From positions 1 through 53,554 of the forward strand of contig JAQCGX010000023.1 of NCBI GenBank assembly GCA_027619975.1: a stretch of DNA of 53,554 nucleotides, read 5' to 3'. The notes beneath the pieces are model-generated. The model saw only the letters and a list, made by a program, of their open reading frames with translations, made no database searches and was not told where the DNA came from. The DNA is from Nitrospinota bacterium (lineage in GTDB: Bacteria > Nitrospinota > Nitrospinia > Nitrospinales > VA-1). The translations under genes were made by a program, and so were the position numbers. Below, in pieces: positions 1-53,554 of the stretch (positions within the stretch are counted from its first letter, which is position 1; every line of letters begins with the position of its first letter).

Positions 1-165
1 AATTAGTTTATTCCAGGAAATCGAACACTGTACAAGGATTTCTTATATTGGTGGCACGGGCTTTCTAGCCCGTGCGAACAGGCTGGAAAGCCTGTTCCAC
101 TAAAACAAAGCCATCTCCTTAAGTTGACGATTAGGAGCATTTAGTCAATTTTTAGAGATATCCTA
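1..165. mobile_element. MITE-like dispersed repeat, copy A (cut by window edge)
   Basis: This is one of four related copies (others at 16385, 33537 and 40769). It is almost the reverse complement of the copy at 33537: both share the arm containing ATCGAACACTGTACAAGGAT and the arm with GACTAAATGCTCCTAATCGTC. The core (about 51-103) holds two hairpins, built on GCACGGGCT/AGCCCGTGC and GAACAGGCT/AGCCTGTTC. The right terminus resembles the AGGGCATCTCTAAAAATTG inverted end of the family. The left terminus lies outside the window. It ends about 10 bases from the nuoN stop. No ORF inside. Confidence 0.8.
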
Positions 166-173
166 AAGACTGT

Positions 174-1697
174 TTAAAACGGAATGGAATCTATTGCCAG
201 TTGCATCAGTGCGGAGGGGAAAATTCCGAAAAACAGAATGGCCGCAGTGCTCACCATCACGAGAGCGCCCATCCCCTTGTTGATGGTGAAGGGGACTTCC
301 TCGTCTTCTTCGTGAAAATACATCATCACGATCACGCGCAGATAGAAATACACTGAGATCACGCTGGCGATGACTGCCAGGATCGTTATCAGGGTGTATC
401 CGGATTTGATCGCGGCGATAAAAACGTAGAACTTACCGAAAAATCCAGCAGTTGGGGGGAAACCCGCCAGGGAAACCATGAACAGGCTCATCGCCGCCGC
501 CAGCAGAGGACTGCGCTTGGCCAGACCTTTAAAGCGGTGAATCGAGTTGCCTTCCTGCCCTTCGCCTTCCATGATGAACACGACTGCAAAAGCGCCGATA
601 TTCATGAACAGATAGATGGCCAGATAAAAAATGATGCTGGCCATGCCCTGCTCACTGTTGGCCACGATGCCGATCATGAGATACCCGGCATGCGCGACGC
701 CGGAATAAGCCAGCATGCGTTTGACGTTGTTCTGAAAGATAGCGGCGATATTGCCGACCAGCATGGTCAGCACGGATGCGCCGAACAGGAATGGCATCCA
801 GACTTCCTCCAATTGCGGCAGGGCGATATAAAAAATCCGGGCGATGAGGGCCATAGCCGCCGCTTTAGTGGCAACAGACATGAATCCGGTGATGGGAGTC
901 GGGGCGCCCTGGTAAACGTCCGGTGTCCACGAATGGAAAGGCACCAGCGACACCTTGAATGCCAGCCCGCAAAACATCAGCGCCATGCCGATATAAACCA
1001 GCAAATTGGAACTGTAAGGGTTTTCCTTGATCAATTGTCCGATCAGCCGAATCTCTGTGGTTCCCGTTCCCGCGTACATCAAGGCCATGCCGTACACGAG
1101 GATGGCAGATGCGAAGGCTCCGGTCAGCAGGTATTTGACCGCGGATTCCTGAGAAGACAGGGTTTCCCAGGAAAGCTCGAGTTTCGCCGAGGGCGTTTCC
1201 CGTCCGGTTCCATGTTTGGCCGAAAATCCACACAGGATATAAAGCGCTACGGAAAATATTTCCAGAGAAATAAATGCAGTGATCAGGTTTCCTGATTTTG
1301 CCAGAAACATCATTCCCATCACGGCGAATAGAATCAAAGAGAAATATTCAGCCTTATTTTCGTGATCGGGTTGCGGGTAGCGCACCGAGCCGAAAATGGC
1401 AAACAGGGACATTAGTAGAAAAATGATGTTGAACGTCTGGGAAAACCGGTCGTTCAGCAGGGCATGGCTGAACATTTCAGGGTCTTCGCCGCTGGAAGCC
1501 GTCGGCGCCAGCCCCCAAAGGTAAACGGAGAAAAACAGCGCGATCACCACTCCAGAGAGCGCGGTCTGTGAAAGATAAGGGTTTGAATTGAGATTTTTGT
1601 TGAGGCCCGCCATCAACACAAACAAAGCGGTGATCAGAACCGTCAGTTCCGGAGCCAGGGCGAACCAATTCATGTCTGAAAAATTAATGAGACTCAT
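174..1697 (-). CDS. nuoN: NADH-quinone oxidoreductase subunit N (complex I)
   Basis: Antiporter-like membrane subunit of proton-pumping NADH dehydrogenase. The 507-residue length and the regular run of hydrophobic helices (about 14) match NuoN. Family motifs are seen: the helix with FKVSLVPFHSWTPDVYQGAP (proton-channel lysine and the HSWTPD stretch), then the RMLAYSGVAHAGY segment, and a Pro/Gly-rich AGFPPTAGFFGKFY helix. ATG at 1697 is taken as start; a second in-frame ATG eight codons later (1673) is possible, and neither has a strong Shine-Dalgarno. The gene is not at the end of the nuo operon, where nuoN usually follows nuoM. It lies about 17 kb away on the opposite strand with its own upstream region, so its expression cannot be directly coupled to the operon. 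Identification is firm. Confidence 0.97.
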   Translation of the reverse strand: MSLINFSDMNWFALAPELTVLITALFVLMAGLNKNLNSNPYLSQTALSGVVIALFFSVYLWGLAPTASSGEDPEMFSHALLNDRFSQTFNIIFLLMSLFAIFGSVRYPQPDHENKAEYFSLILFAVMGMMFLAKSGNLITAFISLEIFSVALYILCGFSAKHGTGRETPSAKLELSWETLSSQESAVKYLLTGAFASAILVYGMALMYAGTGTTEIRLIGQLIKENPYSSNLLVYIGMALMFCGLAFKVSLVPFHSWTPDVYQGAPTPITGFMSVATKAAAMALIARIFYIALPQLEEVWMPFLFGASVLTMLVGNIAAIFQNNVKRMLAYSGVAHAGYLMIGIVANSEQGMASIIFYLAIYLFMNIGAFAVVFIMEGEGQEGNSIHRFKGLAKRSPLLAAAMSLFMVSLAGFPPTAGFFGKFYVFIAAIKSGYTLITILAVIASVISVYFYLRVIVMMYFHEEDEEVPFTINKGMGALVMVSTAAILFFGIFPSALMQLAIDSIPF

Positions 1698-1777
1698 AAT
1701 TTAGAATTTGTCGCCAAGAGGCATTCTTGAGAGATGGCTTGAATATAGTACGTACATGCATGACGTGTAATGCATTT

Positions 1778-1804
1778 TTTATAGCATTTCCTCATCTTTT
1801 TCAA
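1778..1804 (-). promoter_or_regulatory. possible sigma70 promoter for nuoN
   Basis: Read on the minus strand, TTGAAA (1804-1799) is followed after 15 bases by TATAAA (1783-1778), about 80 bases before the nuoN ATG. The spacing is shorter than the usual 16-18. Between it and the gene is ATGCAT-N8-ATGCAT (about 1756-1776), an inverted repeat that could be an operator. Weak, by-eye call. Confidence 0.3.
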
Positions 1805-1894
1805 GGAAATGTTTCTTTATAAGGAAAAATTTCGTATGCTCATTTGTGTAAGAGTGAGCAATTTTGAAGAGGAAAAATCGGAATTCGGAAACGC

Positions 1895-1923
1895 TTATGC
1901 AGCCTCTTTTTTTAGATTATAAT
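1895..1923 (+). promoter_or_regulatory. possible promoter for the giant CHAT/TPR gene
   Basis: A perfect TATAAT lies at 1918-1923, with a poor -35 (TTATGC, 1895-1900) at 17-base spacing. It would start transcription near 1930, before the ATG at 1956 and its AGGGA ribosome-binding site (about 1944-1948). This argues against the upstream in-frame TTG at 1923, which would lie inside the -10 box. Confidence 0.4.
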
Positions 1924-1955
1924 TGATATCCCAACCCAACTTCAGGGATGCCTCC

Positions 1956-4900
1956 ATGTTGCTTCTTAGATTAACTTTCCTATTACCGACCATCGCGTTG
2001 CCGATATTTTTTTTCGCAACAACCGCTCCTGTCTTTGGCGCTTCCCAATTTAACATTCCCGTCCAGGTCACGACACATCCGGGCGAGGATTTTGCTCCCA
2101 CCCTGTCGGCGGACGGCAGGCGAATGATATTTGTTTCCAACCGTTCCGGAAATCTCGACTTGTGGTTGAAGCATCGAGGTCCTGGGGTACAGCCCCTGGA
2201 TGAGCAGTTGACGTATCACAGCGCTGAAGACAATTCTCCAAAATTGAGCCTCAGCGGCAAGCGGTTGGCATTTGTTTCCCATCGGTCCGACCCCAAGGGA
2301 GATATTTATCTCCTGGACCTGGAAAAGGGGAAACCGGAAGCGACCCGGTTGACGCTGGCGGACTTGCCAGAAGAAGACCCGGAATGGTCGCCTGATGAAA
2401 AATTCCTTTATTTCACATCGACCCAGCCCGAATCCAGGGAGCGCGGAATCTTCAAGATCGAGCTGAAAACGAAATCGAAATCTCTGGTGATCGAAAACGC
2501 AGTGAACCCCGCGATTTCTTTCGATGGGAGCTACCTGGCCTTTGTTTCCAGTGATGGAACCCGTGATCTGTGGGTACAGGATCTAAAAACCGGAGCTCGT
2601 GTGCAGATGACTTCCGGTTCTGCCATCGAAGTCACTCCCTCCTGGTCAAAAAATGGAAACCACATCTATTTCACCCGCTATCAGGAAGATACTAATTTTG
2701 ACGGCGAATTGACGATCGACGACAACCCCAGCATCTGGAAGGTCGAATGGGTTGCCGGAAAGCCGGGAAAATTGCGTCAGCTCACAGACAGCCGGTCTTA
2801 CGATTTATTTCCAGCAAGCAGCGTTGCCGGGAAGTTGATCTTTACCTCCAACCAGCAAAACAGTATCGATATATGGGAAATCCCCGCGGAAGGATTGTTG
2901 CCCACAGCTTCCGGTTACGGCAATTCTCTTCAGGTTGTGGATGACCTGTGCTCTGGGCCGGAGGGATACTCCTATCTCTGCCTGGCAGGTTATACCAATC
3001 TTATTTATGAGTTTGATGACGAAGAAAGCCTCGCCCGCACCCGTTACCGCCTGGCATTGGGATTCAAAAAAAGGGGGCATCTGGACACCGCCCACCGCAT
3101 GTTTGAAGAGATCATCAAAAAGCATCCCGATGAAAAAGAATATCGAGGACTGGCGGAGATCGACCTTTTATTGCTGAAGATGAACCGTTCGCGTGATGAA
3201 GGCCAGACTGTTTATAGGGAAAATGTCAATGTCGGGTTGGGGTTTCTGGAGAAAATCGCCCACCGTTATCCCGATTCGACGGCTGTCGGGGCGCGTGCGT
3301 TTTTCGAAACGGGAAACCTTCATTTCCAGTTGGACCATCAGAGCCGGGCTTTGGAGTTTTACAAAAAGGTCATCAATCAATATCCAGGCCAGCGGTATCT
3401 TTCTGCCGGAGCGGCGTTTTCCCAGAATAAAATCTATTCCCTGGTGGGAGATCAGGACCGTCTGGTGCAGACCTACGTGCAAGTGGTGCAGGATTATGAT
3501 GATGTGGATTTCTGGACCGATAAGGCAATCGATGAAATTTTAAAAATCTACGAAAAACAGCCCACCCTGGAAAAGAAAGTTTCCAGTCTGCAAGCCCTCA
3601 CCAGCAAATATAAAGACCTTCCTCGTTTGGCCGGCGCCATTCAGAACCGGATTGGGGAACTTTTTTATAAAGCCAATGAAAACCTGTTGGCCAAGGAAGC
3701 CTACAAAAAAACCATCGACCAGTTTGCTCAAGCGAATTCTCAGGTGTTCAATGCCAGGGTAGCGTTGGCAAACATTTATTCTGAAGAGGAAAATTTTGAC
3801 AAAAGTCTGACGCTCTATGATGAAATTTCCGCCAGTTCCGATTTGCTTGAGGACCACCGGCAAAAAGCAAAGGCGGGATGGATTCGCAAAATGGTGGAAA
3901 AGGGAACTTGGGAATTGCGAGTTGGGGAGGTCAAGCTGGCCTTGAAAACCTTCCTCAAGCTGATTGATTTCAGCCCCGACTCCGTGGAAGCCCATAGAGG
4001 GTATCTTCAGGCGGCTGCGGCATTGAAAAAAATTGATCCTGCGATCCGGTTTTATAAGGACCGGTTGAAGAGTCGCAAAGATTCCGCGGTGGATCATTAT
4101 GCTCTGGGGTTGGCCTACACCTACCTTTCTCTGACGGATCTTGCGCAAGCGGAAAAGTCAGTCTCCCAGGCGCTGGCGATTGATTCCCAGCAGGTGTTCT
4201 TTCACCAAACCCTGGGCTGGATTTATGAACAAAAAGAGCGCCTGGCTAAAGGGGAAGATTATCTAGAGCGGGCGGTGTCCGAATACCAGATGGCCCTGGC
4301 CTTGAACGATGAAACCGTCGATCCCGATAACGAAGCTGACTTGGCTTTGAACCTTGGCAATGGGCACTTTCTGTTGAGCAACCATTTTTCCGCCTACCAT
4401 TATTACAACAAAAGAAAATCGAGCGGCGTTAAATTTTTTAATTCCGAGCGTGAAAGCATTTTTCATCAGAGATTCGGTGAGAGCGCTTTCAAATCGGGAT
4501 TCCATGACGAATCCCTGGTGCAATATAAAGAAGCCCTTAAGATCGTTTCTGAAACAAATGATCTGAACCGAATGGCGGAGCTCAACGACCGGATCGCTCT
4601 GGTCTATCAGGACAAGGGAGATCATGCCAAGGCGGTGGAATATTTCTCCAAAACTCTGAAGCTCAATCAGCAGGCGGGCAACCAGGTGTCGCTTTCCCGC
4701 TCTCTCCGGAACATCGCCAATAATATCTTCATGCTCAATCAGGAGAAGGCCAAACCGGATACTCAATCCATGAGCCAGGCGCTCAACGATTATTTTCAGG
4801 CTATTGAAAGCCTCGAAAAGTACGGGGTGGTACAACGCGCGAAAAAAAAAGAGAAAGACGGGCTGATCAACCTGAAGGTTGAAACCGGCGTGGGCGAGGA

Positions 4901-7900
4901 CGTTTCAGGGGCGGCCACCGGGTTTGATCTGGTGGGCGAACAAAAACTTATTTTTCATTACATAGGTAAGATCTACAGCGATTTTAAGGAGTATGGGAAG
5001 GCGATCGAATATTTTAAAAAGAAACTGGCCTTGATCCCTGCGGACCTGGATGTTGAGAAAAATATCCCCATTAGTTTAGAAAAAGCCCTGCTGCAAAACC
5101 AGATCGGAAACTTTCTTTTTCACGAGGGCCAGTATGATGCCAGTCTCGATTATTTCAGGCAGTCCTATCAACTCAGCCGAAAATTGAACAATAAGTACGG
5201 GATAGCTGTCAACGCCGCGAATATCGGTCGAGTGGTTTTTACCAAGTGTCAGTATCAACCGTTAGCGCCTCTGAAAAAGGAAATCGAAGCCGTTATTAAG
5301 CTCCTGGAAGAATCATCCAAAGAGATAGGGCCGATGGAAACGTTTTCCAGTCCGGAATATATCCTGCTCGCCAGGAATTATCTGGGAATATTTAACCATT
5401 ACCTGGGGTTTTATTTCCCGACGAGAACTGAGGACGAAAAAGCCCCGAACCCATCACTGAAATCGTTGAAGGCGCTTGTCGCGGCTTCGACATTGGGATT
5501 ACGGCAGGACTACGATTATATAAAGCGATCCCGGAGTCATTTTGAAGAAGGGATTGCCCTGCTTTCTAAGAGTAAAAAATCGTTTCCCGAACTGGAAACC
5601 GTCCTCCAGCAAAACCTGGCGTTAACGGTTGGCCTGGTGGGAAAAGAGAAAGACACAGAGAAAAAGGAACCCGAAAAAGTTCAACCGCCTCATCTTAGGT
5701 GGCAATACAAATATATCGAGTCTTTGGTTGCGGAGCCTTCCCAGCGTCTGCCTGTTCTTTTGGAAGCGGAGCGGCTTTTAGCGGCGCTTCCCTACGGCGT
5801 TGTGTCCAGGGATTTTTCTACCCTGGCGATGGTGGAAGATCTGTATCTCGCGCTCACCCGATTATTGTACGACGAGGAAAAATTTTCCGAGGCGTTGGTT
5901 TTTTCAGAAAAGGGACGCCAGCAGTTGTTGGTGGCCCTCCGACCTGGGCTGGATCTGATCGACGAAGACCGGCGCAATTATTACGATGAACTCAGCGGCT
6001 ATGCAAGCCGATACCTGGCGTCGGCCTCCCTTGAAATGGAGGGCAAGGGAGATGAGGCGAAGCAGGGAACCGAAGAAATTGTGGAAGAATACCGGGAAGT
6101 TCTGGGCGCTTTGCAGGAAGAAAATCCTGCTTTTGGCGCATTGTTTTCCCCGTACGTTCCTTCGCTTGAAGAAACTCAGGGTCAGCTTCGTGCCGGAGAG
6201 ACTCTGTTAATATATCAGAGGGTTTTTGACCGCCTGCTGATTTGGGAAATGGATTCGGAATCTGTTCAGGTTCGCCAAATTGCCATAAATGCAGAACTGT
6301 CCGAGCGCATCATGCGTCTGGGAAGAGAAGGCGCTGAGCCGACAGCCTCTGATCTGAAGTTGATTGCCAAGCACCTGATAGTCCCTGTTCAGGACTCTAT
6401 CCAAAAGAGCCAGTCATTGACACTCCTCGCCGATGGCGCATTGGAGTTTCTTCCCTGGGCGGCCCTGCCTGCGGGCGGGAAGACTTTGATCGAAACGCTT
6501 CCGGTGACGTTTATTTCTTCCTTAGCGCAACACCATTTTTCCGAATCGCAAAAAAATCTTTACAATTCACGCATTCTTGGTGTGGACGCTTCCGGGTTCG
6601 ATAAGGTGGCCGCCGGTTTCGCTTCTGCCGTCAACCTCACAGGAGACCAAACCGATCTTGATCACTTTCGCAGTGTGTGGCCGCATTATGGCGTGGTGAA
6701 TATCGACAGCCGAACCCACCTGGGCCGGCTTGATCCCTCGGACTCGTTTATTAGCATCGGTGGACGGCAAAATCAGTTTCAGCGAGTCCAGCTTCGCGAC
6801 CTTTTCATGCAACCTTCGGAAGCAAACCTGATCGCCTTGAATAATGTCGAACCGGAGTTTCATCCAGAGCTGCGATTGTCCCCCACCGCACCTCTGATTC
6901 AAGCCCTGACGAGCAAGGGGTATCCAGGGATTCTTTTGCGCAGTGGGGCGTTTGATCCCGCCATTCACGCGGAAATGATGGGAGCTTTTTATAAAACTTT
7001 TCGTCAGGAAAAACCGGCCGAGTCGTTACGGCAGGCGCAAATGGAAATAAGCAAGCGTCACCCGGAGTCCTTGGCATGGGCGGGCTATCGGTTTTACGGA
7101 TTTGCAGGGATGGAGGACGCGGAGAAACAGGAGTTCGCCCAGACTCATTTTATGGCCAACGCCAAAGACGGCGCCCAGGCGTTTACGGATAAGAATTGGC
7201 TGGGAACCATCGATCATTTGGAAAAGGCTCTCGCCCTGGTGGATTTTCTGCCGGACAAGAGTCTGGTTGAAAGAATCATCAAAACCCTGGCTCAGGCCGC
7301 TTATAACCTGGAAGATTACCCGAAGGCCATCGGCTACCAGGAAGACCTGGTGGCACGCGCCCGCAAAAAAGAAGATCCTGAAGAACGGGCGGAGGCGCTT
7401 TATTTTCTCGGAATTTTATATTCCCGAGCGGAAAACTATCCCGTAGCTGTTGGCCATTTGCGTGAGGCGCTGGCCATTTATGAGAAAAACGAAATTCTGG
7501 ACCGTCTGGCTGAGAATTACAGCACGCTTGGAATCGTTGAAGAAAATGCCCTCGATTTCGACAAAGCGCTGGAAGCATTTACTTCTTCCCTGAAACTGAA
7601 CGAAGAAATTGGCGAAGACCTGAACCGCGGGCGGGAACTCAGGCGTATCGGCAGAATTTATTATCTGCGGCTGAACCAATACGCGCAGGCAAAAAAATAC
7701 TTTCAGCAGGCTTATCAGCTTTTCGAGGAATTGGGACATAACGAGCAGAAGGTGGAAACTCTGCTGGAGTTGGGATTGGTCTCTGAAAAACAGGGGGACT
7801 TCACCCCGGCCCTGGATTTTTATCAACAGGCCCAGTCTCTGGCCGCCGCCGAAGATCTGCAAGCGGGGCTTTCCAAGGCCCTGCTGTATCAGGCGAATTC

Positions 7901-9986
7901 TCACTGGTTCCAGGGAAATTATCAGAAAGCCTTTCGTTTCCAGAAAGAATCACTGGAGACTGCCGAAGCAATTGCGGACAAACGCCAGCAGACTTTTATC
8001 TACAACACTCTCGGCTTGATCTACTGGACCTTGAACGATTCTGAACGCGCTTTGGAAAATCTGAATCACAGTCTGGAACTGGCTGAGGCAATTCAGTCCC
8101 CTCTGGATGTCGCTTCCGCCAACAACAACATCGGTCTGGTTTACCGCAAAGACAAAAAATACGAAAAGTCTATCGAGTTTTTCAACAAGGCTCTGGCAAA
8201 AGACATCCAGCTTAAATCCAAATGGGGACAGGGGTACACCCACCGCAACCTGGGAATGAGTTTTATGCGCATGAAACAATTGGATGTGGCGGAAACTCAT
8301 ATTGCCAAAGCGATGGAGCTGAGCCGCGAGATCGGCAACCAGATCAACCTGGTGAAATCCATGCTCGAGTCCGGTCATCTGGCATTGGAAAAAAATGAAT
8401 GTGAAAAGGCCATTCCGGTTTTTCAGGAGACCGGCCAGCTTGCGGCGAAATTGAATATCCCCGAAGTGCACTGGCGGGCCTTGAGAGGGCAGGGAGCCTG
8501 CCTGGCAAAAGCCGGAAAACTGGCGGAAGCCGTGGACCCCTATAAACAGGCGGTGGCGGTAGTCGATAGCATGCGCGCCGCGATCAAGGTCGAAGAATTT
8601 CAAAACGGTTTTCTGACCGATAAACAGGATGTTTACAAAGAATTGATTCTCGTCCTGCTGGATCTGGGACAAGTGGAGGAATCCTTTAACTACGCCGAGC
8701 GGGCTAAATCCAGAAGTTTTATCGACCTCTTGGGCAATCAGAGAATCAGTCTGAAAAACGATGTCAGCCAGAAACTATACGATCAATTGACCGATCAAAA
8801 ACAAAAGATCCGTTCCATTGAAGACGCGCTTGGCGTTGCCCGGTCGGGGCCGGATGAAGGAGTCATCAAGGAGATTGCGGCGAATCTGGTGAAAGCTCGC
8901 AGTCGTTATCAGGATCTGTTGATTCAGGCCAAAGAAGAAAGCCCTGAAATTTCCAATTTCGTCACTGTGGAGGCCATCACTCTCAAGGAACTGGAGAAAC
9001 TGCTGGAACCGCAGGTAGCCCTTGTCGAATACCTGGTGACTGAAAACGAGCTGGTCGCCTGGGTCATCCGCCAGAGTGGGATTGAGGTGGTGCGCACTCC
9101 CGTGAAAGAGGCGGACCTGGGAGCGCTGATTGCGGATTACCGCAAACGCATGCAACAGTTAGCGCCTTTGGATGACCAGACCGCGCAACTTTATAACTGG
9201 TTGATCCGGCCCATTGACCCCTTGATTGCCGAAAAACGGGTATTAGGCATCATTCCTCACAGTCATCTGCATTACATTTCCTTTTCTTCTTTAAGGGATG
9301 GGGAAAGTTATTTGATGGAAAAACATCCCCTGTTTTTCTCACCCAGCGCCTCGGTACTTCAATACACCTTTAACAGGAAAATCGCCAAGGGGCGATCGGT
9401 GAAAGTCCTTGCTCTGGGGAATCCCGATTTAGGTGACCTCAATTACGACCTGCCTCTGGCAGAGATGGAAGCCAACGCCATCAAATGGGATTTCCCTGAG
9501 ATAGATGTTCTGACACGAGAAAAAGCTACCGAAAGCTGGCTCAACGAACACATCGGGGATTATCAGATCATTCATATCGCTTCCCACGGCGAGTTCGACC
9601 CGATCAACCCTCTGTTTTCATCGCTGAAGTTGACCAAGGACACGGCGGCGGATGGAAACTTTGAGGTCAATGAGGTGTTTTCCCTCAATATCAAAGCGGA
9701 TATCGTCACCCTGAGCGCTTGCCAGACGGGGTTGGGCCAGATCACCGGCGGAGATGAACTGGTGGGTCTGAACCGGGCATTTATCTATGCCGGAACGCAC
9801 TCCATTTTGTCGTCGTTGTGGCGGGTCAGCGATATTTCAACCGCGATTCTCATCAAACATTTTTACCGCAACTATGCACAGGAAACGAAAGCGGAAAGTC
9901 TACGTAAAGCCCAGCTCCTGGTGAAGCGGCTGTATCCGCATCCTTCTTATTGGGCGGGTTTCAATTTGACCGGGGATTACCGTTAG
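1956..9986 (+). CDS. giant secreted TolB-propeller/TPR protein with two CHAT domains
   Basis: Predicted 2676 residues from ATG 1956, chosen because it opens a clean Sec signal peptide (MLLLRLTFLL... ending VFGA-SQF, no lipobox) and follows AGGGA. Domains in order: signal peptide 1-24; TolB/PD40-like beta-propeller, about 30-320, with repeated SxDGxxxxFVSxRSGxxDLW units; a long TPR array, about 340-1330; a CHAT-like domain, about 1410-1720; a second TPR array, about 1730-2310; a canonical CHAT domain, about 2380-2676. The last carries the caspase-like dyad His2544 (HIASHGEF) and Cys2589 (LSACQTG). In the first CHAT-like domain the matching positions are His1588 and Val1631, so the cysteine is missing. 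CHAT proteins are caspase-HetF-type proteases, usually regulated by their TPRs. Substrate and partners are unknown. Export of such a protein to the periplasm or cell surface is inferred from the signal peptide. Confidence 0.9.
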   Translation: MLLLRLTFLLPTIALPIFFFATTAPVFGASQFNIPVQVTTHPGEDFAPTLSADGRRMIFVSNRSGNLDLWLKHRGPGVQPLDEQLTYHSAEDNSPKLSLSGKRLAFVSHRSDPKGDIYLLDLEKGKPEATRLTLADLPEEDPEWSPDEKFLYFTSTQPESRERGIFKIELKTKSKSLVIENAVNPAISFDGSYLAFVSSDGTRDLWVQDLKTGARVQMTSGSAIEVTPSWSKNGNHIYFTRYQEDTNFDGELTIDDNPSIWKVEWVAGKPGKLRQLTDSRSYDLFPASSVAGKLIFTSNQQNSIDIWEIPAEGLLPTASGYGNSLQVVDDLCSGPEGYSYLCLAGYTNLIYEFDDEESLARTRYRLALGFKKRGHLDTAHRMFEEIIKKHPDEKEYRGLAEIDLLLLKMNRSRDEGQTVYRENVNVGLGFLEKIAHRYPDSTAVGARAFFETGNLHFQLDHQSRALEFYKKVINQYPGQRYLSAGAAFSQNKIYSLVGDQDRLVQTYVQVVQDYDDVDFWTDKAIDEILKIYEKQPTLEKKVSSLQALTSKYKDLPRLAGAIQNRIGELFYKANENLLAKEAYKKTIDQFAQANSQVFNARVALANIYSEEENFDKSLTLYDEISASSDLLEDHRQKAKAGWIRKMVEKGTWELRVGEVKLALKTFLKLIDFSPDSVEAHRGYLQAAAALKKIDPAIRFYKDRLKSRKDSAVDHYALGLAYTYLSLTDLAQAEKSVSQALAIDSQQVFFHQTLGWIYEQKERLAKGEDYLERAVSEYQMALALNDETVDPDNEADLALNLGNGHFLLSNHFSAYHYYNKRKSSGVKFFNSERESIFHQRFGESAFKSGFHDESLVQYKEALKIVSETNDLNRMAELNDRIALVYQDKGDHAKAVEYFSKTLKLNQQAGNQVSLSRSLRNIANNIFMLNQEKAKPDTQSMSQALNDYFQAIESLEKYGVVQRAKKKEKDGLINLKVETGVGEDVSGAATGFDLVGEQKLIFHYIGKIYSDFKEYGKAIEYFKKKLALIPADLDVEKNIPISLEKALLQNQIGNFLFHEGQYDASLDYFRQSYQLSRKLNNKYGIAVNAANIGRVVFTKCQYQPLAPLKKEIEAVIKLLEESSKEIGPMETFSSPEYILLARNYLGIFNHYLGFYFPTRTEDEKAPNPSLKSLKALVAASTLGLRQDYDYIKRSRSHFEEGIALLSKSKKSFPELETVLQQNLALTVGLVGKEKDTEKKEPEKVQPPHLRWQYKYIESLVAEPSQRLPVLLEAERLLAALPYGVVSRDFSTLAMVEDLYLALTRLLYDEEKFSEALVFSEKGRQQLLVALRPGLDLIDEDRRNYYDELSGYASRYLASASLEMEGKGDEAKQGTEEIVEEYREVLGALQEENPAFGALFSPYVPSLEETQGQLRAGETLLIYQRVFDRLLIWEMDSESVQVRQIAINAELSERIMRLGREGAEPTASDLKLIAKHLIVPVQDSIQKSQSLTLLADGALEFLPWAALPAGGKTLIETLPVTFISSLAQHHFSESQKNLYNSRILGVDASGFDKVAAGFASAVNLTGDQTDLDHFRSVWPHYGVVNIDSRTHLGRLDPSDSFISIGGRQNQFQRVQLRDLFMQPSEANLIALNNVEPEFHPELRLSPTAPLIQALTSKGYPGILLRSGAFDPAIHAEMMGAFYKTFRQEKPAESLRQAQMEISKRHPESLAWAGYRFYGFAGMEDAEKQEFAQTHFMANAKDGAQAFTDKNWLGTIDHLEKALALVDFLPDKSLVERIIKTLAQAAYNLEDYPKAIGYQEDLVARARKKEDPEERAEALYFLGILYSRAENYPVAVGHLREALAIYEKNEILDRLAENYSTLGIVEENALDFDKALEAFTSSLKLNEEIGEDLNRGRELRRIGRIYYLRLNQYAQAKKYFQQAYQLFEELGHNEQKVETLLELGLVSEKQGDFTPALDFYQQAQSLAAAEDLQAGLSKALLYQANSHWFQGNYQKAFRFQKESLETAEAIADKRQQTFIYNTLGLIYWTLNDSERALENLNHSLELAEAIQSPLDVASANNNIGLVYRKDKKYEKSIEFFNKALAKDIQLKSKWGQGYTHRNLGMSFMRMKQLDVAETHIAKAMELSREIGNQINLVKSMLESGHLALEKNECEKAIPVFQETGQLAAKLNIPEVHWRALRGQGACLAKAGKLAEAVDPYKQAVAVVDSMRAAIKVEEFQNGFLTDKQDVYKELILVLLDLGQVEESFNYAERAKSRSFIDLLGNQRISLKNDVSQKLYDQLTDQKQKIRSIEDALGVARSGPDEGVIKEIAANLVKARSRYQDLLIQAKEESPEISNFVTVEAITLKELEKLLEPQVALVEYLVTENELVAWVIRQSGIEVVRTPVKEADLGALIADYRKRMQQLAPLDDQTAQLYNWLIRPIDPLIAEKRVLGIIPHSHLHYISFSSLRDGESYLMEKHPLFFSPSASVLQYTFNRKIAKGRSVKVLALGNPDLGDLNYDLPLAEMEANAIKWDFPEIDVLTREKATESWLNEHIGDYQIIHIASHGEFDPINPLFSSLKLTKDTAADGNFEVNEVFSLNIKADIVTLSACQTGLGQITGGDELVGLNRAFIYAGTHSILSSLWRVSDISTAILIKHFYRNYAQETKAESLRKAQLLVKRLYPHPSYWAGFNLTGDYR

Positions 9987-10107
9987 GGGTGTGCACCTGT
10001 TTGGAGCCTGTCGTTAAATTGGTGAATAAGGAGTCCATCTTTATTGCCAGGTTCTTTTGGTAGAGTTGACCGTCCAACTACCAGTGCTATCTGCAAATCG
10101 TTAATCT

Positions 10108-10190
10108 CGTCATCGCGAGCCGCTATAGGCGGCGCGGCGATCCAGGTTTTCTGGATTGCTTCGCCATGCTCGCAATGACGATCATTTATC
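10108..10190. repeat. REP/MITE-like palindrome (CGTCATTGCGAGC type)
   Basis: The outer arms CGTCATCGCGAGC and GCTCGCAATGACG pair with one mismatch, and the inner arms GGCGATCCAG and CTGGATTGC pair around a short loop. The arms belong to the widespread bacterial repeat with GTCATTGCGAGC and GCAATCC signatures. It lies between the convergent ends of the giant gene and the globin-PsiE gene; it may fold as a hairpin in both transcripts. Confidence 0.75.
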
Positions 10191-10230
10191 AAAGGTCTTT
10201 TATTCGGCACGAAGTAGGGTTTAGTTAGCC

Positions 10231-10273
10231 ATAAACCCATCGCGCGTAAATATTGGGTCCAGCCCCCGGCTGG
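10231..10273. repeat. 43-bp hairpin repeat, copy 1 (variant stem)
   Basis: This copy matches the units at 39042, 42452 and 42632: ATAAACCCATC, a variable centre, TATTGGGTCCAGC, then a terminal palindrome. The palindrome here is CCAGCC-CCC-GGCTGG, while the others have CCAGCG-TCA-CGCTGG, so one stem pair has changed G-C to C-G on both sides. It abuts the stop codon of the globin-PsiE gene with no gap. Confidence 0.75.
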
Positions 10274-11194
10274 TTATCGTTTCGCGGGGGTGAATCGATG
10301 CACAATCAGCCAGTAGGCCAGCGCCAGACAGAGCACCAACACTCCATACAGCAAGACATCCATCGTTTTTGTAGTAGAAAGTGAGAAAATGAGAATTTTG
10401 CGGATGAGAGCCGCGATAGCGAGGACGATGAAGGCCTCCAGAGCAAATTTGCCGCCACGCAGGTGATTCATCTCTTCATGGATCAACTCGATGGCCGCCC
10501 ACAGGATCAAGAGACTGCCGAGAACGGTTAAAATTCCTGTTTCTATAGCCGACTTTCCGGAAAACAGCAGATAGACATCGTATCCGAACAAGCCGATGGC
10601 AAAAAATGCCACCATCACCAACGCGACTGCCAGCAGATAATTAAAATAGGAACTGGTTTTTTTCAGGAATCCCAATAACGTCTTTTCAATGCTGGAGAGG
10701 GATAAATAGCGGCTCATCTCCTCCTCTCGATAAGAACTGGTCAGCACATCCAGATTGATATCGAGAATCCTCTCAATGGCCTTGAATCTGTCGGTTAAAT
10801 CCGCCTCATTACTAAATTGTTGGTTGACGCGACCCAGGGTAAAAACCCGAACGTAATTGAACGCCGCATTGACATAATGGGTGGGAAGACCGAGTTTGAC
10901 ATGGATTTCTCCTATTTTATAAAGCTTCAGGAAATAGGAGATGCCATAAGCGCCGCCGAAAAGATCCAGATACCATTGGCGGATTTTACTGCGGTGCCGG
11001 GTGAGAACCGCTTCATCTTTTAAAAAATCCGCTGTTTTTCCAAAACTCCAGACAAATTCGTAAAACCCTTCCAGGAATTCATCGGCGGATGATTCCAGTT
11101 GCGGTTTCATTTGCAACAGCAAAGCTTCATCCTCTTTGGTGAAACGATAGTTGGCTTTTATAGCGGGAAAATCTTTTTGAAATCCGGTGTCCAT
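10274..11194 (-). CDS. protoglobin sensor fused to a PsiE membrane domain
   Basis: Predicted 306 residues. Residues about 8-160 look like a protoglobin/globin-coupled-sensor domain: a DEFLEGFYEFVWSF helix and the motif KIGEIHVKLGLPTHYV, where His98 would be the proximal haem ligand. Residues about 170-300 hold four hydrophobic segments with the PsiE-like stretch AAIELIHEEMNHLRGGKF and LAIAALIRKILIF; PsiE is a phosphate-starvation-inducible inner-membrane protein of unknown biochemistry. The arrangement suggests a haem-based gas or redox sensor in the cytoplasm attached to a membrane effector, in contrast to the more usual globin-cyclase or globin-chemoreceptor fusions. The gene is last of three co-directional genes. 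The domain calls are by motif; the function is inference. Confidence 0.82.
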   Translation of the reverse strand: MDTGFQKDFPAIKANYRFTKEDEALLLQMKPQLESSADEFLEGFYEFVWSFGKTADFLKDEAVLTRHRSKIRQWYLDLFGGAYGISYFLKLYKIGEIHVKLGLPTHYVNAAFNYVRVFTLGRVNQQFSNEADLTDRFKAIERILDINLDVLTSSYREEEMSRYLSLSSIEKTLLGFLKKTSSYFNYLLAVALVMVAFFAIGLFGYDVYLLFSGKSAIETGILTVLGSLLILWAAIELIHEEMNHLRGGKFALEAFIVLAIAALIRKILIFSLSTTKTMDVLLYGVLVLCLALAYWLIVHRFTPAKR

Positions 11195-11255
11195 AATAGG
11201 GGATGATTTCTTTTAATGCTGAAACGGTAAAAAAGTCTGGCTCTCAGGGCAATTA

Positions 11256-11918
11256 TTACGTGGGAAATGCCGGGAAGACCTGTCCCGCTTCCAGAAGCAC
11301 CCAGCTCTCTGAGGTGTCTCCCAGGACCAGCTCCAGAGAGTCGTCCAGTTTTATCATGGGAAGAATATCCGCAGGCAACCGCAAATGGATTGTTTCGTTT
11401 TCCTTACGGCCTTTAAGAGTGACCATTTGGTTTTCGATATGAATTACTGAAAAAATATCGTTGATCGTCTTAACAATCGCTGGATGGTTTTCCAGGGTGC
11501 GTCCGGATTCGTGGTCGAGAAGGTGACTGAGTTGCAGGCATCGCTCCTGCATGGAACACAAATCCTTGATCAATGCCATGAGGTTGAACTTGGAGAAGCC
11601 GTGCTCAATGCCACTTTTATCCATCCATCTGAAAAAGGAGTACACATCAAATAGAATGGTGTTTATTTCGTCATTTTCAGAGACGGAACTGAAAGGCAGA
11701 AATGCCACGACAAAATAACTGAGATGAGAACCGTCCAGATCCGTCGGAGGAGCGGTCACCCAGGGCTTGTCATCTGAGTCCTCATGAGATAACCCCGCCT
11801 CTAAAAGCCCGGTGTGAAATAACGAGAGACTGTATCCCAACTCCGGCGTCAGCATCGTAGGGTCTTGTCTTACTCTGGTTTCAATTGCATATTCCCGCAT
11901 CAACTCATAAATTCCCAT
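11256..11918 (-). CDS. hypothetical protein, 220 residues
   Basis: Not recognised. The product is soluble, acidic and free of signal peptide or membrane spans. The middle (about 105-150) is a probable helix with FSKFNLMALIKDLCSMQERCLQLSHLLDH, and the C-terminus (about 160-218) looks beta-rich, with alternating hydrophobic residues (VTLKGRKENETIHLRLPADILP) that might form a small barrel. The start at 11918 is backed by AGGA five bases upstream. It begins 13 bases after the aminotransferase stop and ends 61 bases before the globin-PsiE start, so all three probably share a transcript. Confidence 0.75.
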   Translation of the reverse strand: MGIYELMREYAIETRVRQDPTMLTPELGYSLSLFHTGLLEAGLSHEDSDDKPWVTAPPTDLDGSHLSYFVVAFLPFSSVSENDEINTILFDVYSFFRWMDKSGIEHGFSKFNLMALIKDLCSMQERCLQLSHLLDHESGRTLENHPAIVKTINDIFSVIHIENQMVTLKGRKENETIHLRLPADILPMIKLDDSLELVLGDTSESWVLLEAGQVFPAFPT

Positions 11919-11931
11919 AAGTTCCTAAGCC

Positions 11932-13023
11932 TTATTTAATTGTTGCGGAGCAGCATTCTTTTAAAATGCGTAGACAGGTATTGATATCTTCGGTTTTAAG
12001 GTCGCCCATATTAGCAATCCGAAAAATTTGGTTCATGAAATTTCCCTGGCCAGCGTAGATCACAAATCCGTTGTTTTTGAGCTGGCTGTGCAATTCGGAA
12101 TAAGTGATGCCATTTGGCAGACGAAGGGCAGTGAGGCCGTTGGACCGGGTGGCTTCAGGAATCAGAAACTCCAGCCCCATTTCGGAAAAGCCTTTACGAA
12201 ACAGATTGGCGGCCTGATTGTAACGCTGAATTCTTCCGGCGACCGTTTCTTCCAGCAATTCGTCGAGCGCTTCATCGAAAGCGTAATGGATTTGTACCGC
12301 CGGAGTGAACAGCGTGTCTCCGGCTTCCTGGGCCCCATGATGTTTCACCAGATTAAAGTAAAGCGACCGGGCGGGAATATAGTTCAGCCGACAAAGATCA
12401 TTTTTGCGAAACAGCACAAAGGCAACACCGGGAAGACCCTGGAGGCATTTGTTAGCCGTGCCGATGGCGAAATCTATGAGACAGGTTTTGAAGTCCAACG
12501 CATCCCCAGCCAGAGAGCTGATACAATCGACGAGGAATTTTTTTTCATATTTTTGTGCCAGTTGACTCACCGATTGAATCGGGTTCAAAAGGCCGGTCGT
12601 GGTTTCATGATGCACCATAGCAACCACTTCAATGTCCGGGTGTTTCCTTAAAGCATTTTCTATATCTTCCAGGCGGGGCGATTCTCCCCAGCCATAAGTA
12701 ACTACATGTTTTTGAAATCCGTAGATATCGGCTATTTGTGAGATGCGTTCGCCGTATACGCCATTTTCTATGATCAAAATGGATTTCCCTGGACTCAGGC
12801 AGGAGGACACACCCATCTCCAGAGCGGCGGTTCCAGAACCGGAGATGAGAACCGCGCTGTATTCGTTCTCAATGTCAAAAGCTTTCAGCAGTTTTTGGCG
12901 GATCGAACCCATCAGGTCGGCAAACTCTACCTCCCGATGACACATGTCGCCTCTTAGTAGGGCGTCCCGCACTCTGGGGGTCACATTGACCGGGCCGGGG
13001 TTTAGCAGAACAGGTGGTTTCAA
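11932..13023 (-). CDS. class V aminotransferase, PhnW-like
   Basis: PLP-dependent fold-type I transaminase of 363 residues, in the class V group that includes 2-aminoethylphosphonate:pyruvate and alanine:glyoxylate transaminases. The N-terminal LLNPGPVNVTPRVRDALL, with CHREVEF, matches the PhnW group, and the cofactor lysine is Lys192 in GTANKCLQGLPG, again close to the PhnW motif. Length is typical (about 360-370). Substrate is less certain: no phosphonatase (phnX) or phosphonate transporter is nearby, so another amino donor or a biosynthetic role is possible. The phosphate-linked PsiE domain two genes downstream gives a faint common theme. Confidence 0.85.
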   Translation of the reverse strand: MKPPVLLNPGPVNVTPRVRDALLRGDMCHREVEFADLMGSIRQKLLKAFDIENEYSAVLISGSGTAALEMGVSSCLSPGKSILIIENGVYGERISQIADIYGFQKHVVTYGWGESPRLEDIENALRKHPDIEVVAMVHHETTTGLLNPIQSVSQLAQKYEKKFLVDCISSLAGDALDFKTCLIDFAIGTANKCLQGLPGVAFVLFRKNDLCRLNYIPARSLYFNLVKHHGAQEAGDTLFTPAVQIHYAFDEALDELLEETVAGRIQRYNQAANLFRKGFSEMGLEFLIPEATRSNGLTALRLPNGITYSELHSQLKNNGFVIYAGQGNFMNQIFRIANMGDLKTEDINTCLRILKECCSATIK

Positions 13024-13080
13024 GGGATTAATTTTCTGAAGATTTAGAAATTATTTTTAGCGAGTTGATTCAAACGCAGT

Positions 13081-13123
13081 CTAACCTAACAGCGTGCGAG
13101 TTAGGCAAAATTTTTTAGGTTAG
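13081..13123. repeat. inverted repeat in divergent intergenic region
   Basis: CTAACCTAA (13081-13089) is mirrored by TTAGGTTAG (13115-13123) around 25 bases. It lies between the divergent aminotransferase and DUF4159 genes. It could be a hairpin in either leader or a paired operator; nothing decides this. Confidence 0.35.
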
Positions 13124-13223
13124 AGACAAGATTTTTTCAATATCTGGAAGCCGTATTATCCTCATAAAAGTCCCGTTGAGGATACTCATTGAAAACAAAG
13201 GAAATCCTGTTTACACTCAAATC

Positions 13224-13988
13224 ATGCGTTCTTTTTTTTACATTATGATGGGTTGTGTTTTATTTGCCGATGGATTATTTTTTGTTCCGCAAGCGTCGGC
13301 GGATGATTCCAAACTGACGATTCCCATAATCAAATATCGTGGCGGCAACTATAAACCGAGACCGGAAGCGGTGAGAAGCCTGATGGCGCAACTGGCCAGC
13401 AGAACATCCATTGAGGTCAACCGGGAAGTGGTCGAGATAGAACTCACCGACCCCGACTTGTACCGCTATCCTTTTATCTATATGGCTGGAAATGCGGCGT
13501 TTGATCCTTTTAATAAAAAAGAGTTGCGGATACTAAGGCACTATCTGGGCTTTGGTGGGTTTCTTCTGATCGATGACAACTCCTCCAAAGCGAATTCAGG
13601 GTTCGATGCATCGGTCAGGGAGTTGATGTCGCGGTTATTTCCAAAAATCCCCTTGCAGAAGATAAACCGGGACCATTCCATTTACCGGTCGTTTTATCTG
13701 ATCAACCGGGCGGTGGGACGTGTCGTTGTTAATCCCTTTTTTGAAGGAATTTCAGTTAAAGGCCGGACCGTTCTGGTTTATTCAACCAATGATCTCGGCG
13801 GCGCCTGGGCCAGGGACAAACTGGGACATTGGAGCTATGACATTATCGCCGGTGGAACCGCGCAAAGGCAGGGCAGCATCCGGCTGGCCGTCAACATCGT
13901 CATGTATTCCCTGACTCTGGATTATAAAAAGGACATGGTGCACCTGCCCATCATCCTCGAAAGATTGCGAAGACACCCCTCCAAGTGA
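13224..13988 (+). CDS. DUF4159 family exported protein
   Basis: Predicted 254 residues from ATG 13224, which begins a signal peptide (MRSFFYIMMGCVLF... cleaved near QASA-DD). An in-frame TTG at 13176 would add 16 residues but spoil the signal's n-region. The body has the DUF4159 pattern: KYRGGNYKPRPEAVRSLM, YPFIYMAGN, then LRHYLGFGGFLLIDD, a fold related to class I glutamine amidotransferases without an obvious nucleophile. The gene ends in GTGA shared with the next start, so translation is coupled. Such proteins usually sit in operons with MoxR ATPase, DUF58 and BatA-like VWA proteins; only the downstream VWA partner is here. Probably acts in the periplasm with that partner; exact role unknown. 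Confidence 0.85.
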   Translation: MRSFFYIMMGCVLFADGLFFVPQASADDSKLTIPIIKYRGGNYKPRPEAVRSLMAQLASRTSIEVNREVVEIELTDPDLYRYPFIYMAGNAAFDPFNKKELRILRHYLGFGGFLLIDDNSSKANSGFDASVRELMSRLFPKIPLQKINRDHSIYRSFYLINRAVGRVVVNPFFEGISVKGRTVLVYSTNDLGGAWARDKLGHWSYDIIAGGTAQRQGSIRLAVNIVMYSLTLDYKKDMVHLPIILERLRRHPSK

Positions 13989-16288
13989 ACTTCCTCATCG
14001 AACTCCTCGGTGCCAGCCCGGCGGAATATAACGAGTGGAGCATTCAATGGGCTCCTGAAAATATTGAGCTGATTCTCACGTGTCTGGCGGTTGCGGTTCC
14101 ACTGGCATTGTGGTTTTTCTGGACCAGCATGGCCCGTATCCCCTCTCGCTTGAAAAAAGTTTTCCTGTTCAGTTTGAGAGTGTTTGCGTTTATTCTTCTG
14201 GCTCTCCTTCTTCTCAAACCGCAACTGGTGTTAAAAAAAAGCCATTCCCAGGAAAATTCCATTGCGGTTTTGCTGGATGACAGCAAAAGCATGGCCATTA
14301 AAACGTTTCCCACTGAGGAGACGAGAATCGACCTGGTACGAAAGACGATTCTGGCGAACCGGGAATATTTTGACAGTTTAAAAAAGGATTACAACGTCGA
14401 GACCTTTTTTGTCTCTGATCATATCGATTCCATCGCCGACGACAATTTGACGGAACGATACCAACCCCGGACGCCGAACACCGATTTCAGCAAGGTATTT
14501 TCGGATTTAAAAAAGCATTATGAAAAGAAACCTCTGCAGGGGGTTTTTCTGTTTACCGATGGCGCCGATCTGGCCCAGGGGACCGGCGATCCTTCCAGCG
14601 AATTTTTGCAATTGCTTGCCGGATTCAAAGGTCCAATTCATACCTTTCAGGCGGGTACTAATGAATCGTTTAAAGATCTGGCGATTCAAAGCCTGGACGC
14701 GCCTGATTTCGGATTTGTTCACCAGCCGATCGATCTTGCCGTCACTCTGTACGCATCGTCGATGGGCAATAAAAATGTTTCGCTGGTGCTGAAAGAAGGC
14801 AACGACATCCTCATATCGAAAATTGTGGAGGTTCGGGAAGATCAGGTTCTCTATAATGTGGACTTGCAGTTCACTCCCAAGACCCTGGGCAACCCTGTTT
14901 ATTCCCTGTCCGTTCCACTGTTTGCGGGGGAATCCATTACGACCAACAACCAAAAAGATTTTCAGATTAAGGTCATCCGCGATCGTACCCGTGTGCTGCA
15001 TCTCAATGGCCGGCCTTCCTGGGATTCCCGTTATCTGCGTGAGGTGTTGGTCAGCAACCCCAAGGTGGACCTGTTGTCTTTTTTCATTCTCAGAACGCTG
15101 GGCGACGATGTGGGGGCGCCAACCTCGGAACTCAGTCTGATTCCTTTTCCTTCCAACTTGCTGTTCAGCGATTATCTCAATTCGTTCGATTTGATCATTT
15201 TTCAGAACTTTCGGTTTGAGTCGTTCATCGACAAAAGTTTGCTCAGCAATCTCAAAAACTACGTGTTGAAAGGCGGAGCGTTTTTGATGATTGGCGGCGA
15301 GCTATCCTTCCAGGGGGGAGGTTATGAACGGACTCCCATTGAAGACATTTTGCCGGTCAACATGCAACGGGGAGTGAAGGAGTACTTGAATGAGGAGTTT
15401 CGTCCCGTGCTGGGGAAAACATTGCTGCACCACCCCATCCTGCGTCTGGAAAAGCAAGCGGAGTCCAACCAAAAAACCTGGCAATCTCTTCCCCCGTTAA
15501 GCGGTTTGAATCTGGGTCTCGTACCGAAACCCGATGCCAACGTTTTGGCCGAATATAGAACCGCCGAGGGCAAGCCGTCCCATCCTGTTTTAGTTGCCGC
15601 TCAAATAGGGAAAGGCCGAAGCGTCGTGCTGGCGACTGATTCGTCTTGGAACTGGAATTTTCGCAGTGTGGGGGAGGGGGGCAGTGGCAGGTATTACCAG
15701 AGATTCTGGAATAATGTGATTGCCTGGATGACTCACGCTCCGGAGACCCGTCTGCTACGGTTGGAAACGGACAGGGAAAGATACCGGGAAGGCGAAGAGG
15801 TTCTCATCAAATTCAATATTCTTAAGGAAGACTACACACCCTCGGCTGGAGAAAAGGTGAACCTGACAGTTGTTAAAGTCACCGGCGAGCGCGAAAAGCA
15901 ATTGTTGGAATCGGATCAAAACGGCGACGGGGGTTTTCAATTTCTTCCTGACCGGTCAGGGTTTTATTCAGTTCAAGTCGAAGTGGACCGTAAAGGGGAA
16001 AAAATCTCCGATGCGATCAGCTTCGGTGTTTTGGGAGACAATGCCGAATTCGACAAGCCCCTGGTCAACGACGCCTTGTTGAAAAATGTGGCCGAGATCA
16101 CTGGCGGTCAATACGTGGTGCTGGACGAAACTATAGATCTGACGAACTACAAGTTTAAAAACCCGGAGGTCCTGGTGCAAACCAAAAGAAAAACGTTTTC
16201 ATTGTGGAACAACTGGTGGGCCTACGGTCTGCTGGTGGGGGTTCTCATGCTCGATTGGTGGACCCGTAGAAAATCCGGCTTGAGTTAA
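13985..16288 (+). CDS. membrane protein with VWA and amidotransferase-like domains
   Basis: Predicted 767 residues, starting at GTG overlapping the upstream stop by four bases. Two N-terminal membrane helices (about 27-46 and 58-76) precede a VWA-like domain whose metal-site motif is DDSKSM (near 95-101, the DxSxS type). After a beta-sandwich region comes a class I glutamine amidotransferase-like segment (about 335-520, beginning RVLHLNGRPSWDSRYLREVL and including GGAFLMIGGE), then another beta-rich region, and a C-terminal membrane helix (about 742-759). This layout is that of the large VWA proteins partnered with DUF4159 in BatA/MoxR-type gene sets. Likely a periplasm-facing protein whose VWA domain binds a partner in a metal-dependent way. 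No MoxR or DUF58 gene is present in the window. Confidence 0.82.
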   Translation: MNFLIELLGASPAEYNEWSIQWAPENIELILTCLAVAVPLALWFFWTSMARIPSRLKKVFLFSLRVFAFILLALLLLKPQLVLKKSHSQENSIAVLLDDSKSMAIKTFPTEETRIDLVRKTILANREYFDSLKKDYNVETFFVSDHIDSIADDNLTERYQPRTPNTDFSKVFSDLKKHYEKKPLQGVFLFTDGADLAQGTGDPSSEFLQLLAGFKGPIHTFQAGTNESFKDLAIQSLDAPDFGFVHQPIDLAVTLYASSMGNKNVSLVLKEGNDILISKIVEVREDQVLYNVDLQFTPKTLGNPVYSLSVPLFAGESITTNNQKDFQIKVIRDRTRVLHLNGRPSWDSRYLREVLVSNPKVDLLSFFILRTLGDDVGAPTSELSLIPFPSNLLFSDYLNSFDLIIFQNFRFESFIDKSLLSNLKNYVLKGGAFLMIGGELSFQGGGYERTPIEDILPVNMQRGVKEYLNEEFRPVLGKTLLHHPILRLEKQAESNQKTWQSLPPLSGLNLGLVPKPDANVLAEYRTAEGKPSHPVLVAAQIGKGRSVVLATDSSWNWNFRSVGEGGSGRYYQRFWNNVIAWMTHAPETRLLRLETDRERYREGEEVLIKFNILKEDYTPSAGEKVNLTVVKVTGEREKQLLESDQNGDGGFQFLPDRSGFYSVQVEVDRKGEKISDAISFGVLGDNAEFDKPLVNDALLKNVAEITGGQYVVLDETIDLTNYKFKNPEVLVQTKRKTFSLWNNWWAYGLLVGVLMLDWWTRRKSGLS

Positions 16289-16384
16289 GACCGATTAAAT
16301 GTAGCCTTCTGAAACCATAATGTTCATTGTGATAAAAAAAGATTTCAGGTAATATCAAGCGCTTGGACGGGTGCGGATTGAATT

Positions 16385-16610
16385 AAGAGCATCTCTAAAT
16401 ATTAGTTTTTACAGAAAATAGAATCGTGTGCAAAATTTACTTAAATCAGTGGCACGGGCTTTCCAGCCCGTGCGGACAGGCTGGAAAGGCGGAATTAAAT
16501 TCCGCACTTCCGTATAACCTTTAAGGGTAGGTCGCCTGTCCTGCTAAAACAAAAGACGCTTCTTTGAATTGGCGATTCGGTGCCGTTGTCAATTTTTAGA
16601 AGTGCCCTTA
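16385..16610. mobile_element. MITE-like dispersed repeat, copy B (chimeric core)
   Basis: The ends AGAGCATCTCTAA and TTTTTAGAAGTGCCCTTA match the family's inverted termini. The core carries the CACGGGCTTTCCAGCCCGTG hairpin followed by a segment found in copy C (TTTAAGGGTAGGTCGCCTGTCC), plus a small palindrome GCGGAATTAAATTCCGC seen in no other copy. It therefore combines core modules of the two other types and is the longest copy. It lies 97 bases after the VWA gene and about 50 bases before the next gene. Confidence 0.8.
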
Positions 16611-16660
16611 ATTTAAATCAGTCTGATTGGGCGTTAATCGTTTGTTGATAGAAGGGTACT

Positions 16661-18001
16661 ATGCAAAAAAAAACCAAGAGCGGGCCAAATATTAAGCGGT
16701 GGGTGCAGGATCGCATCGTTTTTCTTGCACTGGTCATTTTTTTGCTTGGCGGATCGGCTTATATTACCGCCGATCATTTTCTCGCGTCCGATAATATCTG
16801 GCTGCATCCCATCAAAGAGTTTTCCCTGCTGATCTCTCTGATCGGCATCGTCTCCTTCGGCTATGAAGTTTTTTTGCGAGAGCTGACCTTTAAGGAGTAC
16901 AAGGATGCCCTGCAGGAACTTTTGAATCCGGATGCGGTTCGATTAGGCATTGAAGGTATTTACAAGAATCGTTCGGAACTGGGGCAGGCGACTTCTTTTG
17001 AAGGCCTGTTTAAAAACGTAAAGCGGGAAATTTTCATCGGCGGGTCGTCGCTGCTGTCTATTTCCACCTCCAGCCGGGAACTTCTCAAGGAAAAAGTGCT
17101 CAGTGGCATCCACGTCAAGCTTTTGCTAATGGACCCCAATTCTCCCGTGGTGAGTCTCATCACCCAACAGGGCGGGGGAAAAAATACCTTTCTCAACGAA
17201 ATCAAAACATCGCTCCTGCTTTTACAGAAAGTTGCGGATGAAATCGCAGAGGTTTCAGGGGCATCCTCCTCAAACGGCAAGTTGATCGTTCATACCTACG
17301 ATACTATTCCGTCCCATTCATTTATTTCGGTGGATTCCGGCGACGCCAGTGGGATCATCCTTGCCGATATCGGCCCGTACCTGGGGCGCACCACACCCCG
17401 TCCAAGCATGTTGGTCGTTAACAAAAGAAACGGGATGTATCATTATTGGAAGGAAATGAACGACCTGATGTGGGAGAAAAGCAAGCCGGTGGACCTCGCT
17501 CCCGCTGAATCCCTGGCTTCCAAAACCAAAACCCTGGTGTTTGCCAGCGGCAGGGAAACGGAATTTTACGATGTCGAGACGGGAAGCTGGCGTCCGGCTT
17601 CCATTGCCCAGATGGACCCGAGTTGGCAGGGAATCAAGGGAAGCCATTGGATCTGGATACGCGAGTCGGTGACTCTGGAAGAAGCGAAAACCGGCAGTCA
17701 AAACAAATTTTGCGTGAAATTCAGTATTCCTCCCGGAAGGAAGGGGGCGTTGATTCGTGGCGAGTTGTTCCTGCGTTCCGATGACGCCTGTCACATCACC
17801 GTCAACGATGTCGGGTTAAAACAGGAATATGGCGGGTCGGATTATCCAGATCCGTTTATCATCGATATTGAAAAATACGTCAAAGATGGTGAGAACACCA
17901 TCTCATTCGAGCTTATATCCTTCGCCAAACCGGACGCCGAAACTCCCGAAGACAACCGAACCGGCCTCATCTATCGCCTGCACATTGAATACCGGGAGTG
18001 A
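16661..18001 (+). CDS. membrane protein with PLD-like and jelly-roll domains
   Basis: Predicted 446 residues; ATG 16661 follows AGAAGGG. Two membrane helices (about 18-39 and 47-67) tether it. Residues about 105-285 resemble the PLD-like domain attached to some bacterial regulators (DUF5919 type): IFIGGSSLLSIS, then GIHVKLLLMDPNSP, and a late region MYHYWKEMNDLMWEKSKPV. No clear HxKxxxxD phospholipase motif is visible, so catalysis is doubtful. Residues about 320-446 look like a galactose-binding jelly roll (LFLRSDDACHITVNDV, KYVKDGENTISFEL). The combination is unfamiliar. Cellular side of each domain and ligand are unknown. The gene seems to be single, between a MITE copy and the nuo promoter. 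Confidence 0.75.
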   Translation: MQKKTKSGPNIKRWVQDRIVFLALVIFLLGGSAYITADHFLASDNIWLHPIKEFSLLISLIGIVSFGYEVFLRELTFKEYKDALQELLNPDAVRLGIEGIYKNRSELGQATSFEGLFKNVKREIFIGGSSLLSISTSSRELLKEKVLSGIHVKLLLMDPNSPVVSLITQQGGGKNTFLNEIKTSLLLLQKVADEIAEVSGASSSNGKLIVHTYDTIPSHSFISVDSGDASGIILADIGPYLGRTTPRPSMLVVNKRNGMYHYWKEMNDLMWEKSKPVDLAPAESLASKTKTLVFASGRETEFYDVETGSWRPASIAQMDPSWQGIKGSHWIWIRESVTLEEAKTGSQNKFCVKFSIPPGRKGALIRGELFLRSDDACHITVNDVGLKQEYGGSDYPDPFIIDIEKYVKDGENTISFELISFAKPDAETPEDNRTGLIYRLHIEYRE

Positions 18002-18282
18002 GTGTTGTGACTCGAGTGTCGTGTCACGACTGATAAACCCATCAGACCTCGAACCTCACCTCTAAAATTCCCATTCTATTGTTTTCTAAATATTTCTGGG
18101 TTTAGTCGCCAAGCCCCGCCTGTTTGCAACACTGTTTTTTTAGGTATCATTTGTGTGGTAGATTTATTGTCTCACATCTGAATTGATCTCTTCCCAAACT
18201 CCTCAATGTCATTGAAAATAAATGGAGCCAGGTGAAGGCCAACCTTCTATTTTACAGCGTTTTTTTTCTTTCCAATCACGTA

Positions 18283-18310
18283 TTGACAGGGGGTCGAAGG
18301 CTGATATAAT
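18283..18310 (+). promoter_or_regulatory. consensus sigma70 promoter for the nuo operon
   Basis: TTGACA (18283-18288), 16 bases, TATAAT (18305-18310): both boxes are perfect. Transcription would start near 18317 and leave a leader of about 190 bases before nuoA. The leader includes several short inverted repeats (for example AACATAACCCGATGTT) but no riboswitch I recognise. Confidence 0.8.
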
Positions 18311-18508
18311 CCCACTCCAATCGCTTTGTTTCATTCAGCGAATGGGATAGTGCTAACATAACCCGATGTTATTGCTGGCACACGACTGTCCTGCGAATTA
18401 AATTTCGGCATTTAAGTCTATTTTTTGATTAACCTGGCAAGCAAATCTGATTGGAGAATTGTTCATACAATGGATTCTTCTAATAAGAATTGTAAGGACC
18501 TTTATTAA

Positions 18509-18862
18509 ATGACGGAATATTTTTTCATTTCTGTATTTGCGGTCGTCGCTCTGGTTGTGGTCGGAGCCCTTTTGGCGCTTTCCACTATTCTCGGACCCAG
18601 GAACCCAACCCCCCAAAAATTAATTCCTTATGAGTGTGGTATCATCCCGCGCGAAGAAGCCAAGGGAAGATATCCTGTCCGTTTTGCAACCATAGCCATG
18701 CTCTTTATCATTTTTGATATCGAGGTGGTTTTTATGTATCCCTGGGCGGTGGCTCTCGATCAGCTCAAGCTGTTTGGACTGATCGAAATGGTCGTTTTTA
18801 TTACTATTTTTGGAGTGGCCTATGTCTATGTCTGGGGTCGAGGAGGTTTGGAATGGGATTGA
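18509..18862 (+). CDS. nuoA: NADH-quinone oxidoreductase subunit A
   Basis: Small complex I membrane subunit, 117 residues with three membrane helices. The conserved loop [19 protein letters not shown] (family form YECGxxP...R..vrFy) and the acidic helix [15 protein letters not shown] identify it. The start is preceded by AAGGA. First gene of the nuo operon. Its end overlaps nuoB by ten bases. Confidence 0.97.
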
Positions 18863-19437
18863 TTGACTCTGCGGTCGAAGCGTTTGAGACCGAAGTAAAC
18901 AATATAAAGTTGAATGTCAAAGAGGCGGTGGAATCGCTCAATCATGATTATGCGGGAGCGGTCTACGACAGTATTCTAACCACCAAGCTCGGCAAGGTGG
19001 TGGGTTGGGCTCAGAAAAATGCGCTCTGGCCTGCGACGTTTGGCCTCGCCTGTTGCGCCATTGAAATGATGGCCATGGCCAATTCCAGGTGGGATGCGGC
19101 CCGGTTTGGAGCGGAAGTGTTTCGCGCTTCTCCACGACAGGCGGATCTGATGATCGTCTCGGGGCGGGTTTCACAGAAAATGGCCCCGATACTCAAAACC
19201 ATTTACGATCAGATGCCGGAGCCCAAGTGGGTTATCTCCATGGGGGCGTGCGCTTCCTGTGGTGGTATCTTCAATAATTATTCCATTGTGCAGGGCGTCG
19301 ATCGCGTGGTTCCGGTAGATGTTTATGTTCCCGGTTGTCCCCCCGGTCCAGAAGCTCTTCTTTATGGCATCATCAAATTGCAGGAAAAAATAATGCAGGA
19401 AGCGGGTACGGGCAACGCGAAAAAGAGGGTGGCATGA
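18853..19437 (+). CDS. nuoB: NADH-quinone oxidoreductase subunit B
   Basis: Carries the terminal N2 iron-sulphur cluster that reduces quinone. Predicted 194 residues; the cluster ligands are visible as the tandem Cys pair in [20 protein letters not shown] and [11 protein letters not shown]. The start overlaps nuoA, with AGGAGG-like sequence inside the nuoA end. An N-terminal extension of roughly 30 residues precedes the core. Stop overlaps the nuoC start (ATGA). Confidence 0.98.
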
Positions 19438-19964
19438 CGTCCGAGGAGTTGATTGAGAAAATTCAATCGTCTTTGGGAGGCGATATTCAGAGCGCAGAAG
19501 TGCACCTCGGTGACGCTGTAATATTTGTGTCTCAGGAAAACCTGCATAAAGTAGCGCAAGCTCTGAAAGAAGATGTCGATCTGCGGATGGAGTATCTGTC
19601 CGATATTCGCGGCGTGGATTATCTCGATCAGGATCGTGAACCTCGATTTGAAGCTGTCTACGAATTGCACTCGTTTGCACATAATCACTCCGTTCGTATT
19701 CGTGTTGGCCTGGAGGAAGAAAACCCTTCGGTTCCGACGGTGTCGGACTTATGGAAAGGCGCTCTTTACCCGGAGCGCGAGCTTTTTGATATGTTGGGGT
19801 TCGATGTTCCCGGTCACCCTGATCTGAAGCGCCTCATTATGCCCGAAGAGTGGGAGGGGCATCCTTTAAGAAGGGATTATCCGCTGACGACGGAAGATGT
19901 GGCGTTTTCTCACAATCGTGATTATAAGAGTGAACTGGTAAAATCCAAACCCCCGACCCGGTAA
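19434..19964 (+). CDS. nuoC: NADH-quinone oxidoreductase subunit C
   Basis: 30-kDa subunit of the peripheral arm, 176 residues from the ATG that overlaps the nuoB stop; the reading frame is open further upstream, but that would lie wholly inside nuoB. Family signature [38 protein letters not shown] is present (positions about 122-160). Here nuoC and nuoD are separate genes, unlike the fused form of enterobacteria. Confidence 0.97.
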
Positions 19965-20025
19965 AATTTGCATGACCATCAGTGAACTAAGAATTTTTAA
20001 ACCTCTTGTCAGGTTCTATATATAA

Positions 20026-21225
20026 ATGAGCGTTACCGAACAAGGTCTGCTGGAGCGCGATAAGGATACGATGACCCTCAATATGGGGCCGTCGCATCCC
20101 AGTACGCATGGAGTGTTCCGGGTGATCATGGAAATGGATGGCGAAATCGTCGTTTCCGCCGAACCTGAAATCGGTTATCTCCATACCGGGATCGAAAAAA
20201 CTTCGGAGAACAAACGTTACGTCCACGTCATCCCCATGACTGACAGGCTCGACTACCTGAGCCCGCCGCAGAACAACCTTGCTTTTTGCCTGACGACCGA
20301 GAAACTTTTGCAATGTGAAATTCCGCCACGGGCGCAGTATTTGCGCGTCATCATGTGCGAGCTGGCCAGGATCGGCAGTCATCTGGTCTGGCTGGCCACG
20401 CATGCGCTCGATATCGGCGCGATGACTGTGTTTCTCTATTGCTGGCGGGAGCGGGAGATGATCCTTGATCTCAACGAGGAAATTTCCGGCGTACGTATGA
20501 TGACCAGTTACATCCGCATTGGCGGGGTGATGAAAGACGCCACTCCTGAATGGTTGGGCAAGGTACGCAAGTTCATCGATTACCTGCCCGCCAAGATAGA
20601 CGAATACGAACGACTGCTCACCCACAATCCTATCTGGCTGGATAGGACTCAAGGGGTAGGGGTGATGACACGGGAAGAAGCCATCAACTGGAGCTTGAGC
20701 GGCCCTGCGCTTCGCGCCTCGGGAGTGGATTTTGATTTCCGTAAAAAGCGGCCCTACGGTGGCTACGAAAATTTTGAGTTTGACATTCCCGTCGGCAAGA
20801 ATGGAGACGTGTACGACCGTTACCTGATGCGGGTGGAAGAGTTGCGGCAGAGCCGGCGCATCGTGGCGCAGGCGTTGAACAACCTGCCGGACGGTCCTTA
20901 TAAAGTGCAGGATAATAAAGTATCGCTTCCTGAAAGAGACACCCTGCACACCAGCATGGAATCCTTGATTCACCATTTCAAATTGGTGTCAGAAGGGGTC
21001 AGCGTTCCCAGAGGCGAGACGTATGTGCCAACGGAAGGTCCACGCGGCGAAGTGGGGTTTTATATTGTCAGCGATGGCAGTAATGTCCCGTACAGGGTGA
21101 AGCTCCGCGCTCCTTCGTTTATGGCGATTCCGGGAATGTGTCAAATGATGAGTGGTTCTTTTATTGCGGATGTGGTTGCGATCATTGGGAGCATTGATAT
21201 CGTGATGGGGGAGGTGGACCGCTGA
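20026..21225 (+). CDS. nuoD: NADH-quinone oxidoreductase subunit D
   Basis: 49-kDa subunit forming the quinone site with NuoB; 399 residues, usual length. Motifs: GPSHPSTHGVFR (quinone-site His), YLHTGIEKTSENK, and the C-terminal IGSIDIVMGEVDR ending. ATG 20026 directly follows an in-frame TAA. The ribosome-binding site is weak (AGG about 12 bases upstream), and a 17-codon open frame in the 61-base gap ends exactly at this TAA, so coupling from it is possible. The last base of the gene is the first base of nuoE. Confidence 0.98.
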   Translation: MSVTEQGLLERDKDTMTLNMGPSHPSTHGVFRVIMEMDGEIVVSAEPEIGYLHTGIEKTSENKRYVHVIPMTDRLDYLSPPQNNLAFCLTTEKLLQCEIPPRAQYLRVIMCELARIGSHLVWLATHALDIGAMTVFLYCWREREMILDLNEEISGVRMMTSYIRIGGVMKDATPEWLGKVRKFIDYLPAKIDEYERLLTHNPIWLDRTQGVGVMTREEAINWSLSGPALRASGVDFDFRKKRPYGGYENFEFDIPVGKNGDVYDRYLMRVEELRQSRRIVAQALNNLPDGPYKVQDNKVSLPERDTLHTSMESLIHHFKLVSEGVSVPRGETYVPTEGPRGEVGFYIVSDGSNVPYRVKLRAPSFMAIPGMCQMMSGSFIADVVAIIGSIDIVMGEVDR

Positions 21226-21701
21226 TGTTCGCGTTTACAAAAGAGGATGAAAAAAAAATCGAAGCGATACTCAAGAAGTATCCGCCGGAGCACAAACGCT
21301 CTGCATTGTTGCCGCTGTTGACGCTTGTGCAAAGGCAGGAAAGATATGTCAGCCCGGATGCGATGCGGGAAATTGGACGGCGGCTGGATCTTTCTCCGGC
21401 GTATGTGCAATCGGTCAGTTCCTTTTATACGATGTATTCCACCGAGCGGGTGGGCAGATATATGATTTTGTTTTGCATCAATATCAGTTGCCAGTTGAAT
21501 GGGTGCGATGCTCTTTTGGAACACACTGCGAATAAACTGAACATCAAAGTGGGAGAGACCACGACGGATGAAAAGTTCACCCTGCACCGGGAGGAATGCC
21601 TCGCGGCCTGTTCAGGGGCGCCGATGATGCGAATCAACGATACGTTTTATGAAAACCTGACCACCCAAAAAATCGATCAGATCCTGGATTCCCTGGACTA
21701 G
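21225..21701 (+). CDS. nuoE: NADH-quinone oxidoreductase subunit E
   Basis: Thioredoxin-fold [2Fe-2S] subunit of the NADH-oxidising module, 158 residues. Cluster ligands are seen as CINISC (Cx4C) and ECLAACSGAP (Cx3C). The start overlaps the nuoD stop (TGATG). An N-terminal helix bundle with LPLLTLVQRQERYVS, typical of the family, precedes the cluster domain. Confidence 0.97.
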   Translation: MFAFTKEDEKKIEAILKKYPPEHKRSALLPLLTLVQRQERYVSPDAMREIGRRLDLSPAYVQSVSSFYTMYSTERVGRYMILFCINISCQLNGCDALLEHTANKLNIKVGETTTDEKFTLHREECLAACSGAPMMRINDTFYENLTTQKIDQILDSLD

Positions 21702-21708
21702 AAATTTC

Positions 21709-22968
21709 ATGACACAGATTCTATTTAAAAATATAAATAAAAAGAACCTGCACACGCTTGCGGTTTATGAAAAAGAAGGCGGCTACAAAAGCCTGAAAAA
21801 AGCTTTTGCCAAGGAGCCGGAGGAAATCATAGAAATGGTCAAAGCGTCCGGGCTTCGCGGTCGCGGCGGCGCCGGGTTTCCCACCGGGTTGAAATGGAGT
21901 TTCCTGGCCAAGGATGTATTTCCCCGTTACCTTTGTTGCAATGCCGACGAAAGTGAGCCCGGAACCTGCAAGGACCGTGAGCTGTTGCTCAAGAATCCGC
22001 ATCTTCTCATCGAGGGGATGATTCTCTGCTCCTATGCGTGCAGGATCGAAACCGGCTATATTTATATGCGCGGCGAGTTTTACGATCTGTGCGAGATTAT
22101 GGATAAAGCTCTGCAAGAAGCCCACGCCAAAGGCTATCTCGGTAAAAATATATTAGGTTCAGGTTTTAATCTGGACATTCACACCCATCTTGGGGCCGGG
22201 GCTTATATTTGCGGGGAAGAATCGGCGTTGCTCAACTCGCTTGAGGGCGGGCGCGGCGAACCGCGAATGAAACCGCCATTTCCAGCCGTTCAGGGGCTGT
22301 ATGCCAAACCCACGATCATCAATAACGTTGAGACGCTTTGTGTTGTTCCAAACATTGTGAACGAGGGCCCGGAGCAGTACGCGGCCCTGGGCACGGAAAA
22401 AAGCAAGGGGACCAAACTGGTCAGCGTTTCGGGCCATGTTAAAAAGCCCGGCAATTATGAAATTGTCATGGGGACGACGGTCCGGGAAATTATTTATGAT
22501 ATCGCGGGAGGCATTCGCGACGACAATCGGTTGAAAGCCTTTATTCCCGGTGGTTCTTCGGTTCCGATGTTGCCTGCGGATCTGGTAGATACGCCCTATG
22601 ATTATGAGTCTTTGCAAGCGGCGGGGAGTATGTTGGGCTCCGGCGCGTTGATCGTGATGGATCACACCGTCAACGTGGTGGAGGCGACTTTGAGACTGGC
22701 CAGTTTTTACAAGCACGAATCGTGCGGAAAATGCACTCCCTGCCGGGAAGGCACCCGCTGGATGTGGCAGTTGTTGAACCAGATCCACATAGGACAGGGG
22801 CAGATGGCGCAGGTGGAAAAGCTGGTGGATATTTGCGACAACATGAGTTTTAAATGTTTTTGTCCGCTGGGAGATGCGGCGGTAGGGCCGGTGGCCAGCA
22901 GTATCAAGCATTTCCGCGCCGACTATGAAGAACTAATTGGACAAATGACGGCTGAGTCCGCCGTCTGA
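21709..22968 (+). CDS. nuoF: NADH-quinone oxidoreductase subunit F
   Basis: NADH- and FMN-binding subunit, 419 residues. Visible motifs: GLRGRGGAGFPTGLKW (FMN/NADH site), CNADESEPGTCKDR, GAYICGEESALLNSLEG, and the [4Fe-4S] N3 ligands SCGKCTPCREG with the later Cys in KCFCPLGD. Seven bases after nuoE. Length and order are standard. Confidence 0.98.
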   Translation: MTQILFKNINKKNLHTLAVYEKEGGYKSLKKAFAKEPEEIIEMVKASGLRGRGGAGFPTGLKWSFLAKDVFPRYLCCNADESEPGTCKDRELLLKNPHLLIEGMILCSYACRIETGYIYMRGEFYDLCEIMDKALQEAHAKGYLGKNILGSGFNLDIHTHLGAGAYICGEESALLNSLEGGRGEPRMKPPFPAVQGLYAKPTIINNVETLCVVPNIVNEGPEQYAALGTEKSKGTKLVSVSGHVKKPGNYEIVMGTTVREIIYDIAGGIRDDNRLKAFIPGGSSVPMLPADLVDTPYDYESLQAAGSMLGSGALIVMDHTVNVVEATLRLASFYKHESCGKCTPCREGTRWMWQLLNQIHIGQGQMAQVEKLVDICDNMSFKCFCPLGDAAVGPVASSIKHFRADYEELIGQMTAESAV

Positions 22969-22982
22969 GGATATAAATAATC

Positions 22983-25475
22983 ATGGCAGATGAGCAGATC
23001 ACATTAACCATAGACGGTCAATCGGTCACCGTTCCCAAAGGCACCAAGGTGGTGGATGCGGCCAGGACGGTTGGTATCGAGATTCCCGTTTTTTGCTACC
23101 ACGAAAAGCTGGGGCCACTGGGCTGTTGCCGCATGTGTCTGGTGGAAGTAGAAAAGATGCCCAAATTGATGACCGCCTGCACCATGGATGTGGGGCCGGA
23201 CATGGTCGTCAAAACCACCACGCCTAAAGTGGAAAAAGCGCAACAAGGGGTATTGGAATTCACCTTGCTGAACCATCCGCTCGATTGTCCCATCTGTGAC
23301 AAAGGCGGGGAATGTCCTCTGCAAAACAACACATTCAAGTACGGTCCCGGTGATACGCGGATGGAATTTAACCGCGCCCATAATGTGAAGGCCAATCCTT
23401 TAAGCCCAGTGATCACCCTGGATCGCGAGCGGTGCATCGCCTGCCAGCGCTGTACGCGCTACAGTGAAGTCATTGAGCAGGATAATACCTTGGTCATGAA
23501 CAACCGGGGGTTTAATAATGAAGTCGGAACCTTCAATAACGAGCCTTACGACACCCGCTTTTCTGGAAATGTGATTGACATCTGCCCGGTCGGCGCGCTG
23601 ACCAATACGCAGTTTCGATTCAAAGCCCGGACCTGGGACCTGACCAATTCCGATACTCTGTGTGCCCATTGTGGTTGTAACTGCAATATGACGATGGGAG
23701 TGCGCACAAATAAATTCATGCGAATGGAGTCTCGTCCCAACGACCTGGTGGACGATGGATGGATTTGCGACAAGGCCCGCTGGGGATATGATTTTCTCGA
23801 AGGCAAAAACCGGATTCAGGAAGTCCGCGGCGGCGTGGACCATGAAGGAGCGACCCTGACCGTATTGGATGGAGGCGTCAAGACGCCCTCTGTCAAAGAT
23901 GCCGTTGAACGAACTGCCAATGCAATCAAGAAAATTGTGGACGAACATGGGCCCCAAAGCGTTGGCTTCATAGGTTCGCCCTATGGGACCAATGAAGAGC
24001 TTTATCTATATCAAAAATTATTCCGCTTCGGGTTTGGTACCAATAACATCGACCACAAAGTTTATGCCGAGTCGCCAGGACTGCCCATTGACCATTATGA
24101 TTTCAGCGACATTGAGACCTCGAACCTGGTTTTGCTGATCGCCAGCGACCCAACGGAAGAACTGCCGATTCTTGATTTGCGAATCAAAAAAGTGGTGTCT
24201 CGACAAGGCGTGAAACTTGCGGTGCTGAATGATCAAAGCACCCTTATGGACAAATACGCGCATCTTTCTTTGCGATACAACATCGGCACAGACGCTCAGG
24301 TGTTCTCTGCATTGGCCGGGTGCCTTTCGGGAAAAGGGAGCGACGCCAAAGAAACCGGCATTGAAGCCGAGCAGATGAATGCCTTGGTCGAGATGTTGAA
24401 GTCGAATAAAAAGGTGACGGTGGTTTATAATCCCGCCGCATTGACTGGGCGATCAGTGGATGTCCTCAAACATCTGTTGTCTGAGATTCAAAAGATTCCT
24501 GATATTGAATGCGGGGCTATTCCCGCCGCACCTCATACCAATGCAGTGGGCGCTCTCGATATGGGAATTTTGCCGGATTATTATCCGGGCGGTGTGTCTC
24601 TTGCCGATAATGAGGCCATCAAACAGCAATGGGGTGACGAAGCTCCTTTGACTCCTGGATTGTCCGCGCTGGAAATGATTCATAAAGCGGCATCGGGAGA
24701 ATTGAAAGCGCTTCTTGTCTATCGCGCGAACCCGGTGGTCGATTTTCCCGGCGGCAAACAAGTGGAAGAGGCGCTCAAAAAAATCGATCTGCTGATCGTT
24801 CACGACATCTGTGAAACCGAAACCTCTAAACTGGCTCATATTGTATTGCCTTCCAATGGCCCTGGGTACGATGAGGGAACCACCACGAATATAGGTGGGC
24901 GCGTACAGTTTAGAAAAGGCGGGCTGAAAACAACACATCCTCCTGATTGGAAAATTATTTCCATGATGGCCAAAACTCTGGGGGATGAAAGCAATTACAT
25001 CACGTCCTTCAGCGTCACCGATGAGATTGCCAAAAAGGTTCGCGGATACAATGAAATCAGCAAAAAGTCTATTAAGAAAGAGGGGATGGCCCGGACTTCC
25101 GCCGAAAGCAGTAATGGCGCGTCCCCGGAAGCGGCAAAAGCACAGAGCCCGAAGGGCGATTCCCTTTTGAAACTGCGAATTGCAAATTATCTCTTTGCGC
25201 ATGACAAAATTCTGGATGCCTCATCCACTCTGGCGCATCAGTTCAAATCGTCGATCGTGCATCTGCATGAAGAAGACGCTAAAAAGCTGGGGTTGAAGGA
25301 TGACGATGATGTGATCGTGATTTCGGGGGATGCCAAAGTCGAGGCGCAGGTGGAAATTTCCAACCGCTGCAATCCCGGCGGTGTGGTGCTTCCCAGAGTT
25401 TCAGATGAACAGGATGTTTTAGGATTGGTAAATGGCGCGGATGCCGTCAGCTGGGTGGAAATCCGCAAGAATTGA
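22983..25475 (+). CDS. nuoG: NADH-quinone oxidoreductase subunit G
   Basis: Large iron-sulphur subunit, 830 residues. The N-terminal ferredoxin-like domain has CYHEKLGPLGCCRMC; the His-ligated N5 site is HPLDCPICDKGGEC; then CIACQRCTRYSE with CPVGAL; then a molybdopterin-oxidoreductase-type cluster motif CAHCGCNCN with a later WICDKARWGYDFL. The rest is a bisMGD-oxidoreductase-like fold without expected cofactor. A low-complexity Ser/Ala/Lys linker lies near residues 700-722 before the C-terminal barrel-like domain (about 725-830). Confidence 0.97.
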   Translation: MADEQITLTIDGQSVTVPKGTKVVDAARTVGIEIPVFCYHEKLGPLGCCRMCLVEVEKMPKLMTACTMDVGPDMVVKTTTPKVEKAQQGVLEFTLLNHPLDCPICDKGGECPLQNNTFKYGPGDTRMEFNRAHNVKANPLSPVITLDRERCIACQRCTRYSEVIEQDNTLVMNNRGFNNEVGTFNNEPYDTRFSGNVIDICPVGALTNTQFRFKARTWDLTNSDTLCAHCGCNCNMTMGVRTNKFMRMESRPNDLVDDGWICDKARWGYDFLEGKNRIQEVRGGVDHEGATLTVLDGGVKTPSVKDAVERTANAIKKIVDEHGPQSVGFIGSPYGTNEELYLYQKLFRFGFGTNNIDHKVYAESPGLPIDHYDFSDIETSNLVLLIASDPTEELPILDLRIKKVVSRQGVKLAVLNDQSTLMDKYAHLSLRYNIGTDAQVFSALAGCLSGKGSDAKETGIEAEQMNALVEMLKSNKKVTVVYNPAALTGRSVDVLKHLLSEIQKIPDIECGAIPAAPHTNAVGALDMGILPDYYPGGVSLADNEAIKQQWGDEAPLTPGLSALEMIHKAASGELKALLVYRANPVVDFPGGKQVEEALKKIDLLIVHDICETETSKLAHIVLPSNGPGYDEGTTTNIGGRVQFRKGGLKTTHPPDWKIISMMAKTLGDESNYITSFSVTDEIAKKVRGYNEISKKSIKKEGMARTSAESSNGASPEAAKAQSPKGDSLLKLRIANYLFAHDKILDASSTLAHQFKSSIVHLHEEDAKKLGLKDDDDVIVISGDAKVEAQVEISNRCNPGGVVLPRVSDEQDVLGLVNGADAVSWVEIRKN

Positions 25476-25517
25476 AGATAAGGGTTGTTAAGTGGGGTTG
25501 TTACATGGAGTCTTGTT

Positions 25518-26537
25518 TTGTTGGATGACATTCTGGAATTTTTAGATCCGGTATTGCAGGCGGGGTTTATCATCGGCACCGTTAAAGCCGTGGTGATCGC
25601 CGTGGGCTTGCTCTCGGTTGTTCCGCTTTTGGTATGGCTGGAGCGTCGGTTGATGGGACGGTTTCAGGTGCGACTGGGTCCGAACCGTGTGGGCCCGTTT
25701 GGGCTTTGTCAGCCGATTGCCGATTCTATCAAGCTGTTGTTTAAAGAGTCGATCATCCAGAGTTCGGCGGACAAGTTTTTATACCACCTGGCGCCGGCGA
25801 TTGTCGTGTTCACCGCCATTGTCACGTTTTCGGTGATTCCCTTTGGAGATTCTTTCACCGTATTCGGGCAGACCATCGGGTTGTGGGGCGCCAATATCAA
25901 TTCCGGAATATTGTTTGTTTTCGCGATCTCCGGGATGGGCATTTACGGGATGGTGCTTGCAGGGTTGTCGTCTAACAACAAATATTCGCTGATGGGCGGG
26001 TTGCGATCGTCAGCGCAGATGATCAGTTATGAATTGACACTCGGCCTTTCGGCTTTAAGCGTGATTGTTTTGGCCGGTTCCTTGAACCTGATCGACCTGG
26101 TCGAAAGCCAAAAGACTGTTCCCTTTATTTTGATGCAACCGTTGGCGTTTCTGCTTTTCTTCATTGCCGGCGTGGCGGAGACCAACCGGGCGCCGTTTGA
26201 TTTGCCGGAAGCCGAGCAGGAACTGGTAGCGGGATTTCATACGGAATATACAGGCATGAAATTCGCCATGTTCTTCATGGGCGAATACGTGAACATGGTC
26301 ACCATGAGCGCGATGGTGACGCTGTTGTTTCTCGGTGGATGGAATTCCTACGGGATTCCCGTTTGGCCGATTCTGGCTTTTGCCGGAAAAGTGTTTTTTC
26401 TCTTGTGTGTTTTTATCTGGCTGAGATCCACTTTTCCAAGAATTCGTTACGACCGGTTGATGACTTTCGGGTGGAAGGTTCTTCTACCGTTGTGTTTATT
26501 TAATTTGTTGGTGACCGCAGTCATTAAAGTGATGTGA
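25518..26537 (+). CDS. nuoH: NADH-quinone oxidoreductase subunit H
   Basis: Membrane subunit joining the two arms and lining the quinone channel. Motifs: ERRLMGRFQVRLGPNRVGPFG, AETNRAPFDLPEAEQELVAGFHTEY and WLRSTFPRIRYDRLM. No ATG start exists. TTG 25518 is preferred because GGAG lies seven bases upstream and the product then begins MLDDILEFLDP; an in-frame TTG at 25485 would add eleven residues. About 339 residues, eight membrane helices. Confidence 0.96.
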   Translation: MLDDILEFLDPVLQAGFIIGTVKAVVIAVGLLSVVPLLVWLERRLMGRFQVRLGPNRVGPFGLCQPIADSIKLLFKESIIQSSADKFLYHLAPAIVVFTAIVTFSVIPFGDSFTVFGQTIGLWGANINSGILFVFAISGMGIYGMVLAGLSSNNKYSLMGGLRSSAQMISYELTLGLSALSVIVLAGSLNLIDLVESQKTVPFILMQPLAFLLFFIAGVAETNRAPFDLPEAEQELVAGFHTEYTGMKFAMFFMGEYVNMVTMSAMVTLLFLGGWNSYGIPVWPILAFAGKVFFLLCVFIWLRSTFPRIRYDRLMTFGWKVLLPLCLFNLLVTAVIKVM

Positions 26538-26556
26538 TGACCCATCAAGGGACTTT

Positions 26557-27051
26557 ATGATACAAACCGCCGTAGCAGGAATTAAAAATTTATTGATTGG
26601 TTTGAGCATCACCTTTAAAAACATGCTCACCAAACCCGTGACCTTTCAGTACCCGGAGGAAAAGCGGACCATGCCGGAACGCTACCGGGGCCGTCATTTT
26701 TTGAACCGCGATGAAAATGGTCTCGAACGTTGCGTGGGATGCAGTCTCTGCTCGATCAACTGTCCGGTGGGGTGCATTCACGTCGTGTCCGCTGAGAATA
26801 CCGAAGGGAACCGGGTGTCTCCCGGAGAGCGCTACGCTGCGGTTTATGAAATCAATCTGCTCCGCTGTATTTACTGCGGCTATTGCGAAGAGGCTTGTCC
26901 GGTGGATGCGGTGGTGTTGCGCGAGCATTACGAACTGGCCGACTACGATCGCGATAAATACATCGCGACGAAACAGGATTTATTGGTTTATCCCGAACCC
27001 AATCAGTTCCGGGTCAATATTCTGGGCAATACCGAGCGCGTCAATAAATAA
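26557..27051 (+). CDS. nuoI: NADH-quinone oxidoreductase subunit I
   Basis: Peripheral-arm ferredoxin subunit carrying N6a and N6b, 164 residues. Two CxxCxxCxxxC motifs are visible: CVGCSLCSINCPVGC and CIYCGYCEEACPVDA. The N-terminal amphipathic region (GIKNLLIGLSITFKNML) likely lies on the membrane. Twenty bases after nuoH, with AAGGGAC before the ATG. Confidence 0.98.
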   Translation: MIQTAVAGIKNLLIGLSITFKNMLTKPVTFQYPEEKRTMPERYRGRHFLNRDENGLERCVGCSLCSINCPVGCIHVVSAENTEGNRVSPGERYAAVYEINLLRCIYCGYCEEACPVDAVVLREHYELADYDRDKYIATKQDLLVYPEPNQFRVNILGNTERVNK

Positions 27052-27077
27052 GTTAGGAAAGTATTCAGGAGCGTTAC

Positions 27078-27614
27078 ATGTTTGAAATCACCTACGAGGT
27101 TGTTGTTATGTTGCTGGGGGCCACTGCGGTGCTGGCATCCCTTGGCGTGATTCTATGTGCCTCCCCAATTTACTCTGCCTTGTACCTGATCGGCAATATG
27201 ATATGCCTGGCTCTTCTGTTTCTTCTCTACAATGCGGAATTTATCGCCGCCGTGCAGATCATTGTTTATGCGGGAGCGGTGATGATCCTGTTTTTGTTTA
27301 TCATTGCACTTCTGGGTGGCAAAAAGGAGATTGTGGAACCTTCGATTCAACGTTCCGGCGCTTTTACGTTCGTGTTTCTTTTGTTCGGTGAGCTTCTGCT
27401 GGCGGCAGGAGTGGGGACGACCAAACCCGTTCAAGGAAACCTGACTCCTGATGTTCTGGCAGCCATTGGCAGTGCCAAAGCAATTGGAGTCGAGTTGTTC
27501 AGCCGTCATCTGATACCCTTTGAGCTGGCTTCCACCCTTTTACTGGTTGCCACGATCGGAATTATTTGTCTGGCCAAGTTTTCCTATTCACCCGCCAGGA
27601 GGCGCGTAAAGTAA
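27078..27614 (+). CDS. nuoJ: NADH-quinone oxidoreductase subunit J
   Basis: Complex I membrane subunit of 178 residues with about five helices. The conserved third helix reads AAVQIIVYAGAVMILFLFIIAL, and the N-terminal SPIYSALYLIGNMICLALLFLLYNAEFIA matches NuoJ. A good AGGAG precedes the start. Ends two bases before nuoK. Confidence 0.96.
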   Translation: MFEITYEVVVMLLGATAVLASLGVILCASPIYSALYLIGNMICLALLFLLYNAEFIAAVQIIVYAGAVMILFLFIIALLGGKKEIVEPSIQRSGAFTFVFLLFGELLLAAGVGTTKPVQGNLTPDVLAAIGSAKAIGVELFSRHLIPFELASTLLLVATIGIICLAKFSYSPARRRVK

Positions 27615-27616
27615 TT

Positions 27617-27916
27617 ATGGGAAGCCAATTTGTTCTCATTGTCAGTGCGGCCATTTTCTGCATCGGGGCCGCCGGGTTTCTCATACGAAGAAATCCCCTC
27701 ATTATGTTCATGTCCGTGGAGCTCATGTTGAACTCCGTGAACTTTTTATTGATTGCCTATTCCAGTTTTCTAAAAACCCTGGATGGACAGATTTTTGCCC
27801 TCATCATCATGACCGTCGCCGCGGCGGAGGTCGTGGTGGGTTTGGCGATCATCCTCACAATATTCCGGACACGGCACGATCTCAACGTCGATCACATTAA
27901 CGTATTGAAGGGATAG
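27617..27916 (+). CDS. nuoK: NADH-quinone oxidoreductase subunit K
   Basis: Three-helix membrane subunit, 99 residues, the usual length. Motifs: LIRRNPLIMFMSVELMLNSVNFL (with the proton-path glutamate in SVELM) and MTVAAAEVVVGLAIIL (second key glutamate). Start at ATG 27617, just after the nuoJ stop; the frame is open upstream but that part lies within nuoJ. Confidence 0.97.
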   Translation: MGSQFVLIVSAAIFCIGAAGFLIRRNPLIMFMSVELMLNSVNFLLIAYSSFLKTLDGQIFALIIMTVAAAEVVVGLAIILTIFRTRHDLNVDHINVLKG

Positions 27917-27921
27917 AACCA

Positions 27922-29790
27922 TTGTTTTTCTACGCTTGGCTTATTTTGATCCTTCCCCTGCTCGGTTTTGTGGGTTTGAGCTGGTTTGGAAATAAAATTC
28001 CCAAAATCATCGCCGGTAAAGCCGCTTGCGCCACCGTCGGCTTGTCATTTCTGACCGCGCTGTTTGCTTTGAGCGACTTATTGGCATTGGCTCCAAAAGA
28101 TCGGCTGGGGCACGTGGAATCGCTGTATCAATGGATATCCTCAGGGACCTTCAAACTGGATCTCGCGATTTTGGTCGATCCGCTTTCCGTCTTCATGTTT
28201 CTGATCGTCACCGGCGTGGGTTTCGTGATCCATGTTTATTCGCTCAGCTATATGGAGGATGACCCGGAGTTCACGCGGTTCTTCGCCTATTTGAATCTTT
28301 TCATTTTCTCGATGTTGCTCCTGGTAGCCGCCGCCGATTTCTTTTTTCTGATTGTCGGCTGGGCGTTTGTCGGCCTGGCGTCGTATCTCTTGATCGGTTT
28401 CTGGAGGCATAAGACCAGTGCGGTGCTGGCGGCACGCAAGGCGTTTGTCATGAACGTCATTGGCGATGTGGGGATGGTGATCGCGGCATTTGTTATATTC
28501 AACTCCTTTGGGTCCATCAGCTACATGGACGTGTTCGCCGCCGCTCCGGGTAAATTTCTCCCCAATGACGATACGGTGTTGTTGATCACCCTGCTTTTGC
28601 TGGTGGGCGCGTTCGCCAAGTCGGCGCAGATTCCTCTGCACACCTGGCTTCCCGACGCGATGGAAGGGCCGACTCCGGTCAGCGCCCTGATCCATGCCGC
28701 TACGATGGTCACCGCCGGCGTTTATCTGATCGCCCGCTGTCATGTTCTGTACGAACTGGCTCCCTACACGATGGACTTTGTCGCGGGGATCGGGGTCATC
28801 ACGGCTATTTTCGCGGGCTCCATGGGCATGGTGCAATACGATATCAAGCGCGTCATCGCCTATTCCACCATGAGCCAGCTGGGGTACATGTTTCTTGCCA
28901 TGGGCCTCGGCGTGTTCAGCCTGGGAATGTTTCACTTGATGACTCACGCATTTTTTAAAGCCTTGCTGTTTTTGGCCGCCGGCAGCGTTATTCACGGATT
29001 GAACGGAGAGCAGGACATCCGCAAAATGGGAGGACTGCGGTTTTCAATGCCGCTGACTCATATCACTTTTTTGATCGGCGCTCTTTGCCTGTCGGGATTT
29101 CCCCTGACCAGCGGTTTTTTCAGCAAGGAAGCCATCATCATGAGTGCCTATCATGCGGAAATGGGGAATATCGTGTTTTGGGCGATCGCGTTGGTCACGG
29201 CAGGCATGACGGCGTTCTATATTTTTAGAGTTTATTTTTATACGTTTTTTGGCAAGCAGAGTGATCCCGACGCGCACCCGCACGAATCGCCGATGCTCAT
29301 GGCTGTGCCGCTGGTGATCCTTGCTTTTTTTGCCTTGCTCATGGGCTTTGCCGCACATGGAGTGGATCAGTTTTTGGCTCCGGTTTTTGGAGGCGAAGCG
29401 CACCACTATGAAGACGCGATGCTGGAGACCATTGCCGTCATAGTTGGTATCGGTGGCATTCTGACTGCGGGCGTTATCTACCTGACCAGTCACGATAAAC
29501 TGGAATTTGCCAAACAGGCGTTGGCGCCGCTCTACGATTTATTGATCAACAAATACTATATTGATGAAATTTACGATTTTCTGATCGTCAAGCCGATGCG
29601 GGCCATTGGCGCTTTCCTGGAGCAAAAAGTTGAGAAGGAAGGGATCGATCGAGCGGTCGATGAAACGGCGGCGCAGGTGCGCGAAGTCAGCCGGGGCATC
29701 AGTCTCTGGCAGTCGGGGAAAGTAAGAACTTACGCGCTGAACATGGTTGTCGGAATGGTCACCATTTTGATGTTTGTAGTTTTCTTGTAG
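27922..29790 (+). CDS. nuoL: NADH-quinone oxidoreductase subunit L
   Basis: Largest antiporter-like membrane subunit, 622 residues. TTG start with AAGGG nine bases upstream, five bases after nuoK. Motifs: VGWAFVGLASYLLIGFW, GAFAKSAQIPLHTWLPDAMEGPTPVSALIHAATMVTAGVYL, IKRVIAYSTMSQLGYM and the GFPLTSGFFSKEAI helix. The C-terminal part contains the long lateral helix region and ends in a final membrane span. Standard length. Confidence 0.98.
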   Translation: MFFYAWLILILPLLGFVGLSWFGNKIPKIIAGKAACATVGLSFLTALFALSDLLALAPKDRLGHVESLYQWISSGTFKLDLAILVDPLSVFMFLIVTGVGFVIHVYSLSYMEDDPEFTRFFAYLNLFIFSMLLLVAAADFFFLIVGWAFVGLASYLLIGFWRHKTSAVLAARKAFVMNVIGDVGMVIAAFVIFNSFGSISYMDVFAAAPGKFLPNDDTVLLITLLLLVGAFAKSAQIPLHTWLPDAMEGPTPVSALIHAATMVTAGVYLIARCHVLYELAPYTMDFVAGIGVITAIFAGSMGMVQYDIKRVIAYSTMSQLGYMFLAMGLGVFSLGMFHLMTHAFFKALLFLAAGSVIHGLNGEQDIRKMGGLRFSMPLTHITFLIGALCLSGFPLTSGFFSKEAIIMSAYHAEMGNIVFWAIALVTAGMTAFYIFRVYFYTFFGKQSDPDAHPHESPMLMAVPLVILAFFALLMGFAAHGVDQFLAPVFGGEAHHYEDAMLETIAVIVGIGGILTAGVIYLTSHDKLEFAKQALAPLYDLLINKYYIDEIYDFLIVKPMRAIGAFLEQKVEKEGIDRAVDETAAQVREVSRGISLWQSGKVRTYALNMVVGMVTILMFVVFL

Positions 29791-29797
29791 AGATAAA

Positions 29798-31315
29798 ATG
29801 ATAACACTCATCGTATTCACACCCCTCATTGCGGCGTTGGTCCTTCTGTTTTTGCAGGAAGACAATAAAGCACTGATCCGCATGGTTGCTCTGGGCGCGG
29901 CAGGGTTTAGTTTTTTGCTGTCTCTGGGGCTCCTTTTGGCATTCGACTCTACCAACCCAGGGATGCAGTTTGAGGCCTCCCTCCTGTGGGTGTCCATGCT
30001 GAATATCAAATACCATGTGGGGGTCGATGGCATCAGTCTGCTTTTGGTGATCCTGACAACTTTTTTGTCCGGGATTGGCATCATCTATTCTTTAAAGCAG
30101 AAAAATGGCTTGAGAAATTTTCTTGCCTTGATGCTGGCTTTGGAAGCGGGGACGCTGGGTGTTTTCGTGGCTTTGGACACCATCCTGTTCTACGTATTCT
30201 GGGAGTTGATGCTGGTTCCGACTTATTTTCTCATTGGCCTCTGGGGAGAGGGCCAGCGGGTTTACGCGACGACGAAATTCGTGTTGTTCACGCTCGTAGG
30301 CAGTCTGTTGATGCTGGTGGCCATTATCGGTATCAGCGTGGTGCATTTTGAAGCTACCAAGGAATTGACCTTTGATATCCAGACCCTGGTGCACACCCAA
30401 ATAGACCCGGCATCCCAGACATGGATGTTTTTGTTTTTCTTTCTCGCATTTGCCATCAAGGTGCCGGTATTCCCGTTCCACAGTTGGTTGCCGCATACTT
30501 ATGTGGCCTGCCCGATTCCCACGCTGATTATTTTAACGGGGGCCATGTCCAAAACCGGAGCCTACGGGTTTCTCAGGTTTTGTCTTCCCTTATTTCCGGA
30601 CGCAGTGGAAGAAATGGGCCTTGTTATTGGAGCGTTAGCCGCTATTGGAATCGTCTATGGGGCGTGGATCGCCGTCGCACAGAAAGACCTTAAGGCGTTG
30701 GTGGCCTATTCCAGTATCAGCCATTTGGGCTTCATCACTCTGGGAATTTTTGCTCTCAACAATGTTGGTGTCGAGGGCAGTGTCCTGCAAATGATCAATC
30801 ACGGCATCATTGCGGCGGCCTTGTTTATCATCGTGGGGATTCTCGAAGAAAAGACCGGAAGCCGAAATCTGAAAGATTTTCGCGGCCTGGGAAAATCCAT
30901 GCCTGTGCTTTATGGGATGTTTATGCTGATCACCCTCGCGGCGCTGGGTCTTCCGGGATTGAACGGATTCGTCGGCGAGTTTTTGATCCTCATGGGGGTG
31001 TGGACCTCGCATCTGTTATCGGATCTTTCAACCATCTATGTATTGATGGCAGGTCTTTCTATCGTGCTGGCGTCTATATACATGTTGTATATGTTCCAGG
31101 GTTCCATGCAGGAGACCAACCCCAAAACCGATCAAAACCTGACGGATATCAATCGGACAGAATTCGGTTTACTGCTTCCCGCCTGCGTGCTTATCATCTT
31201 CATTGGTCTGTTTCCCAAGCCTTTCATCGACCGCGTTTCTCCTTCGGTGGATTCTCTTTTGCACGTGGAAAAAACCGTGAACCTGCATAGCGGGGAAAAG
31301 AACGCGCACCACTAG
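29798..31315 (+). CDS. nuoM: NADH-quinone oxidoreductase subunit M
   Basis: Antiporter-like membrane subunit, 505 residues. Motifs: VFWELMLVPTYFLIGLWG (key glutamate), AFAIKVPVFPFHSWLPHTYV (channel lysine), LKALVAYSSISHLGFI and GLPGLNGFVGEFLIL. Seven bases after nuoL. It is the last gene of the operon; nuoN, which normally follows, is absent here and found at 174-1697. Confidence 0.98.
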   Translation: MITLIVFTPLIAALVLLFLQEDNKALIRMVALGAAGFSFLLSLGLLLAFDSTNPGMQFEASLLWVSMLNIKYHVGVDGISLLLVILTTFLSGIGIIYSLKQKNGLRNFLALMLALEAGTLGVFVALDTILFYVFWELMLVPTYFLIGLWGEGQRVYATTKFVLFTLVGSLLMLVAIIGISVVHFEATKELTFDIQTLVHTQIDPASQTWMFLFFFLAFAIKVPVFPFHSWLPHTYVACPIPTLIILTGAMSKTGAYGFLRFCLPLFPDAVEEMGLVIGALAAIGIVYGAWIAVAQKDLKALVAYSSISHLGFITLGIFALNNVGVEGSVLQMINHGIIAAALFIIVGILEEKTGSRNLKDFRGLGKSMPVLYGMFMLITLAALGLPGLNGFVGEFLILMGVWTSHLLSDLSTIYVLMAGLSIVLASIYMLYMFQGSMQETNPKTDQNLTDINRTEFGLLLPACVLIIFIGLFPKPFIDRVSPSVDSLLHVEKTVNLHSGEKNAHH

Positions 31316-31360
31316 AGTTAAGATTTTTTTTTAAATCCCGCTCTTAACTTTCAACCCTTC
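31313..31360 (+). terminator. possible terminator after nuoM
   Basis: AGAGTTAAGA and TCTTAACTTT could pair around an 18-base loop that contains T9. Loop size and the short T run after the stem make this a weak candidate, but it lies in the only place a nuo terminator could be before sfsA. Confidence 0.3.
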
Positions 31361-31369
31361 ATAATCTTC

Positions 31370-32065
31370 ATGAAGCTCGGCGACCGTATCGTAGATGGAA
31401 TTTTTCTCGAACGCCCCAACCGTTACCTCGCAAAAGTAACCATCGAGGGGGTAGAAGTCTTCGCGCACGTTCCCGATCCCGGTCGACTCCCAGGATTGAT
31501 GATCCCCGGTCGTAAAGTGCGACTGGTTTATAATCCCGGTCCCAAACGCAAAACAGATTTCACGTTGGTACTGGTTCGTCACGGGTCTTTATGGGTCTCT
31601 GTGTATCCGGTGTTTGCCAATGCCCTGGTGAAAAAGGCTCTTGAAAAGCGCTCTCTGCCTTTTCTGACGGGTTATGAAAAGTTTGTCAGCGAAGTGAAAA
31701 TGGGAAACAGCCGGTTCGATTTCCAACTGGAGTTTGGCGGCAGTCTGGCTTATGTGGAAGTGAAGTCCGTGAGCCTGGTAGAAGACACGGTGGGGAAGTT
31801 CCCCGATGCGCCCACCGAACGGGGAGTCAAGCACTTGCAGGAATTGATCGAATTACGCAAACAAGGCACTCGGGCCGCAGTTCTGTTCATTTCCCAGAGA
31901 TCGGACACGCGATCCATCGTTCCCAACGATGCGGTCGATCCGAAATTTGGAGACTGGTTGCGGAAAGCGCACGAGCAGGGTGTCGAGTTGTATGGGCACA
32001 ACTGCAAGGTCACGTCATCCTCAGTTTCCCTCGAAAACCCGGTCGCTATCGTTTTGCCTACTTAA
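31370..32065 (+). CDS. sfsA: SfsA-family nuclease
   Basis: Predicted 231 residues, typical for SfsA, a DNA/RNA-binding protein with a PD-(D/E)xK nuclease-like domain first described as sugar-fermentation stimulation protein A. Motifs: FLERPNRYLAKV, HVPDPGRL, then SRFDFQLEF and AYVEVKSVSLVED (catalytic Asp/Glu-x-Lys) with FPDAPTERGVKHLQEL. It follows nuoM by 54 bases. Its last eight bases overlap the end of the convergent lipoprotein gene. Confidence 0.95.
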   Translation: MKLGDRIVDGIFLERPNRYLAKVTIEGVEVFAHVPDPGRLPGLMIPGRKVRLVYNPGPKRKTDFTLVLVRHGSLWVSVYPVFANALVKKALEKRSLPFLTGYEKFVSEVKMGNSRFDFQLEFGGSLAYVEVKSVSLVEDTVGKFPDAPTERGVKHLQELIELRKQGTRAAVLFISQRSDTRSIVPNDAVDPKFGDWLRKAHEQGVELYGHNCKVTSSSVSLENPVAIVLPT

Positions 32066-32525
32066 AGAAGTTATCCAGTTTGGGGTCTACATACCAATCT
32101 TCATTTTCCCAGAACCAAAGTTGGTCGACGAGAATGGTTTTCAACTGGTTGCTGGGCAGGATGGACAGCTGATAACGCATGGTGACGATGGCTTTGTTGA
32201 ACTCTTTGACCGGACCATCCGTCTTGGTTTGTACCGGGATGTCATCATTGAAGAGTTTCGCATCTAATACTGAACTCTCGTAAAAGACAACATTTTCTTT
32301 TATTTTGAGTGAATCGGTCAGGAATTGGCGACGTTTGGCAATTGGCAGGTAGGGGGCGCTGAGGTCCATCATTTTTGCCTCAAACCGTTTGTTGAACTGA
32401 TGGATTTTCGTTTGCAGGTTTTCCTCTCTATCGACATGGGAATAATGGGCACAGGCCGTCCAAAAGAGGATGAAAAACAGAACGAAAATTTTTCGTGGGA
32501 GAATAAGGGATTGTCGATTTTTCAT
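32058..32525 (-). CDS. putative lipoprotein, 155 residues
   Basis: Starts at ATG 32525 with a lipoprotein signal (KIFVLFFILFWTAC, lipid-modified Cys near residue 21). The open frame extends further upstream, but that would bury the signal. The mature part is mostly helical then beta, without a family I recognise (motifs MDLSAPYLPIAKRRQFLTDSL, DQLWFWENEDWYVDP). The ending ENEDWYVDP...N is reminiscent of small lipoproteins whose C-terminus reports on a folded NTF2-like domain, but this is a guess. Tail-to-tail overlap with sfsA by eight bases. Confidence 0.75.
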   Translation of the reverse strand: MKNRQSLILPRKIFVLFFILFWTACAHYSHVDREENLQTKIHQFNKRFEAKMMDLSAPYLPIAKRRQFLTDSLKIKENVVFYESSVLDAKLFNDDIPVQTKTDGPVKEFNKAIVTMRYQLSILPSNQLKTILVDQLWFWENEDWYVDPKLDNFFK

Positions 32526-32689
32526 GGTTTGACCTGTTGTGGTAAGATGGGCGATAATTCGTGGGAAGGTTGCAAGCTTCAAACATCGCTCGGCAGTTCG
32601 AATTATAAAGGATTTTTTTTTAAATCGCCAGTCCCTCAAAAGGTTGGCAAAATATTTCTTCTCAACTCTATTACCCAAAGTTAATTCTT

Positions 32690-33538
32690 TTGAAAAAAAT
32701 AAACCGCACTCCAGTTAAAACCCGCAGGAAACCACCCACAAGAGCAAACAAAACGTCGAGTGGCAAAGTTACCGCCTGGGACCAGGCCGCGCGTTGGTAT
32801 GATGCGCTGGTGGGTATGTATGGGTCCGATTTTCAAAAAGACATCATTATGCCCGGTGTCTTCAAGCTCTTGGACCTGAAGAGCGGAAGCCGGGTTCTGG
32901 ATCTGGCCTGCGGGCAGGGCGTGTTCTCCCGATATCTTTTAGCTCAGGGAATGAAGGTGGAGGGGCTGGATTTATCCGAAGAATTGATCGGGTTCGCGCA
33001 GTCCCGGTCGAAACCTGCTATTCACTTCCATGTGGCCGATGCGCGAGACGCAAGCGCTCTTAAATTATCCAGTTTTGATGCAGTGGCCTGTCTTCTGGCC
33101 GTGCAAAATATGGAAGAGATTGAGCCGGTATTTCGTAACGTGGCCCAATGGCTGAAGCCGGACGGGCGTTTTGTTTTCGTGACAACCCATCCTTGTTTTC
33201 GGATTCCCCGGCAAACGCATTGGGGCTGGGATGAAGAGAAAAAAATTGAGTATCGACGAGTCGATCGTTACGCAACGGATCTCACCATCCCGATAATCAC
33301 GCCACGGGTGGCAAGCTCCGAAGGATATACTTATACGTATCACCGATCGCTACAAAATTATTTTGAGGCGTTGGCGGCGGCGGGCCTTTGTGTGGAGCGC
33401 CTGGAAGAATGGGCATCCGAAAAAAACAGTGAACCGGGAAAGCGGGCAAAAGCGGAAAACCGGGCCCGGAAGGAGATTCCCTTGTTTTTAGCTTTGAGTG
33501 CCCGCCCCATTCCAATAAAACCCGCCAGTCAGAAATAA
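32690..33538 (+). CDS. class I SAM-dependent methyltransferase
   Basis: Predicted 282 residues beginning at TTG 32690 with a Lys/Arg-rich tail of about 28 residues. Rossmann methyltransferase motifs: VLDLACGQGVFSRYLL (motif I), VEGLDLSEELIGFAQ (motif II), FHVADARDAS and FDAVACLLAVQNMEE, followed by LKPDGRFVFVTTHPCF. Resembles Methyltransf_11/25-type small-molecule methyltransferases; substrate unknown. The terminal TAA forms part of the inverted end (TAAGGG) of MITE copy C. Confidence 0.88.
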   Translation: MKKINRTPVKTRRKPPTRANKTSSGKVTAWDQAARWYDALVGMYGSDFQKDIIMPGVFKLLDLKSGSRVLDLACGQGVFSRYLLAQGMKVEGLDLSEELIGFAQSRSKPAIHFHVADARDASALKLSSFDAVACLLAVQNMEEIEPVFRNVAQWLKPDGRFVFVTTHPCFRIPRQTHWGWDEEKKIEYRRVDRYATDLTIPIITPRVASSEGYTYTYHRSLQNYFEALAAAGLCVERLEEWASEKNSEPGKRAKAENRARKEIPLFLALSARPIPIKPASQK

Positions 33539-33717
33539 GGGTATCTCTAAAAATTGACTAAATGCTCCTAATCGTCAACTTAAGGAGATGGCTTTGTTTT
33601 AGTGGAACAGGCGACCTGCCCTTAAATTTAAGGATAGGTCGCCCGTGCCACCAATATAAGAAATCCTTGTACAGTGTTCGATTTCCTGTAATAAACTAAT
33701 TTTTAGAGATGCCCTTA
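33537..33717. mobile_element. MITE-like dispersed repeat, copy C
   Basis: Both termini are present: AAGGGTATCTCTAAAAATTG at the left and AATTTTTAGAGATGCCCTTA at the right, an imperfect inverted repeat of about 20 bases. The core is GTGGAACAGGCGACC...AAATTTAAGG...GGTCGCCCGTGCCAC, a different palindrome from copies A and D. Flanking arms are nearly identical to copy A in inverse orientation, which suggests recent movement or conversion. It overlaps the methyltransferase stop codon. Confidence 0.82.
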
Positions 33718-33782
33718 AGAAGGCACTGTAGTGCAAATTTGGATGAAAATTTTTTGATGGCATAGAAATTAAATCCCCCCAG

Positions 33783-33801
33783 CCCCCTTCATAGAAGGGG
33801 G
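33783..33801. repeat. perfect 8-bp-arm hairpin downstream of hutI
   Basis: CCCCCTTC-ATA-GAAGGGGG. It lies about 90 bases beyond the hutI stop. It may fold in the hut transcript; no T-run follows at once, so it is not a standard terminator. The remaining sequence to 33889 is low-complexity (C-rich and T-rich) with a weak inverted repeat, TTTTTTAC...GTAAAAAA (about 33853-33881). Confidence 0.5.
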
Positions 33802-33889
33802 AGCCAATCTTTTAACATCAAACTCCCCCTCCCTCTTAAAAACGAGACCTTGTTTTTTTACCCTGTTGATCCTGTAAAAAAGTTTTGTC

Positions 33890-35125
33890 TTAACAAACCA
33901 CCGGGTCTTTTTCGGCTTTCACCTTTTTTCCCGCAGACCAGGTTTGATCGACGAAGTTCTCGCCGAAATAGTAGAACATATCCCTGTAGTCATTGGTTTT
34001 GAGCACCAGAAAATCCGCCCGCTGGCCGGGGAGGAGCCCGCCGTATTCCTTGTGGCTGTCCAACGCCCTGGCGGAACCATAGGTTGCCGCGATCAAGGCC
34101 TGCTCGGGGCTGATCCGGTACAGTGAATGGGCCAGGGTCAACACCGTCTGCATATTGTAAGACGGGCTGCTGCCCGGATTGCAGTCGGTGCCCAACGCCA
34201 GGGTCACGCCGGCTTCGATCAGGGCGTGCACCGGCGGAATCTTTTTTCCGCCCAGAAAAAAGGTCACCCCCGGCATGAGGACGGCGGTGGTTCCCGACAA
34301 CTCCATCGCCCGAATATCGTGCGGGGTGGCGTGCTCCAGATGATCGCAGGAAATAGCGCCTAATTGGGCGGCGTTATAACAGCCCCCCTGATGCGAGAAC
34401 TCTTCCACATGCGCGCGCAGTTGATGAAATCCCACCAATTTCGCGTGCAGAAACAACCGCCGCAAGTCGGCGACGGTGAACACATCCCTTTCACAGAAAA
34501 TATCCACGCCGTCCGCCAGGCCACGGAATTTCGGCAGGTGCTCCATCACAAACTCGAAATATTGACTTATTTTTTGTCCCTTGGGAACCGCGTGAGCGCC
34601 CAGGTAAGTAAGGGTGATGGGGATTCTCAGGTTTTTCCTGAGACGCTGGCCGACCTTCAGCATCTTCATTTCCGTGTCCAGGTCGAGACCGTAGCCGGAC
34701 TTGATTTCAAACGCCGTGGTGCCGAGCGTCATCATCCGGCGCACCCGTTTTTTTGCGGATTCATACAATTCTTCTTCCGTCGCCTTGCGGGTGGCGTCGA
34801 CCGTTCCCAGAATGCCGCCGCCATTCTTGAGAATTTCCATGTAAGAGGTTCCCGTCGCGCGTTGTTCCATTTCACCCTTGCGTTCCCCGGCATAAATGAG
34901 GTGGGTGTGGCAGTCCACCAGCCCCGGAATCACGGACTTTCCCTCACAATCGATCACCCTGGAATATTTTTTCGGGTCGATCCCTGAATCACGGATCACC
35001 TTATTCACCCTGCCTTGACTCACCAGCATGGCGCATTTGGTTTTTCTCACCAGTTTCGGAGTCTCGCCCTCAGGGTCTACCTGAATCAATTCACCAATAT
35101 TTTTAAAACAAATGACCTTTTCCAT
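33890..35125 (-). CDS. hutI: imidazolonepropionase
   Basis: Third enzyme of histidine degradation: hydrolyses 4-imidazolone-5-propionate to N-formimidoylglutamate, cytoplasmic. 411 residues with the amidohydrolase metal motif DCHTHLIYAGER (HxH), the signature QRATGTSYMEILKNGGGI, KSGYGLDLDTEMKML, the metal-ligand His in LTYLGAHAVP, and the late Asp in LALGTDCNPGSSP. Reads in the same direction as hutG-hutU but is 191 bases downstream of hutU, separated by repeat-rich DNA. Confidence 0.97.
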   Translation of the reverse strand: MEKVICFKNIGELIQVDPEGETPKLVRKTKCAMLVSQGRVNKVIRDSGIDPKKYSRVIDCEGKSVIPGLVDCHTHLIYAGERKGEMEQRATGTSYMEILKNGGGILGTVDATRKATEEELYESAKKRVRRMMTLGTTAFEIKSGYGLDLDTEMKMLKVGQRLRKNLRIPITLTYLGAHAVPKGQKISQYFEFVMEHLPKFRGLADGVDIFCERDVFTVADLRRLFLHAKLVGFHQLRAHVEEFSHQGGCYNAAQLGAISCDHLEHATPHDIRAMELSGTTAVLMPGVTFFLGGKKIPPVHALIEAGVTLALGTDCNPGSSPSYNMQTVLTLAHSLYRISPEQALIAATYGSARALDSHKEYGGLLPGQRADFLVLKTNDYRDMFYYFGENFVDQTWSAGKKVKAEKDPVVC

Positions 35126-35218
35126 TTAGATTCCTTTTGAGATGAGTGTTTTCAGCGACCCCGGACACACCGCAATAAAAAAGATCTTTTAAAACATTTA
35201 AAAGCCTCAACACCCCCC

Positions 35219-35331
35219 TCACCCAACCCTCTCCCCCAGGGGGAGAAGGCTAATCTTTCTTTGCGGCTCGCGAGCGAAGCGTACCCCTTCGGGGCATGAA
35301 GGCAACGGAAAGGATATCACAAGCGTTTGCC
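35219..35331. repeat. repeat-rich gap between hutU and hutI, with ~40-bp repeat copy 1
   Basis: From 35219 a palindromic CTCCCCCAGGGGGAG unit is followed by GCTCGCGAGC and then, at 35291-35331, a ~40-bp unit. Read on the minus strand, this is GGCAAACGCTTGTGATATCC, then TTTCCGTTGCCTTCATGCCCC. It matches 39086-39126 at all but a few positions and 42567-42603 in part. The hutU stop codon TGA lies inside this unit (in CGCTTGTGATATC), so the last hutU codons are repeat-encoded. Confidence 0.7.
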
Positions 35332-37059
35332 GCGAATTCGCCCTCCGCGGAGGAGGGGCAGGGGAACTTTTTTTTCTTTAGCCACTTTTATTGCGATCTC
35401 GTAGCCGGCATCGACGTGGCGGGCGATGCCCAACCCCGGATCGTTGGTCAGGACCCTATCGAGGCGATCCTGTTTTTTCCGCGTGCCATCGGCGACGATG
35501 ACCATTCCGGCGTGCAGGGAATTGCCAATGCCCACGCCGCCGCCATGATGATAACTGACCCAGCTGGCACCCGACACGGCGTTGACCGCAAAGTTAAGCA
35601 ACGGCCAGTCAGCGACTGCGTCACTGCCATCGACCATACCTTCCGTTTCGCGATTTGGCGACGCCACACTGCCGCAATCGAGGTGGTCGCGACCGATCAC
35701 GATGGGGGCCGCCACTTTTCCCGATTTGACCAGCCGGTTCATGACGCGGCCCATTTTTTCCCTCTCGCCGTAGCCCAGCCAGCAGACCCGGGTGGGCAGG
35801 CCAAGAACCGGCACCTGCTTCCTGGCTTTTTCGATCCAGCGGTGGAGGCCGGTTTTTTCCGGAAACGTTTTGATCACCGCGTCGTCCACCGCCCACAGGT
35901 CTTTTTTCTTGCCAGATAACATGGCCCAGCGGAAGGGTCCCTGCCCCTCGAAGAATAACGGACGGATGTAGGCAAGCACAAACCCTGGATAAATAAAGGA
36001 ACCATCCTTTTTACGGATATCGAGCCCGCCCAACTCCGCCTGGCCTCTGAGGTTGTTGCCATAGTCAAACACCACCGCGCCCTGATTTTGCAGTTCGATC
36101 ATCGCCCGGGCATGCTCGACTGTGGTGGACAGCGAACGTTTACGATACTCGTCAGGATTTTTACCCTTAAGAGTCATCAGCGAATCATAGCTCTTACCCT
36201 CGGGAACATAGTCCATGAGATTATGGGCGGAAGTCTGGTCGGTTACGATGTCGGGAATCCGCTTGCGCTCGAGCAGTTGTTTCGCCGCTGTGGCTCCATT
36301 TACAATCAGCCCGACGCTGACCGGCTTTTTCTGCGCCAAACCCTCATCAATCCATTGCAAGGCTTCGTCCATTGATGCAGTCGCCCGGTCGAGATAACCT
36401 TCCCTGAGACGGCGTTCCACCTGGGCGGGATTCACTTCGGCGATCAGGATACAGGCCTCATTCATCGTCCCCGCCAGCGGTTGCGCCGCGCCCATGTTGC
36501 CAAGGCCAGAGGTGAAAATCCATTTCCCGAGCAGGCTGGACGCACCAAATTCCTGTTTTCCGCAGGCCCCAAAGGTTTCATAAGTTCCCTGTAGAATTCC
36601 CTGGGTGCCGATATAGATCCAGCTTCCTGCGGTCATTTGCCCGTACATCATCAAACCCAGTCGGTCGAGATGGTCAAAATGCTCCTGGGTGGCGTAGGCC
36701 GGAACCAGATTCGAGTTGGCGATGATGACTCTGGGAGCTTCGGGATGACTTCTGGCGATGTAAACGGGCTTCCCCGACTGAATGCAGAGGGTTTGATCCG
36801 GTTTCAGCCGTTTCAGTTCATAAACGATCCGGTGATATTCGCGCCAGTTGCGGGCGGCGCGGCCAGTTCCACCGTAAACGATCAATTGTTGCCAATCGAG
36901 CGCCACACGTTCATCCAGATTATTATTCAGCATTCGGAGCGCGGCTTCGGTATCCCAGTCACAGCATTGCAGCTTCAATGAGGTCCTAGCCCTTGGGGAC
37001 CGTTTGGGACACAGTTCCATGGCCATCGGGCGTTTGGCGGCGGGAGAGGGAGGTTTCAT
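35317..37059 (-). CDS. hutU: urocanate hydratase
   Basis: Second enzyme of histidine degradation, an NAD-dependent hydratase converting urocanate to imidazolonepropionate. About 580 residues from ATG 37059, preferred over an upstream in-frame start because AGGAG lies eight bases before it and the ATG overlaps the hutG stop (ATGA). Motifs: LRMLNNNLDERVA, LIVYGGTGRAARNWREY, MTAGSWIYIGTQGILQGTYET, FTSGLGNMGAAQPLA, IRPLFFEGQGPFRWAMLSG and SYHHGGGVGIGNSLHAG. The N-terminus is Pro/Lys/Arg-rich. Standard length. Confidence 0.97.
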   Translation of the reverse strand: MKPPSPAAKRPMAMELCPKRSPRARTSLKLQCCDWDTEAALRMLNNNLDERVALDWQQLIVYGGTGRAARNWREYHRIVYELKRLKPDQTLCIQSGKPVYIARSHPEAPRVIIANSNLVPAYATQEHFDHLDRLGLMMYGQMTAGSWIYIGTQGILQGTYETFGACGKQEFGASSLLGKWIFTSGLGNMGAAQPLAGTMNEACILIAEVNPAQVERRLREGYLDRATASMDEALQWIDEGLAQKKPVSVGLIVNGATAAKQLLERKRIPDIVTDQTSAHNLMDYVPEGKSYDSLMTLKGKNPDEYRKRSLSTTVEHARAMIELQNQGAVVFDYGNNLRGQAELGGLDIRKKDGSFIYPGFVLAYIRPLFFEGQGPFRWAMLSGKKKDLWAVDDAVIKTFPEKTGLHRWIEKARKQVPVLGLPTRVCWLGYGEREKMGRVMNRLVKSGKVAAPIVIGRDHLDCGSVASPNRETEGMVDGSDAVADWPLLNFAVNAVSGASWVSYHHGGGVGIGNSLHAGMVIVADGTRKKQDRLDRVLTNDPGLGIARHVDAGYEIAIKVAKEKKVPLPLLRGGRIRGKRL

Positions 37060-37973
37060 TTTTTCTTCTCCTTGCGGGAAGCGACCCCCAGGCAAAAATT
37101 ATAAAACAGGGCGGCGGCCAGGCGGCCGGTGCGTTCGTCCTCGATTGCCGGGTTGTATTCCGAAATGTCAAAAAGAGACACCGAGGGGTGACACCCGGAC
37201 CGATAGGCGATAGATACCGCGTCCTGAGCGCTCAACCCCAAAATTCCGGGGCAGGAGACCCCTGGCGCATCGGAGGCCGCCACCGAATCGAGGTCAAAAC
37301 TGACAAACACAGAAGAACATTTCCAGGCGAGATTGCCAAGCGAAGCCTGAAAACTGTCGATCACATATCCATGATGTTGAATTTCATCCAGCCACAGGAT
37401 GCGGCCCTTCTTAGCGCGAATATATTCGGCATGTTCCTGACTGCACTGGCTTCCCTGAGCACCGAATTCGATGAAGTTTTCGCCATCGAACCGATCATCT
37501 TCCAGCAACTGGCGAAACGAAGACCCGCTATGGGCCCGGCCATCCTTTAATGGACGAACGTCCAGGTGGGCATCAATATTGATGACCCCCACCATCTTAT
37601 CTTTCTGATGATGGAGCAGAGCTGAAACGTTGGGGTAGGATTGATCGTTCCCGCCTCCGATAACAAAAGGGATGCCCCCTTTTTTTAAAATGGAGGCGAC
37701 TTTCTCAGTCAACCGGGCGTGAGCTTCTTCAAGAGGGATGTCAGCCGGGATGTCACCGGCGTCGGTGACCGAAAGTGACGACAAGTCGATGTCTTTTTCA
37801 GGATTGTGAACCGTGCCGAACCGCTTGAGCCAGAATCGAAATTTCTCCGGCCCCAGCCGGGCTCCCGCACGGCCTCCGTTGAGGGAAACTCCCTGATCAT
37901 GAGGAAATCCCAAAAGAACGATATGACCACTTTCTCCTCTTCCAATAATATCCCACAGCCTGATATCGATCAT
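37056..37973 (-). CDS. hutG: arginase-family formimidoylglutamase-like protein
   Basis: Ureohydrolase-fold protein, probably cleaving N-formimidoylglutamate to glutamate and formamide as the last hut step. About 305 residues from ATG 37973; an in-frame TTG at 38036 would add 21. Metal-binding motifs: NIDAHLDVRP (DxHxD) and VSFDLDSV (DxD) are intact, but the first motif is GGGNDQSYP, where Asn takes the place of the usual manganese-ligand His (GGGH/GGDH). HSGSSFRQL matches the substrate-loop HSGTPFRQ of HutG. A promoter lies so close (TATATA at 37985-37980) that the transcript would begin at the ATG. First gene of the hutGU unit. Confidence 0.88.
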   Translation of the reverse strand: MIDIRLWDIIGRGESGHIVLLGFPHDQGVSLNGGRAGARLGPEKFRFWLKRFGTVHNPEKDIDLSSLSVTDAGDIPADIPLEEAHARLTEKVASILKKGGIPFVIGGGNDQSYPNVSALLHHQKDKMVGVINIDAHLDVRPLKDGRAHSGSSFRQLLEDDRFDGENFIEFGAQGSQCSQEHAEYIRAKKGRILWLDEIQHHGYVIDSFQASLGNLAWKCSSVFVSFDLDSVAASDAPGVSCPGILGLSAQDAVSIAYRSGCHPSVSLFDISEYNPAIEDERTGRLAAALFYNFCLGVASRKEKKK

Positions 37974-37979
37974 ACTACT

Positions 37980-38012
37980 TATATAAGTCCTGCCGGGCTG
38001 TTTGTAAACAGC
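37980..38012 (-). promoter_or_regulatory. hutGU promoter with overlapping palindromic operator
   Basis: On the minus strand TTTACA (38008-38003), 17 bases, TATATA (37985-37980). The -35 box lies inside the inverted repeat GCTGTTT-GT-AAACAGC (37997-38012, perfect 7-base arms), an ideal place for a repressor. The -10 ends six bases before the ATG, which predicts a leaderless or nearly leaderless mRNA. Regulator unknown; none of the flanking genes encodes one. Confidence 0.6.
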
Positions 38013-38047
38013 GTATTGTCCGGGGACAAAAGACAACGCTTAAAATC

Positions 38048-38076
38048 TTGTAAGCGGCAGTCTTATTTGTTATATT
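38048..38076 (+). promoter_or_regulatory. sigma70 promoter for the ferritin-like gene
   Basis: TTGTAA (38048-38053), 17 bases, TATATT (38071-38076). Transcription would start near 38083, giving a leader of about 29 bases with AAGGAG before the ATG. It is divergent from, and about 35 bases from, the hutGU operator. Confidence 0.6.
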
Positions 38077-38111
38077 TCAGGATTCAAAATTCTAATTAAG
38101 GAGAATCCCTA

Positions 38112-38516
38112 ATGTCCGCAGCCGCCGAAGCTTTAAAAAAGGCTATCGAGCATGAGAAACTGGCTCTCGAAAGATATAAAGAGGCCATGAATTGCTCCAC
38201 CCACGATGAAACCCGAGAAACCCTGAAAAAAATCGCTGCCGATAAAAACCAGCAAATCGATTCCCTGTCCTGGATGGTTCTGGCTGAGGCGGGTCAATTG
38301 GAAGACCGAGCCGAGTCGGAAGAAGCTGAAGCTCCAAAGAGCAACGCCAGTAAGTGTCCTTTTTCAGGAGCGCTCAAGGAAATGGGCGTTGACATCACCA
38401 AAATGGGTGAAATGTCTCCTGAAATGATGGAAAAGATGATGGGCGGTATGTCGCGTGAGGAAATGGCCAAATCGATGGGACTCACTCCTGATGCAGGCAG
38501 TGAGAAAAAAGCGTAA
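38112..38516 (+). CDS. small protein with ferritin-like helices and a Met-rich tail
   Basis: Predicted 134 residues with an excellent ribosome-binding site (AAGGAG). The first 65 residues form two helices, EHEKLALERYKEAMNCSTHDETRETLKKIAADKNQQIDSL, with the Glu-x-x-Tyr spacing of rubrerythrin-type ferritin-like domains, but only half of a four-helix bundle, so it would have to dimerise. A linker rich in Glu/Ala follows, then CPFSGALKEMGVDITKMGEMSPEMMEKMMGGMSREEMAKSMG, very Met-rich. Metal binding is plausible but unproven. It is followed at once by a zinc-ribbon gene and probably co-transcribed with it. Confidence 0.75.
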   Translation: MSAAAEALKKAIEHEKLALERYKEAMNCSTHDETRETLKKIAADKNQQIDSLSWMVLAEAGQLEDRAESEEAEAPKSNASKCPFSGALKEMGVDITKMGEMSPEMMEKMMGGMSREEMAKSMGLTPDAGSEKKA

Positions 38517-38533
38517 TCCTGACAACCCTCTCT

Positions 38534-38947
38534 ATGCCTTCTCCCAAACCCATAGACCTTCTTGTCGCTTGCCGGGCGTGCGAGATTGAAAATCTGATCA
38601 ACAGCTATACCCCTGACCTGCCTGCCGTGTGCAGTCAGTGTCGGGAACGGCTGATTGACCTGAGTCTTGTCGATACCCACCAGGAAATCAAATGTGGAGA
38701 TTGCGGGATGGTCCTGCTTCTCCCCAAAGACACCGAAGTCTCCAGGGAATCGACCTGTCGTTGTGGAAGCTCCAATCTGTTTCTTCAAACGGCGCCAACC
38801 ATCCCACTTCTGGCTCAGGAGGCTGGGGCGTTCAAAGATGAAGACGCTGACCCTGCAAACGATGATTTCGACTGGTGTCGTCCCTCTTCCACTGACGAAA
38901 TGTCGGAGGATTACAACGACGTATTCGACAACGACCCGGGGTTTTAA
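38534..38947 (+). CDS. zinc-ribbon protein, 137 residues
   Basis: Cysteine pairs CRAC, CSQC, CGDC and CRC (near residues 14-17, 33-36, 54-57 and 75-77) suggest two zinc ribbons. The C-terminal third is acidic and disordered (DEDADPANDDFDW...DEMSEDYNDVFDNDPGF). No known family identified. Starts 17 bases after the ferritin-like gene. The stop is directly followed by the repeat-derived hairpin CCTCCTTCGCGGAGG. Confidence 0.72.
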   Translation: MPSPKPIDLLVACRACEIENLINSYTPDLPAVCSQCRERLIDLSLVDTHQEIKCGDCGMVLLLPKDTEVSRESTCRCGSSNLFLQTAPTIPLLAQEAGAFKDEDADPANDDFDWCRPSSTDEMSEDYNDVFDNDPGF

Positions 38948-39330
38948 TCCTCCTTCGCGGAGGGCGACCAGGCCCCGGCCTGGAGCGAATTTGCTCACGA
39001 CGGGCAGCGCTTTCTGATTTTCATTTAAACTTTGTCAATTTATAAACCCATCGAACGTTAACATTGGGTCCAGCGTCACGCTGGCGGCAGACGCTTGTGA
39101 TATCCTTTCCGCTGCCTTCATCCCTGTCATATCTCCTCCATAAATTTCATGCCCCGGAGGGGGGTAGCAAGGGAACGCTTCGCTCACGAATCGCCCCTTG
39201 CTGGCGATCATTTTCGATTCCGATTTGAATTGGAAAATTCGGCTCGAAATTTTCCCCCGAACCTCCCCCCTTCCAACTTCCCCAGTGGGTGAAGGTTACG
39301 AGGCGCAAAGCAAAGTATTCTTATTTTTCA
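38948..39330. repeat. composite repeat region between zinc-ribbon and DHH genes
   Basis: In order: the hairpin CCTCC-TTCGC-GGAGG (38950-38964), a palindrome CCAGGCCCCGGCCTGG, a module with TTTGCTCACGAC, the 43-bp unit (39042-39084), the ~40-bp unit (39086-39126), then GGAGG-type and GCTTCGCTCACGA fragments to about 39200 and further low-complexity DNA. The first three modules reappear in the same order at 42400-42494 and 42495-42674. No credible gene is seen here. Confidence 0.7.
39042..39084. repeat. 43-bp hairpin repeat, copy 2
   Basis: ATAAACCCATCGAACGTTAA, then CATTGGGTCCAGCG and the palindrome CCAGCG-TCA-CGCTGG. Same length and orientation as copies at 10231, 42452 and 42632. Confidence 0.8.
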
Positions 39331-39341
39331 ACACTATTCCC

Positions 39342-39371
39342 TTGTCATTTATAAGGAAACCCCCTTATAAT
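39342..39371 (+). promoter_or_regulatory. sigma70 promoter for the DHH gene
   Basis: TTGTCA (39342-39347), 18 bases, TATAAT (39366-39371). The start would be near 39378, with a leader of about 130 bases before the ATG at 39508. No feature recognised in the leader. Confidence 0.55.
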
Positions 39372-39507
39372 CGGAAGGTCGATACCAAGTGGAACTCATT
39401 GAAATATTGGCTAAAACGACTATTAAACCAGCCGATTTTCCTACTCTAAATTGCACAACAACCGCATTTGTTTTACAATCAACACGTGCTTAATCCAATA
39501 AATCATT

Positions 39508-40713
39508 ATGAAACAAAAAGTTCCAACTCCAAAAGAGCTGTGGGAAGGTAATCTCGAGCAAGCCACCTCGATCATTGAGTCCCATCATACCTTTCTGTTC
39601 AGCGCTGATATCGATCCTGATTCCGTAGGGGCCATGATGTCCCTTTCGCTTTACCTCAGGATGCTGGACAAGCAGGTTTATATTGTCATTTCCAATGCCT
39701 TGGGTGAAAACCTGAATTATCTGGAAAAAATGATCGATTACAACGGCATCCACACGCTTCGCACTACCGATGAAATTGCCGGCGTCAAGGATGTGGTCGA
39801 TGCGGTTATTTTCTGCGATACAGCCAATACCAAGCTGGTTCCCTTTTACCCTTTCATTTGGGAGCACCTGCTATCGCGCAACCTCCCCGTCATTGAAATC
39901 GACCACCATTTTGGAGCCGACAGCGAAAAACTGTCGGACCATGGGGTGACTCTGTTTCGCAAAGCCAATGCCACAACGGAAATCACCGGGGAACTTCTCA
40001 AAAAACTGCACCAAAAATACCCAGAGAAACCGCATCCCTTTAATCAGAGAAATATCGTCATCAGTATCCTGACGGGTATTCTTGGCGATACGGTTGGCGG
40101 GCGAACAGTCCCCTGTAAACAAAGCTACGTTCAATGGGTCGGGTCCCTGGGAAATAAGCTGAAAAGGAATACGCGCTGGAGGAAACCGAATGGCGCTCGA
40201 CCAGGGGATGATAAAAAAACCAAGTTTGGCAATCCACAGCAGATCCTGGATTATTTGAACCGGCTGTCTCTCGACCAGGAAGTTTGCATTAAAAGTTTGA
40301 AAAAGCGGATGGTGGTTGAGGGTGATGTGTGCTCCCTCAATCTTTTAAACTCTACTTATTCCCAGGTCGAGGATGTCTGTCGGCCCTACGACTCGCCCTG
40401 GTTTGCCTATATTCTGGGTTTTCTATTGGACCAAATCCCCAACACATCCGGCAAAGTGGGTCTGCTTTATTTTCATGGCAAAAATGCGGATGACAGAGAC
40501 TGCATTTATATCAAAATGCGGCGGTCCACCGATTATTCAGGAATCGACCTTAGAACCACAGAATGTCAACTGCGGGCCGTCTTCGGCGGAAAATACATGG
40601 GCGGCGGCGGGCATCCGGGAGCGGCTTCCTTCCGCATTCATCCGCACGATGAAAACGAGTTTCTGGCAAAATTCGAAAAGGTCGTGGAATCCATTCAGAA
40701 AACCATCGTTTGA
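39508..40713 (+). CDS. DHH-family phosphoesterase (NrnA-like)
   Basis: Predicted 401 residues. N-terminal DHH domain: FSADIDPDSVGAMMSLSLYL (metal Asp residues), AVIFCDTAN, and the signature EIDHHFGADSE. C-terminal DHHA1 domain with GGKYMGGGGHPGAASFRI. This pair is typical of NrnA-type oligoribonuclease / pAp phosphatases and of cyclic-dinucleotide-degrading relatives. The usual first motif His-x-x-x-DxD is altered at its first residue (SADIDPD). A segment near residues 205-240 (KRNTRWRKPNGARPGDDKKTKFG) is basic and unusual for the family, perhaps an RNA-binding insertion. Confidence 0.85.
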   Translation: MKQKVPTPKELWEGNLEQATSIIESHHTFLFSADIDPDSVGAMMSLSLYLRMLDKQVYIVISNALGENLNYLEKMIDYNGIHTLRTTDEIAGVKDVVDAVIFCDTANTKLVPFYPFIWEHLLSRNLPVIEIDHHFGADSEKLSDHGVTLFRKANATTEITGELLKKLHQKYPEKPHPFNQRNIVISILTGILGDTVGGRTVPCKQSYVQWVGSLGNKLKRNTRWRKPNGARPGDDKKTKFGNPQQILDYLNRLSLDQEVCIKSLKKRMVVEGDVCSLNLLNSTYSQVEDVCRPYDSPWFAYILGFLLDQIPNTSGKVGLLYFHGKNADDRDCIYIKMRRSTDYSGIDLRTTECQLRAVFGGKYMGGGGHPGAASFRIHPHDENEFLAKFEKVVESIQKTIV

Positions 40714-40768
40714 GAACACTACCTGCCTCCCTCTTTTCTCTCAATCTCCACTAAAAAATTTAATCTCT

Positions 40769-40946
40769 AGGGCACCTCTAAAAATTGACTAAATGTTCTT
40801 ATATCGTCAATTCAAAGAAGTGTCTTTGTTATAGTGGGACAGGCTTTCCAGCCTGTTCGCACGGGCTGGAAAGCCCGTGCCACTGATTTAAGAAACTCTT
40901 TACAATGTTCAATTCCCTTTTAAAAACTAATTTTCAGAGGTGCCCT
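40769..40946. mobile_element. MITE-like dispersed repeat, copy D
   Basis: Termini AGGGCACCTCTAAAAATTGA and AATTTTCAGAGGTGCCCT form inverted repeats; the pair CACC/GGTG differs from CATC/GATG of copy C at both ends together. Core with hairpins GACAGGCTTTCCAGCCTGTT and GCACGGGCTGGAAAGCCCGTGC, as in copy A. Its right terminus encodes the last residues (GHL) and the stop of the flippase gene on the minus strand. Confidence 0.82.
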
Positions 40947-42394
40947 CTATTTAATATTCTTCTGAATATTAACCGGTCAAAATCATTGAACGTTTTTAAG
41001 ACCCCCAACACCGCAAAATAAAGCACGATGCTCAAAAGAACAGCGGGGACTAAAGCAAGCGTGTCCCAACCCATCAGTAACACAGCCATTGCCCCTGCCG
41101 CCAGAACAGGACGCCAGAGCAACACGAGGATTTTTGTGTTCCCGCAAATTTCCCGGACCTTGAAATAATAAACGCCAAACAGCAAAAATTGCGTCAGCGT
41201 GGCGGCCCAGGCCGCTCCCTCCATGCCCCATTTCGGGATTAGAAACAAATTCAAAAACACATTGAAAACTGCCGCCCCGCCTGTTATTTGCAAAACGCTG
41301 CGGGTTTTGTTTTGCGACAGCAACAGATAGGCCGCCAGATCGTTCAAACACAGCAGAGGAAAGCCCAGGGACATAATCATTAAAACCGTCCCGCCCGTAT
41401 CAAAGGAGGCCCCGTAAAGCAGACCCAGTAGCCGGGGAGCGAGAAGAAACATGCCCACCGACAGCGGGATGCTGATCAGAAGCAAATAGCGGACGGTTTG
41501 CTGCCAGATTTTTTGGTAATGATCGCTCCCCTCCTTGAAGGTTTTCGCCAATACCGGAAACACTCCCAAACGGATACTGGCAATCAACAAGGAAAGCGTT
41601 TCAATCAATTTGAACGCCGCAGAATACCATCCCGTCTCCAGTTCCCCGCGCAGGAAAAACAACAACACCGCATCGATGCGGAAATATATATAGGTGAACA
41701 GGAGCAATCCGCATAAAGGCAATGCACCCTTGAAAATCTCCCGCACCAATTGGCGATCAGACGCCGGCGGTGACGGCTCTGAATATATAACAGCCATCTG
41801 CCGATGAGCGGCCACAAGAATAAGAACTGCAGAAACAAAAAAAGCGGTGGAGAATATCACCACATCGCCTCCCTGAAGTAAAACCGCCAACCCCAGGAAA
41901 AAAAACAATGTCCGTTGCGCAATCAATAAAATGGAAACGATGCGCATGTGTTCAAAGGCGCGGAACACTGCCATGTACATTTCGGTGTATCCATTGATCA
42001 TCAACGCCAGCCCAATGGCCACAGCGGCAAGAAGGCTCACCGGTTCCAGAGCCGCCATCCACAAAGCTCCCGCCAAAACCAGCCCCGTCGCCAAAGATAA
42101 TTTCAACTTCATTACCAACACGTTTTGGAGATAGCCAGAGGCATTTTGCGGATGGCGGCTGACTTCCCGGGTCAAAAAAATGCTGAGGCCCGCATCGATG
42201 AATACGATAAGGGCACCCGTAGCCGCGAAAGCAAAACTGAAAATGCCGTACCCCTCGCCTCCCAGAAACCGGGCGGCAATAATCTGGGTCACGAGAGCGA
42301 TGACTTTTGAAAACCCCTCTGCGCCAAACAGCCAGATGGAGTTCTTTACCAGCCTTTCCGCTTTCTCGGCTTTTTCTTTGAGAGGTCCATCCAT
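40934..42394 (-). CDS. flippase of the oligosaccharide exporter (MOP) family
   Basis: About 486 residues with 12-14 membrane helices. The N-terminus NSIWLFGAEGFSKVIALVTQIIAARFLGGEGYGIFSFAFA is typical of Wzx/RfbX-type flippases that move lipid-linked glycans across the inner membrane. ATG 42394 is chosen because GGAG lies eight bases upstream; a longer frame to 42439 would add 15 residues encoded by repeat DNA. The last codons and stop come from MITE copy D. No glycosyltransferase cluster adjoins it, so its substrate is unknown. Confidence 0.88.
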   Translation of the reverse strand: MDGPLKEKAEKAERLVKNSIWLFGAEGFSKVIALVTQIIAARFLGGEGYGIFSFAFAATGALIVFIDAGLSIFLTREVSRHPQNASGYLQNVLVMKLKLSLATGLVLAGALWMAALEPVSLLAAVAIGLALMINGYTEMYMAVFRAFEHMRIVSILLIAQRTLFFFLGLAVLLQGGDVVIFSTAFFVSAVLILVAAHRQMAVIYSEPSPPASDRQLVREIFKGALPLCGLLLFTYIYFRIDAVLLFFLRGELETGWYSAAFKLIETLSLLIASIRLGVFPVLAKTFKEGSDHYQKIWQQTVRYLLLISIPLSVGMFLLAPRLLGLLYGASFDTGGTVLMIMSLGFPLLCLNDLAAYLLLSQNKTRSVLQITGGAAVFNVFLNLFLIPKWGMEGAAWAATLTQFLLFGVYYFKVREICGNTKILVLLWRPVLAAGAMAVLLMGWDTLALVPAVLLSIVLYFAVLGVLKTFNDFDRLIFRRILNRGHL

Positions 42395-42399
42395 CGTTT

Positions 42400-42637
42400 C
42401 AACTCCTTCGCGGAGAGTGACTTTGCTAACGACGTGCAATATTTCTCGCCAATAAATCTATCACACGTCAATACTGGGTCCAGCGTCACGCTGGCTCCTT
42501 GGCGGAGGGCGAGTTTGCTCACGGCATGTAATGTTTTCTGGCCCCGCTACGCGGAGAAGAAAAACTCAGCGCGTGTGATATTTCACACTTGCCTTCATGC
42601 CCCGCAGGGGTAAAGCGGAATTCAGCCAGCTATAAAC
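42400..42637. repeat. composite repeat region upstream of the flippase
   Basis: Two tandem composite units: CTCCTTCGCGGAG, then TTTGCTAACGACGTGCAATATTT, then a 43-bp unit; and again CTCCTTGGCGGAGG, TTTGCTCACGGCATGTAATG, CCGCTACGCGG, the ~40-bp unit (42567-42603, with GTGTGA-TATT-TCACAC), then a further 43-bp unit that runs into the OppA gene. Order matches 38948-39084. No gene seen. Confidence 0.72.
42452..42494. repeat. 43-bp hairpin repeat, copy 3
   Basis: ATAAATCTATCACACGTCAA, then TACTGGGTCCAGCG, ending in CCAGCG-TCA-CGCTGG. Located upstream of the flippase start region. Confidence 0.8.
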
Positions 42638-42674
42638 CTATCGAACGTCAATATTGAGTCCAGCGTCACGCTGG
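42632..42674. repeat. 43-bp hairpin repeat, copy 4 (within coding sequence)
   Basis: ATAAACCTATCGAACGTCAA, then TATTGAGTCCAGCG, ending in CCAGCG-TCA-CGCTGG. On the minus strand it encodes the last dozen residues (about DQRDAGLNIDVR) and the stop of the OppA-type gene. Confidence 0.82.
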
Positions 42675-44269
42675 TCCAGGTGAATCCGCTTGATGTACAG
42701 AAGCTCCATCGAGTTCATTTCGAGTCCCTTGATGTGCGGTTTGATGAGCAGGTTTTGCACCTGAATAAAAAGCGAGATCATCGCTGTATCGATTTCGGTC
42801 AATAGCGTCTGCGCCTCGTCGTAAAGGGCCTGGCGTTGTTTTGGATCGCGAATGACCGGGCCTTTCGCTACCAGTTCATCATAACGGGAATTGGCCCAGC
42901 GCAGGCGGTTATTGCCGCTGGTGGAAATAAACAGGTTCATGAAATTATCCGGGTCGGGGAAATCCGCCCCCCAGCCCAACCGGAACAGAGGCGGCGGGTC
43001 CATCTGCAACCGACTGAGAAACACCTTCCACTCCTGGCTTTCAAATTCAATGTCCACATTCAGATGTTGCTTCCATTGCGCTTGCAGAAATTCGGCGATG
43101 AGCCGGTTGCGGCTTTCTGTATTGAACATGGCTTGCGTGACAGGAAAGCCTTTGCCCTCCGGGTAGCCGGCGTCCGCTAACAACCGGCGCGCTTTTTCAG
43201 GGTTAAATTTTGGCCCGATATCCGGGTTGTAGCCAAACATGCCTTTCGGAATCCAGGAGGAAGTTGGAATTTCTCCTCCCTGGAGGATGATCGGAATTTG
43301 CGAGCGATCCACAGCGTGTGAAAATGCTTGCCGCACGCGAACGTCATCGAAAGGCGGTTTCTCGACATTGAAGCCGTAATAATACCCCCGCAACTGCGGC
43401 AGGCTTCGGTAATCCGGGCTATTTTTATAATGTGGTATCGCTACCGGCGGCAGTTCCAGAATATCCAGTTCCCCGGTTTCATAAAGGGTCAAGGCGGTGG
43501 TCGGTTCCTCCACAACATAAATCAGGACCGTATCGATCGCTGGCCGTCCTTCGTAGTGACGGTCGTTGGCCTTTAAGATCAGCTTGTATTCGTGTTTCCA
43601 TTCATCCAGGGTGAAGGGGCCATTGGTCACGATATTTCCCGGTTCGGTCCAGAGATCTCCGTACCGCTCCACAATATCCTCTCGCATGGGAAACGTCACC
43701 ATGAAGGTCACGATACTTGGAAAATAAACCACCGGTTTTTTGAGTTTGACTTCGAGCACCGTGGGAGTAACCGCGCGCACCCCCACTTTTGCAGGGTCGG
43801 TTATTTTCCCTGAGTTGTACTCTGCGGCATTTTCAATATCAAACAGAAAATAAGCGTACTGGGCGGCGGTTGCCGGGTTGAGCAGGCGTTTCCAGGAGTA
43901 TTCAAAGTCGTGGGCAGTGACCGGTTTTCCGTCACTCCAGAACACATCGTCACGCAAATAAAAAGTGATGACCCTGCCGTTTTCGGAAAATTCCCAGCGT
44001 TTTGCCACGGCAGGAACCGCTTCCAGATCGGCATTATACTGAGTGAGTCCTTCCATGAGATTGGTGAGGATATTGAAGGAGATGCTATCCGTCGCCAGCG
44101 ACCAATCCAGAGTGGGCGGCTCGGCCCTGACCGCCATGCGAAACGACCGTCCATGATTGTCAATGGAATCGGTGCAGGCGGATATTATCCCCAGCAGGAT
44201 AATAAACGAAAATGTCCGTAAGTAGCTGGTTAGCAAGGCTTTAACGTTGACAGGAATCATCAAATTCAT
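42638..44269 (-). CDS. peptide/oligopeptide ABC transporter substrate-binding lipoprotein
   Basis: Family 5 solute-binding protein (OppA/DppA type), 543 residues. N-terminal lipoprotein signal with FIILLGIISAC (modified Cys near 32). Then MAVRAEPPTLDWSLATD, NLMEGLTQYNADLEAVPAVAKRWEFSENGRVITFYLRDDVFWSDGKPVTAHDFEYSWKR, the classic family signature, and VRQAFSHAVDRSQIP. No permease or ATPase genes follow, so it is an orphan binding protein here. Start ATG 44269 (a second ATG at 44260 is possible). The last ~12 residues are encoded by a dispersed repeat, so the native C-terminus may have been replaced. Confidence 0.93.
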   Translation of the reverse strand: MNLMIPVNVKALLTSYLRTFSFIILLGIISACTDSIDNHGRSFRMAVRAEPPTLDWSLATDSISFNILTNLMEGLTQYNADLEAVPAVAKRWEFSENGRVITFYLRDDVFWSDGKPVTAHDFEYSWKRLLNPATAAQYAYFLFDIENAAEYNSGKITDPAKVGVRAVTPTVLEVKLKKPVVYFPSIVTFMVTFPMREDIVERYGDLWTEPGNIVTNGPFTLDEWKHEYKLILKANDRHYEGRPAIDTVLIYVVEEPTTALTLYETGELDILELPPVAIPHYKNSPDYRSLPQLRGYYYGFNVEKPPFDDVRVRQAFSHAVDRSQIPIILQGGEIPTSSWIPKGMFGYNPDIGPKFNPEKARRLLADAGYPEGKGFPVTQAMFNTESRNRLIAEFLQAQWKQHLNVDIEFESQEWKVFLSRLQMDPPPLFRLGWGADFPDPDNFMNLFISTSGNNRLRWANSRYDELVAKGPVIRDPKQRQALYDEAQTLLTEIDTAMISLFIQVQNLLIKPHIKGLEMNSMELLYIKRIHLDQRDAGLNIDVR

Positions 44270-44307
44270 AGGCTAAGAGAATAGCATTCTTTCCACCATA
44301 TTAATCC

Positions 44308-44335
44308 TTTACTTTTCAAGGGACATCGCTAGAAT
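44308..44335 (+). promoter_or_regulatory. possible promoter for the LRR genes
   Basis: TTTACT (44308-44313), 16 bases, TAGAAT (44330-44335), giving a short leader of about 23 bases to ATG 44365. Confidence 0.45.
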
Positions 44336-44364
44336 AAAATCCTTTAATCCAATCAAGAAATTTT

Positions 44365-45030
44365 ATGGCAGACGATATCTCCTACATTCGCAGGTGGCTC
44401 AAGAAGGGTATCAGCAAGGATGGGCTGACCCTTGATCTTTCCAACAAGGGAATCCGCAACCCGGAGGCATTGGAATTGGCGGAAAACATGTCCGTTCCCG
44501 ACCTGGAAATTATCTACCTGCATACCAACAAAATCAAAGACATCGGGTTGGAGGAGTTGGCCGAATCGGAGTTGTTTGAAACCCTCAAGGAGCTATGGCT
44601 TTACGAAAACCTGATCGGCAATGACGGGGCCCGGGCTTTGGCGGAATCTTCCAAGCTCGGCGGTTTGCGCTACCTGAGTTTATACACCAACCGCATCGGT
44701 GACGCAGGCGCTGTGGCTCTGGCTCAGTCTTCCGCACTGAAAAATCTGGAAACGCTGGATCTTTCGTTCAACCGCATCGGTGACGCGGGCGCTATCGCTC
44801 TGGCCGAATCCACCCAATTACAAAAATTAAAGGTCCTGCACCTGGACGCAAACCGTATTGGTTTTGAGGGCATGACAGCCCTCGCCCAGGCACCCGGACT
44901 TAAAAGTTTAACGACTCTTAACATGATGTACAACAAAATCGACCCTCAAGGTTTACAGATCATGCAGGATTCAGCACGCCTGCAGAACCTGAAAGCCGTG
45001 AAGACGGATTTGCTTGTCGCTGACGACTGA
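44365..45030 (+). CDS. leucine-rich repeat protein (RNase-inhibitor type), 221 residues
   Basis: After an N-terminal cap (about 1-25) come about six repeats of ~27 residues with the consensus LxxLxLxxNxIGDAGAxALAxSxxLxx, the ribonuclease-inhibitor class. No signal peptide or membrane span, so likely cytoplasmic. Capped by the last incomplete repeat near residues 195-221. Directly followed (no gap) by a second LRR gene with the same repeat type, so the pair probably arose by duplication and is co-expressed. Such LRRs bind proteins; partner unknown. Confidence 0.87.
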   Translation: MADDISYIRRWLKKGISKDGLTLDLSNKGIRNPEALELAENMSVPDLEIIYLHTNKIKDIGLEELAESELFETLKELWLYENLIGNDGARALAESSKLGGLRYLSLYTNRIGDAGAVALAQSSALKNLETLDLSFNRIGDAGAIALAESTQLQKLKVLHLDANRIGFEGMTALAQAPGLKSLTTLNMMYNKIDPQGLQIMQDSARLQNLKAVKTDLLVADD

Positions 45031-45033
45031 TTG

Positions 45034-46512
45034 ATGGACTCAAAAAAACACGATTTAAACCTCGTTCGACGGTTGCGGGAAAGCGTCGAAGAGGAGAACA
45101 AATGCCTGGACTTAAGGTATGAACGCATGGGAGATGCGGGAGTCACTCTGCTGGTGCGGAGTTTTGACCTTTCTCACGTCACCCGCCTGGAATTGAGTTG
45201 GAACGAACTCACCAGCACCGGGCTGACAGCCCTTGCGGAATGCGCCTCTCTCAAGAATCTGACATCACTAGTTTTGGATGCAAACAAAATCGGCAACGCT
45301 GGCATCGAAGCTTTGGCCAAGTCTCCGAATTTTGCCAAATTACAATTCCTCAGCCTGATCAACAATCGAGTCGGCGATGCAGGAGCCTTGCACCTGATAA
45401 AATCTTCCCTACTGGAAAACCTGCAAACTCTGATTCTCGAAATGAATCGCGTGGGCCGCTCCCGGCTGACACAATTTCCCGATGGCCCTGCAAACCCCTC
45501 GCTCCGCTTGCTGAACCTCAGGCGCAACGAGGTTGGCGACAGCACCCTCGCCGATTGGGTGCAAACCGGAGCATTCAGCCATTTGCAGCATGTAAACCTC
45601 GGCTGGAACCAGATCACCGACACGGGGGCCAAGACCCTGGCGCATGCTCCCACAATGAATCGTATTCAAGAGCTGATTCTCGATTCCAATTCCATTGGCA
45701 ATGACGGCGCACAGGCTTTAGCGGACTCCAAACACTTGATGAGTCTGACTACATTATATTTGCACGACAATGGTTTTACCGGCAAGGGCGAAACCACCCT
45801 GCAGGATATGAAGATCCGCATCCTGGTGAAAAAAAATCTCACAGGTTCCGTCCTGAACCTCAACGAAAGCCGTCTGACCAACAAGGACATGGAAGCCCTG
45901 GCCCGCTCAGGAATGTTGGCGGATGTGGAAACGCTTTCTCTGCGTGCCAACGATTTTGATCACAGTGGACTCCGAGCTCTGACAGAATCCGGAGCGATAA
46001 AAAAACTGACCTCCCTCAACCTGATGCACAATGGCATCGGCAATAAAGGGGCCGTTCTTTTAGCCGAAAGCACGATGTTGAAGCATTTAAAAACCCTCAA
46101 CCTCGAACGCACCGAAATCACTTGCCCGGGGTTTCTCGCTCTAACACAATCGAGCAACTTAAATAATCTGGAAGAGTTGAATCTCAGCCGCAACAAAATC
46201 ACCGAGAGAGGCATTCGCATGCTCTCCGGGTCAAAAAACTTCAGGAACCTGAAAACCTTGCGGGCGACCGACATTTTCATGGGCGATACGGGTTTCGAAG
46301 CCCTGGCCCTGTCGAACCACCTGGAGCAATTGCAGGACCTGCAGGTCAGTGGCAATGAAATCACCCGATCCGGTCTGGAATCATTAGCCGTTTCGCCAAA
46401 TCTTGCATCCCTCAAAAAGCTCGACCTGCGTCGCAACAAATTTAAAATGGAAGACGGTCTTTTCCTGCAGGATTCTCCCCGCTTTAAAAAACTCGAAACC
46501 CTGCGGTTTTAA
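45034..46512 (+). CDS. leucine-rich repeat protein (RNase-inhibitor type), 492 residues
   Basis: Start at ATG 45034, four bases after the previous stop (a TTG at 45031 in the same frame abuts it). About 15-16 repeats of 27-29 residues, e.g. LxxLNLMHNGIGNKGAVLLAESTML. A non-canonical stretch near 255-285 (KGETTLQDMKIRILVKKNLTGSVLNLNESRL) divides the solenoid into two blocks, and the second block restarts with NKDMEALARSGML. The N-terminal cap resembles that of the neighbour (RRLRESVEEENKCLDLRYERMGDAG vs RRWLKKG...LDLSNKGIRNPEA). No signal peptide. Function unknown. Confidence 0.87.
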   Translation: MDSKKHDLNLVRRLRESVEEENKCLDLRYERMGDAGVTLLVRSFDLSHVTRLELSWNELTSTGLTALAECASLKNLTSLVLDANKIGNAGIEALAKSPNFAKLQFLSLINNRVGDAGALHLIKSSLLENLQTLILEMNRVGRSRLTQFPDGPANPSLRLLNLRRNEVGDSTLADWVQTGAFSHLQHVNLGWNQITDTGAKTLAHAPTMNRIQELILDSNSIGNDGAQALADSKHLMSLTTLYLHDNGFTGKGETTLQDMKIRILVKKNLTGSVLNLNESRLTNKDMEALARSGMLADVETLSLRANDFDHSGLRALTESGAIKKLTSLNLMHNGIGNKGAVLLAESTMLKHLKTLNLERTEITCPGFLALTQSSNLNNLEELNLSRNKITERGIRMLSGSKNFRNLKTLRATDIFMGDTGFEALALSNHLEQLQDLQVSGNEITRSGLESLAVSPNLASLKKLDLRRNKFKMEDGLFLQDSPRFKKLETLRF

Positions 46513-46579
46513 ATTTTCGAAACTTTTATACTCTTCTCAAAATACGCTTGAGTTCAAATAAGGGTGTCTGCCCAAAACT

Positions 46580-46735
46580 CTATTCCACATCCCAGCCTTT
46601 GCTCTTCATGCAGTAATCGTAGATTTCCTTGTGCTTTCTTTCCCAGGTAATTCCGCCCTGCCATTCATCAAATTTAACACATTTGTGACTTTCACAGGAT
46701 TTGCTTGTGACCGAAGTTCCGTATACTGAACTCAT
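46580..46735 (-). CDS. small ORF, 51 residues
   Basis: An ATG-to-TAG frame encoding MSSVYGTSVTSKSCESHKC then a basic, Trp-rich tail (DEWQGGITWERKHKEIYDYC, then MKSKGWDVE). The three Cys and the CMKSKGW ending are protein-like (small proteins ending in CMxxKGY/W are common), and the region is otherwise unexplained. No clear ribosome-binding site is visible, so this remains a candidate only. Rest of 46513-46864 shows nothing else but a weak promoter. Confidence 0.42.
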   Translation of the reverse strand: MSSVYGTSVTSKSCESHKCVKFDEWQGGITWERKHKEIYDYCMKSKGWDVE

Positions 46736-46752
46736 TGAAAACGAAAAAAGGC

Positions 46753-46781
46753 TTGACGTTAGATTCGTTTGCAGTTAAAAG
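46753..46781 (+). promoter_or_regulatory. weak promoter candidate for the small TPR gene
   Basis: TTGACG (46753-46758), 17 bases, TAAAAG (46776-46781); the -10 is poor. It would start about 77 bases before ATG 46865. Confidence 0.3.
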
Positions 46782-46864
46782 TATGCTTCCCTGAAAACAT
46801 TGAATAACCAATTGTTCACGCTTCTCTAACCATAAACAGAAGTGCCTAGAATGGGACATTTTTT

Positions 46865-47242
46865 ATGACAAAGCAATCGGCTGTTAAAAAGTATTCCTTT
46901 GAAATAATCGTTTCTTCTCTGATCACAGTCATCATCGCAATTTATTTTGTGTCCCCCCCCCTTGGCCAGGCGCAGGTTGAAACCGCTGAATCCTTAAATA
47001 AAAAAGTGATGTCCCTTTACCATGCCGGTGAATATAGAACCGCCTTCCCCCTTGCCATGCGGGTTTTGAATCTCCGCGAAAAAACTCTGGGTCCGAATCA
47101 TCCTGACGTGGCAGTCGCCTTGCAAACTCTGGCCGGGCTGTATGAGGCTGTTGGCGATTACAAAAATGCCGCTCCCTTCGACAAGCGGGCTCTGAAAATT
47201 CTGGAACCCGATGCCGTTATCGAAGACACGCCTGCAACTTAA
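46865..47242 (+). CDS. small membrane-anchored or exported TPR protein
   Basis: Predicted 125 residues: an N-terminal hydrophobic segment (about 11-30, ending SPPLGQAQ, a possible signal peptide cut after AQA-like sequence) followed by two kinesin-light-chain-type TPR units (LYHAGEYRTAFPLAMRVLNLREKTLGPNHPDVAVALQTLAGLYEAVGDYKNAAPFDKRALKILE). A run of nine C bases (46953-46961) encodes SPP in the signal region. The protein is a short fragment of a motif family usually seen in longer arrays, so it might be the remnant of one. Confidence 0.78.
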   Translation: MTKQSAVKKYSFEIIVSSLITVIIAIYFVSPPLGQAQVETAESLNKKVMSLYHAGEYRTAFPLAMRVLNLREKTLGPNHPDVAVALQTLAGLYEAVGDYKNAAPFDKRALKILEPDAVIEDTPAT

Positions 47243-47293
47243 AAATCTCCAACCACCGTAACTTCTTTCAAATTGTCAGCGTTATTTATCCGT

Positions 47294-47848
47294 TCACTTG
47301 GGAACATTGAGGTCACTGAAGTATTCTTTTTTCAGGAACCGGTTGCCTGAAAGATATTTTACCGGGCAAACAAATAAAAAGATTTTGACGATAGAACGGG
47401 CGGCTTTCAACACATCTTCGATCAGCAAATTCATTTTTGCAATCCTTCCCGCAAAAATAATTTCAAAATAGGACGCCGCGACCTGCTTTCGCCTCTCCTC
47501 CGTGTCAAACCGGGATTTTATACCTGCGAGTTCCCCGCAATCGAGCCAAAACCCTCCGCATTTGGGACATTGGAACACCTCCACTCCAATCTCCTTGCTG
47601 AAAAAATGTCTCAATAACAGGGACGTTGTGCAATGAGGACAAATGGCCTCCACATTCCGAAAAAACCGCACGCCCTCGGCCCTTGGGACATCCAACAGAC
47701 GCTCTCCGGCACCGATATATTGCCCTTGAAGTTTCTGCACTTCATAATGTCCGAACCACAGCCCTCCACACCCTTCCCTGCAGGCGAAAACCTTAAGGCC
47801 TCCTGCCGATTTTAGGGTCAGTTCCTGATGGCATGACGGGCACTTCAT
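47294..47848 (-). CDS. protein with two TFIIB-type zinc ribbons
   Basis: About 184 residues from ATG 47848, preferred because GGAG lies seven bases upstream. Two zf-TFIIB-like units: CPSCHQELTLKSAGGLKVFACREGCGGLWF (about 3-32) and CPHCTTSLLLR...VFQCPKCGGFWLDCGEL (about 70-105), the usual paired pattern with G-x-W-x-D/F after each second knuckle. The C-terminal ~80 residues are helical with a hydrophobic stretch (SIVKIFLFVCPVKYL) that might associate with the membrane. Function unknown. Confidence 0.8.
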   Translation of the reverse strand: MKCPSCHQELTLKSAGGLKVFACREGCGGLWFGHYEVQKLQGQYIGAGERLLDVPRAEGVRFFRNVEAICPHCTTSLLLRHFFSKEIGVEVFQCPKCGGFWLDCGELAGIKSRFDTEERRKQVAASYFEIIFAGRIAKMNLLIEDVLKAARSIVKIFLFVCPVKYLSGNRFLKKEYFSDLNVPK

Positions 47849-47900
47849 TAGCAACTCCCACTTCGGTAAATTTTAGTTCCTAGCAATTCATTCGTCTTTT

Positions 47901-47929
47901 TTGACAAAACCGGTTGTCGATCCTATATT
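47901..47929 (+). promoter_or_regulatory. sigma70 promoter for the TPR lipoprotein
   Basis: TTGACA (47901-47906), 17 bases, TATATT (47924-47929). Start predicted near 47936, leader about 68 bases, with GAGGG before ATG 48004. Nearly ideal. Confidence 0.7.
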
Positions 47930-48003
47930 GTTTCTTGACTGCAGAAAATTACGGGTCTTCCCAAGGAAAATTTTCACCACCATTTAATCAGCCGTGAGGG
48001 ACC

Positions 48004-48435
48004 ATGAAAAATTCTCACTATTATACGTTCTTGATACTTTGCAGCCTGTTTTTTTTAATCACGGGTTGCGACAAGGGGAAAACCGATTCCGAAGGAAAGA
48101 ACACGGACGCAAATGAAAAATCCATTGCGGATGTTGCGAGTCGCGTCATTTTGGGGGCGATCACGGCCCCTGACACGGAACCGGGCGCTGCTGAAAATAA
48201 TGAAGGTGTGGGACATTACAAAGAAGGGCATTGGAAGACATCGGCAAAACACTTCCGGGAAGCTATTACCGCCGGACCTCAATTGGCCGAAGCGCATTAC
48301 AATTTAGCCTTGGCACTCGACAGACTGGGAGACCACGGGGGAGCGACCCAGCATTTTCGCGAAGCTCTGGAACTTGCTCCTGATAATCCAAAAATCAAAG
48401 ATTCCAAAATTCTGAAAGAACACCTGGGGATGTAA
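48004..48435 (+). CDS. TPR lipoprotein, 143 residues
   Basis: N-terminal lipoprotein signal (FLILCSLFFLITGC, lipid Cys at about 22), a charged linker (DKGKTDSEGKNTDANEKS), then two TPR units ending AEAHYNLALALDRLGDHGGATQHFREALELAPDNPKI. Likely anchored in the outer or inner membrane and facing the periplasm as a protein-binding factor. Convergent with the glycosyltransferase gene, only 33 bases away. Confidence 0.87.
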   Translation: MKNSHYYTFLILCSLFFLITGCDKGKTDSEGKNTDANEKSIADVASRVILGAITAPDTEPGAAENNEGVGHYKEGHWKTSAKHFREAITAGPQLAEAHYNLALALDRLGDHGGATQHFREALELAPDNPKIKDSKILKEHLGM

Positions 48436-48457
48436 ATAAGCGCTAAAAATAAAAAAA

Positions 48458-48471
48458 TTAAGGGTAGGTCA
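48458..48471. repeat. short repeat fragment TTAAGGGTAGGTCA
   Basis: Matches the TTTAAGGGTAGGTCGCC module of MITE copy B (16521-16535) and the similar TTTAAGGATAGGTCGCC module of copy C. It includes the stop codon (TGA) of the glycosyltransferase gene on the minus strand. Being short, it could be chance. Confidence 0.4.
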
Positions 48472-50448
48472 CATTAAAGAACGCAACAAATTGATCTCGT
48501 CCGGTTTTCCCCTAAAATCTCGAAAAACCAAAAAACCGCCCTCTACCTTTTCTCGCACGTATTCAATCCCGGTTTTTTCGAGAAATTCTTGATAAGAGGA
48601 AAGTTCCTTTTCTTGCAATGACGGAATAATAATTGCGAAATCCTTTTCTTTGACCAGCATTCTATTAATTCTCTCTGCACCATCATTATTTGAGTAATCA
48701 CCCACTTTGACATTTTTCTGGGTCAAAAACGTAATCATTCCGGCCGTTTCATAATCAGAATAAGCAGAAGAAATTCCTTTTTCTTGGCAAAATTTTATTA
48801 TCCCATCATAAGGGGAAGACATTCTAATTATGGATAAATCCTTAACAATTCCGTCTTTCTTTGCATTATAAGTATCGGCGGTGGCATAGTATAAAGAATA
48901 GGTACTAGCAGTGTTTGTATAAAAATAGTAGGTGTTAACAATTCCAAACCCAAGCCAAATTGCCAGAAAAACGGTAAACTTTTTATTGTGGGCCGGGCGT
49001 AAACTATCGAGGTAGAGTGCTCCAAAAACTGCCACCACCCCATGAAGAGGAAGTAAATATCTGACATCGGGACCATTTTTTAAAATCAGAACTGCGGCGC
49101 AAATTAAAATGGGGAAAACAGCGAAAACCAATGACGGCTCAAACGTTAGCCTTTTTAGTCGAACGATTTTCCTAATCTCTTGCCATCTGGATCTAAAAAA
49201 GAATACAAAGGAGGTGACAATTAATACAGCCACCCCTGCAGCTAAAGCGCCATTGATCAAATTCAAAAGCGTCAAATCAGAACGAAAAATGGAAATTAGA
49301 GGGACTCTCACTCCAAGAAATTCTGGGAGGTCATAAAATACCAATTTCCAAAGATAAGCGATTATATTAGTCGGGATCAAATCTACATCAAAACCCTGCC
49401 CTCCCTTTTTGGTTTCACCTGTTAAAATGCTTGCGATTCTAGGTGAGATACCAATAAGAAATCCAAAACAACCAATTACTATTAAACGCCCCAAAAAAGC
49501 GTTGCTGGTCACAAATAGATTCTTGAACCAATTAATTTTAGATTTTATATCTTTATTAAAAATTAAAACCCTAACAATAATGAGGACCAGCAGCTGACCT
49601 ACCGGTTTATGAAGTTTATTGATCTGCAATATGGAGTGACCAGCAATATCTATCCCAAAACCTCCAAACACGTATGAAAATATAATTGCTGCAAAAAAAA
49701 CAAAAATAACTCCATCTAATACCATTACCAGCTTCCGTTTTTTTGATTGGGAATCTTGAAACCGCGCACGAATTTTTCTAACGGAGAATGTGTTTCGAAC
49801 AACTTCCCAGTGCTTCCAACTCAGCACATATAATATGGCAATGGTTGCAATATAAAGGATGGAATAGGTATAACTGTATATTGCAAACCCCATGACAAAA
49901 CCAAGCAATAAAACAGGTCCTGTCCCGGAAACCTCAGACTCTTTTATTTTAAAAAAACACAAGAATATAATATTGCCGAGAAAGATAATGAGGTTGTGTT
50001 GCCAGTTATTCGAACTTATAAACAAAATCGCAGGGGAAGAAAATATTACAAGTAAAACGGTGATTAAAGCGGCTGAAGGCTGGATTTTTTTGGCAATCCA
50101 GTAAGTCGATAATACATAAAGTGCATAAGCAAGGGTTCCTGGCAATTTATAAGCCAACGCCCCAACTCCAAGAAGCCAGAAAAACGGAATCGCGGTGAGC
50201 CCCAAAAATATTCCCGCATATCGTTCTCCATCATAATAAAAAGAAACTGGGCCGCCTTCCTGTAAATTTAGTATTTGCAGAGCCTGATGGGCTTCATCGT
50301 AGGTTAAAAAATAATCCGCATTTATTAGAATAGGAAGTCTGAGTATTACAAGAACCAAAAAAATGAGTAAGGCCGCGATAATATTGAAAATTAATAACCA
50401 CAATCTAAACTTAGGAGTCACTTTTTCAACAGGTTGCTTTATATTCAT
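48469..50448 (-). CDS. GT-C type membrane glycosyltransferase (family 39-like)
   Basis: Predicted 659 residues with about 11-13 membrane helices. The first outer loop has the acidic pair in FLTYDEAHQALQI (Asp51, Glu52), the hallmark position of the ArnT/PMT-type GT-C enzymes that use polyprenyl-linked sugars. The C-terminal ~160 residues are soluble and probably periplasmic (SSPYDGIIKFCQEKGISSAYSDYETAGMITFLTQKNVKVGDY). Likely adds a sugar to lipid or protein at the outer face. A+T-rich compared with genes to the left. Stop overlaps a repeat fragment. Confidence 0.82.
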   Translation of the reverse strand: MNIKQPVEKVTPKFRLWLLIFNIIAALLIFLVLVILRLPILINADYFLTYDEAHQALQILNLQEGGPVSFYYDGERYAGIFLGLTAIPFFWLLGVGALAYKLPGTLAYALYVLSTYWIAKKIQPSAALITVLLVIFSSPAILFISSNNWQHNLIIFLGNIIFLCFFKIKESEVSGTGPVLLLGFVMGFAIYSYTYSILYIATIAILYVLSWKHWEVVRNTFSVRKIRARFQDSQSKKRKLVMVLDGVIFVFFAAIIFSYVFGGFGIDIAGHSILQINKLHKPVGQLLVLIIVRVLIFNKDIKSKINWFKNLFVTSNAFLGRLIVIGCFGFLIGISPRIASILTGETKKGGQGFDVDLIPTNIIAYLWKLVFYDLPEFLGVRVPLISIFRSDLTLLNLINGALAAGVAVLIVTSFVFFFRSRWQEIRKIVRLKRLTFEPSLVFAVFPILICAAVLILKNGPDVRYLLPLHGVVAVFGALYLDSLRPAHNKKFTVFLAIWLGFGIVNTYYFYTNTASTYSLYYATADTYNAKKDGIVKDLSIIRMSSPYDGIIKFCQEKGISSAYSDYETAGMITFLTQKNVKVGDYSNNDGAERINRMLVKEKDFAIIIPSLQEKELSSYQEFLEKTGIEYVREKVEGGFLVFRDFRGKPDEINLLRSLM

Positions 50449-50673
50449 CTTCCAAGCTTATTGTATTATTAAAAATCAAATTGAGCGCTTCCAACCACTG
50501 CGCCCATCATTGTATAGTAAAATAAAAAAATTTTGCTTTCTAGGTTGAGGGACAACCATTTCTGATATTTCTAGGAATTTCAGGTAGCAACAAATCGTCG
50601 AGGGAGGGGGTTTCATAACTCTTAAAGGGGGAAAATCATAAATCCTTCAACGGATAAATCAGGTTCATCCCGT

Positions 50674-52209
50674 TTAATAATTGGCTGCTATTTTAGAAAC
50701 TGTCTGGTACGTCGATTTTTGGGGGGAATTTTTTAAAAAGTCATATTGAGGCCATTGATCTTTGGCTGCGTAAATAGAAGTATTTTTTGTCGATACTGAG
50801 GGCATCACAACAAAAAGAAACCCATGATATAAATCCGACAAAAAGTTTCCGTTTTTGATTGCATTTGAAAATCTTCGGATTGCAAACCCAGGGTTCAATG
50901 TAACTGCTCGTTTATAGGCGTACTTCATGAAACTCTGCAGGGTTTCATAAGAAAGTTTTTCATGGGCAAACAATTGTTCATCGGAATAGACAACATACTT
51001 ATCCCAATCAAAAGATTTCACTAAACCTTTTTCCACGTAGTTATCAAACATTGCCGTTCCTGGAAAAGCAATCGCCAATCCAAACTTGAGCAAATCTACT
51101 GGAAGGGTCCGTCCATATTCTATCGTGTCCAGCATGGTATTTTCATCATCGCAGGAAAGACCCAGCATTAAATATGCATTTGTTTGCAAGCCAGCGGCCC
51201 TGGCCTTTTTAACAGCAGTTCTGCCCTGTTCAATGGTAGCTTTTCCTCCTTTTCCAAAGCCCTTCAAAACCTCATCGTTGCCACTTTCAAATCCAAAGGA
51301 AACCCGATAGCAGCCTGCTTTGCTCATTTTTTTGAACAAATCATCATCAGCGCTTTCAACGCGTATTCCATTATTACAGGTCCAGTGCATATCGACATTT
51401 GCCCTGCTAATAGCATCACTGACCTCCCCTGCCCATTTTTGATCAGAGGTGAAAATATCATCCGCCAACCAGAATTCTCTGAAACCCAAGGAACTTAAGT
51501 ATTTGACTTCGTCAGCACAACGCTCTGGAGATTTTTTTCTATAACCAAGAGACATCGTAACTTTGCTGGCACAGAAATCACAAGTGAACACACATCCTCT
51601 GGAAAACTCCACGGTAGCTACAGGTGGATATGAGGCAATAAGTTTGGAAATCTTTTTGTAATCGGCAGGATCATAAAGCTCCCAGGCAGGCATTGGCAAG
51701 TCATCCAGATTTTCAACGGGGGGTCTTTGCCCGGTACTCACAATTTCGCCCCCAGACCGATAATACAGTCCTTTAATTTCGGGAAAAGACTTCCCGTTGC
51801 AGATTTCCGCGAACGAGTAATCGGCTTCACCAACACAAACTGCATCCATTCGGGATTCATGCAGACTCTCTGTCGGCAGTGCGGACGGGTGAGCCCCCCC
51901 ACCCACGATTAAAATTTTTTCCGATATATTTTTAATGATGCAACTGATATCGCGCAGTTGGTTCATTCCAGGGGTTGTAGCGGTGATCCCTACAATATCC
52001 GGCTTGGCGTACCGAATACTTGATTGTATCAACTTGTAATCATAGGGGCGCCAGCAAAGGTCTAAAATCTCTACGTCGTGACCTTCTTGTTTGGCCACTG
52101 CAGCGATGGTCGCCAAGCCCAAAGTTGGGAAAAATGGGTTGACGATCGATGCTTTTGAATTTCCATATGCTGCTTGGTAGGAAGGATTTATTAAAAGAAC
52201 TTTTGCCAT
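50674..52209 (-). CDS. B12-binding-domain radical SAM protein
   Basis: Predicted 511 residues. N-terminal cobalamin-binding-like Rossmann domain (about 1-140: VLLINPSYQ, LGLATIAAVAKQEGHDVEILDL, DIVGITATTPGMNQL, ILIVGGGAHPSALP), then a radical SAM domain with Cys206, Cys210 and Cys213 in EFSRGCVFTCDFCASK, the later GFREFWLADDIFTSD and VSFGFESGNDEVLKGFGKG. Such proteins methylate or rearrange unactivated carbons (hopanoids, lipids, natural products). The neighbours (methyltransferase upstream, glycosyltransferase downstream, same strand) suggest modification of a surface glycan or lipid. Substrate unknown. Confidence 0.92.
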   Translation of the reverse strand: MAKVLLINPSYQAAYGNSKASIVNPFFPTLGLATIAAVAKQEGHDVEILDLCWRPYDYKLIQSSIRYAKPDIVGITATTPGMNQLRDISCIIKNISEKILIVGGGAHPSALPTESLHESRMDAVCVGEADYSFAEICNGKSFPEIKGLYYRSGGEIVSTGQRPPVENLDDLPMPAWELYDPADYKKISKLIASYPPVATVEFSRGCVFTCDFCASKVTMSLGYRKKSPERCADEVKYLSSLGFREFWLADDIFTSDQKWAGEVSDAISRANVDMHWTCNNGIRVESADDDLFKKMSKAGCYRVSFGFESGNDEVLKGFGKGGKATIEQGRTAVKKARAAGLQTNAYLMLGLSCDDENTMLDTIEYGRTLPVDLLKFGLAIAFPGTAMFDNYVEKGLVKSFDWDKYVVYSDEQLFAHEKLSYETLQSFMKYAYKRAVTLNPGFAIRRFSNAIKNGNFLSDLYHGFLFVVMPSVSTKNTSIYAAKDQWPQYDFLKNSPQKSTYQTVSKIAANY

Positions 52210-52289
52210 TAATTCATTCCCTGACTAAAATTATGGGGTTTCTTCCTGTATAAGTTTTATTTTTTATCTTCAATATATCCCGTACGCTC

Positions 52290-53321
52290 TCACAATGAGG
52301 GGTTCTTTACTGAATATATTTCGATGGTACCACCCTTTTTTATTATTGCCTCGATTATAGATAACATTAATGAGAGTGGCAAATACAAAGGCATGAGAAT
52401 AAATGTTTTCAGGTAATCCATGATTCGGTAAGTATCATGGTCTTTCTTTCTCAGATCAGAACTTTTTAAAAGGTCATACAAAAGATTTTCCCGGATTCCA
52501 GTAGCATTATATAGAGTCTGCAGCCAGCCAAACGGGTTGTACTCAAATTTAAAATGCCTTGCCACTTCAACCTTGAACGCGTTTTTTTCAAGCAGGTCAA
52601 TTAAACTTTTTGAAGAAAAGTGATAAAGATGGCAAGGGAGGTCCAACTGAAACCATTTTCTTTTGCCAAAGTAAGCTTGCAGGCTGTCTATATTTGGTAC
52701 TGCCGTTACAAGAAGGCCGCCTTTTTTTAAAATTCGATAACACTCAGTGATCACTTCGTCCGGGTTTTCCAAATGCTCCAGGACATGGTTGATGCTCACC
52801 ACATCAAAACTTTCATTGTCGTATTCACAGTCTTTTAATGCCCCTGTTTGGACATCAATCCCATAGATATTCGACGCGTAAGAAGCGGATGTTTCACTGA
52901 ACTCTTGCCCGGCCACCTCCCAACCATCTTCCTGCATGATATGAAGAAAAAGTCCGCGTCCACAGCCAATATCAAGAATCCGCCCATGATCCCTAAAACG
53001 TTCGATTCTCTTCCGCTTCCTAACAGTTAGCAGATGAATGATATATTCCAGAACTGGATTAAATCTCTTTCCAGTTTTTGTCCGGTAATTTCCTGTAGAG
53101 TACAACCTCGCTAATTCTTCGTGGGTGGGAAAAGGGTGGGTTACCCAAATCTGGCAGGATGAGCAATTGTATACATTGTATTTATTATTATTTTTGACCA
53201 CATCATCAAAAATAGAGAGCTCAATTTGATCTTTGCAAAGGGGGCAGACCGGCAACATAGGACAGCTACTTTTTGTCATTTCATACGTATTACTGGAATG
53301 AGCTAAATTAGTTTTAAGCAT
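52290..53321 (-). CDS. class I SAM methyltransferase with N-terminal zinc ribbon
   Basis: About 343 residues from ATG 53321, which follows an AGGATAGGG-like site; ATG 53336 would add five residues. The N-terminal CPLCKDQ...CSSCQIWVTHPFPT is a small zinc ribbon, as in methyltransferases acting on activated sugars or glycan ends. The SAM-binding core has ILDIGCGRGLFLHIM, VQTGALKDCEYDNESFDVVSINHVLEHLENPDEV and LKKGGLLVTAVPNIDS. The C-terminus has hydrophobic segments (ILMPLYLPLSLMLSIIEAI) that could lie on the membrane. Same orientation as the next two genes. Confidence 0.88.
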   Translation of the reverse strand: MLKTNLAHSSNTYEMTKSSCPMLPVCPLCKDQIELSIFDDVVKNNNKYNVYNCSSCQIWVTHPFPTHEELARLYSTGNYRTKTGKRFNPVLEYIIHLLTVRKRKRIERFRDHGRILDIGCGRGLFLHIMQEDGWEVAGQEFSETSASYASNIYGIDVQTGALKDCEYDNESFDVVSINHVLEHLENPDEVITECYRILKKGGLLVTAVPNIDSLQAYFGKRKWFQLDLPCHLYHFSSKSLIDLLEKNAFKVEVARHFKFEYNPFGWLQTLYNATGIRENLLYDLLKSSDLRKKDHDTYRIMDYLKTFILMPLYLPLSLMLSIIEAIIKKGGTIEIYSVKNPSL

Positions 53322-53501
53322 CCCTATCCTGCGCATTCAAAGAAGATGGCCCTGATCCCTACGAAAAGAACCCTATCGCCTGAACAGAACTTGTAGAAGT
53401 AAGTAGCTTTATATTAGTTGGTTTGAAAAAGCAAGTTTACCACGGTCTATAAATCCAAAATTATAGAGCGCCAGTGATTATAGCTCAAAGCGGAAACAAA
53501 A

Positions 53502-53537
53502 AAATAGCCCAAAGGGAATAATCCCCTTGGGCTATTT
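53502..53537 (-). terminator. intrinsic terminator, minus strand
   Basis: A strong stem between AATAGCCCAA-GGG and CCCCTTGGGCTATT (loop about 7) is followed, reading the minus strand, by T7 (complement of AAAAAAA at about 53498-53504). It would end a gene lying beyond the right edge of the window and transcribed leftward. Nothing else is seen in 53337-53500. Confidence 0.65.
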
Positions 53538-53554
53538 GAATGATTATCAATTAT

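Follow-up and report, generated by a model that had tools for sequence, protein, structure and literature searches.

That a pseudo-protease can stand next to a protease is already known from separase and Csx29. Eukaryotic separase (C50) has helical repeats followed by a pseudo and an active protease domain. In Csx29, the TPR-CHAT protein of type III-E CRISPR (Craspase; PDB 8eex, 8eey, 7y8t), a single CHAT module is built from a pseudo-caspase half (CHAT1) and an active half (CHAT2), a layout that has been likened to separase (PMC10028731), and target RNA moves the last TPR, upon which the active site becomes ordered (PMC10028731; compare PMC9729208). HetF, from the cyanobacterial TPR-CHAT proteins, is described as a divisome component required for heterocyst formation (PMC8406250). 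A CHAT-like fold also occurs in DdvA (PDB 8rot), a transmembrane anti-sigma factor. Because a pseudo half next to an active half is ordinary within a Csx29 module, the unusual part of the protein described here is a second module that is complete and dead.

The gene lies in a window of 53,554 nucleotides (the whole stretch of DNA that was analysed) that is contig C23 of a 2.93 Mb Nitrospinota assembly; marine nitrite oxidisers are known from this phylum. Its reading frame, placed as in the first-pass annotation, is free of internal stops over its entire length, and an in-frame TTG lies at 1923, upstream of the start codon. Pfam agrees with the claimed combination of a TolB-like propeller, TPRs and two CHAT domains in one chain, finding propeller repeats of the PD40 type, numerous TPRs and two stretches of CHAT; against Pfam CHAT (PF12770) the whole protein scores 247.5 bits, where the curated cut-off is 24. 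In the genome-wide Pfam scan the inner CHAT covers 6357-6554 and 6630-7100, and the C-terminal CHAT 9183-9977. The layout is as follows.

1956..9986, plus strand: gene of the giant protein, 2,676 aa, ATG start; full-length orthologues exist
1956..2042, plus strand: signal-peptide-like N-terminus, aa 1-29, with a hydrophobic core in all orthologues that have a complete N-terminus
2046..2915, plus strand: TolB-like / PD40 beta-propeller, aa 31-320 (Pfam PD40 4.2e-34; TIGR02800 106 bits)
2949..2981, plus strand: invariant cysteine pair C332/C342, a candidate disulfide, C in every orthologue covering the positions
3003..5705, plus strand: TPR array 1, aa about 350-1250 (Pfam TPR families)
5823..6107, plus strand: helical linker leading from TPR into the inner CHAT module, aa 1290-1384 (hhalign of just the linkers, E 3.4e-6)
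6108..7160, plus strand: inner CHAT module, predicted to be catalytically dead, aa 1385-1735 (Pfam, hhalign, AF2, Foldseek)
6711..6713, plus strand: R1586, at the catalytic-His column of the profile alignment, never H in orthologues
6846..6848, plus strand: V1631, at the catalytic-Cys column of the profile alignment, never C in orthologues
7188..8525, plus strand: TPR array 2, aa about 1745-2190 (Pfam TPR_12 and others)
8943..9983, plus strand: C-terminal CHAT module with an intact His-Cys dyad, aa 2330-2676 (Pfam, AF2, Foldseek)
9585..9587, plus strand: predicted catalytic H2544, H in 30/30 orthologues
9720..9722, plus strand: predicted catalytic C2589, C in 30/30 orthologues

All of the motifs on which the first-pass annotation drew were recovered (HIASHGEF at 2540, LSACQTG at 2586, AESLRQAQ at 1688, AESLRKAQ at 2646, WAGY at 1708 and WAGF at 2666), and H2544, C2589, H1588 and V1631 are where it had placed them. 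Its reading of the inner active site holds for V1631, which does stand at the cysteine position, but not for His1588, which lies two residues off the catalytic-His column. In the profile alignment, R1586 is matched to H2544, T1587 to G2545, H1588 to E2546 and V1631 to C2589. With R1586 as the catalytic-His column, the distance from the His to the Cys column is 45 in both modules, and the proposed difference in spacing (43 vs 45) disappears. Nor can His1588 be taken as a retained catalytic histidine: it pairs with E2546, and only 7 of 30 orthologues have H there, the others having R/F/Y/N/Q/V.

Across the 30 orthologues the inner His column reads P in 16, R in 7, K in 5 and T and L in one each, but never H; the inner Cys column reads V in 24, I in 4 and L and A in one each, but never C. 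The corresponding C-terminal columns are H and C in all 30. P and L fill the inner His and Cys columns in the Planctomycetota homologue (L092) and in a homologue from family f5 of the class (L135), and no homologue keeps a cysteine at the inner catalytic column. Among single-module CHATs, His and Cys are kept in 14 of the 14 compared. The His-Cys dyad that characterises CHAT is therefore present in the C-terminal module and absent from the inner one. Since R1586 and V1631 occupy the two catalytic columns, both positions are lost and not the cysteine alone; judged from these alignments, the inner module is dead at both positions across the whole family examined, a pseudo-CHAT. The suggestion that one polypeptide combines a pseudo-protease with a protease is thus supported; neither of the two outcomes that the first-pass annotation had named as refuting it, an inner region with a different fold or a cysteine retained in homologues, was obtained.

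The inner module is a true CHAT domain, with a resemblance well above chance and a confidently predicted CHAT fold. Residues 1385-1735 alone match Pfam CHAT at E 1.1e-14 (55 bits) over nearly the whole profile, and 31 of the 32 family copies match it at E<=0.01. Profile-profile comparison (hhalign) aligns the inner and C-terminal modules end to end over 325 columns (E 3.8e-24, probability 99.6). An AlphaFold2 model built from 32 family sequences has a pLDDT of 92.1 and a pTM of 0.92, and its best Foldseek matches are Csx29/TPR-CHAT (E about 1e-12, TM about 0.66), followed by DdvA and separases. The inner region is accordingly predicted to fold as a CHAT/separase domain. The alignments to Csx29 and separase, a comparison made at the level of modules, cover the whole module. 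Pfam Peptidase_C50 matches one of the 32 inner copies (E 0.0077) and gives no match at E<=0.01 in the giant protein itself.

The C-terminal module is recognised by Pfam at aa 2410-2674 (genome match E 5.5e-60) and has the same Foldseek matches as the inner one: Csx29 at 4.1e-15, DdvA and separases. Its AF2 model is less confident (pLDDT 80, pTM 0.85), lowest at the active-site loops, which could perhaps be due to the very uniform alignment.

The similarity between the two halves of the protein extends beyond CHAT. The linker preceding the inner module matches the one preceding the C-terminal module (within aa 2190-2329; hhalign E 3.4e-6), and linker plus CHAT of the two copies align at E 1.5e-24. 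As the linker was duplicated as well, the duplicated unit is TPR-linker-CHAT, starting from at least aa 1293. A maximum-likelihood tree of 43 CHAT modules gathers the inner copies into a single group (100/100) and the C-terminal ones into a second (100/99), which indicates a single origin of the inner module. The nearest single-module kin of the C-terminal group are the TPR-CHATs L136-L138 of family f9 (95/93), of which L137 and L138 have a signal-peptide-like start and L136 is a fragment. The placement of the inner group relative to single-module CHATs is unsure because several branches are long, and the two modules of a chain need not be each other's nearest relatives. By the same sequence comparisons, both inner catalytic residues were lost before the sampled Nitrospinota lineages split.

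Near full-length orthologues with 49-82% identity are found in families f1-f4 of the order (60 relatives searched). Across the phylum, 41 of 77 genomes contain an inner-module match at E<=1e-5, which we read as 37 orthologues, one divergent f5 copy and three single-module CHATs; genus g14 lacks such a match in all eight of its genomes. Outside Nitrospinota, a conserved-peptide scan of 84,980 species genomes returned one Planctomycetota genome, the unclassified bacterium RI_26 and one Dependentiae record, a distribution that is a lower bound because the scan used two peptides. The Planctomycetota homologue is full length (33% identity). The Dependentiae record (L097) is a truncated copy that ends before the C-terminal catalytic part, and we left it out of the analysis. 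RI_26 (L098) was considered as a second deep lineage with a dead inner module and rejected: its C-terminal half belongs to the family, and its middle region gives no profile match. In RI_26 the giant gene (L098 2967-8863) follows genes for an M48 peptidase, a DUF748 protein (YdbH/AsmA-like) and a DUF1318 protein (YdbL-like), the last of which it overlaps, a context that raises a possible link to envelope lipid transport. DUF748 proteins of the window's genome are encoded on other contigs only.

The gene neighbourhood is shared order-wide, with nuoN divergent and upstream, and a conserved unknown gene, an aminotransferase, DUF4159 and GATase-like genes downstream. Inheritance therefore looks vertical, and this conservation speaks against a horizontal or defence-island origin, which we rejected; PADLOC reported a generic TPR model and a weak BovA match, and nothing else. 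We found no convincing partner among the giant gene's neighbours, which do not look like a functional operon. The conserved neighbour at 11256-11918 (minus strand; P0002, 220 aa) has no Pfam or NCBIfam match. At 10274-11194 (minus strand) a protoglobin domain is fused to a PsiE-like membrane domain, possibly making a membrane-anchored globin sensor; this gene is a neighbour of the giant one in just three close relatives, L064, L074 and L075. The giant gene also sits between the NuoN gene (174-1697, minus strand) and the other nuo subunits, which begin with nuoB about 17 kb away on the opposite strand (18853-31315, plus strand), and this split is conserved across the order. Two different genera carry very similar single-module TPR-CHATs (L041 and L042, in genomes G030 and G014, with several copies in G030), which suggests that CHAT genes of this type are mobile or recently shared, beside a giant gene that is vertically inherited.

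We propose that two TPR-linker-CHAT units behind a TolB-like propeller, in one exported chain, would form a gated CHAT cysteine protease of the separase/Csx29 type. The propeller and first TPR array would recognise a partner or ligand in the periplasm, the dead module would rigidly join the two TPR solenoids, with both a structural and a regulatory role, and the binding signal would pass through TPR array 2 to the C-terminal module, where H2544 and C2589 would be lined up and substrate cut. This logic follows Csx29, in which target RNA shifts the TPR part and orders the active-caspase half. We put the chances of such gating, from a propeller/TPR sensor to the protease by way of the dead module, at about even. 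The allosteric control that the first-pass annotation had suggested is plausible by analogy with Csx29 (PMC10028731). It is more speculative, and in our estimate rather doubtful, that a full second TPR-CHAT unit has become a pseudo-protease devoted to regulating the active unit of its own chain, turning a periplasmic signal sensed by the propeller into a proteolytic one, and that these proteins make up an undescribed exported CHAT class in nitrite-oxidising bacteria and at least one Planctomycetota bacterium.

The chief alternative to gating is passive scaffolding, in which the inner module was kept after tandem duplication of TPR-CHAT and joins the two TPR solenoids with no control of the protease. 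Some of the most highly conserved inner positions lie in the hydrophobic LEFLPWAA and some in the tail YRYYGFPGM that leads into TPR array 2, as would suit a structural joint. Axonemal central-pair entries are also among the Foldseek matches in searches with the inner and C-terminal modules, and we take the CHAT-like folds of these proteins to be non-catalytic. Scaffolding is a possibility we take seriously while thinking it less than probable; by itself it fails to explain why the whole module, with both halves, has persisted for so long.

A signal-peptide-like segment is present in the window protein and in every orthologue with a complete N-terminus, and none of these N-termini has a lipobox. 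Cleavage is likely near VFGA|S, a site judged by eye. Beyond this segment a simple hydropathy scan detected no membrane helix, and the only cysteines invariant across the family are C332, C342 and the catalytic C2589. We infer that the giant protein is exported, either periplasmic or secreted, with one disulfide, and the family-wide signal peptide and the restriction of invariant cysteines to this pair and the catalytic one lend support to the earlier suggestion of export. Location is read here from sequence alone, and DdvA is a case of a CHAT-like fold in a membrane-anchored regulator, so that the giant protein might instead be cytoplasmic or a membrane-anchored sensor, and the notion of a caspase outside the cytoplasm wrong. 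However, with a signal-peptide-like segment in every complete N-terminus, an invariant cysteine pair and no further membrane-helix-like stretch, we find this unlikely. Exported CHAT proteins as such are probably not new: in a Nitrospinota relative, a protein of 1,871 aa (L139) combines TPR and CHAT with filamentous-haemagglutinin-like repeats and a signal-peptide-like start.

Decoy control had been suggested as well, and nothing that we found speaks for a decoy. Because the caspase-like fold is retained, a cleft may remain in the inner module; emptied of its catalytic residues, it might bind a peptide and present it to, or withhold it from, the C-terminal active site. Yet the former active-site columns are variable (P/R/K/T/L at 1586; R/H/F/Y/N/Q/V at 1588), unlike a conserved peptide-binding cleft, and an exosite of this kind seems distinctly unlikely to us.

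The inner module does evolve faster than the C-terminal one, with a mean column identity of 51% vs 78%. Using Nei-Gojobori counting in seven close orthologue pairs, we obtained omega values of 0.07-0.20 for the inner module, 0.06-0.12 for the C-terminal module, 0.10-0.19 for the propeller and 0.11-0.16 for TPR array 1, which are rough because synonymous sites are near saturation in some pairs. The inner module is similar in omega to the propeller and TPR array 1, and its values reach roughly three times those of the C-terminal module. These values point to purifying selection on the inner module, which is therefore not decaying. The reading frame is intact in nearly all genomes with the giant gene. 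Single in-frame TAG stops break two orthologues, L025 and L026/L068 (G022, G045), and could be either sequencing errors or pseudogenes. That the inner module is a functionless relic of duplication, decaying by drift, fits its faster evolution but is hardly credible against these dN/dS values, the intact frames, the confident predicted fold and the invariant columns in 32 sequences.

Taken together, the first-pass observation is partly confirmed and its interpretation partly supported. In the open-access literature we found no paper combining a CHAT domain with TolB and TPR, nor the phrase 'two CHAT domains', and we have not found described a complete dead CHAT module between two TPR arrays, behind a propeller, in a chain predicted to be exported. 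If gating through the dead module is correct, pseudo-protease control, known inside separase and Csx29 modules, would extend to an entire duplicated module, here in a bacterial protein that is exported, and would have been kept for very long by a lineage of marine nitrite oxidisers. The family also offers a natural set of at least 30 orthologues, each pairing a dead module with a live one, in which to ask what a caspase-type fold does without its chemistry, and the live module with its dyad makes activity directly testable.

Compared with described systems, the propeller resembles TolB (TIGR02800, 106 bits) but falls below the TolB cut-off of 343 and, unlike TolB, precedes TPR and CHAT; the same genome encodes another propeller protein, 455 aa long (G000:C28), as a gene of its own. 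HetF and other cyanobacterial TPR-CHAT proteins share CHAT plus TPR with the giant protein, and to our knowledge have a single CHAT. DdvA is a structural match to both modules but is an anti-sigma factor with a single module, as far as the match shows, and we know of no propeller in it. Within Nitrospinota, L137 and L138 have a signal-peptide-like N-terminus, TPR and a C-terminal CHAT, like the giant protein, but one module and no propeller. Separase also matches both modules structurally; its two domains are adjacent halves of one unit, whereas the giant protein has a whole extra unit about 950 residues upstream. Csx29 is the best structural match to both modules and shares the order of TPR then CHAT and the His-Cys dyad. 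The NCBIfam Csx29 model (NF041237) gives 46.9 bits for the whole protein and 52.8 bits for the C-terminal module, below its cut-off of 300, and among the window proteins scanned, a subset of the window's ORFs, none is Cas-like. Unlike the giant protein, Csx29 has one CHAT module and is described with a CRISPR effector; neither a propeller, a signal peptide nor a second dead module has been described for it.
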